From Paulownia fortunei (Eukaryota > Streptophyta > Magnoliopsida > Lamiales > Paulowniaceae): DNA of 64,000 nucleotides. The notes beneath the pieces are model-generated. The model was not told the DNA's origin, ran no database searches, and worked only from the letters and a program-made list of their open reading frames with translations. Both the position numbers and the translations under genes were made by a program. Positions 1 to 64,000 of the stretch are shown piece after piece; the first letter of the stretch is position 1; each line of letters begins with the position of its first letter. The stretch spans positions 16,683,420 through 16,747,419 of the forward strand of contig CM033116.1 in the NCBI GenBank assembly GCA_019321725.1, written 5' to 3'.

Positions 1-475
1 GACGAAAATAGAAAAATGAGGATCTTAAGTATTTATACTATCCACTTAAAATACTTATGAATTATTGAAATTGTACATAATTATATCATAAAACTAAATA
101 CTAATGTTATTACATGTATTTTATTCATCCACAATCTTATTTAGATCATACTTTAAATGAGTTGTATCTAATGAGCTTATTTTTACATTATTATTTTAAG
201 TGGTGTCACACTATAATAGGATATTTTTGGAGGAATAAAAGAATTTATTTTATAAAGTGAGCCTTATGTTAAGACATGTCAAAATAAAAAGGAGCAATAA
301 ATTTGTAATAAATAAAGTAAACTTTACTTTTAAATAAGTCTCTAGACATTTAAATAAAATAAACTTTACTACCCTATAAAATATTTAAGTAAATAAGAGA
401 GAGCAAGTTTGTCACTAACTAAACCAAAATAAGACTATATAATATAGAAGATATGTTAAATTTTAGCATCAACTG
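1..475. other. AT-rich intergenic DNA, no gene seen
   Basis: Very AT-rich sequence with many stops in all frames and no recognisable protein, RNA or terminal-repeat structure. Its last few bases contain the CAA trinucleotide at 470-472, just before the tRNA gene, which is the usual plant tRNA transcription start context. Confidence 0.6.
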
Positions 476-546
476 GCACCAGTGGTCTAGTGGTAGAATA
501 GTACCCTGCCACGGTACAGACCCGGGTTCGATTCCCGGCTGGTGCA
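476..546 (+). tRNA. trnG-GCC: tRNA-Gly (anticodon GCC)
   Basis: A complete 71-nt nuclear tRNA gene. The acceptor arms (476-482 and 539-545) are fully complementary, A546 is the discriminator base, the D-loop A-box is TGGTCTAGTGG and the T-arm B-box is GGTTCGATTCC. The anticodon loop CTGCCAC carries GCC. There is no intron and no encoded CCA. A CAA start motif lies 4-6 nt upstream and T runs follow at once, both typical of an expressed plant Pol III tRNA gene. Confidence 0.98.
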
Positions 547-550
547 TTTC

Positions 551-567
551 TTTTATTTTTTTTTTTT
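551..567 (+). terminator. Pol III T-run terminator of tRNA-Gly
   Basis: Two T tracts (four, then twelve) begin 4 nt after the tRNA 3' end. Runs of four or more T on the coding strand terminate RNA polymerase III. Confidence 0.85.
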
Positions 568-667
568 CATTTCCATTTTCATCGGTTTATTTTTATTTTT
601 TAACCTTTCCTATTTATATGCCTTTTGAATATGGTGAATTGGGTTCCCTGCCACTGCGGCTGCAAAA

Positions 668-1183
668 ATGAATGCAGTAGCAACTTCTGCGGTGGATAAC
701 GGTGTCTGCGGAAGCGATTCCGACTCGACTTCCGACGATTCACCGGAATACTACCAGCCAATATCTACCGTCGACAGCGGCGGCGGCGGCGGCATCGAGG
801 AGGAAGACGATGAAGGAGATTTCTCCGATCAAGATCTAAACCATAATTTCCATCAGCTGCCGAATGGCTGGGTGGTGGAGAACGGAATATCATCGCTTGA
901 TCTGAGCGACGAATACGATAAAGATGAAGATGAAGAAGAAGAGGAGGAGGCGACCGAATCGGAGAGGGCGATAGAGAGAGCATTCAGAGAGGACGAGAGG
1001 CGGCGCAACGCTCCCTTGACTGCGGAGAACGCCGTCAGAGTGATGGAGGCCATGCGTGGGGTCTCGTTTGGCGGCGGCGCTCCCGACTGGACGGGTGAGG
1101 TCCCAGAGGATCAGTGGATCGATCGGCTCCGGAGATTGAGAAGGCCATCCTCCGCTGCCCCTGCAGCTCCTGCTACAAATTAA
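668..1183 (+). CDS. Acidic 171-aa protein, possibly MEA1-like
   Basis: Single-exon frame of 171 codons. The N-terminal half is low-complexity: Ser/Asp-rich (residues 16-26), a Gly run (38-42) and an acidic cluster (83-95). The C-terminal part is ordered and basic: a helix-like segment at 117-132 (AENAVRVMEAM), then PDWTGEVPEDQWIDRL (139-154) and an Arg-rich end. A short acidic protein with a conserved C-terminal PxW...VPxxQW block recalls the MEA1 (male-enhanced antigen 1) family, but this is from memory of the pattern and is unconfirmed. The GC-rich composition against AT-rich surroundings, and an AATAAA at 1386-1391, support a real gene. The ATG lies only 122 nt after the tRNA, so the promoter is very compact. 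A TATA-like tttatatg sits at about 611-618. Confidence 0.65.
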   Translation: MNAVATSAVDNGVCGSDSDSTSDDSPEYYQPISTVDSGGGGGIEEEDDEGDFSDQDLNHNFHQLPNGWVVENGISSLDLSDEYDKDEDEEEEEEATESERAIERAFREDERRRNAPLTAENAVRVMEAMRGVSFGGGAPDWTGEVPEDQWIDRLRRLRRPSSAAPAAPATN

Positions 1184-1385
1184 TTGATCATTGATTTTGA
1201 AGGCACTAAGAAACATTCATGAGTTTGTGTTAATGAGTTTTCAGTTGTTATTTGTTCTTGCCAAAGCCCATATGCTGTTTGATGAAATGCCTGATTGCTT
1301 AATTTTTATATTTTGCCCAAAACTTGTTGCAATTTACTAAATGTATCAACATTGAATGTTTAATTTAAATGTTATTCATCAGTTG

Positions 1386-1391
1386 AATAAA
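1386..1391 (+). promoter_or_regulatory. Likely polyadenylation signal
   Basis: AATAAA about 200 nt after the stop codon of the 171-aa frame, in an AT-rich 3' flank. Plant signals are loose, so this is suggestive only. Confidence 0.4.
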
Positions 1392-1399
1392 TCTTTTCA

Positions 1400-2380
1400 A
1401 TTGCAATCATAAACGCAGTTTGGTTTAATTTTTCTTGAAAGTATTTGAGTAATATAAAAAGCTAATAAGCATTACAGATTGAAAGTAATATAAAAAATAT
1501 TGTATATTTCTCCTTAAACATGGTCTAGGTGTGTTTTTGGTAAGTAGAGTGGTGGGACGCTAAAGAAAAAAGCAATCCAAACCATATTAAAATAAATTAT
1601 TTAAATTTAAAGATTGAGAGCTACGAAAAATATATAATAAATTCATTGAAGTTATTAGTTGCAGGAAAGACGGGGTGGAGCAGCAATGCACAAGAGAAAC
1701 GAGGTAGTTGAAAGGCACAAGGTCTGTTAGAGACCGGACATAGTAACAAATTTGGGATTTGAAAAAATTTAACAAAATTTTGTATACATAATAAAATTTA
1801 TCATTAAATTAGAGAATAATCGATATAATTTTTTAATTATTTTAAAAAAATAATACATTTATATGTGAATATTGCCAATAAATTTATATATATGTATTGA
1901 AAAAACAACTTAGTATAATATATTTTAAATAAAAATTCAAAAATAATTTTTATAATAATATTCGAAAGATTTTTTCACATTCATAATTACAATATCGTAT
2001 GAAATTATTGTGTTCTATTCCAATTATTTTCAAAGAGACAAAAATTGTTACTATGAGAATGGAGAAGCAGAGGAAATCTGGACGTCCAACATGCGGAGAG
2101 GAAGAAAATTCGGGGACTAGAAAATGAAACTTTAGTTTTTTAAATAGAATAAAAAAATATAGAACATACATTTCTGTTACCCATGCAAAAATCAAAAACC
2201 AAAACTAAATCGAATACCATATAATTTTAAGAATAAAAACTGAAATAGCAAACTTAATTATTCAGTTTGCCCTGAATTTTTCGGTTTGATTAGGCCATCT
2301 TATCAAATTAATTGCAACAAGGTCAAAAAGTTTCATATCTCAACCTCCAAAATAATGTCTCACAAATTCAGAAACAATTG
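1400..2380. other. Intergenic DNA between convergent genes
   Basis: AT-rich sequence between the 3' ends of the 171-aa gene (plus) and the MCAT gene (minus). No coding exons, RNA genes or terminal repeats recognised. Confidence 0.6.
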
Positions 2381-2382
2381 CA

Positions 2383-2388
2383 TTTATT
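2383..2388 (-). promoter_or_regulatory. Likely polyadenylation signal of MCAT
   Basis: AATAAA on the minus strand about 205 nt after the MCAT stop codon. Confidence 0.4.
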
Positions 2389-2592
2389 GTTTCCTTTTAC
2401 TTTGGCCATAATACATTTGATGCTCATGCCCAAAATTGAAACTACAGATACATCTGGGTAAACACTAAGATAACCCTAACAAATATAAACTGAAGCATCT
2501 ACAGGCTCCATCAGAAGTAATTTGCCTAAGAAGAAAGATTTTGCCAAAGCCCATAGACGAAAATGCTCAGAATAAGCAACTTCAGGATATGC

Positions 2593-5500
2593 TTAGGCAC
2601 CAATATTCTCAATGTCAGCACCTTTATCCATCCTTTTGACGATGCCAGCTATGACCTAAAACATTGAACAAAATTGGTTCAGTGTTAAAGAAATCAAGTG
2701 CGCAGACGTTCTTAACACTTAATAATTCTACAGCGCATTAACTTCTACCTTTCCAGGTCCCAATTCATAGCTCTTTTTCAATCCTCTGCTTAACAAAGTC
2801 TTCACAGTTGTCTCCCATTGAACTGGAGAAGTCACCTGAAATTGTAGATTAACAGGAATGATCAGATGGAGTCCGGCTTATGGTTGGTGGACCAATAAAG
2901 TCAGTGTTTACCTGGCGAGCTAGTATTTTCTTGATTGTGTCTGGATCTGCATGTGGTTCTGCATCAACATTGGATATAACTGGTATTCTGGGGGTTCTGA
3001 TTACTGTTGATGCCAAGGCGGCTTCTAGTCTTGACACGGCTGGTTCCATAAAACCAGTATGGAAAGCACCAGCTACAGCTAACCGAACCTAAGTAAACAT
3101 TATGCGGTTAAAAGTCCGAAGCACAAAATCTGCAGAAGAGAATATATGCCAAGAGAAAAAAAAAAAAGGATATACCGTCATTCGAGCCTTAAACGATTTT
3201 GCCTTTGCTTCAACTGCTTCAATTCCTTTAAGGCCTCCAGAGACAGCATAGTTCCCCTACAAGAACATGATGCAGTAGGCTTGACCAAGTTTAGAAAAGT
3301 ACCTGGCTAAATTTATTGTATAGACAAATATTTGTGTTCTGATGTCAGATCCAAAAAAAATAACCTTACAGTGCACAAGAAATTTGCAATTTGAACTTTA
3401 TTTGCTTCATCTACTTCTTCGTTGGCAGCATCACAGAGCTGTTGCACCTTAGTGGAGTCGAGTCCAATAATACTAACCATGGCACTTTTAGCAGCATCAG
3501 CAGCATCCTGGTGATAGCAACAAAAGAAGTGTTATTTCAAGGGGTCATATGATAAGTTTGCACATCTACAAGTTAGCAAATCGTGGATTTACCTGCATTG
3601 CTTCACCCCTTAACTTGACTAGCTTCAGCCCATCCTCAAAGCTGCAAGATGAAAACAAAACCATCAGAGACGAGATTAAATTGATCCAACAGTTAGCACA
3701 CATGTTACACCAATGAATAATATTAGAACCCATCCAAAACAGGTATCAATAATACAATTTGAACAAAAACCTGTCACTCAGTTGGCAGTGTACCTGAAAG
3801 CTCCAGCAAATGCAAGAGCAGTGTATTCTCCTAAACTTAGACCACATGTTACATCCACGGAATCAATTATTTGCTGACCTGCATCACGAGCTCGGAGCAC
3901 CTCAACTGCGGCTAAACTTGTAACATAGATAGCTGGCTGGGAAAACGGATTCGGATAATATATTACTTCATAGTTTCCCTTGTCAAGTAAATACATGTCC
4001 TTGGCATTGCAAATGTATTATAAGAATGTAAATGTGAAATATCAGCAGTCGCCTATGGTTGCGTATGTGGTTCTATGGATGGAGGGGTGGTTTCTTGCGT
4101 CACATGTACAAAAAGTCTCTACCATATATGGTCTTTCAGAAAGAAATAAATATGCATGATGATATTTCTTCCAACGCTTTTAGTAATCAATTAAACATAT
4201 GCCAATGTTTCTGCTTATTCAGGACATCCATTTTTCACTTGCTTTTCCAATTAATGTAAGCGTGATAGTGAATTGAAGGCAAGACTTGTTTCACATATGC
4301 ACTTAAATAACTTCTATCAGAATCATATTTTTGAAATTAATATGTCCTAGGAAATTAGAGAGCTTACCCTCAATGATGACATAAAAGAGCTATCTCTCTT
4401 GTTAGTCGCAGAATAAGACTTCCAAGATTTTATAGTAAGAAAAATATCCCAACTCAAAAAATGACCTTTTACCTGGCTTAGAACAGTGGAATCAAGCTTC
4501 TCTTTTGGCCCATTAATGCAAATATCCAAAAGGTCGAACCTTGATGTCATAAAACAAAATAAATTAGATATTGGATATCTAATGATGAGAGACAAGAGAC
4601 AAAAATCAAACATAAAATATCCGTGAAACCAATTGAACTGGAAAACTTAGTGGGGAAAAGCACAAGTGAATGCAAATCCAACATTGAACATGCCACAGTC
4701 TCATAAGCTGGAAAATCTCAATTGACCTCCTCAAGTTTTAGTGAAATTATTATTGCACATATTTCACTATATGTTTTTAGGATTTGTTAATTGAATACTA
4801 ACCACCTAATTCTCTTTTATTTTGATATTGTCGTGAAGAGCTGTGGGTAAAGATAATTGATTAAGAACAAGGTAAACTATAAAAAATTGCATAGGCGTGT
4901 CAACTTCCAATGTAGAAGCATTTTTGACTAGCAAAAGTTACACAGTTTAAAAGGGAGCACATGTAGAAGCAATTTTGAGTTGCACATTCATAAAATTTTA
5001 CTTTACTATATCATTTTCAAATGAGATAATTTTTCTGAAACCTCCAATGAGAAATGCAATATAAAAAACTGTCAAAAAATTTGCATAGCAGAATCATAAA
5101 GCCAATTCAGGTAAATTTTGGAAGTACGGATTTGAGCTTTAGAAAAGCAAAAGATTATAGCATAGTGTTGAATCTACCCCAAAATATCATTAGCTCTCCT
5201 GTACAATTCAGCTGCAGCAGGCACTTTTTGAGCCTCCAACCCCATTCCAACAGTTTGTGCACCCTTCAAAGTCAAGTACAGATACAATTAATCACAATAA
5301 TACGAGTCCAACAGCAAGTACTACTGATTGATATAGCTTGCTGGCTGTCACCTTTAAATCAAATCATCAAGAAATACCATAAACATACTAACCACAAATA
5401 TTCTAACCCCCATCATTATTAGCAGTGACAATTTTAAACTCTATCCGTCTAGAAAGTAAATTTGATCTTAATCTTTGATGCCTTTTGGCTTAGTTTATTT

Positions 5501-6412
5501 CATAGTCAATCAGAAATCATAATATATATCATTTTCATTCTTGTCAGCCAATTAAACAGATGTCCATTCCCTATGTTCCCAAAGATGAAACCAATTTAAC
5601 ACATTATAGCTCAAAACAGTCAAATTACAAAATACATTTTCAGAAGTATGAAAACCTTCAATAAACCGATTTGGCATAGATCATAGTTCAAAAGAGTAAA
5701 CTTGCTAAACACATGATCCAAAGCAGTAGAACTTTCAATGAGACAAAAATTATCAATCCTAGCAATCACAACAAAATAAAAAACTGTTTTTCCTATCTTT
5801 TCCTCCAGAAAATATGCAATTCAATTAGCAACATTAAGCCATATCTACTGTAAAAATAAACATTAATTGAGCAAAAATGTACTCTTCTACAATTCAATGA
5901 GCAACGTTGAGCTGTCTAGTATAAAATAAACAATTGTGCAAAAACTGAAGTAATAATCTGTAATTCAATCAGCAACATGGAGCTGTAAAACATCAATCCT
6001 AATCCAATCAGCTCCATTGAGCAATATCCGTACAAAACTAAAAACTGATGATGCAAAAACCTAATCAAAATCTGACCTGACCAGGAAAGAGGAAAGCAGA
6101 AGAAGGCTTGTAGTCCTTGAACAATGAATCACCGACAACAGCCGCCTCCGATCCGACGGCGACGCTCATGAAAACCCTAGATTTCTCCAAATTCCACCGG
6201 GAAACCCGTCGAATCTCATTCTTGAAACCCAAACAGCTGGAGCTTCTGAAGGATTCGGAAGTGCCAAAAGCGGCTTTGGTCAGAGAAATCGAAGGAAGCA
6301 CGATTGAGGAACTCATTGCTGTGGAGAGACAGGAGAATTTCGCTGATGGATTGAATCGAATGAGATGGAGGGGGAATAGATTATAGATGGTTGTGGTGGA
6401 GAACAAGTGCAT
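2593..6412 (-). CDS. MCAT: Malonyl-CoA:ACP S-malonyltransferase (FabD/MCAT), plastid/mitochondrial
   Basis: Transfers malonyl from CoA to acyl carrier protein for type II fatty-acid synthesis in organelles. Ten exons with GT/AG borders and consistent phase: 6412-6077, 5263-5178, 4539-4473, 3936-3794, 3641-3593, 3507-3370, 3256-3176, 3088-2912, 2835-2749, 2655-2593. The second ATG (6316) gives 376 aa and a Ser-rich transit-peptide-like start; the upstream in-frame ATG (6412) would give 408 aa. Numbered from 6316: FPGQGAQ at 77-83 (oxyanion loop), nucleophile Ser165 in GLSLGE, Arg190 in KLRGEAM, catalytic His278 in GAFHT, and GPGKVIAG near the C terminus. All residues expected for an active FabD are present. 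Exons and splice sites are intact. Intron 1 (5264-6076) is the longest. Plants usually have one such gene, so it is probably essential. The choice of start codon is the only uncertain point. Confidence 0.97.
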
Positions 6413-8542
6413 GCAATAATTAGAGAGGTGTTTGGCGGAGTTAACGAAGTAGCTGCTTCAGAAATGTCGTCGGCCAACGGCTATCCTACTTCATAATCTA
6501 GCAACACCGAGGTGCGATTACTAAGACTATGTTTGGGGATGGTTTGAAAATAAATTTTGTAAAAATATTTTGGACTTAATGATGGTGGGATGGTGTTGGA
6601 AACTAGTGGAAATAAAATTATGTTTAGATGTGTTATTTTGAAATAGATGGGTGTGATGTATTTTAATTGAAATTGGGTTTGGAAGTGATCTTGATATGGG
6701 GAATGGTGAAAATTGTGATTGGTTTTGATTTTGAAAAATATATTGAAGGATAAATATAAAAAAAATGATTGGTGGTGTCATGTTATATTTGGTTAAGATG
6801 TAAATAATTAAGAATAATGAATTTTTGATTGTTTGTTTGTGTAAATAGTAATATTATTTTTTAAAAATGCAAATTAGTATGAGTAATACTTAATCAGTTA
6901 ATCGTAAAAATTATAAACATGAATAATGTATTTTATTGGAAAATATTAAACATGCATTAAAATAAAAATGTAAAAATATAATGAAAACGTTGAATTAACA
7001 TTTTGTGCATGATCGTACAATTTCTTTGAAAATATAAATAAAATTCTTATGTTGCAATACAATATTAAAAAGAAAATTTTGACAATAAATAAATAAGAGA
7101 CTATCGAATACCATAAAATTAAATATTAAGAAAATGATAAATAATAGTTTTTAAAGCAACATAGTACATAAGATAGAAGGGTTGATGTCCCATGGGTTCA
7201 TGGTCTTTGCAAGCGTCGAATAATATCCACCATCATGTGAACATCCCCTATAGGCAACCCCCTGTCATTAGCATCGTTATGTTCAATGTCATACTAATAA
7301 GATTGTTGATGGGCGAGCGTGGCACTCTACGACTAGTTGTGCCATGACGTAATATATATGGATAACTTGACCTTGTACGCATTAGGGGTGAATGACTTAG
7401 AATCAGAAATGATAATTGATAATGGGGCATTGATTACTCCACCAACATATTGTTCTAGGAGGGACAACTTCCAAGCCATCTGCATCAACCTCAAAAATTA
7501 AAATATCTTTTGCAATAAATCTAATTGTGCCTCAACGTACTAGTTGTAGCAGTCAGATCCATGAAACTTCTACAATAGAAATCAGAGCATTATGTCCAAT
7601 GGAAATTACCAATGAAATCACAATTTTACTGTAAAAAATTGTAATTAAAATTTATATCGTTCATATGTTTACCCGATGCATCACTTACAATTAAAGCATT
7701 TGAATTTGTTTGATGCACAACCCCCTCGTAGCTTAAAACATGCTAGAATATGATGTAGCAGTGCCTCAAAAGTTGATAATGATGATGATATAGAGAATAG
7801 TCTACTTGATATGTCATGAACTCTAATCGATATGTCATGAAGGTGCAACTCCGAAACTGCGGGATCAAATACAGGTCCATAGGTGTTTGCACTTAGGAGC
7901 ATGTGCATTAATTGCTCCTCAAAAGCCTCCATCTCTAAAATTGGTCATCGTCTTCGTCAACTAAATGCAGTCCGTAAGACATTGTAGCTGTTGAAAAACA
8001 GTTAGAAAATAGTTAAATAAATCATTTAGTTATTGTTATGAGTTTTGAACCTTAGCGACACCATCATTACATTCATACATACATAAGGAACATCATGTAA
8101 TAAGTAAATATAACAAGATCACAATCCATAAGTAATAAGTCACCCTACAAAAAAAAGAGACAAAAATTTACAGAATATAAACTAAGTTATCAAACATAGT
8201 TAGTCAGAACATATAACCGTTTGTTTGTTATAAAACACTTGTAAAATAATTATCTTAGGTCACAAAAGCTTAACAAGTATAACAAACACGAGCATCTGTA
8301 CAACCCCTATGAGTAATAGGACACAAGTGCACAATGCACAAACAACAAAATGATTTGCGGATTATGGTCCGGTGGAAAATTGTATTTGCAGCCTACATAT
8401 ATGGTAGTGCCTAGTTGCCGGAGTACTGAGATTAGTTGGATAAGCTTCATGTCTCAGAGTAAAATTAGGTGCTTGCTCCAACCTCTTTGGTAGATTGTAC
8501 TAATCAGTTAGCACTCATCCCAGATGAAGTCACCATCATGAC
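6413..8542. other. Intergenic DNA, unidentified decayed sequence
   Basis: The first part holds the upstream region of MCAT. Between about 7150 and 7990 the base composition is less AT-rich and the minus strand has short open stretches (for example 7932-7681, 83 codons), which suggests an old decayed coding sequence. I could not assign it to a family. A Myb/SANT-type accessory ORF of a PIF element was considered but the residues do not support it. Confidence 0.4.
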
Positions 8543-9285
8543 TAGGGATGACAATAAATCGGGTTTGAGACAAGTTTGGCTAAATTCAAAACCTGCCTCG
8601 CTAGGAAAAACTAGGACTCGTGACCCACCTTGCCCCGCCTTAATCCCTACCCCGCCCCCGGACCTAGAACCTAGCGGGTCTAACTCGTTGGAGCCGCCAA
8701 CCCATAATTTTTTTTGTAAATTTTTCCATTTGTTTGGTCCTGTGAAAGTGCCAATTGCTAAATGCCAAATTAGCAATCAACCTGTTAAAATGCTAAGCAA
8801 TGGGTTTATTCCATAGGTTACTTACCACCAAGTCAGACAACTATTACACAAAATCATCAAGCTTCCCATACTTTTTTAATAATCTAGACATATCTTATAG
8901 AGGGGTAATACAAGTAGATAGAAGACCCATAATAGTTGGTCGACTAGCAGAATATCAAGCGGGGGCTAGCCGCTCAGACATTAGAGGGTAGAGGGGAAGG
9001 ATTTAACAGATGGCGCCACACGAAGAGAAAGTGATAACACTGAAAAGAAAACTTTCAAAATCCTAACTAAAAAACACAAACTAAAATAATTAACTAATTA
9101 TATTTTTTCAAAGAATTAATTAATTTGTATAACAAGGCAGGTCTACTCGGACGTATTACCCATCTAGATTTAAAATGGTAGGCTCTTTACCCGCCCCAAG
9201 ACCCATTTGATCATATTTGGACATGCCCCTGACGGGACGGGTTCATTTCGGGTCTGAGTTTGAACAAGTGCTATTGCCATTCATA
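8543..9285. mobile_element. hAT-like non-autonomous element (MITE-like)
   Basis: Imperfect terminal inverted repeats: the left end reads TAGGGATGACAATA and the complement of the right end reads TATGAATGGCAATA (11 of 14 matching). Sub-terminal GGGTTTGAG / GGGTC-type Gly/Cys-rich words are typical of hAT ends. The 8-bp flanks (8535-8542 and 9286-9293) match at only four positions, so the target duplication is not convincing. Open frames inside on both strands look like chance products of the GC-richer ends. Confidence 0.45.
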
Positions 9286-9407
9286 ACTGCGACCTCTCCT
9301 AATAGGATAATAGTAAAAGAATCCATCATTATTGGCCTCGATCTTGGCCATACACATGGTCATTTGGCCAGCCCCACATTGACAATTAGGGTGCTCTAGT
9401 ATGGTCA

Positions 9408-9415
9408 TGTTGGTT
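9408..9415. repeat. 8-bp target-site duplication of hAT, left copy
   Basis: TGTTGGTT, identical to 12119-12126 on the other side of the element. Confidence 0.85.
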
Positions 9416-12118
9416 TAGAGATGACCACGAGTTGGGTCATAATAGAACCTGAATCGTAATAAGCCCATGGTCAATGGTCTGGAAATTATTGACCACGGGC
9501 CGATGGTTTCAACCCTTAACTGGCCCTTGAGTCTAAGGGCCGATCAAGGGTTGGAGGTTTCCCAATCTTTGAACTGGCGGGTCCAACCCGACGGTTCAAC
9601 AACCCTGAACTGTCGGTTTTTTTATTTTTTATTTTATGATCAATGGCCTAGAAATATGGGGTGTTGAACATCAACTGCCACTGAGTAGTGGCAATAGTCC
9701 AAACCAAACGACCATATTTTTGGCTATTTGGTTAAACACTTATTTGTTTATTTATTTATTTTTAAAAAAGGTTTCTAAACCTATAAATACCCCCTAAACC
9801 CTATTATTTTTTCTCACGAAAAACTCTCAAATTCTCTATACACTCTCGAATCTCAACTCTCTCAATTCTCTCAACTCTAGAGTGTCAATTTTATTTTTTC
9901 AACTATTTATGTATTTGTTGTTAATTCTTTCTTTTATATACTTAATACTATTTTTTCATATTTCATTCATCTTCAATTCTATCTATTATCAATGATCGGT
10001 TCAAGCAACAGAGGTAAGGGAAAGATGACCTCTTCCGACATTAGTTCAACACCTAGCTCTCAACATGAATTATAAAGTGGAATAAGTGATGATGAACAAC
10101 ATTATATATTTCCATGTCAAGAAAGTATGAGTGATGACAATGTTCGAGCTACTCCTATTCCAAAATCTTCTATTTTCACCAAATATTTTGAGAAGGTAAA
10201 ACTTTCATCCAGAGAGATATGAGCAAAATATAATTTTTTTAATAATATACATTTCAATCTAGAAGCGATTATGGATTGCTGACAAGATATATAGAGGAGA
10301 AGCATTCGATTAAATATGGAGTTGACCATTCTCAAACTTAAATTCTGATGTACTCGTCTTTTGGTGGAGGTAACCATTCTAACTTAAAAAGGTAACATAC
10401 TTGTCATTGGATTGATAATTCTTGATCAATCAAAAAAGGTTGCTTGTATATAGAGTATTCGATGAAGTGCACATAGTTGAGAACATTTCTCAAATGAATA
10501 TTTTTAGTATTAGAAGAATATTATTTAACTACTAATTTTTTTTCAATATCATTTGATAATGCTAGTTCAAATACTATTAGTATTGAAGATCTTAAAATTG
10601 TATGTGAGCCATCAATTGGTGGTAAATTTTTTCTTATTAAATGTATAAGTCACACTTTAAATTTATGTGTACAAGATGAATTAAGACATATATAATATCA
10701 ACTTAGGCCCATTAAACAAATAATTGCTTACTTGTGGTCACATCTATAAGTTATGAAACAATGGGCTAAATTTTGTAAGGCCAATGGTATGAGACCTAAA
10801 AGATTTCTACTTCATGTTCTAACTCATTATAATTCAACATATTTATTATTACAAGAATCTTTTAATTATAAAGAATTATAATGTACATTTTTTTATGAAA
10901 AATGTTAATAATGTGCATTTATTTCCAAGCCAATGGGTAGTATGTGAAAAAAATTGTAATCGGAAGTTTATTACCCAACTGTCCATTTAGTATTAATTAA
11001 TTATTGTAATGTTGCAACAACTTTAAATGAATACTCTAATGACGAAATTTTAAAATGTTGAAGAAATGAAAACTAAATGGAAAAAATATTTTTTGAACAT
11101 TTCAAAAATTAATTAATTGCTATTGCTTTTGACCCTGGTCTTAAATTAAATGGTTCACAAGACCTATTAACAATATATTATGATGCTAACTATTAAAAAT
11201 GACCATTCTCCTAATACCACATTTATTGTACATAATGTTAGAATATATTTAAATAATTTTCATGATAAATATAGTTTAAAATATGGGGGATAAGTTACTC
11301 AACTTGGAATCCAAGTATTAGTATTAGTAGTAGTTCTATGCTTACTAAGGCATAAGTTTTATTAAAAGAACAAAAAAAAATGTCCAAGAGGATTCTCAAG
11401 TTCTATGAGAATCATTTTATAGTTACTTTTAAGTTTTAATAAGGCATATAACGATGGAGAATTCGATATCTTGCGATGGTGGTTGCAAAAGACGCGGACT
11501 TACCCAATTTTATTCATAATGGTGAGAATGTTCTTGCTTGCCCTATCTCAATAATTATTGCGGAGCAAATCTTTAGCACGAGAGGTAACATATTAAGCAA
11601 AAAATGCTCAACCATGTCTCTCAAATCTTTAGAAGCCCAATCATGTCTCGACAGTTAGATGAAGGCCAAAAAACAAATACAAGATATGTAAAATTTGGAT
11701 AACGAGCAAGATGACTAAGACACGAAAAGAACAAACACAATGATAGGTGAGAGTGATTGAGTCACACCACTCTTTAAGGCAAGAAGGGTAAAAAAAAGTA
11801 ACAGAATTGCGTAAGCTTTGATTCATGTACAACTAAAAGGATACGTAGGCAACTTAAATTTAAGTTTAAGCCCTTTTCTTTATTTTTTTAAAATTTGTGG
11901 ATTTAAATTTTTGTTAACAATAAGTTTTTTCAAATTTAACTTCAAAATAAAAAAAATAGTTAAAGGTTGGTTCATGAATCAATAGTTAATTGAGCTCGAA
12001 ACCAGCCCAAAACTGTCGGTTCCTAAATTGGCCCTTAATCAATAAATGCTGGTTAAGGTTAAGAGTCGGTATTTCCCGACCCTTAGACCTGCTAGTTTAC
12101 GAACCATGGTCAGGTCTA
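9416..12118 (+). mobile_element. Decayed hAT transposon (Ac/RICESLEEPER-like)
   Basis: A 2.7-kb element flanked by a perfect 8-bp direct repeat TGTTGGTT (9408-9415 and 12119-12126), the target-site duplication size of the hAT superfamily. Terminal inverted repeats begin TAGAGATGACCA on the left and, complemented, TAGACCTGACCA on the right. The interior carries a broken plus-strand hAT transposase. Sub-terminal GGCCC/GGGTT-rich arms and a CT-rich leader (about 9810-9880) are usual for this group. Confidence 0.88.
9992..11700 (+). pseudogene. hAT transposase remnant with dimerisation domain
   Basis: Frames broken by many stops and shifts, but conserved blocks appear in the right order. A start-like ATG lies at 9992. 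The block CISHTLNLCVQDELRH (about 10640-10690) matches the HxLNLxVQD motif of plant BED-zinc-finger hAT transposases. A central ALTHYNST-like stretch follows near 10830. The C-terminal hAT dimerisation domain at 11476-11655 reads DLPNFI, VLACPIS and AEQIFST, equivalent to LAxPxS...ESxFS in active relatives. It cannot make a working transposase. Confidence 0.8.
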
Positions 12119-12126
12119 TGTTGGTT
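12119..12126. repeat. 8-bp target-site duplication of hAT, right copy
   Basis: TGTTGGTT, identical to 9408-9415. Confidence 0.85.
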
Positions 12127-12439
12127 ATGGTAATTAAAATATCTAGATACAATATACACTGCATGTTTTCATGCTTGATAGGTATTTAAACAATATTAAC
12201 CCAACAAAATATTAAATTATGTGAATATATAAATAAAATAAATGCAACAAACTATCAACACATTATTTGATATATGGAAAAAGCCACATATTTGCAAATC
12301 AAAGTGCAAGTGGAACTACTTTGCCTCATAGTTGGGCCATATAGAACATGAATATTACAACAAAATAGTGAGAATAAATTACATACATGCTTAGTACCAA
12401 CTAAGACAACAACAAAAAAATTCAAGTACATATATCACA
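12127..12439. other. Intergenic DNA, no gene seen
   Basis: AT-rich stretch between the hAT element and the PIF transposase fragment. It may include the 3' flank of that fragment, which is on the minus strand. Confidence 0.4.
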
Positions 12440-12880
12440 CTAGCGGTCCTTCTATATCCAATTTGCCATACCATCCCTAAACATCATTTGTGCCTCTATC
12501 TTATTCTAATTTAGATGCACATACTGACTAGCGGTCATTTTCTTCTCCAGTTGTTGGTCAGTTATATTGAAAATCTGATTACCTAGGTATAACTTATGTA
12601 TGAAGTTATGTAGAACACAACACACAATAACAATTTGTGTTTGGCATGGATGGAAGTAGCTACGAATGGCATCTTCCATTTCAAAATAGGGAATATTTTC
12701 TTGAGATTCCAAAACTACGCTTAATAACATTTTTTTAATTTTACGTGTCAGTAATTAAATAGCTCTGTAGGACCTATAGGCCCAAAATTAGACCCTGTCC
12801 ACTCAAGAAGATGGTATCTACGTTGCTTGTAATGTGCTATTTAGGTTAGCTGCATAAAATTGTTGATTCTATTCTATGCG
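12440..12880 (-). pseudogene. PIF/Harbinger DDE transposase C-terminal fragment
   Basis: On the minus strand, from 12880 downward, blocks of the DDE_Tnp_4 nuclease appear across frameshifts: RRYHLLEW, then GPTELFNY, NVIKRSFG, IVIVCCVLHNFIH and finally MFRDGMANWI, the usual C-terminal end of plant PIF transposases. The position of the third catalytic acid (NVIER in relatives) is Lys here (NVIKR), and several frameshifts and a stop are present. Only about the last third of the protein remains; the rest upstream is missing. No terminal repeats were found for it. Confidence 0.8.
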
Positions 12881-15685
12881 AGAAAAGTGAAAAGTATGAC
12901 AATATTTTGGTTTTAATGTTCCAAAAACGATAATATATATTGTGATACTTCTATTTCAATATAAGATTGATTAATTGTTGGTCCAAATTTTTTCTTTATG
13001 TGACATTGTTCATGCCATATTGGGATAAAACGTTAATATTTTAATTATTGTGATTACATTACCTTATTTATATAACATTAATAATGTGAGGTTAAAAAGA
13101 AAAAAATATTAGGATTAATTACATAGATGTCCCTTGATGTTTGAACAATTTACTAGAATGCCCATCTAGTTTGCATAATTACACTTACACCCCCTATCAG
13201 TGATGTTTTAGATATAGATTTGTCACCCAATCATTTCCCAAATTGAAATTTGACGATGTCAGGAAAAAAATGTGGTATTTTTCCAAACTACCACTGAGAT
13301 GTTTGATCTTCGATTTTGGCCAAATTTTGCAGATAAAAAATGCCTTTCTACACTGTGCATGTTTGGTGCACATGCTTATATGCCTAGATGTTATTAACAC
13401 ATAGTGTTAATACAATATTCAATCAAAAATTAAGAAACAACTTTTGCATTTAACTGTTGCATGATACATTATTTATAGCCCCATTTTTCTTATTTTCAAT
13501 GTTCTCAAATTATTAAATAACTTTATCAAGTAATTCTTCTACCTTTGTAGGTATCAAATATTAGGAAAAAACATGTAGGTGGTAATGTGGATGAAAAACC
13601 ACCATATTGGTTTTAGAAACCATTGGAACTTCTAATAGGCTTTTTATTGTCCTCCCCCTCCGTGGATTCTCCTATTGGTTGGAGCCATTTCTAATGGTGT
13701 TATGACGAGTACCATGGCCTTAATAGAGATACTCAAAGTGAGGTCGAAGGCAACAACATCTCTCAAATGAATGTGCACTGAAGCCCCTAAATTGCAAATG
13801 AATGATACTCAAGTTTTTGTGTATATAATTTATCAACTACGTGCTAAATTTTTTGGCATATTGGCCAACTACTTGTTCTGTTAGTTGTTGTTGTTAAAAA
13901 GTGATGTTATGCTATTATAAGTGACAATATGAAATAAAGTTAGAATTTCTATAAAGAACATTAAACATCAATATATTACATGAAATCAATCCCTAAATAA
14001 TCAATCTTTGCAAAAAAAAAAAAAAGTAAATTCCAACATACATTCCACTACACAATCATCGCATAAAAACCTTAATAGCCGACCAAATAACCCTCAACAA
14101 AATAAAATCCATCCAAGAAGTTTATGATCAGACATCTATTTACAAAAACAAATGATCAAGTGAGAAAACATAAAATACATCATTACCATTGTACCTAGCA
14201 AACTTTTGGCGACTAATAGCAGTAGCAAGTGCTTGATTAACTTAGCCAGTAGCATTATCTTCTCCAACTTCAACATGTATATTGAGCTTAGCATCATTTT
14301 CTTATCCATGACTCTATGTTCTATCTCATTTCCTTCTCCTTGACCATATTCTACCAAGCACTTCTACTAGGTTAATGTCATTGTCTATGTTCTTCTGTGT
14401 TGACGCACTATTTCCACTTATCCTATCCTGCCATATAAATAGGAAAAACACATGAATTGCAAAATTGATAAAAACTTAATACTAACAGTTGTATACACTG
14501 CTTATTTTGTTGCCTCATTTTTTACCCCACAATAGTTTTTTTATATGATATTTTGCTATATCTATGCTTATTACACAATCCGTATGTCTCGAAAGATTTC
14601 TTTCGGCTTTCATTGGCATTTGAAGAATGGCCCAAGCTCATGTCTCTTGTTTTTCCTAGGTCAACTTGGCAACATTTTCAATGGTGGAGTGAGTGAGGTG
14701 GCTGGTATATCCTTTAATCTTGTATAGGATAGATCACTGCATTGTAGGCCTTCATGTAAGTATTTCTTGAAAAGATGGTGTTAGTGAACCTCTTAAAGCT
14801 CTACCCAAACATGTATGCCTACATGGGATACATATAGATACCAAATTCTATAATCACAACTCCTAGTGTGTAGGTTAACGTGATTCATATATTTTAGTCT
14901 AACCGAATACTCATGTAGGCTTGACACCATCAGATGGAAATTCTAAACTAATCCATTTTAGCATTTGCCTTCTTCAAGATGTTTCTCATTATGTCTTTGG
15001 CCTATGCCAACCCCTTATCGTACCTGTTGTGAAACCTTATCATCAGCTTGGACTCCAAACCCTCCAACAATGTAAGTATAAGCTTAGACCTCAATTCACC
15101 AACCTAGACATTGAAAACCTCCACAATATTATTGTTACATGGTCATTTTTCAGGTCAGTGGGAAAACATGCCAAGCCAACATGCTAATTTCTATTTTTAT
15201 CAAATCAATCATATGTATCAGATTTCAGTTCTCTGATTTTATCCATGCCAAAATTGAAGTCTGATTTATTGAATGACATTGAAGCCACCTAGAAGTACTT
15301 TTTCAGCTGCATTCTTGAAAAATGTTGCCTAAAATTGGCATATAAGTGTCTCGCAAACCTCCTATTCACTGCATAAACACCATCTCCTCAATGGTCCCCA
15401 TGTAGCCGAAAGATTGAAAACATATTCACTAAAATAACACCCTATTAATATATATAACATTAAAACACACTAGTAGGTGTTGTTAGGCAAATTAAATTAA
15501 ATCCTTACTACTAAAATATTTTACAAGTATAGTACAAGTAAGGATCATTCCTATGAAGACCGAAGCTAATCAATTTACTATCGACTTTAAAATTGAAGAC
15601 TTGACTCATTAATTGCTAACCTAAAGTCCTAATACTTAAGACATGGACTCACGAACAAATATGGGTTTTTGAATCAATTAGCTAA

Positions 15686-16475
15686 GATGTCCATGGCTTT
15701 CCTTCTGTTATGTAAATCTAGATTCATGGTGGTTGAAGCCCATTTCTGCAACTTATTTCTTCTCTCTCTAGGTTTTCATGGATTTTCTATAAGCACATCT
15801 ATTAAAATAAATTCCATCCAAGTAGCACTTGCCTCATTCATAATCCTAACCCTTACCAAGTAGGCTCTTGGATGATAGACTTAATACAAAGTGTCACTCC
15901 ATATAGTAATGGAGAAACATGTATTCTCCATTAAGATCCCTTTTATAGTGTACTTACAAGTCACTCTTGTCCTTTCGTTCTTAATCCCCACTATCTGTAA
16001 TCCTTCACTAATTACATATCCTCAGAAACTTTTTCTAAATTTGCCTACATTGGCAAAGATCATGCCCTTCTAAAGTACAACCCTATCCCAACTTGATTAG
16101 GAACCTCAATCTCATTGATGTTGAAGTATGATCCTATTGGGTCAAAAACATTCTTATCCTCAAAGTCATCACTCGACTCTAAGCCAACCAAATTATTAGA
16201 AGATAGTAATCATCCAATATATAATTACTTAAATCCCCATCCATATCATCATTTAACTGATTATCAATCCCAGGATGACCTTACCCATCTTGGCCACTAA
16301 TAACTCTTCACCACTCTCACTCTGATCTGAATCGCTCTTTTTCCCACTCTCATCATGCTACCCCTTTTTAAATCTACATTACTCATATTTTGTTTACATC
16401 AAAATGATGCTTGTTAGCCTTAATCCCATCATCACAACCTCACTAATATTCCCAACACTCCCACTAATCGACCCA
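15686..16475. repeat. Internal direct repeat of MULE, copy 1
   Basis: About 790 bp similar to 17296-18037, offset about 1.6 kb, with shared words such as TCCATGG and GGTGGTTGAAGCCCATTT. It covers the N-terminal DNA-binding part of the transposase remnant. Confidence 0.8.
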
Positions 16476-17295
16476 ACCTAATATCAATAGTTTCATTTAT
16501 TCTAATCTCAACATAGAATCAATAGTTTTATCTATGCATGTTTGACTATCCTTAGTATCAACACTCTTGGTCCTTTGACTCCTAATTCCTATTAAACACA
16601 AAATATTTATAAGAACTTAAGAATGACAAGAACAAAGCAAGAAAAGTATAAAGGAATTGATAACACCATATGCAAAAATATGCACATATCACACACCCAT
16701 TTAATAATTATAAACATTACTAAGAAACCAACTGTATTATATAAAACATTACTTTGAAAACCCTTGAAGATGTTAATAACATTACACTTACACCCCTCAT
16801 ATGGATAATATGTTGTAACAAAAATAATAATAATAAAAAAGAATAAGATGAAAAACATATCATTTATATGTCACTCATGAATATCCAAGCCTCTCATTAA
16901 AGCCTATGAGCATTTCATTAAGACATTAGACAAAGAAACAACAATTTCCTCGCATTTAGACTTTACCACACCAATTGCAACAAGAAACATGCTATTGTTG
17001 CCATCTAACCCAATTGTTGACAACCCGCCATATGACCCTTAAGATGACATCCATCAAATCTAAGAAAAGGGGATTGCAACCATTCAAGAAACTAGATTTC
17101 AAAGCATCTAACTCAAAAAATACATTTTTAATTAAAGGTGAAGAAATTATATGCTACAGTTGACACCACATCATGATATCTCCCATCCTCATCCAAACTC
17201 TAGTTTATTTTCACTACACTTGTAGGATTGATTATTCTTTCCATCTCAGCATAATGGGGAAACTTAGCATAGGAAGCCCCATGATTGCCATAGTT

Positions 17296-18037
17296 GATGT
17301 CCATGGTCTTCCTTCTGTTCCTGTGAACCTAGATTCTTGGTGGTTGAAGCCCATTTTTGCAATATCTTTCTTATCTCTCTAGGTTTCATTTATGAATTTC
17401 TCTTAACACATCTATTAACATAGATGCTATCCAAGTATCACTTGCCTCTTTCACAATAATACAAAAAGTCACTCCATATGGCAATGGAAAAACATGTATT
17501 CTCTATTAAGAGTCTTTTGAAGTGTACTTACAAGTCACTCTTGTCCTCTCATTCTTAATCCCCACTATTTGTAATCCCTCACTAATTACATATCCTTATA
17601 AACTTTTCCTAAGTTTGTTCACATTGGCAAAGATCTTACCCTTTACAAGTACAACCCTATACGGGCTTGCTTATGAACCTCAATCTCATTACTGTTCAAG
17701 TATGGTCCCGTTGGGTTAAATACACATTTATCCTCAATGTCATTACCCGACTAAATAATTAAGAGATAGAAACTGTCCAATGAATAATTACTTAAATCCC
17801 TATCTCTATCATCATTCAACTGATTAAAAATCTGAGGATGACCCTCCCCATCTTGGCTACCAATAGCCCTATACCATTCTCACTCCCATCCAAATCACAT
17901 ATTTTCTCACTCTTGTCATGCTACCCTTTTCTAAATCTGCATCACTCATATTTTGTTTACGTCAAAGTGATGCCTATCAACCTCAATCCTATCATCACAA
18001 CCTTACTGATATACTGAACACTCCCACTAACAATCCC
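17296..18037. repeat. Internal direct repeat of MULE, copy 2
   Basis: Second copy of the segment at 15686-16475, with substitutions and indels throughout. The two copies lie in the same orientation inside the element. Confidence 0.8.
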
Positions 18038-18782
18038 ATCAAATAATGGAACATGGCCATTCCATAAACTCTAAATTTAAGCATTCTAAACATAAATAGA
18101 TACACTGAAACCCCAAAACTCACCCAAAAATTAAAAACAACAATTTTTAACATAAATTATTTTTGGAACATATTACACTAAATAAATCCCTAAAATAATA
18201 ATATAAATGTTTCATTTTCAATAAATAATAAAAATATCCTAAAACATAAATTTGAAGATGAATAAAAACCCTTAATCAAACCCAATCCCAAAATAACAAA
18301 ATGTATGTACTAAAATGTGCAAAAAACCAAGTATTTTTCTTGCTCAAAGTGATGATAGTGTGTGTATAAAAAAATTGGGTTCGAGGGTTATCTTTTCATG
18401 TCAGATCTCCATGGAAAAACCACCAAAAAAATGAATTTTTATTTTGTGGATAGAGGGAAAGTTTTTGAAAACAACATCCCTACTATTCAACATTTGTTTT
18501 TGGCCAAAAAATGTGGAGTTTTAGAGAAGTTGTTCAGAGGGAGAGGGTGGTTTGTAACAATAGGCCATTTACCTTTGATATAGAGACGGATAATTTCATC
18601 ACACAAGTTTTTTTTGGATAGAATTCTTTTTTTTTTGGTTGTTTATGGAGGGGCAAAATAACATTTTGCTTTTTTTCGTAACTTTTTGGCCAACAACTCC
18701 GACAAAGGGTGTCCGTGTAAATTTTCAAAAAGTAGGGGTTGTTTCTATCACTTGACCAAATCTCAAGAGTTGTTGTAATTAC

Positions 18783-19176
18783 TTTAAAGTATTATTTAAC
18801 TTGCAAGTGGGCCGTAGCTATATTTGAATTAATGGAGCAATATATCAAATATTAATAATGTTACTATGACAAAACAAGAGTCCTATATTTGAAAACATTG
18901 ATCTTGAAAATAAGCTTGTTTAATTCCTCTAATTGAAAAGTCTTGAAAAAAAACAAATGGTATCTTTGTAAAAGGGGTAAGATAAAATACTTTTTCTGTA
19001 GCTTAAATAGTAAAAAAAAAATGAAAGAGAAGACAACAAGGCTTTAGTTTTATATGGTTGTATTTGACACTCCTTGGAGCCCCATTTATTAACATGAAAT
19101 TGAATATTGAATATCTTGTATCGTTTGATAATTGTTGATGAGTTTGACTGAATAAGTTTATAAATAGTGATTTATA
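18783..19176. other. Intergenic DNA, no gene seen
   Basis: AT-rich sequence between the MULE and a Stowaway-like MITE; no coding or structural signal recognised. Confidence 0.5.
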
Positions 19177-19441
19177 CTCTCTCCGTACAAAAGAAATAAA
19201 AAATAAAATAGCCTTTTTTTTTTAAGTTGACTTGTCAATTTAACAATTTTTCTTGGTGCAATAATGAATAATTTGTCAATTTTTAAAACTGCTTGAATAA
19301 TATAAGATAACATAAAAAATACTAAGATTTGAAAGTCTAGTAATATGAAAATTGTTAAAATATTACTATAGTAAGTTAATCAAAAGATTAAAAAATTTGA
19401 TTTTATATTATAGCAAAAAGAACAATTATTCTAAAAGAGAG
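19177..19441. mobile_element. Stowaway-like (Tc1/mariner) MITE
   Basis: A 265-bp AT-rich segment that starts CTCTCTCCGTAC, close to the CTCCCTCCGTCCC terminus of plant Stowaway MITEs, and ends in the complement CTCTCTTTTAG. It is flanked by TA on both sides (19175-19176 and 19442-19443), the expected target duplication. No coding capacity. Confidence 0.6.
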
Positions 19442-19443
19442 TA

Positions 19444-20169
19444 TACTGCATGTCATGGGTGCATGCAAACCTCATTCTCAATCAAAGGCACATCACAATT
19501 TTCCTTATGGGAATTGTATTTTCTTTGACTATATGGTTGATTTGGATGCATAAAAGGCTTCCAAGAGAGATAAAAGTAATCTCATAGCTCGTTATTAGGG
19601 GAATTAAGAAAATGTATGAATCTTTTGTCATATATTTAGTGTTACATTTATGTGTATTGATAAGTGCTATACATGAAATTTTTCATAATGGACATTTTTC
19701 AATAAATGTATTATACATGATACAAGCACTGAAAAGTAATTGTTGTAAGAAATGGTAGATACATGTTGTAACACTCCCATTACTACATAACATATATATA
19801 ATATAATTTGACATGATAGAACTTGTGTGCATGCATGAAATATATTTTTTTTCTTTTTCCTGTAACAACTTAATAAATAATAAACTATTTTTCCCACTCA
19901 CAAACTAATATATATACCTGTAGATGACCCATAACAACCATAATATTTATATACCCATGTATAATTTTTTTTAAAAGTAACACACAATACAAGTCCTAAA
20001 ATTTAATACAGTAGACTCCAAAATCAAATAAGCTAACAATTAGCCCAACAAGTCGTCATCCATGTACATGGATCCTCAAAACCTGTAGGAACTCCAGCCA
20101 CTTGCCCACTAAATCCATGGTTTCAAGTATCACAAAACTCACCTATAATGTGTGAATTACGTGAGCTAA
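19444..20169. other. Intergenic DNA, no gene seen
   Basis: AT-rich sequence upstream of the Copia element. It ends in GCTAA, the left flank of that insertion. Confidence 0.5.
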
Positions 20170-20689
20170 TGTTGGGGTATCGATAGTATAAAATACACAA
20201 CAATAGTACTAATTATAGCAAGCTCTCAGGAAAGGCTGGAGGGGTTACAACGGTCCCACTTAAAACTCAGTCTTCTTAGACAGAACCTACTATTAAAAGT
20301 ACTATGCACAACGGACAAATATCCCAAAGTAAGTAAATATTGAATACTAACAATTAACAAAAGAATACCAGAATACTAAATGTGAAATTAAAAGACAAAA
20401 AGGAAAACACACACCAAATTTGATAACGAAGTTCGGCCAACTTTTGTCTATGTCTCCAGGCACCGCAACTGCGACAACTGCTTCACTAATCTCGCGAACA
20501 AATTACAACTTGGGTAAAATTACCCACAACTTAGAATTTCCTAATTAAAGAAATTCTACAAATATAGAGAGAAGATAATATTTTGGTGTGTTTCAAAACA
20601 AGGTGGAATAACCTATTTATAGGCTAAGGAAAAAAAGTCCCTTTGGTATTTAACCGATGTGGGATGGAAATAAGCAAAAAAAAACAACA
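20170..20689 (-). repeat. Copia 3' LTR
   Basis: TG...CA-bounded 520-bp copy, about 96% identical by eye to 24838-25359. On the minus strand it follows the polypurine tract AAAGGTGGAGATTTG (complement of 20690-20704). Confidence 0.95.
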
Positions 20690-20811
20690 AATCTCCACCT
20701 TTGCGCATTTTTCAATCCCACTCAAAATTCAAATTATTGTCTTCTCAACAAATGAAATAGTCTTCTGTAGTGCCTCCAAATGCGCCTTTTTGGCGCCATC
20801 TCAAATGTGCA

Positions 20812-23800
20812 GAATATTGGTCAAGTCTAAACAATGTTTAAACTTAACTGTTGTGACAACTTTAGTCATTATATCTGCGGGATTCTTGTAGTATGAATCT
20901 TCTGAAGATGTATATTACCTTCTTCAAGAATCTCCCGTACAGAGTGATAGCGAACATCAATGTGCTTCGTTCTTGCATGAAAGACTTGATTTTTCGCTAA
21001 GTGAATAGCGCTCTGACTGTCACAATGCACTGTAATGTACTTCTGACTAACTCTTAAGTCTTCAAGCAAACTTTGAAGCCAAATTGCTTTCTTTACAGCT
21101 TCAGTGACTGCCATATACTGTGCCTCTGTTGTAGACAAAGCAACCGTAGACTGTAAAGTAGACTTCCAACTGACTGGTGCTTTGGCAAAAGTAAACAAAT
21201 ATCCAGTCGTTGACCTTCGATTATCCAAATCACTTGCATAGTCAGAATCACAATATCCAACTACACTTTGACCAATTTTACCATCCTGCTCAAAAACTAA
21301 ACCAACATCTACAGTATTAAGAATATACCGTAGAATCCATTTCATAGCTTGCCAATGACCTTTACCCGGATCATGCATATACCTGCTCACAACTCCAACT
21401 GCTTGTGAAATGTCAGGCCTCGTACACACCATTGCATACATCAAGCTACCAACTGCATTAGCATACGGGACTTTGGCCATGTACTCTTGTTCTTCATCAT
21501 TCTTTGGTGATAAATGTGCACTAATCTTCAAATGAGGAGCAAGTGGTGTACTTATAGGTTTTGAGCTTTCTGTCATACCAAAACGTTGTAGTACCTTCTT
21601 CAAATATTACTTCTGAGTCAAACAAAGCTTGCTTCTCGTTTTGTCCCTACTTATCTCTATTCCGAGAATCTTCTTGGCTTTCCCTAGATCTTTCATTTCA
21701 AACTCTTGATTCAATTGAGCCTTCAATTTGTCAATCTCCATTTGGCTCTGAGATGCGATCAACATATCATCAACATATAAAAGTAAGTAAATGAAAGATT
21801 CATCTTGTAACTTGTGTAAGTACACATAATGATCATATTTGCTTCGAGTGTACTTCTGCCTCATCATAAACTTATCAAATCGCTTGTACAACGATTTGTA
21901 AACCCAATTTTCTTTCCCAACAACTTTGAATCCTTATAGCTGAGTCATGTAGATTTCCTCTTCCAAATCACCATGCAAGAATGTCGTCTTCACATCAAGT
22001 TAAGCTAACTCCAAATTCAACTGCGCTGCCAAGGTCAACAAAATTCTAATGAAAGAATGTTTAACAACTGGAAACTCATTATAATCAATTCCTTCCTTCT
22101 GAGCGTAGCCTTTAGCTACCAATCTTGCCTTGTAGCGCATATCATTCTTGCTAGGAAATCCTTCTTTCTTTGCAAATACCCATTTGCATCCAATTGTCTT
22201 CTTGCCTTTTGGTAGTTGCGTCACCTTCCAAGTCTTGTTCTTCTGAAGAGACTGCATCTCTTCCTCCATAGCACCTTTCCACTTCTCACTTTCTGAACTT
22301 CGAACTGCATCTTGAAAAGTGGATGGAACATCATCATCTACAACTGGAAGTGCATAAGCCACCATATCTGCAAATCGAGCAGGTTTGTGAATTTCATATC
22401 TAGGCCTTCTCATTGCAATTGGTTTAGGTTGCTCCAACGATTCTTGGGTCTGAACTTCTTCTTCTTCATCTGACAAATCCTCTGTTACTGGATTGTCACA
22501 CTTAGCTGAAAATTTTGCCATTCCTTCTACCTCCACCTGCTTTGGTGTATGCTCCACCTGTTGTGGAGTACTGTCGGTCTTTTCACGTGTTACTTTTTTC
22601 AGCATGGCAAGTTCATCAAAGATAACATCTCTGCTAAACAACACTTTCTTTGACTCGAGACACCAAAGTCGGTATCCCTTTACGCTAGAGGTGATTTCCA
22701 TGAATAATGCCTTTTTTGCTCTCGGTTCTAATTTTGATTCCTTCACATGATAGTAAGCAAGAGAACCAAAAACATGTAAGGAATCATAATCAGCAACAGG
22801 TTTTTCAGACCATACCTTTAAAGGTGTTTTACCACCTATTGCGGATGATGGCAATCGATTTATGAGATGTTGCGCATATGTCGCAGCCTCAGCCCAGTAC
22901 TGTCTGCCCAACCAGCATTGGACAACATACATCGAACTTTCTCCACCAAGGTTCGATTCATGCGTTCTGCTACCCCATTTTGTTGTGGTGTCCTCCTGAC
23001 TGTAAAGTGTCGAACAATGCCATACTTATGACAAACATCTTGGAAGGGATCGCTTGTGCATTCTCCACCATTATCTGTTCGGAGAACTTTGATCTTTCTT
23101 CCAGTCTGATTCTCAATCTGTGTTTTCCACTTAAGGAAAATTCCAATCACTTCATCCTTAGTCTTCATAGTATACACCCAAACTCGTCTGAAAAAATCAT
23201 CAATAAAAGTGACAAAATAATGTTTTCCTCCCAAAGATAGTGTCTTGGAAGGTCCCCAAACATCTGAGTGAACATAATCTAAAATACCTTTTGTATTATG
23301 AATAGCAGTGCCAAACTTCACTATTTTTTGTTTTCCTAGGACACAATGTTCACAAAAATCAAGTTTACATACCTTTCCACCTTTCAATAATCCTTGCTTC
23401 GCCAGAGTTTACAAGGATTTTTCACTGGCATGTCCCAAGCGCATATGCCAAAGCTTGGTTGCTTCAAAATCCTTGTCATTGTTTGAAATAGCTGCTGATG
23501 CTGTCCCAATAACTGTACTACCTTGGTAGTAATACAAATTATTTCTTCTGATACCTTTTATCACCACCAGTGCGCCGGAAGTAGCTTTCAAAAATCCATC
23601 TCGCATAGTCACAACTAAACCTTTGACCTCCAAAGCTCCCAAGGAGATAAGATTTTTCTTCAAATCCGGCACGTACCGAACATCCATCAGAACTCTGGTC
23701 GAACCATCATGATTTTTCAATCGAATTGAACCTATCCCAGTTGTCTTACAAGCATTATCATTGCCCATGTAAACAACTCCTCCATTGATCTCCTGAAAAT

Positions 23801-24759
23801 CGAAGAACCACTCCCTTACGGAAGACATATGATAGGTGCATCCAGAATCTAAAATCCATTCGTCTGAATGGGATGTTGAAGGCAATACCACCAGTGAAAA
23901 TTCTGAGTCTTCACTTTCACTTTCAGCTACACATGCATCTTGAGTAGCTTTTCCTTTCTTCTTCAATTTGGGGCAGTCTTTCTTCCAGTGTCATTTCTCA
24001 TGGCAGAAAGCACACTCATCTTTGGCAGGTCTGGATTTTGAACGGGATCTCCAACTTCTTCCCTTCTTTTGGCTTTGTGATCGTCCTCTTGCAACCAATG
24101 CTTCATCTTCTGCTGCTATGTGCTTGTTTTCTTTTTTATTCTTTTTTCTTAATTCATAACTATACAAAGCAGCACAAACTACAACAAGAGATACATCATC
24201 TTTCCCATAAAGTAAAGTAGTTTCTAAATGTTCAAATTCATCAGGAAGGGATGATAACAACATCAAAGCCAAATCCTCATCACTAAAGGTTACATCCAAA
24301 TTAAATAAATCTGCAACCAATTGATTAAAGACAGTAATATGATCATTCATAGATGTACCTGGGCGGTACTCAAACCGGAACAAATGCTTCTTCATGAGAA
24401 GTTTATTCTGACCACTCTTTTTCACAAATTTGTCCTCCAAAGCCTTCCACAATGTGTAAGCAGAATTTTCATTTTTAAATGCATATTTCTGCTCTTTGGA
24501 CAAGCACGATCGAATTGTTCCACATGCCAAGTGGTTAATGGTTTTCCACTCTTTTTCTTCAACATCATCTGGTTTCTTTTCTTCAATGGCGATGTCTAAA
24601 CCTTGCTGAAATTAGACAATCCAGCACCTCGCCTTGCCACATGCCGAAATGACCCGTACCATCAAATATCTCCACCGAAAATCTAACATTTGGCATTACC
24701 ATCCTTCCTGGTATGGACGAGGAGGTTGATGCTCCGGTTGTGGAAGATTCAGTAGTCAT
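20812..24759 (-). pseudogene. Copia gag-pol polyprotein, disrupted
   Basis: One long frame in origin, starting at the ATG at 24759. Recognisable in order: gag with a CxxC zinc knuckle (CAFC near 24005), protease (DSGCTYHM near 23850), GAG-pre-integrase and integrase (HSDVWGP and TDNGGE, 23.3-23.0 kb), reverse transcriptase with the YVDD motif (near 21775), and RNase H (CDSQSAIHLAKN, near 21000). Breaks seen: a frameshift near 24612, stops at 23991-23993 (inside the zinc knuckle) and 23409-23411, a frameshift near 22905, stops at 22000-22002, near 21935 and at about 21607, and a frameshift near 20905. The element cannot produce its proteins, but the breaks are few, consistent with a fairly young copy. 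Confidence 0.92.
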
Positions 24760-24823
24760 TTCGAACTCAAATAATAGTATTCAATATTACAATCAAAACA
24801 AACGAGCCTAGGCCGAACCTTCG

Positions 24824-24835
24824 GCTCTGATACCA
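24824..24835 (-). promoter_or_regulatory. Copia primer-binding site (initiator tRNA-Met)
   Basis: The minus strand reads TGGTATCAGAGC, the classical initiator tRNA-Met complement, two bases inside the 5' LTR. Confidence 0.95.
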
Positions 24836-24837
24836 CT

Positions 24838-25359
24838 TGTTGGGGTATCGATATTATAAAATACACAACAATAGTACTAATTATAGCAAGCTCCAAGGAA
24901 AGGCTGGAGGGGTCACAATGGTCCCACTTAAAACCCAGTCTACTTAGACAGAACCTACTATCAAAAGTACTATGCACAGCGGACAAATACCCCAAAGTAA
25001 GTAAATATTGAATACTAACAATTAACAAAAGAATACCAGAATAGTAAATGCGAAATTAAAAGACAAAAAGGAAAAAGCACACCAAATTTGATAACGGAGT
25101 TCGGCCAACTTTTGCCTATGTCTCCAGGCACCGCAACTGCGACAACTGCTTCACTAATCTCGCGAACAAATTACAACTTGGGTAAAATTACCCACAACTT
25201 AGAATTTCCTAATTAAAGAAATTCTACAAATATAGAGAGAAGATAATATTTTGGTGTGTTTCAAAACAAGGTGGAATAACCTATTTATAGGCTAAGAAAA
25301 AAAGTCCATTTGGTATTTAACCGATGTGGGATGGAAATAAGCAAAAAAAAAAAACAACA
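24838..25359 (-). repeat. Copia 5' LTR
   Basis: TG...CA-bounded 522-bp copy; on the minus strand it lies upstream of the primer-binding site and gag. Confidence 0.95.
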
Positions 25360-25593
25360 GTTAATACTCAGTAAATGAAAATCATGCACATTGAAGGGAT
25401 AATCCAACATAAATATAATGTATTTCTATGAGATCATGATAAGAATACAAACTTATGCATAAAAATAGTTTATTCAAAATTATTTTTCATCACTGGGCCC
25501 TTGGCCTACCTACTATGTACCGGATAGAGCTCTCAACAATATCAATAATCACATGGTCATAAATAGATCGACACAGTTCGGGGGCCATCTCCT

Positions 25594-25744
25594 GGGATCA
25601 CCAGAGGTTTACCCCCTGTTTTCCCCTATGACCCTCTAGAAGTCTTTCCACTAGCAGCATCGATAAGGGCACAAGTCAAGTGGTCCATCCTCTCGTGACC
25701 ACCAGAGGCATACCTCCTGTCAACCCCTATGATCCTCCGAGAAG
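25594..25744. repeat. Two diverged ~50-bp direct repeats
   Basis: 25594-25642 and 25695-25744 share ACCAGAGG, CCCCTATGA and the AGAAG end, with about 10 differences. The GC content is higher than in the surroundings. Possibly part of an unrecognised LTR. Confidence 0.65.
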
Positions 25745-25956
25745 TAATATTCGTGGCGCCCCAAAATATCATATAAATAAGCCACACAGGCCTCGGTACA
25801 CTAGTAGTAGCCAACCAAAATAATTTCTTTCTGAAAATAATGATATACATGCAAAAACCTCAACTGTGAGCACGTGTTATGCATGGATATGTATATGCTG
25901 ATGAATGGCATGTCCAATGACACAACGGATCCTATGTCCCATCATCCAAGCAACAT

Positions 25957-25960
<4 letters not shown>

Positions 25961-25994
<34 letters not shown>
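25961..25994. repeat. (TA)n microsatellite
   Basis: Seventeen uninterrupted TA units. Confidence 0.95.
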
Positions 25995-25995
<1 letters not shown>

Positions 25996-26756
25996 TACTC
26001 ACAATACACACACCAAAACACAATGATCACCTTTAATTTAGATAATGCACGAAATACTATGTTCATTCATTGTAGTTGCAAATGGATTTTCACTTACCTT
26101 TCACCTTTGATGTCCTACTGAAGGTTAATAAGATTTTCTTTCCTGACCTTAGATGTAAGACAGCCTGTAAAAGCGTAGCGCATAAATTTCATTCTTAATC
26201 AATAGGTTTCTATATCAAATTTTATAAGGGATTTTAAATCTTAAATTTAATTAGATAACAATCAAACCTTAAAATTTATACTTCAATTCAATTATAATCT
26301 TTTAAATACCTTAATTTCTCATCTCGAATTCATTCTAATATTATCTAATTGATGTGTTATAATCCCCGCAACTAATTTCTCAATTAAATTAGCTCATTTA
26401 TCCGATTCATACAAGATAACAAAAATCAAATCTTATTAACTAATTTCAAATTGAAGGTGTATATTAATTATTATCTCATAGGTAGATAATTAGTTAATTC
26501 AAATAAAAAAAAACTTTCTTTCAAATTAGAAACAAACAGCGTAATTATGTATTTTTTATTCGTACAAAATGAGAAGAGACTTACCCAAAATTTTCTCAAA
26601 TTTCTACGATTGAAAATTTGTTCTTTCTTTCTCTCTCTTTTTTTTCTTTTCTCTTTTCCTTTCCTTTGCTGCCGTGAATGTGTGTATGGTGTTAATCGTA
26701 TGTGTGTGTGGTGTGTGTTATTACTTAGCTATTAAGAAAATCTAATATGATATATT

Positions 26757-26940
26757 ATGTATATACTTATCCTTAACATAAATTACTACACTACACGTGT
26801 ATACATATACGTATGTATATATATATATTATACTACACAATATATTATATATATACTTATCCTTAACATAAACTCTACACTACACGTGTATGCATATATG
26901 TATATATATATTATACTACACACATATACTTATATATATA
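26757..26940. repeat. TA-rich tandem duplication (~93-bp unit)
   Basis: The unit around ACTTATCCTTAACATAAA and ACTACACGTGTA occurs twice in a row (from about 26762 and from about 26855), joined and followed by TATATA runs. Low-complexity DNA, not coding. Confidence 0.75.
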
Positions 26941-28261
26941 TATATTTCGTACATCTATATATATATTATATAGATGTATATATATTATATTTTTATATAT
27001 ATAATTAATACATAATATTTTGATATTTATTTATAAGCTCCTAAATTTATTTTCTAATAAGAATTTACACCCTCTTAATTAATATGATAGTGCCCTTACT
27101 TTTTTTTTATTATTACCATAACTATCACTATTTTCTCCCTAATTAATTTATTTGCATAGTTTATCCTACGTCGATAAATACAATGATGTCACATTTTACT
27201 TACGTGTATTCTAATAGTTGATATCTAAATTCTCGTATCTTAATATCAACTCAACCAATTAGATTAAAGAGTTTGGAAACTAATATTGGGTGACAACTTT
27301 AAAAGTGTAATTATTAAAAATACCGTATAAAATATAGTGTATTATGAAATATCAATTAAAAATACAAATAACACATACGTAGCATGAAATACATAAATTA
27401 TATTGGTTAGGTGAGTAGCGCAATGCTCAGATATTACACATGTCTTGATAAATGTATTGTAAAAAAATCTAATTATCCCTTTCTCAGCGCACATAATATG
27501 AATGGATTTTGCTTCAGAGTTGTTGGGAGAACTACTAAGCATAAATATGACACCAAAAAGTAGGTAAGAATTTTAGTTGCATAGGATAGAAAGATCTATA
27601 AATTTAGTCTTGCTCTTTATGGGATTTCAGAAATAGTCCAACTTCAAAGAAAAAAAAAAATCACGCACATTTTGCCAAAACTTTTATTATCTTTAGAAAA
27701 CTTACGGACTCATGCACAGGGATCACACTTCATTACTTTTTTGAATGCAAAGGGATAAAATAAGAGTAAAATAGTACATTTAGTACTATAGGATAAAGTT
27801 CTTGGAAATTTTAGTCTTCCATTTTATGGTATTGTGGAAATGGTAGTAGTTTTTAAAAATAAAGTAGTTTTTGGTCTCCTAATTTTTTCAATATAGCCAC
27901 AAGTTAGTGTCTTTTTATGAGAATCTCTCCACGAGGTATGATATTTATTAGCATGGTGAGATACTTTTTGTAGGACAGGCAACAAGTTGAACAAGACAAA
28001 TTTTAATGTAATTGTTATTCTACCTAAATGGAAAAAAAATTCTTTTATAAAGAGATTGTTGGGGTCAACCCTAAGTTGTGGTACCTATCCCACAAGAAAA
28101 AAGGAATTAGCACAATTAGTTATAGTTGATTGAGACTAACACTAACCTAATTAATTTAGGATTTCAATTGGCATCGGCTAGAAAGTATTGCGAATTTTAT
28201 GAACTTAAGTGCACGTTACCATATATAAGTATAAAGTCACCTTCAAATACTTAATTCACCT

Positions 28262-29101
28262 CCCAAATCCTTATGATTAACAAATTATTTAATTAGTGAC
28301 CAAATAATTAGAGACATTAAGACAATGAAGAATGCTCAACCTATAAAAATAAATCAAGAATTAAATTCATAAAAATATTCAAAACATCCTAATTAGCTAA
28401 CATTAAAACCCTAGAAAATAGAATTTAGTTCATAGCCATAAGCTTCAAATCCATAAACAAATTCATGTTCATGGTAAAGGAAACGAGAATAGAAAAATGA
28501 AGAAGAAACTTTGAAAATCTTCAAAAATGATGGTCTTCTCTTGATTTCAAGCCTTTGCCCTCTTGTTCTTCTTTTGAATCTCTTGTTCTCTTAAAGCCCA
28601 AAAGTCCCCAATGTGTTTAGGGGTTCTTCTATTTATATCCCCACTCCCGAAATAGAAGGAAAAAGATCTAATTTAATTAGAACCATCAAATGGTGACCCG
28701 TCCTGAAATCTTGGCGTTGGGTTGCCAATCGCAAGAATAAATTTCGTAGTGGGGATGGATTACCAAAAGCTGGGGATAGGGCACTATATTCTCTGTTTGT
28801 TGAAAAGTTCACTAGGGATGTATCACAAAAAGGATCCATCCCCATCGCTGCAGTTTCTGCTCTCTTGAAATGGCGTTAGGTCACCAGAAACTGGGGATCC
28901 ATCTCTACTGCTTCAGTTTTTCTTTCCATTGACTTTATTTTTTCATCAATTCAAGTTTTTTTTTGTTTTTTCCAATTTCTTTCTCGTTTCCTAGTTTCAG
29001 CAAAATCATAAACAAAAACACATAAAAACAACTAAAAATTGCTTAAAACATAGAAAATATTAATTTCAAAGTACTCGAATAGTTGGTATAAATCTAATTC
29101 A
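28262..29101 (-). repeat. Outer Gypsy 3' LTR, truncated
   Basis: About 840 bp similar to 44450-45269. On the minus strand it starts TGAATTAGATTTATACC, right after a purine/T-rich tract (about 29102-29130). Similarity stops near 28262, so about 500 bp of the far end is missing compared with the other copy. Confidence 0.8.
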
Positions 29102-30679
29102 GTAAATGCCCATAAAGTTAAGCATTTGTTGGTCTTCAAGCAAAATAAAAACACTGATAAAATAATTCGATCTCCTAATGCAACTCCGAGTCAAACCATT
29201 ATTGCACCATCATCTAACCTCAAAGATTACAAAAGGAAATAATTCTTAGAGAATTTTAAATATATGCTCATGCCTAGAATGTTAAGTTACATGCCAATTT
29301 CAACTTCACTTAAATGACCTTGTGTGTGTGTGTTTATAACCATTTCACTAAATCAAATTCGTTCCCCAAATAGGTTTATAAAGTCAAGCATTTTCTAGAA
29401 AATATATTTTGATTTTGATTTAAAGATATTTCCCAAACTGCATAGGCTCACTTTTCACATTAATCTCCACTAATGAGATGGACATAACAGAGATCAAATG
29501 GACTTGCAAAGCTTGTAATGTGTGGGTTGGGTCATGGTAGGTTATTTGGGCAGTAAAATGGCTCAAAATCACCCCAAAACATACAAAATATTCAAGAAAT
29601 AGACTAAAACAAGCCGCTCAACATTAAACCCGTAGCTCCCTTTTCTCATTCCTTTCCTTATCTTTTTTCATATGAATTTTTACACCCTAAACTTATATTA
29701 TTTTACAAGCTTCTTATCATACTCCTTTTTTTATCTTTTTCTTAGGGAGATTATATGAAACAATTTTCAACAAATACCTAATATTTGTATATTTATTCAA
29801 ATTCATATCAAGTACTTTAATAAAGGTGCGTTGAGTGAAGGGTAAAAGTACATAAGAAAAATGTGAAGGCTAGGGATAATTTGTACGATGACAAAGAAAA
29901 AGGCTTAATTAAGCTCAACGAGACACTAGGGATGAAGGACGTAATCGTGTAGGCTTGAAAGGCTCAAATGTTCCAAAGATGGCTAAATTGTTTCTCCAAT
30001 ACTATGTCATCTAGGATTTCACCTCAACTAATAACCAAACGAGTTCTAGAGTTGGTGGGATCTTACAGAAAATAACTATTCCTTATAAACTCTCTAAGAA
30101 TTCCAAACATGACTCAACAAATGGCTATGTGCTCAATTAAAACAAGGATAAAAAAGAAAGGTCAAAACCAACACACAAAATAAACACTAAGCCAAAAATA
30201 CATTTAGGAATTATCAAGAATCATCATCAATGTAATCACATTTTTATCATTGACCCTTGACGATGCAACAACAACATAACTCAGAGTTCACTACTTGACA
30301 ACATAAGAACATTCGACTTAATAAAACAAAATAGAAAATGACAATCCAAATGAACGAGAAAGCATGAAATATAGACAAAATAAAAAACAAACCCCTCCAA
30401 ACTTGAACAAGACTCTATCCTTAATGTAGAAGTAAAAAATAAGTGCAAAGGATTTTCTTTTGGGGCCGCAACGCTTTTGCTTTAATTTTGAGTTGTATTT
30501 CAATATTTTATATTGCAACCTATAAGAAAATTCAACTATGCACAACTTAAACTGGGAAATGATGTAACCTAAACTAAATTGCTAAACTAGAACAAATGAA
30601 AAATGATTGCAAAGAAAATTCTGTGAAAGAAAGTGACTTGGGTTAGGAATTCTTATCATCATCAATGTTTCCTTCAAAT
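29102..30679. other. Outer Gypsy 3' interior, no coding recognised
   Basis: The region where reverse transcriptase, integrase and 3' untranslated sequence would lie. No RT, RNase H or integrase motif is visible on either strand; it appears deleted or unrecognisable. Confidence 0.5.
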
Positions 30680-31975
30680 CATTTCCCAGTCCCTTGATAC
30701 ACCCACTCCATAGTCTTAAGGTCTTCATTGTTGGAAAATCGAACTGAACAAATTGTTAAAGGCTCAGTAGAGTGTTTTGCTTGAGAAGTTTCTTCAATGC
30801 TAATATCCACAATGTCCACTCTCAAGAAACTATCAACTCTGCTTGGGTGCTTCATAGACTTGAGCATATTGAATGTTATTTTTTATTTTAAACTCTCAAA
30901 ATTAGTTGGCATTTTGCATATCAATCTGATCTATCTTTCTGTAGCTAAGAATGATCAACCAAGAATCAGGGGAATATCATGATCTTCTTCCATATCAAGA
31001 ACAATATTGTCGGGAAGATGAACTTATCCTTTTTCACTAGCACGTCTTCGATTATTCCCCTCAATACTTTATAGACCTATTAGCAAGTTGTAGAGAGACA
31101 ATGGTTGGCTTCACTTTTCCAAGCCTAAGTTTTTTGTAAAAAAAAGATGCATCATATTAATACTTGTGCCAAGATTACATAAAGCTTTATCAAAAAATAA
31201 ATTTCTAATTATGAAAGAAATCATAAACTCCACGGATCTTTCAACTTACGTGGCAACTTCTTTTACAAAATAGCATTGCACTTCTCAATGAGCGCCACTA
31301 TCTCATATTCCTCCAACTTTCTCTTGTTGGACAGGATATCATTCATGAACTTTATATAACTAGGCATCTGCTCCAAAGCATCTGTAAAAGAAATATTAAT
31401 ATGCAACATTTTAAAAACATTCAAAACTTTAGAAAATTATTTATCTAATTTTTGTTTCTGGAATCATTGAGGGAATGGAATTAGTGGAACATATGGTGGA
31501 AAATTTTCTAGAAACAACTTTAATTTTAGCTCTCAGTATTCTTGGTTAGTGTTTTATCAGACACATCATGTAGCACCTTATTTGCTGGCTTTTTTGGCTC
31601 ATCCACTTTATGTTCTAATTCTTGCAATTCCTTGCTACTTTTAATAGTGATAGCATCCATATCTTTTGAGTTTATCTTAGTATTGTTGGGCAAGGATCCT
31701 TGGGGTCTTGTACCAAGCATACTGGTAATTTGACCCACGTGAACCTCCAAGTTTCGATTAGAGGCTGCATGATTCTGAATTGAGCTCCTCTGTTTCTGCA
31801 AAGTAGCCTCTATTCTTGCTATAAGTTGATTAGTGTTCATAGTTAATTGGGTAGGTGCTTCTTCAAGTGAGAGTTCGTTTGATGGCAGCTATGGTTATGG
31901 TGGAGGTTAAAGGCTGAAAATTTGATGGAGGCCTCACTACACTTTGACTATTTCTCCATGAGAGATTTGGATGAT
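30680..31975 (-). pseudogene. Outer Gypsy gag end and protease region
   Basis: It continues the gag split by the inner insertion: NHPNLSWRNSQ at about 31972-31940, then a frame at 31840-31526 with QNHAASNRNLEVHVGQ and RPQGSLP, the typical gag C terminus of Athila/Tat elements. Protease-region words follow at about 31.35-30.95 kb (DALEQMPSYIKFMNDIL, KLPRKLKDP), then the linker at 30867-30679. Many stops; the protease active site is not readable. Confidence 0.8.
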
Positions 31976-31980
31976 TTTGT
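31976..31980. repeat. 5-bp target-site duplication, left copy
   Basis: TTTGT directly before the TGATAAG start of the inner LTR; the same five bases lie at 42922-42926. Confidence 0.75.
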
Positions 31981-33957
31981 TGATAAGTGCATATTTTGAC
32001 ATATTTTTATATCAAATTCTTTATATTTTTTTAATTTATTCTTATTAATATTATAGTTTTATTAATGCTTTTGTGTTAGGGAATCAATGAATAAAAAAAG
32101 ATCAAAAAGAACCAAAATAAAATCAAAGAAGACAACACATTTTGTAAGCAAGTTGGGAGATAATATTTAATTGGATCAAATAAGCATCACAATTGGAAGA
32201 AAATGACTATTTTTTACTAAGTCCATAATGTGTAGATCAAAATATATATAAAAACTCAGTTGCACTTTGCAAGTGACTGTTGGGCTTGCATTAAATTAAA
32301 AATAAGTATATTTTCAGACTTGTGCAATTTTTGTATTTTGGGCATAACTCCATGTTAAAAAATCTTATGGACCTGAATCTTACTTTATTTGAAATATAAG
32401 AGATAGAACTACAACTTTACTGTTGGAAGCTTAACCCAATTTAGCTTTGATTATAGTAAAAAAATCATCCAAGTGTGTGTATTGGAAGGAATCTATATAT
32501 GTTAACATATCTCCTTAAATCAAACATAACTTTCTCCCTAGTGGTTCAAAGATTTTCTTACTGTCTATATTCCCAAGTTCCATGCATTCTATTTCCACCT
32601 AATCGCCATTGTTATTGTTTAAGTTTGTGTTAGGTATGTATGAGCAGCCTTTCTTGATCCCTTTGTGCAACTGCTTAGTTATTTCCTTTTCTTTTAGATA
32701 TATAAGCATTGGTCTTTTCTTTCTTGCTAATCCTGCTAAAACTCCAAGAAAATGATTTTTGCTGGTACCATTATAATTTGGGATACAGATTTTTTTTTCC
32801 TGAAGAATGTCGAATCAGAAGGAATGGAGAAAAATATGTGACAAAATTAGGATCTAAAAAGGACATGTGAATTTAGAGCATATTTGAAGTAAATTTGGAG
32901 TGCATTTGGAGATGTCAATTTAGGTACTCTTCTTTGATAAATAGAAGCTCTTGGATGTCATTCAAGACACATAAAAACCCTTAGAGGGAAAAAATATTTT
33001 ATTATTGTCTTTCTTTAGGCTAAGTTTTCTTATAATAATGTAAGTTTTCTAGTAGTAATAGATATGTATTTTCTATTTTTTCTTCTATTTTTAGTCTTTT
33101 CTACTTTCACTATATCCTTCTAAATTTTATTTAGTTGAGGTGAAGGGTGAACCTCTTGATGGAAGAAGAGGAATGGTTATAAAGGTGCATAATGTTCAAG
33201 TGTGTTATATTATTATTTTAATTTTTGATTGAAACCCTCCTTATTTTGTAGTGATTCTTGATTTATGTATCACCAATGAGACAACAAATACTTGAGTTTA
33301 TTTAGCTTATTGTATGGTTCTACTCCACTGACTGCTAATGTGAAACCTTGATTTGTGTAGATATAAGTATGTATAAATACTTAATCCCATAAATAAGTGT
33401 TGGCGATAAAATCCTTTTTGTTTAGTGGTGATTCTTGATTTTTGTATAAAAAATGACACAACAATTACTTAGGTTAATTCATCTTATTGTATGATTTTAG
33501 TACACCGACTGCTAACGTAAAACCTTGATTAATTGTAGACAAAGTTGTGCATAAATACTTAATCCCATAAATAAGTATTGGTATTAAGAGATAATTTGCA
33601 AACAACAAGACAATATCATGATTACCTTGATACATGAGCTATTTAATAACATCTTTCTATTGGAACCTTCGTTATGTATGGATTCAAATAGTGACATTTG
33701 AAAGAGGTATAAAGAATAAATAATCATTACTCTATCCAAAACTCAAAAGTGGATCTCTAATTCTCAATACTTTTATTACTTTGATTTTTTTGTTATAGCA
33801 TAATTTTTTATTTATATTATAAACCATAATTTGCCCATCTTTTAAGAAATATGAACCCAAAAACTTCAAACAACTTTCTTGTAGATCGATCTCGAATTCC
33901 TGATAAATTTATTACTTGACATAACCTGCACTTGAGTTTGCAACCTTAAAGTTATAC
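31981..33957 (+). repeat. Inner Athila-type 5' LTR
   Basis: About 1.98 kb, starting TGATAAGTGC and similar along its length to 41142-42921, with an extra stretch around 32.54-32.78 kb. By eye roughly one base in seven differs over the first 70 positions, so the insertion is old. The exact 3' edge is uncertain by a few bases. Confidence 0.85.
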
Positions 33958-33965
33958 CAAGTTTT

Positions 33966-33983
33966 TGGCGTCATTGCCGAGAA
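33966..33983 (+). promoter_or_regulatory. Inner element primer-binding site (tRNA-Asp-like)
   Basis: TGGCGTCATTGCCGAGAA, a slightly mutated copy of the Athila/Tat primer-binding word, about 8 nt after the 5' LTR. Confidence 0.8.
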
Positions 33984-34145
33984 AGGCAAGGTAAGTATTC
34001 AGGTTTGTAAATATTTTTTCTTTGTAAATATTTTTTATTTAGTTTATTTACGATTATATGTTAATACGGTATCGTAATCATAATTCTCATTGTTAGTTAG
34101 AAATAATTTTGAAACTTTATTTGAGTCACCTCCATACACTTTCAC

Positions 34146-36660
34146 CATGACTGAAAATGAAATTGTCTAAAATGAAAATGAGAATCAACATCTGCGTACC
34201 ATGTCTTATTACTTGCAACTTCTGCGAAATTTTTCTCATTCTTGTTTTATTTTTCCCCTCTATGCAAATAACTTTAAAATCAAGCCAGATATGATCTTTT
34301 TACTTCCTAATTTCTATTGTTTAGACTCTGAAAGCCCTTACTTATATCTGAAAGAATTTCATGAAATATGTGCCACTTTTGAAGATTAAATTTGTACAAA
34401 TGAGATCGTTAAGCTCAAATTATTTCTTTTCTCCATAAAAAATAAAGTAAAAAACTTGGCTTAACTCTTTAAAACCTAGGTCAGTTAGCACTTAGAAAGA
34501 AATACAAGCTGAATTTTTGAAAAAGTTCTTTCCAACTCATAAAACTATTGCTTTGAAAAAACAAATCTAATTTTTTTTCTCAAAATTCTAACGAAGCTAT
34601 CTTTCAATGTTGGGAAAGATTTAAAATTTTGCTGAATTCATGCCCACACCATGGTTTTGAAAAAATGACGTTTAATTATATTCTTTTGTGAATATTGAAC
34701 TCTTGAAACAAAATAATTTGGTGAAATAATGTGTAATGGTGAGTTTGTTGATAAAAAACCTAATGAAGCCCTAGAATATGTAGACTATTTGACAAAAAAC
34801 TCTCAATTATGGGATAGTGTTAATTCTTCCAAAAATTCTATTAGATATAATTTTGTTAATAATAATAAAAGAAAATATCACCTTAGTCAAGAAGATGATC
34901 TAAATATTAGGATTGCTAGTTAATAAGAAAAGTTGAGGCCATAGAAAGTAAAAAAATAACGAAAATTAGATCTATGTAAGATGAAGAAGTTTGTAACATT
35001 TGCGACCTTGTGGGGCATTCCACCAACGAATGCCCTAATATTCTAGCACAAGCAAATATCTTGAACACATTCAAAAAACCTTTTCATTCTCTATATTCTA
35101 AAACTTACAATCCATAATGGAGAAATCATCCTAATTTTTGTTCGCGAGATAAGAACCGTGCCCAATCACTATATTCACAAAAGCCAACAAACTTTTCTTT
35201 TTATTCAATTCCACATACAAAATCTCTTGAGGAAACTTTGCAAAAAATTATGCATGCACAAACAAACGTTAATAACCAGACTTCACAATCTATCATTGAG
35301 ATCAAAACCACACTTTCAACATTGACAACCTCTTTACATACTCATAAAAAAGGTAAATTTCCTACTCGACCTCAACCTAATCCTTCCACTCATTGTCATG
35401 TTTCTTTTTCAGGTGAAAATTCAATCAAGGAGGCTAATTCGATCACAACTCTTCGAAATGGAAAATTTGTTGACAAGATCATTCATCCTAAGGAGAAACC
35501 AAAATTAGTAACCACTCTTAAACCTCTATTTCATACTCATGTAACACCTCCACCTTTTCCTAACACGTTAACAAATTCTAAGAAAAATGAGCAAGAAAAT
35601 GAGATCCTTGAGACTTTTCAAAAAATGAAGGTAAACATCCATCCTCTTGATGTGATCAAGCAGGTGCCTCGATATGCTAAGTTCCTTAAAGAGCTATATA
35701 CTAACAAATGGAAGTTGAGGGAGGATGAAAAAGTTAGTATGGGAAAAAATATTTCGGTGGTTCTTTAAAGAAAACTCCTTCCAAAGTGTAAGGATTCGGG
35801 CACTTTTAACATCCCTTGTACTATTGGTAAGACCAAATTTGAAAAATGCATGTTAGATTTGAGAGCATCAATTAATGTTATGCCATATTCTATTTATGTT
35901 TCTCTAAATCTAGGATTAAAATAAACTAGTGTTATCATACAATTGGTTGATAGATCTAATGCATATCCAATAGGGGTTGTGGAAGATGTTCTTGTGCAGG
36001 TGAATGAATTAGTTTTCCCTGATGATATTTATGTTCTTGAGATGTAGGATGGAACATACCTTAATCCTACACGCATTCTTTTGGGAAGATCATTCACGAA
36101 GACAACCTGAGCTAAAATTAATGTTCATGATAACACTCTTTCTATGGAGTTTGATGGCGAGGTTATTTAATACAATATTTTTGAAACTATGAGACATCCT
36201 ACTAACATGAATGCTTTTTCTGCAATTGACATTATTCATTCCAAATCACAATAAATGCTTTAGTTCACTGGTAAAGATGGAGTAGAGGTTACTTTACAAA
36301 AAACATCTTTTGATGGAGGGTTTGAAAGAAAAGAATTTGGACGTGCAAATGCTAGGGGATATGAAAAATGATGTAACGGGGTTGAATTCGTTGCTAAAAA
36401 GTCAAGGTATGATGTCTTTTATTTTGAATTATCAATATCTAATGAAAGGTTTCTACCTTCTGTGGTGCAGACACCTATAATTGAGTTTAAACTAATCATG
36501 AACCATCATAAATATATCTACTTGGATGAGAAAGAAATATCACTAGTCAGAATTGCTAAAGACCTCACTCAAGTACAAGTGGAAAAACTTATTTGGATGC
36601 TTCAAAATTATAAAACGGTGATTGGATGGTCAATAACTTTGGCAGCATATGTTGATGAGT
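34146..36660 (+). pseudogene. Inner Athila-type gag-protease remnant
   Basis: A start-like ATG at 34147 is stopped after a few codons. Gag blocks in order: YANNFKIKPDMIFLLPNF and SPYLYLKEFHEICATFED (34.26-34.39 kb), FQCWERFKILL-like (34.6 kb), MCNGEFVDKKPNEALEYVDYL (34.73-34.79 kb, first 20 residues typical of Athila), and a zinc-knuckle-like CNIC. An open stretch at 35238-35768 holds the gag C terminus (ITTLRNGK, then PRYAKFLKEL). The protease DLGAS motif is DLRAS near 35860. The frame at 36462-36662 is the segment that normally precedes reverse transcriptase (IAKDLTQVQVEKL, then VIGWS). Reverse transcription and integration domains are absent after it. Confidence 0.85.
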
Positions 36661-37943
36661 GATTAAGAAGGTAATATCAGGCTGAGGACATTAAACTAAG
36701 AGCTTGTTGGGAGGTAACCTAATGAACGAAAAAGAATATTATGAGAGCCTATAATCACAATTTTGTTTTCTCTAACTTTCATTCTCTTTTCTTTTTGTCC
36801 ATTTATTTTATTTTATTTTGTCCTAATAAAAAATGCGTGTTAACCATGTGGTAGATAGTATTTTTTTTAATTTTGTCATGTAAGGGCACATGGTAGTAAC
36901 TTTTCGACAAAGAAAACTACTACAAAGGTCTTGCAGTGTGGATTTTATTGACCCACTTTTTTTAAAGACACTTGCACTTTCTACAAACATTATGAAAATT
37001 ATAAAAAAATAAGATACTTCTTAGTTAAGTGGTGGATAACAGTACTCCGTGGCTATTGAAGTCGGACTTATCAATTTCCCAAATAACTGAAATCTTTGTA
37101 CAAATTTTCTCTCTTTTTCTCATTCTCTTTTTTTGTTCTTTTCAAAATAGATGACATTTTTCTAACTCTCAAGAAGCGATTTTCTTTTCTTCCTAAAATT
37201 ATAATTTTAAAAATGTATAAAACAATGATTGAAAGATTAAGGATGATTATGCATAAAAGCATCACAGGGGACATACGATGGATAATTGAAGCAAAAGTAA
37301 GAGTAGCATGTGAATTTTCATACGAGTTTTCACACTTGTTTACTAGATACATGCTTGATTTTGAAAAAAAAAACACTTATTCAAAAAAACGAAGGGTAAA
37401 AAAAATGCAAATTTGTCACAAATATGCTTGATGGATTTGCAACATAAAGTGTCGCTCCTTAGGAATAGTTTCTAAAATTGAAAAGATAAAATTCAATTCG
37501 TTATGGATGGATTGAGTAAAGAGTCTTTAGATGACTTTATATTGACTCTTGAGATGCATTTATGTGGATTAGTATAATGTGCAATTTTTTATTTATGGAA
37601 TCACTTCCGGGATGAATATGAGCGTTATAGTATTGAGAATCTAACATAAAAGATCATGTTTGCCAATTTATAAGAAAACTAGATGGGAAGCATATTCTCG
37701 ACCCATATAGGGCATTTAAGTCGTCACTGGATATAAAACCAGAGAAAGATGTAAGCTACAGTCACAACTACGTGTACATTCACATGTAGTAGTTATTTTT
37801 TTTTCAAACTTTGTGTCATTATTTTCAACCTTTCTGACAAAAGAAAAGACATGGAATAATGTCTTCCTTATTCACACCTTAATAAATGACACCGTACTTA
37901 CTTCATTTTTGCACAACTCACTTTCAAAAATAAAAATTAAAAA
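36661..37943 (+). other. Post-pol interior of inner element, no RT/IN
   Basis: It starts with the conserved post-pol word ending GCTTGTTGGGAGGTAACC. The rest has no recognised protein; short frames at 37071-37431 on both strands are low-complexity K/F-rich products. It serves as the leader of the LOG-like frame. Confidence 0.5.
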
Positions 37944-38624
37944 ATGAAAGTTCTTTCCACTCATAAGTTCAACTGTATTTGTGTCTTTTGTGGAACTAAT
38001 CTAGGAAAAAATGGTAAGTTTATAGGGGCAGCCAATAATATTGGTAGAACTTTAACAAAAATAAAAATTCATTTAATGTATCGGGGAGGCAGTCAGGGGT
38101 TAATGGGGAGTGTTGCTACTTCTGCTCATATAGGAGAAGTAAAAGTTTTAGGAATTATCCTAAAACCTTTAATAATATATAATATCACAGGTATGTCAAT
38201 CAGAGATGAGCTAAAAGTGTCACATATTCAGGACATAATACCTAACATGTTAAATAATGTGGATGCATTTATCACTCTACCTAGTAGTTTTGGTACACTG
38301 GATGAATTATTCCAAGTTGTCTCTTGGGCACAACTCAACATTCACAAGAAACCTGTGGGTATTTTTAATATTAATGGTTTCTTTGATGGTTTGCTATCTT
38401 TTGCATATCATGTTGTAGAAAAAGATTTTATTTCACTGTCTGTTAGACAAATTCTCATTTCTGCTCCAACACCTGAACAACTGATTGATCAACTTCTAAC
38501 ATATGTGCCAGAACCTAATCCAGCCTTGGCTCATGTGGATTGGTCCAACATGAACAATGATAAAAAACACAAAATGAATTTGACTCTCAAACTTGTGAAA
38601 TTTATTTTTAATGGTTTCAACTAA
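37944..38624 (+). CDS. LOG-family protein (lysine-decarboxylase-like), intronless, inside Gypsy element
   Basis: A 226-aa frame co-linear over its whole length with plant LOG enzymes, which release free cytokinin base from cytokinin riboside monophosphate. Visible blocks: ICVFCG (12-17), YRGGSQGLMG (46-55, YGGGxxGLMG in the family), VLGIIL (68-73), SWAQLNIHKKPVG (127-139) and ISAPTPEQL (172-180). Key changes: the PGGxGTxxE motif is PSSFGTLDE (113-121), and the Arg-Lys of HxRKA is Ile98-Ile99, so ordinary LOG catalysis looks unlikely. Host LOG genes have several introns; this copy has none, which points to capture from an mRNA. It lies in the same orientation as the inner element, between the post-pol region and the 3' LTR. 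It has no stop or frameshift although the element's gag-pol is riddled with them. It could be a conserved domesticated gene or a lucky pseudogene. Confidence 0.82.
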   Translation: MKVLSTHKFNCICVFCGTNLGKNGKFIGAANNIGRTLTKIKIHLMYRGGSQGLMGSVATSAHIGEVKVLGIILKPLIIYNITGMSIRDELKVSHIQDIIPNMLNNVDAFITLPSSFGTLDELFQVVSWAQLNIHKKPVGIFNINGFFDGLLSFAYHVVEKDFISLSVRQILISAPTPEQLIDQLLTYVPEPNPALAHVDWSNMNNDKKHKMNLTLKLVKFIFNGFN

Positions 38625-39102
38625 TAGTGTACATATTGTGTTGTTTCAACTTTATTTTCCAATAAGTCATATTTTAGGTAATATATTCTAAACTCTATTT
38701 TTCTATCTATTTTCGATATTGGGGAAAATGTCTCGATTAGGTTTGGGGAAAAGATAGTTGATATCATGTCTTATATGTTAAATGTGTGTTTTTTTAGTTT
38801 TTTTTAAATTTCAAGCGTGCTTTCTTTTGGGTTCGCTAAAACCATGAAAAATGGTGGTAGAGTAAAGAGTAACTTTAACACTCTTGAAACATACCCCTAT
38901 TTATTTATTTATTTTTTGCATAACATGACAAGTTTGTGAGGTTTTTAACAAAAGCTTGTGAATTGTCAATTTTTGTTTAGTCGTAGATGTTTGGGGTGGC
39001 ATCGAGTCTGGTAATCGAATTTTTGGGTCGTGTTTCGAAATTTTTTTTACAAAAAAAAATTATGCTAACCTTTGTTTCTCTCGAGTCCCCCATTTTCTTA
39101 TT
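38625..39102 (+). other. Inner element 3' interior after LOG-like frame
   Basis: AT-rich, no coding recognised; no poly(A) tract follows the stop codon of the LOG-like frame. Confidence 0.45.
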
Positions 39103-39545
39103 TATTTTACTCTTTCTCTTTCTCCACCTTTTTTCGTCCTCATTTTCTTCTACTTTTTCCCCCCTTTTCTCTTCATCTTTTTCTTCCCTCTTTTCTCTTT
39201 CTTCTTCCCTATTTTCTCCTCCCCTCTTCTTCTTCTTCTTCTTCTTCTTTCTTTTTCTTCTCTTTTTTCTATTTCTTCTTCCCTTTTTTTCTCTCCTTCC
39301 TGAATCTCCTCCCCCTATTATTATTCTTCTTTCTTTTTCAATTTTCTTATATTTTTTCTCTTTTTCTCCTCTCCCTCTTCTTCTTTTCATGTCTTTTTTT
39401 TCTAGGTTCTACACTCCACCCCTTTATCATCTTCTTTCCCTTTTTTATTTGCTTCTAGGTTTCATCCTCCTCTTTTCTTCTTCTTCTTCTTTTTTTTTCT
39501 AGATTCCTCCTCTACATCTTCTTTTTTTTTCCTCTTTCTTCCTAT
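39103..39545. repeat. Polypyrimidine (CT-rich) tract
   Basis: About 440 bp almost purely T and C on the plus strand, with a (TTC)n run at 39225-39249. Long frames on both strands here (Phe/Leu/Ser-rich or Lys/Arg/Glu-rich) are composition artefacts. Confidence 0.9.
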
Positions 39546-41126
39546 ATTTTCTTATTCAATTAGGAATGAATTTAAAGGTTTTGGACCTAAGAGTTGAGGG
39601 GCTATGTTGGTGATGGTTTGTGTAAGAATTTGAGGTTAATTTTTTATTTTTTAAAAAATTTATTTTGGATACCTAATCGGATAATTCAGGTAGAAAAATT
39701 CTACCCAACAATCGATCAAAAAATTATGCAATCAAGATTGGATTATCCAAAATCTAGAATTTTTTAAAAAACCTGATCCAATCGGGTTGGGTTTTATCCG
39801 ACCGGATCAGGTCAGGATCCGAAAACTCAAAATCGAATGCCGACCCCTAGCAGATATTTTTCCAACTTTAATGATTAAAATTAAGCACAGATAATGTGGT
39901 TTTGGACTTTGATATTATTTTTTAGTTAATATATTTTTGTGATAATTATACTAAAATCCTTTTGCACAAATAGTTATGTAGACAAACATGTTAAAATAGG
40001 TCATTCTTATTCCCTTGTTTTAATTATCACTTGGATTTTCGACATGTAGGGGTTGAGTGTTAAAAAAATTTCTTTTAGTCTGTCAAAGCGAGTGACTGAT
40101 TGAGCACCACTTGAAAAATGATTAAGGCATTAGACTTTATAGTACCATGGCCAAATAAGCTTATTCCCAATGTGATGTTCCAAGAAAACATCCCCAACAC
40201 TTTGAGCTTTTCAATCAATAAGTATTTGTTCTGTGGTAATCATATATTCTTACCTAGCCTAAATACACTATTATTCTACCTTTGTTCTAAAATATGATTT
40301 GAATCTTAAGAAATATTCCATTGACAAAGTGAGTTTACAAAATAAATTTGGGTTGGAATAGAAGATAAATGTGGGGCAGTTTCAATTCTAAAAAAAAAAA
40401 AAGTTGCAAAGCATTAATAATATTATAAGTTGCAACTAAAAGTGGGATGTTGCAAAATTAATAAGAGTGATGAAGAAGGGTCTAATTCAATAATAATAGG
40501 CTTTGGTGTTGAAATTCGTAGAGTATGAGAATTGTTCATTAATAAACTTTATGTCTCCAATCCCATGAAGTTTTTAAAAATTTTGTTGCATCATATCTTT
40601 TTTTTCTTAGCCACATCACTACCTTTTGACCCCATTACAATCTTTGTTGACGACCTTTTAATTTCATTTGGTGTTTTCGGTGTAGTTGATATTTTTACCA
40701 AAAGAAGAGCCTATGATGTTTAACTCTTCCATTAGAGATTGGGTAATAGTTTTTGTGAGGTTCTATAAGATTTCACTTATTTGACGCATGCATGGTTTCG
40801 TCACTGTTAACATTAACTATTCACACATACATTTGAGTATGCTTATTGTAAAAAAATATTGACTTTTGAATGACTAATGATTAGATTTAACACTTGTTTG
40901 ATTTTATTTTTATATTGCTTTGTTGTTTCTTCAGAATAATAGTTGGAAGTTAGTTATCATAAGTGTTTGTGGGTATCACCGTTGGAAACTCTTACGAGAC
41001 TATAACTCGTGATCTATGGGTCACCTAGAGATTTAAAGGCTTGCTTCATATGCTAAATACAATCGTAATTTTCTACGAAAGTGGATCACGTTAAATTTGT
41101 TTTAGGCTTCTCGAGGAGCAAGGGTT
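39546..41126 (+). other. Inner element 3' untranslated region
   Basis: No gene seen. 39.66-39.85 kb holds GGATC/CCGAC-rich words resembling a decayed hAT MITE end (GCCGACCCCTAG at about 39838), without a clear partner. The last 200 bp include words common to Athila 3' ends, leading into the purine tract. Confidence 0.5.
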
Positions 41127-41141
41127 AAGTGTAGGGGAATT
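41127..41141 (+). promoter_or_regulatory. Inner element polypurine tract
   Basis: AAGTGTAGGGGAATT directly before the TGATAAG start of the 3' LTR. Confidence 0.75.
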
Positions 41142-42921
41142 TGATAAGTGCATATTTTCACATATTTTTGTATCAAATGCTTTATGCTCTCATTGCTTTA
41201 TTTTTGTTAATATTATAATTTTATTAATTTTTTGTGTTAGGGAATCAATGAATAAAAAAATATTAAAAAGAGCAAAAATAAAATCAAAGAAGACAACACG
41301 TTTCGTGAGCAAATTAGGAGGTAATATTTTATTGGATAAAAAAACATCACAATTAGAAGAAAAAAATGCTATTTTTGCCTAAGTCTATCATGTGTAGATC
41401 AAACTATATACAATAAATCACTTGGACTTTGCGAGTGATTGTTGGGCTTACATTAAATCAAAATAAGTATGTTTCCAAACTTGTATAGTTTTTGTATTTT
41501 GAATATAACTTCATGTTCAAAAGCCCTATAGACCTGAATCTTACTTTATTTGAAAGTTAAGAGATAGAACTACAACTTTTCTTTTGAAGCCTACCCAATT
41601 CAATCTTAATTATAGTAGAAAATTTGTCCAATTATGTATATTGGAAGAAATCTATCTATACTGACATATCTCCTTAAATCAAGCATAACTTTCTTCCTAG
41701 TAGTTAGAATTAAGTGATTCAAGTTGAAACATGAAGCTAACAGAAAATACACAACTTTCATGTTGATCATTTTTTCAAAATCAATTGATTTCATAGAAAA
41801 AAAATATGTGATGAAATTTAGATCTGAAAATGATATGTGAATTTAGAGCATATTTTAAGTAAATGGAGTGCATTTGGAGTGAATTTGGAAATGTCAATTT
41901 AAACAATATTCTTCCATAAATAGGGATTCTTGGATGTCATTCAAGACATATAAAAACTGTTAGAAAGGAAAAGAAAGTTTTATTGTTATCTTTCTTTAGG
42001 TTGAGTTTTCTATTGGTAATGTCAATTTTCTAATAGTAATAGAAATGTATTCTCTAGTTTTTCTTCTATTTTTAGTTTTTTATACTTTATTATGCCTTTA
42101 TAAATTTCGTTTAGTTGAGAAGAAATGGTGAACCTCTTAAAGAAGGAAGAGAAACGATTATAAAGATACTTAATATTCAGGTGTGTTGTATTATTATTTT
42201 TGATTGAAACCCTCCTTGTTTTGTGGTGATTCTTGATTTATGTATCACCAATGACACAACAAATACTTGAGTTCACTTAGCTTATTGTACGGTTCTACTC
42301 CACCGACTACTAATATGAACCTTGATTTATTGTAGATAAATACGTGCATAAATACTTAATCTCATATATAAGTGTTGCATTAAAACCCTTCTTGTTTAGT
42401 GGCGATTCTTGATTTTTATATTACTAATGACACAATAAATACTTGGATAAATTTAGCTTATTGTATGGTTCTACTACACCGATTGCTAATATGAAACATT
42501 GATTTGTTGTAAACAAAGGTGTGCATAAATACTTGACTTCATAAATAAGTATTGATGTTAATTTACAAATAATAAGACAATCTAATAATTAGCTTAATGC
42601 ATGAGCTATTTGATAACATATTTCTATTGGAAACTTCATTATGTATGGATTCCAATAGTGACATTTAAAAAAGATAAAAATAAATAAATAATCATTTTTC
42701 TATCCAAATTCAAGAGCGAATCTCTAATCCTTAGAACTTTTATTACTTTAATTTTTTAGTTATAGCATAATTTTTTTTATAATCTAAACTACATTCGGCC
42801 CTTCTTTTAAAAAATATAAACTGAAATCTTCAAACAACTTTCCTGTGGATCAACCTCGGAGTCCCAAGAAATTTATTATTTGACACAACCTGCACTTGGA
42901 CTTGCAACCTTAAAATTGTAG
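41142..42921 (+). repeat. Inner Athila-type 3' LTR
   Basis: About 1.78 kb copy of the inner LTR, directly after the purine tract and ending just before TTTGT. Confidence 0.85.
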
Positions 42922-42926
42922 TTTGT
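42922..42926. repeat. 5-bp target-site duplication, right copy
   Basis: TTTGT after the inner 3' LTR. Joining the two flanks restores the outer gag reading. Confidence 0.75.
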
Positions 42927-43760
42927 GTCATCCGTGATTGTGTATGTTAGAGAATGGATTATTTTGCCCATTGAAATTCCCAATGAATTGCACATGTTTG
43001 GATTATAATAGAGAAAATAGATTGCCAAATTGACATTCAGTATTAAAATGAGGACCATTGTGAAAATTATATACCTCAACAGGTTTGGAAATCACATTGG
43101 CAATGACGGAACTAAGCTGTTGAGACAATGTAGCAACTTGAGCAATGAGGGCATCTCCTTCATGTACTCCAAATGCTTTTTTTGGTGTAATTCTCTTTAA
43201 AGGTCACTGATAAGAGCTCCACTAGCTGCCACATCAACTAAAGTTTGAGTTAAGCCACTCAAATCATTGTAGGACCATGATGTGGGCACCTCCTCAATAA
43301 ATCCTTAAACCTTTTCCAAGCCTCATGCAAAGATTTTAAGTCATACTGAGCAAATGTAGTGATATCATTCTGCATCTTAAACATCTTTGCTAGTAGGTAA
43401 AACTTATCCAGAAATATTGAGCTAAATTAGCCCAAGTAGAGATTATCCCGGTAGGCAGTGAGTTCAATCAAATCTTTATTTTTTCCTTAAGTGAGAAAAG
43501 AGAACAATCTCAGTCTAATGGCATCATCAATAATGCCATTGTACTTGAAGGTGTCACAAATCTCAAGAAAGTTAGCTATATGAGCATTAGGACCTTCATT
43601 GGCTAACCCATAAAACTAACTAGATTGATCATTTGATTATAGCTGGCTTTATTCTGAAATTAATGGCTCGGATGGTTGGGCATCTTATTCCCAAGAGTGT
43701 TTCAATAACCATGGGAATTGCATAATCACGTAAATCATTCTTTGTCTGCGTGTGCCATGG
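42927..43760 (-). pseudogene. Outer Gypsy gag, N-terminal and central part
   Basis: On the minus strand near 43.4-43.27 kb the gag core reads DITTFAQYDLKSLHEAW followed by FKDLLRRCPHHG, matching Athila/Tat gag. It continues toward 42927 with HFNTECQFGN. The reading is interrupted by frameshifts, and a short conserved piece after CPHHG appears deleted. The frame is cut at the inner insertion and resumes at 31975. Confidence 0.82.
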
Positions 43761-43903
43761 TGCTTTGAGACTATTTAGAAGTTTCTCTCTTCACCTACAA
43801 TCAACTTTTGAAAATTTGAAACAGAGAACGAACATAAAAGAAAATAAAAAAAATTTAAATTAAGTTAGAGTTACTTGGTATCGAAATTAATAAAAATAAA
43901 TAA

Positions 43904-43921
43904 TCCCTAATAATGGTGCCA
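43904..43921 (-). promoter_or_regulatory. Outer Gypsy primer-binding site (tRNA-Asp-like)
   Basis: The minus strand reads TGGCACCATTATTAGGGA, a mutated form of the TGGCGCCGTTGCCGGGGA word used by Athila/Tat elements. Confidence 0.75.
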
Positions 43922-43932
43922 AAAACTTATTC

Positions 43933-45269
43933 TGGATTTTTTGAACACAAGAATACGTTATCGTAGATAAATAATAAAGTAATGAATAGGATATCGTTCT
44001 CACGAGAACTGATGAACTATTAAATATCGAAATTGAGTTAACTTTTGATTTGAATAAACACAAGAAATTATTGATGGTTGTAAACTAAAACTAACTAAAC
44101 TAAACTAATAATCAAAAGCAATTAAAGATGAAATTAAATAACTTAAAGGCCTAAGATTTACGATTTCACCATAATTAAATTGAATTAAATAATCTATCTC
44201 ATCAATCACAATTTATTTTTCAAGTGATAGTTGATAATCCCTAAATTATCCATTAGCCTGTGTCAAAATCTAACGAAAATATCATCAATTACTAACCTCA
44301 CTATATTCCTATTTGAATTACAATAATCAATAATTCAGTAAGTTTTATGGATCTTAAATATGACTACATAAACCATGTAAATATATTTATATCTCACATG
44401 CAATTTATGATATTTTTCACAGTGAACAAAATACATAATTCATATCCTGGATCTTTATGATTACCAAATCCTCTAATTAGTGATCAAATAATTAGAAGCA
44501 TTAAGAACAATAAACAATACTTAACCTGAAAAATTAAATCGAGAATTGAATTGATAGAAATATTCAAAATATCTTAATTAGGTTACATTAAAACCCTACA
44601 AAAGAGAATTTAGTTCATAGCTATAAGCATAGAATCCATAAACAAATTCATATTTATAGTAAAAGAAAAAGATAATAGAAAAAGGAAGAAAAAACTCTGA
44701 AAATCTTTAATGACGATAGTCTTCTCTTGATTTCAAACATTTGGCCCTTGCTCTTCTATTAAATCTCTTGTTTTCTTAATGCCCAAAAGTCTCCAATGTA
44801 TTTTTGGGTCCTCTTATTTATATCCCCACTCCTAAAATAGAAGAAAAGATACCTAATTTAATTAAACCCATCAACTGACAACCCGTCCCGAAAATCTTGG
44901 AATTAGGGCTCCAATGGCAAGAAAAATTTCCGGATGGATCGCCAAACACTAGGGACAGGACGCCATCTTCTTTGCTGTAAAGTTCACTGGGGATGGTTCA
45001 TCAAAAGCTAGGGAACCATCCCCATTGCTGCAGTTTCTGCTCTATTAAAATGGTATTGGATCACTAGAAAGTGGGGATCCATCCCTAGTGCTGCAGGTTT
45101 TCTTCCCACTGACTTTATTATTTCATCAATCTAAGTTTATTCGCTTTTTTCAATTCCTTTTCCTATTATATGCAAAGTCATAAACAAAATACATAAAAAC
45201 CAAAAAATTGCTTGAAACATAGAAAATGTTAAGATCAAAGTAATTAAATAGTTGGTGTAAATCAACTCA
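43933..45269 (-). repeat. Outer Gypsy 5' LTR
   Basis: About 1.34 kb. On the minus strand it starts TGAGTTGATTTACACC and ends close to the primer-binding site. It contains short inverted-repeat modules around 44.94-45.1 kb. Confidence 0.75.
44989..45023. repeat. Perfect 10-bp inverted repeat in outer LTR
   Basis: GGGGATGGTT (44989-44998) and its complement AACCATCCCC (45014-45023), separated by 15 nt. A related pair (28751-28760 and 28834-28843) occurs in the other LTR, and further partial modules follow. Confidence 0.8.
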
Positions 45270-46615
45270 ATGGAAAGAAAAAGAAAAAAATAAAATTGAA
45301 AAGGAGTTGAGCTTCTCTCAATTTTTTAGTTGTTGGATTTTCACAACACATGTGAGGATTTTTATTGTGGGAATACCAAAAAAACTTTTTTTTTATATTC
45401 TTTATTATTTTAATTGACTCAAGTATGGAGCAAAAGTTTTAGTATTTGTAATCGTTATCTCAGTGATTCCGTTTGTATTTCTAAGTTTATGTTATGAAGT
45501 TTCCGGGTCGATTCGGCTTATTTCCATGCGAAACACAATTGATTTTTCCCTCCAAAACTATAAACTGATGGTCACGTGTAAATCTCATGCATGGTTGTAT
45601 TTAATTACTAAAGAAATAAAAACATTGAAACCAAAATTACTTGAATTTTAAAAATGGGGTTATTTTCTAAAATTTCATAAAGTGCGAGATTGAAATTGCT
45701 AAAATATTAATCCTATGAGACTAAAAATACAATTTTAATCTTGATCTATAACAGCCACGTGCAATTCTCGTGTATGGTTCCATCATATTCTAATGATGAG
45801 AAACGTTTGAGATGAAATGTGCGTAGTTTTTTTTTTTCTTTTTCCCAAAAAAAAAAAAGGATTAATTTTAAGATCCCATAAAACATGGGAATAAACTTAT
45901 AGATCTCTTGACCTGTTGGAGTAAATCTATAACAACTATAGAAAATCTAGACTAGGATGCAGATGTTTAATTTGCATTAAATGGTCTATCATATTCTCCC
46001 TTGGTACTAAGTCTCAATTTTCATACTACTTGGCTAGGCTATTGGCCATGTCTTATGCAACAAATCTTTTATGGAAGTATCATGCTGATGTGTTGAATAT
46101 CAAATTGAAATCAAATTCACATTAAAATTCAATTCCCTAATGAAAAAAAAAATCCTAGTTTTTTACCCTTCAATCACAAACATATTTACATAATTGCCAC
46201 ACATAATTAATTATTCATAAAATGACAAAAAGCCTTTAGTGAATGTTGTTGGAGATGTGTTGATTGGAAGAAAACCTGAGGCCTCACGCTATGATTCCAT
46301 GCTGAAGCTTCAAACACACAAGTTAAAAAGTTCAATTATCAGTTTCAAAATCACCACACATTTTACACCACCTATATATATATATATATATATATATGCA
46401 AACTCAAAATGAAATTAATTAGCATGGAAACACAATGATGTTAACAGGTAACACAGACCTGATGAATGCAAATGATCAAGTATTGTCATATGGTTTTTCA
46501 TTCCTTCTTTTGCTAGGGGTGACCCTGTATGGGGGATTAAATTATGAGTGGCAGGGGCAATTTCGTCTTTTAAGCCTTTTTAATCATCAGCCCCACAGCA
46601 AACTGAAAAGTTGAA
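45270..46615. other. Intergenic DNA, no gene seen
   Basis: AT-rich flank of the outer Gypsy element, with a TA microsatellite at 46373-46397. No coding or RNA gene recognised. Confidence 0.55.
46373..46397. repeat. (TA)n microsatellite
   Basis: Twelve TA units. Confidence 0.9.
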
Positions 46616-47101
46616 GGCCTTGTTTGTTCTCATTTTAATACTTTTGCTTTAGCTTATATTTAAAATATGAAAAACACGTTTTTCTTACCTCATTTTTGAA
46701 AAAGATACACTTTTTTTAAAATAAAATTTTCATACTTATAACCATCAATTTCAAACCTACACACCTATTTAATATTAAGTAAGACCCAAATTATTAATAT
46801 CTGATATGATATTTCAGTAATTTTAAAATATTTAAAATCCCCAACTGATAAAATATTAGTTATTCTTTCTAAAATTTGACCCAAAATAAATTAAATAATA
46901 ATATTTTAATTCAACATAATTTGATTGATTGGTACTCCTTAGTTACTACTCTTACACTAAAATATCATTTTTAATATAATAAAGTTAATATTTTTGTATT
47001 ATATCCAAGTGAACTTTTTTTTTTGCACAAAAATCCATATAAAAATGAAAGTACATTTAAAAACATTGAAAATGTAAATGATAATGAAACCAAACGAGCC
47101 C
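46616..47101. mobile_element. Possible MITE (GGCCTTGTTTG ends)
   Basis: The left end GGCCTTGTTTGTTCTCATT and the complement of the right end GGGCTCGTTTGGTTTCATT match at about 15 of 19 positions. Such ends occur in PIF/Harbinger-type and hAT-type MITEs. The flanks show no convincing target duplication, so family and borders are tentative. Confidence 0.4.
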
Positions 47102-49140
47102 TCATAGTCTATTGGCTCAGTACAAACAAGTAAGGCATCAGTTAGAGAAAAAGTCCCAATGCAATTAATTCCGTAGCTAGTGCGATTCATTAACTACGTA
47201 TAGATATTTTGTAGGAAAAGACAAATTAAAAATAAATAGTTGGACAAAATATACTAGCTACCATGTATACTCAATTTGAATTTTATATTGTAATTTTGTA
47301 TTATATTTTTGTATTGTAATTTTATATAATATTTTTATACTGTATATTATATATATACATCATGTATATATAATTAATTTTAAATATATATTAAAAAAAA
47401 TATTTTATATACATAAAATATATATATATATATATATGTATTATGACAACTCAATGAACTTAAATCTCGTTAGTGGATGACCAGTGACAAGAACTGCATT
47501 ACCAATGAAATAATTATCAGATCTAAAATGCCAACATTTACCTTTAAATTGTAGAGAACCATTATTTTAACAGCATAAAAAATGTTCTCAGCTAATACAT
47601 AGTATAAAAAGTGGTGATATTAATATTGTCACTTAACATGTAATATTTTATGTAAAAACAATAGAGTGAAATTGTTCTTTTGAGTCAGCAACAAAAATTA
47701 TATACAATGTGTGAAAATGATCAAAGCATGCAAGATAAGAAAATTAGAAAGAATTGTAGCAAACAAAATGGCCGCGTATTCAAACACAATACACATGCTA
47801 TCAGACAGACAAACAGACAACCAGATATGTATAAACATATATATACACACACACATATATATTATATAAATTTGTTAGTCAAAAGTAAGTTTATATTTGA
47901 CATTTTTGTTATAAATTATACCTTAAAGGTCGTTATATTCTCGCTGCCGACTGTATGTAATAAGCTGAGTATGATTACTATGAGGAATACTGGGGTTCCA
48001 AAGTATGACTCTCACAAAGTGATGTTGGGATGGTGAAGGACAATAAATGGAACCATTATTTAGTGATATTTGGACCCCAATAACTTAATTAATTATACTT
48101 AATTAAAGGTAATGTACATGTACTCTCTTTTTTCTTGTTTTTTAAACAAATATGGAGAATTAAAACACTTTCCCAGTGAAGAACACTAGTCAAATTGCTT
48201 TTTCACCATCTTTTCACCCATGAGATAATAAAAAGGTTGAAGTCTTTCTACTTCTTTTATTCTAACTGTTATTTTATTCTTTACCTACCCTTTTGTTATG
48301 CTCTCTTTAATCCATTTGTCATGATTAGTATTAACTGTTTAAAGTAAATCTTAAATGTGTTTCTTACAATCATTCTTAGTCAAGATTAGGTTAATTAGAA
48401 AAACCATTCACGAGGTTTTGATTTATTTAAAGGAATAATCCTTTTCAGTTTATAAATTATAGATATCCTTTTATATTTTTTATATTTGGTTCCACTTTGT
48501 AAATTACAAGATTGTATACCATCGTAAAATAGATTTTCTCATTCTTTTTTTATTAATATCAATATGTTTTCATAAAAGTAATAAACAAGAGCAATGTGTA
48601 AAATAAAAATAAATTTCAACAGAATATTTGTAATCTATAAATTTAGAAAGATAATTTCTGTAAATAAGTCAAATGATAGGAAATTTTTGTAATTAATCCT
48701 CAAAATTAAAGTGGACAATAAATTCAAATTTGAATACATCAAAAAAGTGAGATGAGATATCTCATGTCTATGAGATAGATGGGACTTAAATAAGAAGCTA
48801 CTCTTACCCCAAAGTTCCAATTGGTTTAGCCAACAAGAATGCCTTACCATCATCATGAAATTAGAATAATTCTATGCTGCAATAGTGGAGAAAATCTAGA
48901 TATGTTTCTTATGCCTTAGACGAAGTCCAGTATTCAATAAGTATTTACCAAGAAAGTAATGTCTAGTCGGCAGCCAGTTAAAAAGGCAAAATTTTTTTAT
49001 AAAAAAATAAAAGTAATACAATGGGAAATGAATCATAAAGGTAATGCCCAAAAATTGAAAAAGTAAAACACAAATACTTGTTCCAACAAATGTCTTTACT
49101 TGGGCCATATATGCCTTTTGGCTGTCCATTCTTCCTCCTT
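47102..49140. other. Intergenic DNA upstream of MIR390
   Basis: AT-rich with TA runs (about 47340-47437). No gene recognised; it presumably includes the distal MIR390 promoter. Confidence 0.55.
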
Positions 49141-49147
49141 TATATAG
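49141..49147 (+). promoter_or_regulatory. TATA box of MIR390
   Basis: TATATAG preceded by a CT-rich stretch, about 155 nt upstream of the mature miR390 sequence; suitable for Pol II initiation near 49170-49175. Confidence 0.6.
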
Positions 49148-49259
49148 ACTTCTAACCTTCTCATTTCTTCATCCCACATGTGAATTCTTGAAAATAACCA
49201 CAAAAAAAAAAAAAAAAAATCCCAACCGAGGAAAAGCTCCCTTTGTTTCTTAGTAGTAC

Positions 49260-49313
49260 ATGAAGTTCAAAATTTCTCAGTATAGGAGGATCTGTAAAGC
49301 TCAGGAGGGATAG
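49260..49313 (+). CDS. Short uORF ending inside miR390 (speculative)
   Basis: The first substantial ATG frame in the predicted primary transcript encodes 17 residues and stops at the TAG inside the mature miR390 sequence. An earlier ATG at about 49180 is followed at once by a stop. Some plant pri-miRNAs express regulatory peptides (miPEPs); nothing here beyond position supports that. Confidence 0.15.
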   Translation: MKFKISQYRRICKAQEG

Positions 49314-49402
49314 CGCCATGGCTAACGACAATTGTTCGTTTCTAAAGTCATATAAATCGGTGGTGGCGCTATCTATCCTGAGTTTCATGGCTCCTTCTTG
49401 CT
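49283..49402 (+). ncRNA. MIR390: MIR390 precursor hairpin
   Basis: The 5' arm at 49297-49317 is an exact copy of mature plant miR390 (starts AAGCTCAGGAGGG, ends AGCGCC). The 3' arm at 49367-49387 (starts CGCTATCTATCCTG) is the miR390* strand with a 2-nt 3' overhang. The lower stem pairs on across 49283-49296 with 49388-49402, and the loop is about 49 nt. miR390 loads into AGO7 and triggers phased tasiRNA production from TAS3 transcripts, which represses auxin response factors ARF2/3/4. A TATA box upstream and no protein gene around it support an independent transcription unit. No TAS3 locus is visible in the window. Confidence 0.96.
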
Positions 49403-49937
49403 CACAACTCGGCCTGCTTCATCAGATCTATATTGCTCAAAAACAAGGGTTTGTTTGTCTACTACTTTTCTCGTAGTCAATATCATATTATATGCAATTT
49501 AGTTTCTTTGTCGTCTTTACAGAAAGATCATGAACCTCTCACTTTTTTGCTAGGTTTTTAAGTGACCATTGTTGGATAGCCATGTTGACACTTTCAGTCC
49601 GGACAAAATCAGGGCCTTTGCACGTTTTCTGTACCCTTGGTTGCTTTGAATCCAATGTTTATTAAGTGTTAATCGAACCAGTACAACTGCAAAAAAACCA
49701 CATCCGACATACAAATGATGCTTATGCTTTCCTTTAGGCTTTCTAGCCTTGCCAAAATGAAAGAAAATATGACAAATAGAATCAGGGTTTTGAGTATTAA
49801 TTTATGGTACTGGAGACAAAAGGGTATCCATTTCAGGCTTTAAGCAAGCTGCTACGTAACCGGGCACTTCTGGTATTGAATTCCTTCATCTTCTCTATGT
49901 ATCTTGGTGTGTTTGTTTGTGTGTTCATGCATATACT

Positions 49938-49971
<34 letters not shown>

Positions 49972-52650
49972 CTATCTATCTCTATCTATGTATCTATCTG
50001 TGTTTGTGTATATATGTCTGAATTTGTGTCTTTCTTTTTCCTTTTTTGTGGGGGTGAGGTTTTTCTCTCTTTCTTTTTTTGTTGTTTGTTGGGGGTGGAG
50101 GTGTTGGGATTTGGTTACATGATTGAAATTTTTGCTGCTGAAACTAAAACAAAGGTTTCCTCAAGCTATTTTTTTCATGGTATGTAAAACATGAAATTTT
50201 AGACTTAAGAGTTTGTTTGGAAAACATTGCAAGCTGCCTAAGCTTGTGGCTTGACATTTTTTAGCAAACTTTGTGCAGAGGCTACTTTGCTATATGTAGT
50301 AGTTCCCTATACTAAAGCTACTCTCAATGATCAATGCAATTGAAAGTTTTTCTTCATGCCATATCAACAAGACTTTATTTTCTTGTAAACACTATGATGG
50401 ATTGTGTCCATTTATGTTTGAGCTTCTCAAGTTGAAATCAAATGGCCCTTCACAAAAGTTTTTCCAATGTCCCTCTACAAAAACTATGCATGATCGACAT
50501 CCATACGATTGTGTTTCGATGATATCAACAACTATAAGTTCTTTATCGTCCATGTGAATTGAAGCTCATCCCATACTACTCTTTAACTAGCGCAATTTGT
50601 AAAACAATACCAACCAAGTAATAAAATCACATAGAACCTCCATAAGTGGGCGTTTATTTCTATAAGTACGTACGTGTACATAAGTCGGACCACAGAGCAA
50701 GATAATGATGATTGTTCTTCTTCTTCTTCTTCTTGTACTCACTGGGATATACATGTTCATGATCATGGGTTGGGGATGTATTCATAAAGTCCATGTTTTT
50801 CTCATATGTCCTTGGTAGAGAAATTAAATTTCATTTATTTTTGTCATTAATTTCCATTCAGAAATCTGAGGAATATATGATTCAAGAAAATGAGATTGCA
50901 GGTGAGGCATTTGATGTTTGTGGGGGAGTGTGGCTATTAATGCAGCCTGAGACTGATGAAGCATTTCTCTACAGAAGGCTTTTAAAGAGTTATGGGCTAG
51001 GGTTTATTTTTATTTTTATTTTTGTGCTTTTTTGACTTAAATTTTGTGCAGGCTTTTTAATAATGGCCCTTGAATATCTATAGCTGTGGATGTTGACTCC
51101 TTTCCCAATCAGCTTCATTTAGGTCACGTCTTCCTACCTTTCACCAGCAACATCTACTACTATTTTATTACTTCTTCAGTTTTAGCCTCATCAAAAATTA
51201 AATTAATGTTCTTATCTTCCTATTTTAATTACTATTCTTGATCTTTCATCCCTTCATGCATAATGCCTATCATAAGAAAGATACATACTCGTGTCTTATA
51301 ATTTGACGATCTGACCTAATAGGGAATTTTAGATTCGAGCTAAAAAACTGTAAGTTTTGTACTTTATATTTTTGCTCTTAAAATAGAACTTGATAGTTAG
51401 TTGTGTCACATAAAAATAATCTACTTTAAAAAAATAGAGTTTTACTTTAAAATTTCTTAAAAAAAATTAAATTAATAAATTTTATAAGGGGCAGAGTTCC
51501 CAATTCAAAAAGAAAATGATGCCAAAGATTGATTATTTTGGAACTTTAAAAGAAAAAAAAGGTCATATTCTAGATTTCACATTAATCTTATCCTTCTTAA
51601 CTAACAAACATGCATTATAGAGGGACCAATGGTGGTTGGTCATACTGCCACGTGTCACGTCACGATTTGTAGAAGCATAGTTTTCAGAAATTTGATGTTA
51701 CTTTAGGGCACATTGTGTGCCTAACTGCATGGGAACAAAGAAACCATGTTCCCTGTTGCACACGACACCCAAATTTCTGTTACTATAATAAGATTCTGTG
51801 ATCTGTTGTTAGTGCACAATGTGCTTGCACAGATACACCCACCATGAAACTACTTCTGGCCTCAGAAATTAACTTTAGTCTAAGTTTATTTTTTGGTGGA
51901 GTTTGGTAAATATATAGATCTATTCTTTAAACTATTCTTGTTTTCATGATTGGTAATGATGAAGTGAAACGAAAGTGAACAACCAAAAAAGTTTAGCTTA
52001 GAAAATACAGTATTAAAAAAAAAAAAATGCATGTGTAATACAATTATCGAGCGCATATACATACATATAACTGAAAAATACTATTGTATTATGTAAAACT
52101 TGTGGTAATAAAAGCCCACAAGGATAATGTTTTGTCAAGTGAGAGAATATTATTTTCTTAAAAAAATAAAATATCATCTTAGAAAATAGAAAATTATCGG
52201 TGAATATTCTGAAAAGTAAAAAATCAATCATGATTCACCAACTACACATTATCTAATCAAATCAAATTCTATCTCGATACATTCACCAAAAAATCCAATG
52301 CGTGCATATTCTTCCCCCCACTAACAATCTTGGCAAAATTGTCATATGTGGAACGGAGCACAATTTTACAAAGAAATAGCCTCTAGAAGAGATGGGAAAT
52401 ATACTCAGTACCATTTAATTAAATAGTTGACCAAGACCTTTTTTGTTTGAAAAAACTCTTCACTTCAATGGATATTTCTTCGTGAAAAACACACATGAGG
52501 TAAGAATTCAATGTTTCACTAAGAATTTGAATGGTAATTTCGAATTTAAATTGATTCTATTTCCTATCTTTCTCATACAAAGATGGTCAAACAATTCCGA
52601 ATTTATGATCGTGTTTAATTTAGAATGAAGGGAGTAAAATATAAGAAAAA
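49403..52650. other. 3' part of pri-miR390 region and intergenic DNA
   Basis: No protein gene recognised. Contains a CT microsatellite at 49940-49968, a CTT run near 50717 and a CACGTG G-box at 51649-51654. A frame at 50793-51035 includes splice-like borders (TTCAG before AAATC, GCAG before GTGAGG) but no known domain, so it is not called as a gene. Confidence 0.5.
49940..49968. repeat. (CT)n microsatellite
   Basis: About 14 uninterrupted CT units. Confidence 0.95.
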
Positions 52651-52653
52651 TTA

Positions 52654-53727
52654 GGCCTTGAATTTTTAGTGAGAATTCTCATTTCTAATATTTTTATTGA
52701 GAATTTAGTTTTGTACTGATTTTCGCATGAGAAATGAAATTATGTTAAATGAATGAATAAAAATGAGATTTTATATAAGTCTGGAAATAAGAATATGTTT
52801 GGTTGAATAGTTTAATGGAATGCTAATGAAAGTACATAATATAAAATTAAATTATATCTACTTGTGTATTTTATAGTTTTATTTGTGAGATTTTGTGTAT
52901 ATAGTAATTTGTAAAGTTGATATTGATTAAGTTGATAATGGTAGAGTCCATTTTAAATATTTAATTTGAACATGATAATTTATTAGGATGATTTGAAAGG
53001 TGATGAATCCCATTGAAATAATATAGTCTATTTATTTAAATAAAATTGATTGTGGTAGAGTCCACTTTATATTTAATTTAAATATGATATTTTACTTGTA
53101 AGATTTGTAGGTGGTGGGTCCCTTAGAATAATAGAGTTTGAAAATGGTGATATATTAATTAGATATAATTAGTAGTGGTGGTTCCACTAGTGTAATTTAA
53201 ATTGAGAGGATGGGAATAATATTGTGTATAGGATTGGAAATTAAAATTACAGAGTTGAGATAAGGGTAACAATGAGATATGTTCAAACCCAAAAGGGGTC
53301 AATTTTTACTATTACAAACGAGTTGGGGCGAGTTTGAATTTTTTATTTCAAAACTGTCTCACTGCAAACCTACCCTGTTTAATTTTTTTTTAATATTATA
53401 TATATATATATGTGTGATATTTTTAAATATATATATTTAAAAAGTTATAATTTATTATTTTTAAATATATATATATATTTAATATTTTTAAAATAAAAAA
53501 ATGGGTCTAACATGTCGAGTTTGGGTCCTAAAAAATATTAGCGGGACGAATCTCGTGTTTGGCCAAACCAGCCCCGTTGCTATTCTTAGGTTGAGATGTT
53601 ATTTTTTGTGGGAAAAAGAGAGATAGAATGGATATTCTATTAAAAATAAATCAAACAAAACTTGATTTCAAATTTGGAAATAGAACAAAATGAAAAATAA
53701 ATTTTAAAAATGAAAACATACAAGACC
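52654..53727. mobile_element. PIF/Harbinger-type non-autonomous element
   Basis: Ends GGCCTTGAATTTTTA and, complemented, GGTCTTGTATGTTTT, flanked on both sides by TTA (52651-52653 and 53728-53730), the 3-bp target duplication typical of PIF/Harbinger. The interior is AT-rich without coding capacity, holds degenerate tandem units (about 52.92-53.2 kb) with GTGGTAGAGTCCA, and carries a second, nested MITE. Confidence 0.6.
53261..53588. mobile_element. hAT-like MITE nested in PIF-type element
   Basis: 328 bp; terminal repeats TAAGGGTAACAATG and, complemented, TAAGAATAGCAACG. The 8-bp flanks AGTTGAGA (53253-53260) and GGTTGAGA (53589-53596) differ at one base. The ends resemble those of the element at 8543-9285, so both may belong to one family. 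Confidence 0.65.
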
Positions 53728-53752
53728 TTAGTATCTCCATATCCAAGTACAT

Positions 53753-54400
53753 CTAAGTCCTAAGAAAATTAAGTCTTGCGAAATTTACGAATATAAATGC
53801 ATATTATCTTTAACAAATAATATAAAAATAAGTAAAGTATCGTTCCCACGAAAACTGATTGTTATTAAATATCAAAATTGTATTAACTCTAATTTTATTT
53901 GAAATATCAAAACTATAAAATGTTGTTTACTAAACTAATGCAGACTCAAAATCAAATAAGGATTAAATCAATTGATTGAAAACCTAGGGCTTATGATTTC
54001 ATTGTAATTAATCAAAATTGAATATTCTATCTCATCAGCCTAAATTTATTCTCCTAACTGATAGTCAAGAATCCTTTAATTATCCGCTAGTCTCTGCTAA
54101 TGTTTAATGAAAACATATACCGCCCTGTTGCCTTTTTTTGTTTTTTCTCTTCTTGATGACCAGTGCCTAGAGGCTGACTGGCCAGCACCTAGGTGCTGGT
54201 CTCTTTGAAATTCATCACAATTTTTTTTATTATTTTTTTTAGAAAAAATGCAGATTTTCAACTCCAAGTCAAGTTTCTCTCTTCACACTTAAATTTGCAA
54301 AACAACATTAAAAATGATGATAAAATTCACAAAAAGATCTCGAAAATATCAAGTAAATGATAATCAATTAATAAATGGATATAAAACCACATGAGTAAGC
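53753..54400 (-). repeat. LTR fragment related to outer Gypsy LTR
   Basis: 53.76-54.11 kb matches part of the outer 5' LTR (about 43.96-44.29 kb): TATCGTTC, ATCTCATCA and CTAACGAAAA-type words in the same order. It is followed by sequence with the same layout but different bases, ending in AAAATTCACAAAAA-like sequence. No internal element adjoins it, so it is a solo or broken LTR. It includes an 18-bp perfect palindrome, CCAGCACCTAGGTGCTGG, near 54182. Confidence 0.55.
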
Positions 54401-56364
54401 ACAAGGATTTATAGGTCATTTGGCCAATGATTGAAGACTCTCAGTGAAGATGGATGTGCACAGTAGATAATAAAACATTGATCCATGTCTACCTCATTAC
54501 AATTATTATTTCACCTTCTTGTTTAAAAAAAAAAAGTTTGGAAAAGAGGGGCACAAAAAAATTGTAAAGGGATAGTTAGGAAACTATAATTACAAGCCAA
54601 GAGGAAGCAGATCTAAAGTTGATTTATCTAATGTAAAAGTTATTTAATCTGAAAAATATGGTATATTTTATATTAAATTCAAAAACATGTTCTCTCAATT
54701 CTATATTTTTGTTTGCTGATTAATACAATACAGACAAAAGGTAGAAATAACTAGAGATTACTATCCATAATACATATTTTAGGGCCCTAGGTAAAAAACA
54801 AATGTGGTAAAATAGAAGATAGTATAATTAGCAACCATTATGGTTGGGCATATAGGATGATAAAATATTCACAGAGGGTCTGAATGATCAATTTTCTTTT
54901 TACCCAAAAAAAAAATTAAAAATAGGATTAATAAAAAGCCGATGTGGAGGCTAACTGCGAAATCATAAGTCCTTTCAAAGTAATATAAAATGTGGAGGGA
55001 GATTCAACCTGCTGGGAAGCGTGATAACCCTCAATAGTCAAATAAAAAATAGAATAATGGATATTAATAGATAATTGAAAGCATAAAAGCTAAAATCTCA
55101 ATCTTGAAGAAAATAAAAGAGGATGGAATATTTATAGAACCTTAAAAAATGAAAAAGGTCATGTTCCTATACAACAAGGTGTATACATTGGCAAAGTCTC
55201 TTTACTCTTGGACTTTTTAGACTGTGCCTACCAAATTAGAACCATATGAATATTATATGGTCCATCTAGTGTGGATGTTCTAATTTATTTAGTAGGTTTT
55301 TTCTATTGATACATAATATCTCTATGTAATTGCTCGTATTTATTGAATTTAAAATTTAATAAATTATGTGTATTTGACTGTTCACTGAAAAAAAAAAAAA
55401 AAAAAGATGAGTTTGATGTAGCATTTTTTATAATAGACTCTGATAAAGTTGTTTTTGAAGGAATTGTGAAAACCAATTAGGTGTTTGGATCCAATTTTCA
55501 GAATTGATTAGAAAGATGGATTCGAATAAAAATTTGAAAACTAAACTTTGTTAATGTATTGATAAAACAATCAAATAATACACTTGAAAATTATGTTAAA
55601 AGTATTATTGATATTTTTCAATTTCACAATTGGAATATTTCATTTCTTCCACAAGATTATTAGGTTATATTCAATTGAATAGTAGGTTTCTTGACATATA
55701 ATTAGATAATTTGAACACGGACTTTGTTTGGTTTTCAAATTATTTCTGATTGATTTCTCAAGAAGTCAAGTTTCAAAATTTGGATTAATTTCTAAAAAAA
55801 TAAAATAAAAGACAAGTTTCAATCACATTGCTTTTTCATCAATTTTTCATTTTTTATTTGAATACTTGTAAGGTCAATATGATCTAGCCTTAAAATTGAG
55901 GCCTTGAGATTCTTAAATTTATAAGAGGTATATTAATATTTTTTTATTATATTTAATTAGTATTGATATATTAATATACCAAATGATTTAATTTATCGTT
56001 TCTCTCTTAGAGCACTGAACAACTCATAGGACCTATCAAGTAATCGATGAAATCACTTTCTCAAGTTTAATTAGTAAAATAATTTAAACAAAGTCGGACA
56101 TCATTTTTTCAAATTTAATTAGAAAAATAACTTAAATAAAAGTCGAATATAACTGGACCCACCCATATAGGATAATGTACACATAAACCACATTAACTAA
56201 CTCTAAAAAAGTGAACAACTATACTTCCGCTTGTCCAACCCTTTACATCTCTCTGTTAGTTTCTTGCAACATCCATGCTTGGCTCCATATTTTGGAGTAA
56301 AATTTCTCTGTACTGTGATGAATGAAAATAATAATAAAGCAACAATCCTCAACTCTTACCAGCA
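54401..56364. other. Intergenic DNA upstream of CHX gene
   Basis: AT-rich, with an A-run at about 55388-55405. No gene recognised; the last few hundred bases presumably contain the CHX promoter. Confidence 0.55.
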
Positions 56365-59079
56365 ATGGTGACAAAAAAGAATCTTGTTATATGTAGGGAG
56401 ATACAAAGAGATCATCCCTTTGGTATTTTCTATGGCCAAAATCCATTAGAGTTCTCTTTTCCCCTTATGCTATTGGAGTTGTCATCCCTCATCATCGTTT
56501 CTCGTGTTGTTCGGTTTCTCCTCAGGCCCCTAGGACAGCCTAAGGTTGTCTCAGAGATCATTGTGAGTTTCGTTATCTTTTCTCTTTGATTCTTGGCTCA
56601 GTTTGTGTTATTCAGTATGATTCATCTAGAGTTTTTCTCCTCTTTTTAATGTTATCCAACCGTCTGAACAAAAGGATGTGCAACATTACAGTGGTGGCTA
56701 AAGCATCATTAGTCTAGATGAACCATTTACGGCATTTGACTCAATTTTGTGTTTCACACTATTGGAAATGATGATCTTTTCCTAGTTCATTATGTGTTCG
56801 TCGTTTTGATTTCTTAAGCTAATGAATCATTTTTTTCTTTTTCGTGTTTATATAATTGATTTCTAGGGTGGCATCATACTTGGACCATCTGTGTTAAGTC
56901 GTAATAAGAAGTTTCGTGCATACATGTTCCCTGATAATGCCGAGTATGTGATAAAGAATATTGGAGTACTGGGGTTCATGTATTTCCTCTTCTTATCTGG
57001 AGTGAAAATGGACATTAGTGCAATAAGGAAAGTGGACAAAAAGCATTGGTATATTGCACTAGTTGGGATACTTGTACCACTGTGCTGTAGTGCAGGTGTT
57101 GCATTTATGGAGAGGAAATCTTTGGATAAGGAAATTTCGAAAGCTTCTTCAATTTGGGGAATAACTTCATCTTTGGCTATCACAGCATTTCCTGTTCTGT
57201 ATCGTATTGTGAAGGAGCTAAACCTACTTAGCTCTGAAATCGGGCGGATGGCCCTGTCAACAGCAGTAATCAGTGATGTAATAGGAATGAATGGTATAGT
57301 TATATTTGAGGCATCCAAACAAGGGAGTATAGGCCTATAGCTGCTTTATGGTATATGATTTCGTTGATAGTCGTCATGACATCAATCATGGGTGGTGTTA
57401 GACAAGCCATGATGTGGATTGTTCGAACAACCCCTGAAGGGAAGCCGGTGGATCAAATTTATGTCGTTGCCATATTGTTGGGTGTTATGGTCGTTGGATT
57501 TGTAGCTGATATGTTTGGCCTAGCCATTGCCAACGGGCCACTTTGGCTTGGTTTGGCTGTGCCGGATGGCCCTCCATTGGGAGCCATTCTTGTGGAGAAA
57601 AGTGAGACAATTGTAATGGACATTCTCATGCCATTTTCATTTATGTATGTGGGCATGATCATGGATCTGTCCTCCATGAGCGGCTACTGGTCTCATTTAA
57701 GACCGCTTCTTTACATGGTTTTAGCTGGATACACGATTAAAATGGTTTCTACACTCATTGCTTCTCGTTTCTTAGACATGACAATTAGAGATAGTCTCAC
57801 CCTTAGCCTGATAATGAGTTTAAGGGGTGAAGTGGAACTTCTATTGTTTATTCATTGGATGGATTTTGAGGTACCTTCTGGTTTTTTAATTGATGTTCTT
57901 AACTTTCTGGTGCAACTTGTTCTCTCTTTATACATATGATTCCTCTTGTGACCTCTGCAGATGTTAGGCCAGCCGCATTTCACAGTTCTGGTGCTATTGA
58001 CAGTATTTGTGACTGCTTTAGCTACACCCTTAATCAGCATACTCTATGATCCTACAAGGCCTTATATGGTGAACAAGAGACGAAATATTCAACATACCCC
58101 TCCTAACACCGAACTCCATATTGTGGCTTGTATTCATGGTGAAGAAAATCTGTATGAACTTGTGAAATTACTCGAATTCTCCAATCCAACTGTTAACTGT
58201 CCTTTCTCTGTCTACGCTTTATTCCTCATTGAGCTTGTTGGTCGTGCCAACCCTGTGTTCATCGATCATGAGAATGAAGAAAAAGGAGCTGATCAGTCCA
58301 GCTCCAGATCAATCCATAATGCTTTAAAGATTTTCCAGGAGGCCAGAGGTGAGTACATAAAGATACATTCCTATACAGCAATCACCCCCAAGAGAAGCAT
58401 GTATCAAGACATTTGTGAGCTAGCTCTTTCTAAGCAAGCTTGTCTGATCATCGTACCATTTTGCAAGAGGATATCGGATAACCTCAAAGGGACAAAATCC
58501 GTGAAGCAAGTCTTTCAATCCGTGAGCTCTAATGTTTTGGCACACGCACCATGTTCGGTAGGAATTCTAGTAGACAAGAGTCCATACCAAAATCTTGTTA
58601 ATGGTGTTTTGAGAAGTTCGATGCATCACTTTGTTGTTCTTTTCTTGGGTGGAGCAGATGCTAGAGAGGCCCTTTCTTATGCAGATCGCACGGCCGGAAG
58701 TCCAGGTATATTACTCACTGTAGTTAGATTTCTCTCACATGACAACGAGGGAGATAATGAGATGGAGAAGAAGCTTGATGATGTCCTGGTGACATGGTTT
58801 TGGGTGAAAAACGAAGGGAACAATCGTGTTGTTTATCGAGAGGTAGTGGTGAAGAATGGGGAAGAAACCATTGCTTCTATTCAGGCAATGAATAGTGATT
58901 GCTGTGATCTTTGGATTGTGGGAAGAAAGCATGGAATAAATCCTGTTCTCCTACAAGGACTATCAAATTGGAGTGAGAACACTGAGCTTGGAGTTATAGG
59001 AGAGTATGTTGCCTCTGCCGATTTCAGCAGCAGGGCTTCTGTTTTAGTGGTGCAACAGCAAATTTTAAGAGGCCAATAG
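56365..59079 (+). CDS. Cation/H+ antiporter, CHX family (CPA2), with one frameshift
   Basis: Endomembrane or plasma-membrane K+(Na+)/H+ exchanger. Exons 56365-56562, 56867-57870 and 57961-59079 with GT/AG introns give about 773 aa, usual for CHX. An N-terminal membrane segment precedes LLRPLGQPKVVSEII; then GGIILGPSVLSRNKKF, FMYFLFLSGVKMD and the TM6-type AVISDV with its acidic residue. After the break come GLAVPDGPPLGAILVEK and HWMDFE; exon 3 resumes with FTVLVLLTVFVTALATPLISILYDP, here a membrane segment, and the large cytosolic tail. Exon 2 is 1004 nt, one short of a multiple of three. The frame runs into a stop at 57338-57340 while the next frame continues with AALWYM, so one base was lost near 57325 (next to GGG). 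As read, it is a pseudogene or carries a sequencing error; everything else is intact, including the stop at 59077. Confidence 0.9.
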
Positions 59080-60206
59080 AAGGCTTCAGGTAGTCTAGTT
59101 GGAAGATTTTAGTTTTGTACAAAGTGGCAGTAAATGTAAAAGAAGCTAATGCATGCGTAATCGAAAGTTGCAGCGCTAGGAAATTGCTAGTTAGCCACCA
59201 ATTGAGTGAGCCAATGCAATTCTGCTCTTATTAGTTCAGAGAAACCGTATATCTTTGCAAGAATCTCTTGTGAGCGCGACTTCAGGCCTTCAGACAGGAC
59301 TTATGACTATATACATGTTTATGAAAGTGGGAAAGGATGTTTAGCAAGAAAAGTTCATCAGATTACTTGTATCAGTATGCATTTGATACCTGTCTGCCAA
59401 AACACAACCCAGTGCATTTAACTTTACATTTTAATACATCCTAATAGGGGAAACCATGAAAACAATCAAATTATTCACTCCAAAGAAAGACTGTTGTTTT
59501 CCATAACATCACTTGGGCCAGGTCATGCCTGTTCTACTTTTGAGTTATTGCATCAGAGTTGATTTATTCTGTTATTCTGACTGCTATCACAAGGCCTTTA
59601 TCTTCTGAGAATCAGCTTATAAATCTAGTAATTGCCTAATCAAGATTTTTTTTGGTACCTCAATATGTCTTCTCTTTGATTTTGTTCTTAAATAACTCTT
59701 TGAAGGACTTAGTACTCTGCTATACGAAACGAGGAGAGTCTGTAAGCTAGCTTGAGATGCTTTGCAATATATCAGCACTAGGCTAGCAATATGAATGGTT
59801 GATTTTGGTGTATGAAGGCTTTTTAATGCTAGTAACTTTTTGCTGAGATATCTTCTTTTCGAACTCACTAGAAATTTGTAAAACTATGAATCTACTCTTC
59901 CATTAAAGCGTCTATTTTCACTATTCTTTACTACCTTGTGGTCATGATAAATTTTGTACTGGCTTTCATTTTTACTTAAGTCATAGAAACTTGAGAAAAA
60001 TCAAAGGTATCCAGACAAGCTTGGAAGCTGAAACCAAGCATGCCATTTTCTCTCTTTTACAAATTACTTAACAAATTTTTGTCTTGATTCTGTCAATGAA
60101 ATAAATGTAGACAACAGTAATAAAGGCAACAACAGCTAAATAAATTGAAGATCCAAGAAAATTCTATGGCAACACATTCCCGGAGTAGTGTATTTCAACT
60201 CTGATC
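59080..60206. other. Intergenic DNA between convergent CHX and laccase genes
   Basis: It holds the 3' flanks of both genes. Short frames on both strands have no recognisable domain. Confidence 0.6.
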
Positions 60207-62619
60207 CTAACAAGGAGGGAGATCAGGTGGAGGAGCCTCTATGGACTGCAACTTTCCAGGTCCATTCTCAACCAAGAAGGCCATAGCCAAGCCCCAAGTT
60301 AGATGGGAGTCTATGTGGCAGTGCATCAGCCAAACTCCTGCAATGAACAAGCAAAATGAATTGAAACTTTGAACAAAAAAAAAAAACAAGAACATAATGA
60401 AAGCAGGGTTAATGAGATTGAGTGGGAAGTATATAGATGCAAAATGCCATCTGTTGCACTTACCTGGATTATCTGCGACAAATCGAATAACGGCCCAGCC
60501 ACCAACAGGCACATTAATGGTGTTGCGCACTGGGGGATCGATGAGGTTGAATCTTGCTGTATCTATGCTCGGGTTGAAGTTGCCAAAACCCTGCCCCACA
60601 ACATAGAAATGGTATCCATGAAGATGAATGGGATGGTCCTCTGTCGTGACAATAGCAGTGTCTTGCAACACTATTTGTACATTCGAACCAAACTTCAACT
60701 TGTACAACTTAGTCCCAAAACGAGGCTGCCACAGCGCACGACTCACGTTGCCAGTGTAGTCGAACGTAACTGGAGGGACTGGTGGGAAGTCCGTGGTGTA
60801 GACACCCGGTATGTTTTGGTAGTAGGCTTGTAATAAGGAGGCCCTTCTCGGAAGCAAAAAGGATATATTGTTCATGCTAGCTGCAAAGCGAGTGTTATTT
60901 GGGCCCTGGCATCTAGGTCCAGGCATGCAATTCACAAGGCCTAACCCCACAGTGAAGAATAGGTTCTCATCAATCTGAGTGGGGACTTCTGCATTTTTTG
61001 AAGGTATGCTCCTCAATTGGCTTGTGAATGCAGTTACCATAGCCGTATTATTGAAGGCAGGAAGTGCAGGCAATAAGGGTCTTGAGGCTACACCAGTTTT
61101 GGAAGTACAAGGAACAGAGTCATACTCCAGAATTGCAGTGGCAGTTGTGTTGTCAAACGGCGCGTTTTGTGCAGTGGCATATGCGCGTGTCGCCATGTAA
61201 TACCGGCCAGCAGGTTGATTAGCTGTGATAAGGACATTGGTGGTCTGTCCAGGCCCGAGCATGATGACTCTGGTTGTGAATTGCTTGTTATAAGCAGCAT
61301 CGTTTCCAACGACGGTCAGCATGTGGTTGGCAACAGTGAAGAAGAGTTCTTGATTGAGTGCAGCATTGATGATCCTCAGAAGAACTGTCTCCCCAGATTT
61401 TACATAGAATTTTGTGGTTTCTAAGTCACCAATAAGCAAAGAGTTAATCAGTCTGCTAAAACAGCTAACTATATAAAACTGAAGAAAACTTCTTGTAATG
61501 TTAATGCAAGGATTACTAATATATATCAGCAAACCTTTGCTTGAGCATCTGTAGAGATCTCCGGGTTGGCCATTGATAGTGTATGCATCGGAGACATTGG
61601 GAGCAGCACCCGTAAATAGCGCCTGTCGTAAGACACTAATGATGTCTCTATCCCACCATTCTCCTGTTGAAAAAATTACTCAGTCCCGTTAGCACTGAGA
61701 GTGACTTAACTATAAAATAGAGTATATATGACAATTGGTAAAGATGGTTGCAGATTTTCTTTCTTTTTTCTTACCAAGAAGTATAGGGATCTCTTTTTGG
61801 GGCTTTGGGAAGGGGTAGGGAGCACCCAATTTCGGGTAGATGACGAGTGCTCCATAAACTGTAGCTCTAAGCCACCTGCTATGAGCATGCCACCACAGGG
61901 TTCCATCCTGATTCTCAATTGTGAACCTGTATGTGTAACTTGCCCCGGGCTGAATCGGGCACTGAGTCACGTATTCCGGGCCATCAGCCCATGGTGTTCT
62001 CATCTGACGAATACCGTGCCTGATGGAGAACAGAAAGGGTAAAGAAGAGAGCAAAGAAATGAAGATGGCATGCATTAACTAAGCATGAAGTTGAAATTTG
62101 TCAAGGGAAAGTCTTGCTTGACAAACTGTCTAATTAAGATCGATTACGTGTGCTTCATAGTATGTCGAAAACATGCTTCATGTTGGCATATGTTATTGCA
62201 TATGCAACGTAGGAAAAAAAGTTCGGGTCGATGAAAATTACCAGTGGAGAGTGACATTGTAACGCGCACTATTAATGACTTTGATAACGAGAGTATCACC
62301 ATCTCGCACTTCCAAAGTCGGGCCTGGAAACTGTCCATTGACTGTGATTATGTTGTGAGTTCTGCACAGCCTCTTCACTGGTGTTGCCTGAACCTGATAA
62401 TACATATAGACCATGTAGCAAAACATTAGTCACTCCAAAAAACGAAGTGATAAATCATGAAATACTATGTAGTAATTGAGCACAAGTTTAGAGACATACA
62501 ACAAATTGATGGTAATGAGTCTCTGCATTTGCTAAAGAGAGAGAGAGAATTATAGCAAGAAGAATGCCAAGACAATGAATGTTCCATTGTTGCATGGTAG
62601 TAAGATTGAAAGGAGCCAT
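60207..62619 (-). CDS. LAC: Laccase (multicopper oxidase), LAC5/LAC12-like
   Basis: A secreted blue copper oxidase that couples oxidation of monolignols or other phenolics to reduction of oxygen in the cell wall. Six exons with consistent phases: 62619-62500, 62393-62242, 62019-61775, 61663-61535, 61420-60464, 60337-60207; 577 aa, the usual plant size. Signal peptide 1-32 (cut after LANA). All four copper-binding segments are present: HWHG (90-93), WWHAH (133-137), HPIHLHG (478-484) and HCHIDSH (540-546), with Met553 at the usual axial position. The [12 protein letters not shown] end and the C-terminal PPPDLPPC suggest the LAC5/LAC12 type. Exon 5 contains a miR397 complementary site. No disruption; predicted to be functional. 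Confidence 0.97.
61351..61371 (-). promoter_or_regulatory. Predicted miR397 target site in laccase exon 5
   Basis: The plus strand here is nearly the miR397 sequence (TTGAGTGCAGC core), so the laccase mRNA is complementary to miR397 with one mismatch (miRNA position 2) and one G:U pair (position 15). The cleavage zone (positions 10-11) is perfectly paired. The site encodes IINAALNQ, the region where miR397 sites lie in other plant laccases. Confidence 0.8.
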
Positions 62620-62671
62620 TTCTTTGTGTTACTCTTTTTCTTTTTGTTGGATGAGACTAGTGATGGACTTG

Positions 62672-62680
62672 CCTTTTATA
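62672..62680 (-). promoter_or_regulatory. TATA box of laccase
   Basis: The minus strand reads TATAAAAGG, 53 nt upstream of the start codon, giving a predicted leader of about 25-30 nt. Confidence 0.7.
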
Positions 62681-64000
62681 TTGCACTTGAGAGTTGAGAA
62701 GACAACAGAAAATTAATCTTTAGTATCTATGTGGGGTGGGGTGGCGTGGGGGATCTTGGACATAGTTTGGGTCAACAAAGGCACCAAACCTAGTCCAACC
62801 ACAGTGAGGATTTGGTGCACCCACTGGTTCTATAATGTTAAATAATTGAGGAATTTAAACATGTAGTCGCATTGAATATTTATGGCAGATCACCTCCCTG
62901 TCCTGATGATACCTTACAGGAAGTGTTTATCAAGGAAAGATAGCATTAAAGCTCTATAAGTTCCTATATGAATCACAAGAAAATTACATAATACTTGTAC
63001 AAACATAAAAGATATGAAAAATATTATGTCACTCTAATCAAAACAAGAAGAGGCGGGAACCTAATTTCTTCTAAAATCAGTTCAAATTCTACAGTTTTGT
63101 GTCTACTACACTAGGGGTATATTTTTTTGTCTGTCGCCCTCGTACAAATATGAATTAAATAAGGCTTTCTTTTCAAGAATACAAAATACTTTGATGATAA
63201 TTGAATCCTGAAAACCAATAACTTTTTTTTTTTTTTTTTGGCTTTTGATAATTAAATAAGCTAAAAGATTCGATTAAGAATCGTAAACTCAGATTTGATA
63301 GAACGGCTGGTTGATCCTCCTGCCAAATAGAGGTGTTTATAAAAATTTAAAAATCACCTTAATCCACCCCACCACACCGCATCAAATTATTTTTATTAAA
63401 TTAATAAATAAATTATGATTTAAAATTTTAATTAAAATCACACCACCTTATATGATTTGATGATAATTTAAAGTTTGAATAAATCAAATTGCACCGTTTA
63501 TATATGTATATTAAATTTATTAATAATCAATACTAATTTTATTTTTGATAATTATCTTGTAATTGTAATATTTGTTTAAATTTTATGAAATTAACTATTT
63601 ATGTATTGATCAACTTCTCGTACAATTTTTTTATTTTTCATTTGTCTTAAGTTGTAATGATGAGAATTTATATTTAATTTTAATTTTAAAAAGTTTAGTA
63701 TTTTTCTTTTCTTTTAGAAGTGTTGGTTTATATAATTTTTTCAATTTTTTTTACTTATTTTTTAATTGTTTACTTTTTCATTATAGTTTTATGTCATATG
63801 AATGTGTTAATTTTTTTTCCAATAAATAGAAGATGAAGAAAATAAGTATTTTTTTTTTATTTACTTACACAAAAAAAAAATTGTGTTTATGATGTTTGTA
63901 TATTCAAATATTTTTTTTTTTTTTGCATTTTGAAATATGAGAATTTTTATACTATTTTATCTACCAAACATATTATAGTTTATATAACATAAATAAAGTT
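62681..64000. other. Laccase upstream region and intergenic DNA
   Basis: Promoter-side flank of the laccase. A GT/GGGG-rich patch at 62730-62756 reads as CCACCCCACCCC on the gene strand, reminiscent of the AC-rich elements of lignin-related promoters, but not an exact match. The rest is AT-rich without a gene. Confidence 0.5.

Follow-up and report, generated by a model that had tools for sequence, protein, structure and literature searches.

A 64,000 bp stretch of the genome of Paulownia fortunei (order Lamiales; CM033116.1, positions 16,683,420 to 16,747,419; here called the window) contains a LOG-family reading frame that lies within an LTR retrotransposon. The question raised by this locus is whether the frame is a hormone-activation gene moved by the element, a gene that the host has kept, a message that landed in a dead element by chance, or a regular part of a mobile family. 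We consider it very likely that it is cargo, carried by a fossil member of a Ty3/Gypsy (Athila-like) family with many copies, in which two extra genes, one for a nucleic-acid-binding protein (NABP) and one for a LOG, follow the integrase gene.

The frame, at 37944–38624 on the forward strand, is open and intronless over 226 codons. Its protein matched the PF03641 profile (E 4.1e-26) and Arabidopsis LOG3 and LOG8 (E 2.4e-46 and 1.7e-42, respectively), and the predicted structure is LOG-like (pLDDT 83.1, best PDB match AtLOG3), though this result is driven by the alignment. Profile, Arabidopsis matches and predicted fold place a LOG domain in the window copy, and the earlier note's description of a full-length, intronless frame of 226 codons agrees with its coordinates, length and matches. 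That note had also called the frame intact, which holds for its being open but not for its content, as the stop used by the rest of the family (after codon 217) has been lost, the last nine codons extend beyond it, and Arg98, Gly114 and Gly115 are gone.

The element that carries the frame spans approximately 11 kb. Its parts are listed below; the LTR ends, the TTTGT duplication, the primer site and the purine tract were placed by eye.

31976..31980, no strand: left target-site duplication, TTTGT, read from the sequence
31981..33957, forward: 5' LTR, 83.8% identical to the 3' LTR
33966..33982, forward: primer-binding site, read from the sequence
34120..35498, forward: decayed gag, from DNA matches to related copies
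35499..36662, forward: remnant of the gag–protease linker and the start of RT, assigned by eye only
36766..37014, forward: scrap of the integrase zinc-binding region, from a DNA match to contig L001 (see below)
37147..37708, forward: decayed NABP gene with a frameshift and stops, ends approximate, matching P0115 and L001 (see below) and 19 of 20 genome copies
37944..38624, forward: LOG-family frame, open, 226 codons, from the ORF, PF03641 and Arabidopsis LOG matches, and genome copies
38992..39856, no strand: copy-specific polypyrimidine-rich insert of approximately 0.87 kb, absent from all 20 genome copies compared
41120..41141, forward: purine-rich tract ahead of the 3' LTR, read from the sequence
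41142..42921, forward: 3' LTR, from the LTR alignment; 3' LTR sequence also follows LOG in all 20 copies
42922..42926, no strand: right target-site duplication, TTTGT, read from the sequence

All of the landmarks reported previously, namely two LTRs, a primer site, a purine tract and a 5 bp duplication, were thus located. Over 1664 aligned sites the LTRs are 83.8% identical, with a K2P distance of 0.186 and 18 indel events, calculated on slightly shorter LTR ends than 31981–33957 and 41142–42921. Both LTRs include a tandem duplication of approximately 176 bp (33219–33581 and 42203–42554). The primer, at 33966, is presumably tRNA-Asp-like. The region from 33958 to 35498 matches genome copies, in whole or in parts, with 83–85% identity, and in one of those copies the homologous region matched the gag profile PF03732; the gag pieces of the window on their own gave no profile match. 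Neither a profile match nor a blastn match in the 20 genome copies was found for 35499–36662, within which 35553–35639 matches a linker in LOG gene models from Xanthoceras with 29.6 bits, against 26.2 bits for the highest-scoring of 1000 shuffles. Relative to related copies, RT, RNase H and most of the integrase are missing, and the integrase survives only as a fragment of its zinc-binding region: 36766–37014 matched the integrase DNA of L001 (E 1.5e-17), and 36869–37007 matched 19 of the 20 genome copies. No flanking duplication of at least 5 bp was found around the 38992–39856 insert in the stretch searched. As the LTRs are only 83.8% identical, most of pol has gone and the NABP gene is broken, the window element looks like a fossil and is probably an old, dead member of its family.

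An outer pair of repeats with 80% identity (28245–29094 and 44429–45263) flanks the LOG element, which therefore appears to be nested in another element; the outer repeats are probably the LTRs of an older element that the LOG element invaded. A younger LTR element that looks Copia-like by eye is present on the minus strand at 20170–25357, with LTR-like repeats that are 96% identical and an integrase core match. Ordinary plant genes or parts of genes are found at 668–1183 (MEA1 family), 57355–59079 (cation/H+ antiporter, CHX) and 60207–61532 (multicopper oxidase).

When PF03641 was used to query the 509 Mb P. fortunei assembly, 2486 first-look candidates were returned, and each of the 150 that were scored was above the cut-off. 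The window LOG protein returned 4255 candidates, and the 150 scored comprise the window copy and 149 others that are 67–73% identical to it and align over most of the length of the frame. With 149 further near-full-length frames in the same genome, the LOG match is not due to chance. Many of the 150 scored rows show one TGA within the aligned range, which in the 20 copies examined corresponds to the normal stop of the family, behind codon 217, that the window copy has lost.

Twenty of the 149 copies, chosen by LOG score, were compared over approximately 10 kb each. LOG is present in all 20, and in 19 of them integrase, NABP and LOG follow one another in the same direction, which accords with the suggestion that LOG occupies the position of env-like or extra genes; the exception, L023, has LOG only, without integrase and NABP. 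Upstream of LOG, the region from 37024 to 37936 matches 19 of the 20 copies with 81–84% identity (in two pieces in L029), and L023 matches only from 37706. Downstream, all 20 match 38636–38991 (some starting slightly later), parts of 39857–41141, and the 3' LTR. In 16 of these copies the LOG frame is free of stops over 217 codons, and in three of the 20 its ATG is missing. The earlier note had proposed that the LOG-like gene travels with the element, and that genome copies sharing the element–LOG junctions would reveal this. As 20 of 20 copies have element sequence in common to the left and right of LOG, we conclude that it does. An intronless frame could also stem from the chance insertion of a spliced LOG message into a single dead element, but such an origin is ruled out by the flanks common to all 20 copies and retains next to no probability.

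In one copy, Retrotrans_gag, Asp_protease_2, RVT_1, RNase H, integrase and Carla_C4 were matched above cut-off upstream of LOG, and by these profiles its domain order is that of Ty3/Gypsy. Of the features that define this superfamily, two LTRs and a target-site duplication were found in the window, whereas gag and the PR-RT-RNaseH-INT order were found in one related copy, the window copy having lost most of pol. The family is labelled Athila-like, provisionally and in preference to Tat, from the primer site, the 3' extra ORFs and sequence motifs. In another copy the LTRs are 98.2% identical over 1328 bp, and in three others 99–100% over 140–194 bp.

The gene that sits between integrase and LOG was absent from the first reading of the sequence and is a member of the Viral_NABP/Carla_C4 family of carlavirus-type nucleic-acid-binding proteins. 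In an Orobanche gracilis gene model, P0115, the part ahead of LOG scores above cut-off with Viral_NABP (1e-5) as well as with Carla_C4 (4.9e-5). This part matched 37165–37646 in the window (E 6e-30) in two frames, with stops inside, and the NABP region of the window also matched L001 DNA (E 9.5e-106). A shorter case, P0046 from O. hederae, matched the window with an E of 3e-15 and a best piece of 49.3 bits; in the shuffle control, 193 of 200 shuffles gave some match, the best of 26.9 bits. The window's own open NABP pieces gave no viral profile match. A search with the NABP part returned 119 proteins at E ≤0.1, including representatives from Orobanche, Striga, Xanthoceras, Acer and Parasponia, and among 33 aligned relatives Carla_C4 was found in 32 and Viral_NABP in 31 (E 0.001). 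NABP and a LOG-type domain occur in one gene model in five of the 119, namely P0249, P0259, P0274 and P0295 from Orobanche and P0294 from Acer, the LOG-type match of P0294 being below the curated cut-off. In the four Orobanche models, NABP is fused to a second, strongly diverged LOG-like part with an altered PGG motif.

L001 (DAIEQH010000041.1) is a 3.3 kb contig with integrase followed by NABP and no LOG within the next 1 kb. It was deposited under a Candidatus Nomurabacteria MAG but its content is plant DNA, and as a Gypsy integrase and NABP are found together on a contig of a bacterial MAG, it is most likely plant contamination. P0293, from a 293-base contig deposited under Clostridioides difficile, may be a similar case. 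L001 is a weak candidate for a LOG-less relative, since 5 of 300 shuffles did as well as or better than its 3' match (L001 2533–2615 to window 38672–38756). Pairing of equal-sized contigs as a sign of NABP–LOG adjacency is only suggestive: four exact pairs were found between 17 LOG and 96 NABP contigs, against 0.54 expected, and one is too short for both genes. Three scans for relatives among viral contigs gave 10, 40 and 72 pattern matches, none of which was confirmed. The NABP model (pLDDT 64.2) returned six BFVD matches, all with E ≥0.52 and not significant; by name, three are RNA silencing suppressors, two giant-virus proteins and one a Cordyline virus protein. In the portion of PMC12172455 available, carlavirus NABP-type proteins are reported to be silencing suppressors, the chrysanthemum virus B protein being in addition a transcription factor that induces hyperplasia. 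By analogy, we infer that the element NABP may act in a similar way.

The open LOG frame of the window has to be reconciled with the decay around it. With the expected neutral change since insertion taken as half of K 0.186, simulation of the frame gave a probability of 0.22 or 0.16 for no stop and 0.044 for no frame-breaking indel, or 0.0098 or 0.0069 overall (about 1 in 100 to 150). These odds, the broken state of NABP and pol on the same element, and the predicted LOG-like fold, alignment-driven as it is, would favour domestication, in which host selection preserved this frame, perhaps for a role as a LOG partner without catalysis, as the rest of the element decayed. However, the active site and the family stop have been lost, and the simulation predicts that 17.7–18.1% of residues should have changed under neutrality. 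Among 58 columns conserved in 12 relatives, 11 are changed in the window only and one in the Paulownia relatives only, so amino-acid change in the window LOG fits the neutral level. As there are thousands of LOG candidates in the genome, a few open relics are expected and one that has stayed open against the odds is no great surprise. We therefore regard domestication as improbable and retain the fossil cargo reading.

Among 14 copies (91 pairs), LOG dN/dS by the Nei–Gojobori method is 0.34, rising to 0.48 against five more diverged copies and 0.445 against L037. Between the window and the 14 copies it is 0.58, or approximately 0.35 after 0.093 is subtracted from both dN and dS. Divergence is 0.042 in the 3' flank versus 0.014 in LOG (0.012, 0.008 and 0.021 at the three codon positions). 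As the copies were picked by LOG score, the low LOG dN is partly an artefact of that choice, and the share of open frames is raised. For NABP, the codon positions are nearly equal in six clean-frame copies (0.018, 0.018 and 0.023), and constraint is thus hardly visible.

Related LOGs are found well beyond Paulownia. An initial protein search with the window LOG returned 96 proteins, 61 of them classed as plant-like, and in an alignment-based search 4997 of 7999 scored proteins matched at 1e-25 or better, the best 120 of the 4997 being examined. The largest clusters among the matches listed are those of P0120 from O. minor (328) and P0113 from O. hederae (244), counted as member sequences that are not necessarily separate gene copies. 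A tree built from 54 sequences places the mobile LOGs in a clade of their own, with a support of 99, to which AtLOG3 and AtLOG8 do not belong. Paulownia, Rehmannia, Orobanche and one further contig group together (100) and are joined next by Reevesia (99), while the node separating Xanthoceras has a support of only 59. The window LOG is drawn among the Paulownia rows, at a node without a printed support value. For four of the species, the order was taken from the taxonomy. The tree supports one ancient capture of a LOG gene but does not prove it, as only two host plant LOGs, AtLOG3 and AtLOG8, are included. A C-terminal LxLxL, mostly behind a basic stretch (e.g. P0001, P0013 and P0014), is found in 62 of 123 mobile-type rows of at least 205 aa, but in none of 51 Orobanche and none of three Xanthoceras rows. 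We take this end to resemble a plant repression motif.

Whether mobile LOGs could activate cytokinins depends on their active sites. The accessible text of PMC4979012 gives Arg99 and Glu122 as the catalytic residues of CgLOG, and Met96, His97, Lys100, Glu125 and Trp129 as its proposed prenyl site. In 139 mobile-type rows, the catalytic Arg is kept in 125, the Glu in 130 and each Gly of the PGG motif in 131. However, the position of Lys100 is occupied by Ile, Met, Leu or Val in 137 of the 139, Glu125 is replaced in 132 (by Gln in 76 and His in 56), and Trp129 is Arg in 55. All five prenyl-site residues are kept in the three Xanthoceras rows and in the two Arabidopsis LOGs. By this pattern of conservation, the machinery for hydrolysis has largely been retained and most lineages, though not Xanthoceras, have a remodelled prenyl pocket; cytokinin activation by mobile LOGs is accordingly uncertain. 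The window copy has Ile98, Ser114, Ser115 and Asp120, and thus lacks the catalytic Arg and an intact PGGxGTxxE motif. The earlier note's hormone-activation gene is therefore not supported for the window copy, and prenyl-site residues differ in most of the relatives; an active hormone gene is not the best interpretation of this locus.

Outside the dead window copy, elements whose LOG supplies the host cell with active hormone would be compatible with the widely kept catalytic residues and with the intact prenyl site in Xanthoceras. The reported induction of hyperplasia by a carlavirus protein of the NABP kind (PMC12172455, in the part available) points the same way, as both genes could then favour growth. 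Given the replacement of the prenyl-site Lys and Glu almost throughout, we find this doubtful for the mobile LOGs as a whole. We prefer, tentatively, a reading in which the element keeps the NABP–LOG pair because the pair helps replication: NABP would act on nucleic acids, either in the nucleus or against RNA silencing, and the mobile LOG would hydrolyse nucleotide monophosphates, true cytokinin activation being likeliest in the Xanthoceras-type LOG. The window's own LOG most likely now does nothing. A wider possibility, offered with similar reserve, is an ancient rosid/asterid retrotransposon lineage with a two-gene module, in which an RNA-virus-type NABP, with a possible role in silencing suppression or in the nucleus, is joined to a LOG retuned from cytokinin precursors to another nucleotide. 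This module would have been selected for making host cells permissive, and kept since before Lamiales separated from Malvales and Sapindales.

Extra genes without a known purpose are often carried by plant LTR elements. In the mobile family described here, a gene from a viral family, members of which are reported silencing suppressors, is paired with that of a nucleotide- or hormone-processing enzyme, and the purpose of such extra genes becomes testable via the purified enzyme. NABP–LOG elements are found in plants of several orders, with a high copy number in Paulownia and, judging by cluster sizes, Orobanche. In such genomes, many genes annotated as LOG are probably cargo of transposons and should not be taken for expansions of hormone genes, and the pairing is relevant to the exchange of genes between RNA viruses and retrotransposons.

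Steinbauerova, in a 2011 abstract, is said to have described two Athila-like elements similar to LOGL4. The earlier note had known of no described LOG-carrying retrotransposon, but a YgdH (LOG) domain is reported in the available part of PMC9289625 from the Gypsy consensuses of two Citrus species, C. sinensis and C. clementina, and, without the filter, from those of poplar; the paper credits Steinbauerova 2011. In our searches of the open-licence literature, nothing else relevant to LOG and retrotransposons, and nothing relevant to NABP and retrotransposons, was found among the matches listed, and no print record of an altered LOG pocket or an NABP partner in elements was found. LOG terms are absent from the available text of PMC7264820, and that of PMC11593424, on plant LOG evolution, contains no word starting with 'transpos'. 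Carriage of LOG by Gypsy elements is thus already known, and the stronger claim to novelty lies with the NABP partner and the altered pocket.

AtLOG3 and AtLOG8 share their fold with the mobile LOGs and their catalytic residues with most copies; the mobile LOGs differ in being intronless and mobile and in the changed prenyl site of most lineages, and the window copy in having lost active-site residues. The Citrus and Populus YgdH elements and the LOGL4-type Athila-like elements are, like the family described here, Gypsy-type with a LOG-family domain. For the Citrus and Populus elements, which are from other plants, the accessible text covers domain presence only, without an NABP partner or residue analysis. 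The Gypsy elements of Phalaenopsis that carry an AlkB-type m6A demethylase gene (PMC9289625) are likewise a family that has fixed an extra enzyme gene, but with another enzyme, a single extra ORF, and activity shown in vitro. Finally, the Carla_C4 and Viral_NABP profiles of the carlavirus-type NABP/cysteine-rich proteins are matched above cut-off by the element gene in relatives of the window copy; the element NABP is longer than the carlavirus proteins, chromosomal, and part of a retrotransposon, and its activity is putative.
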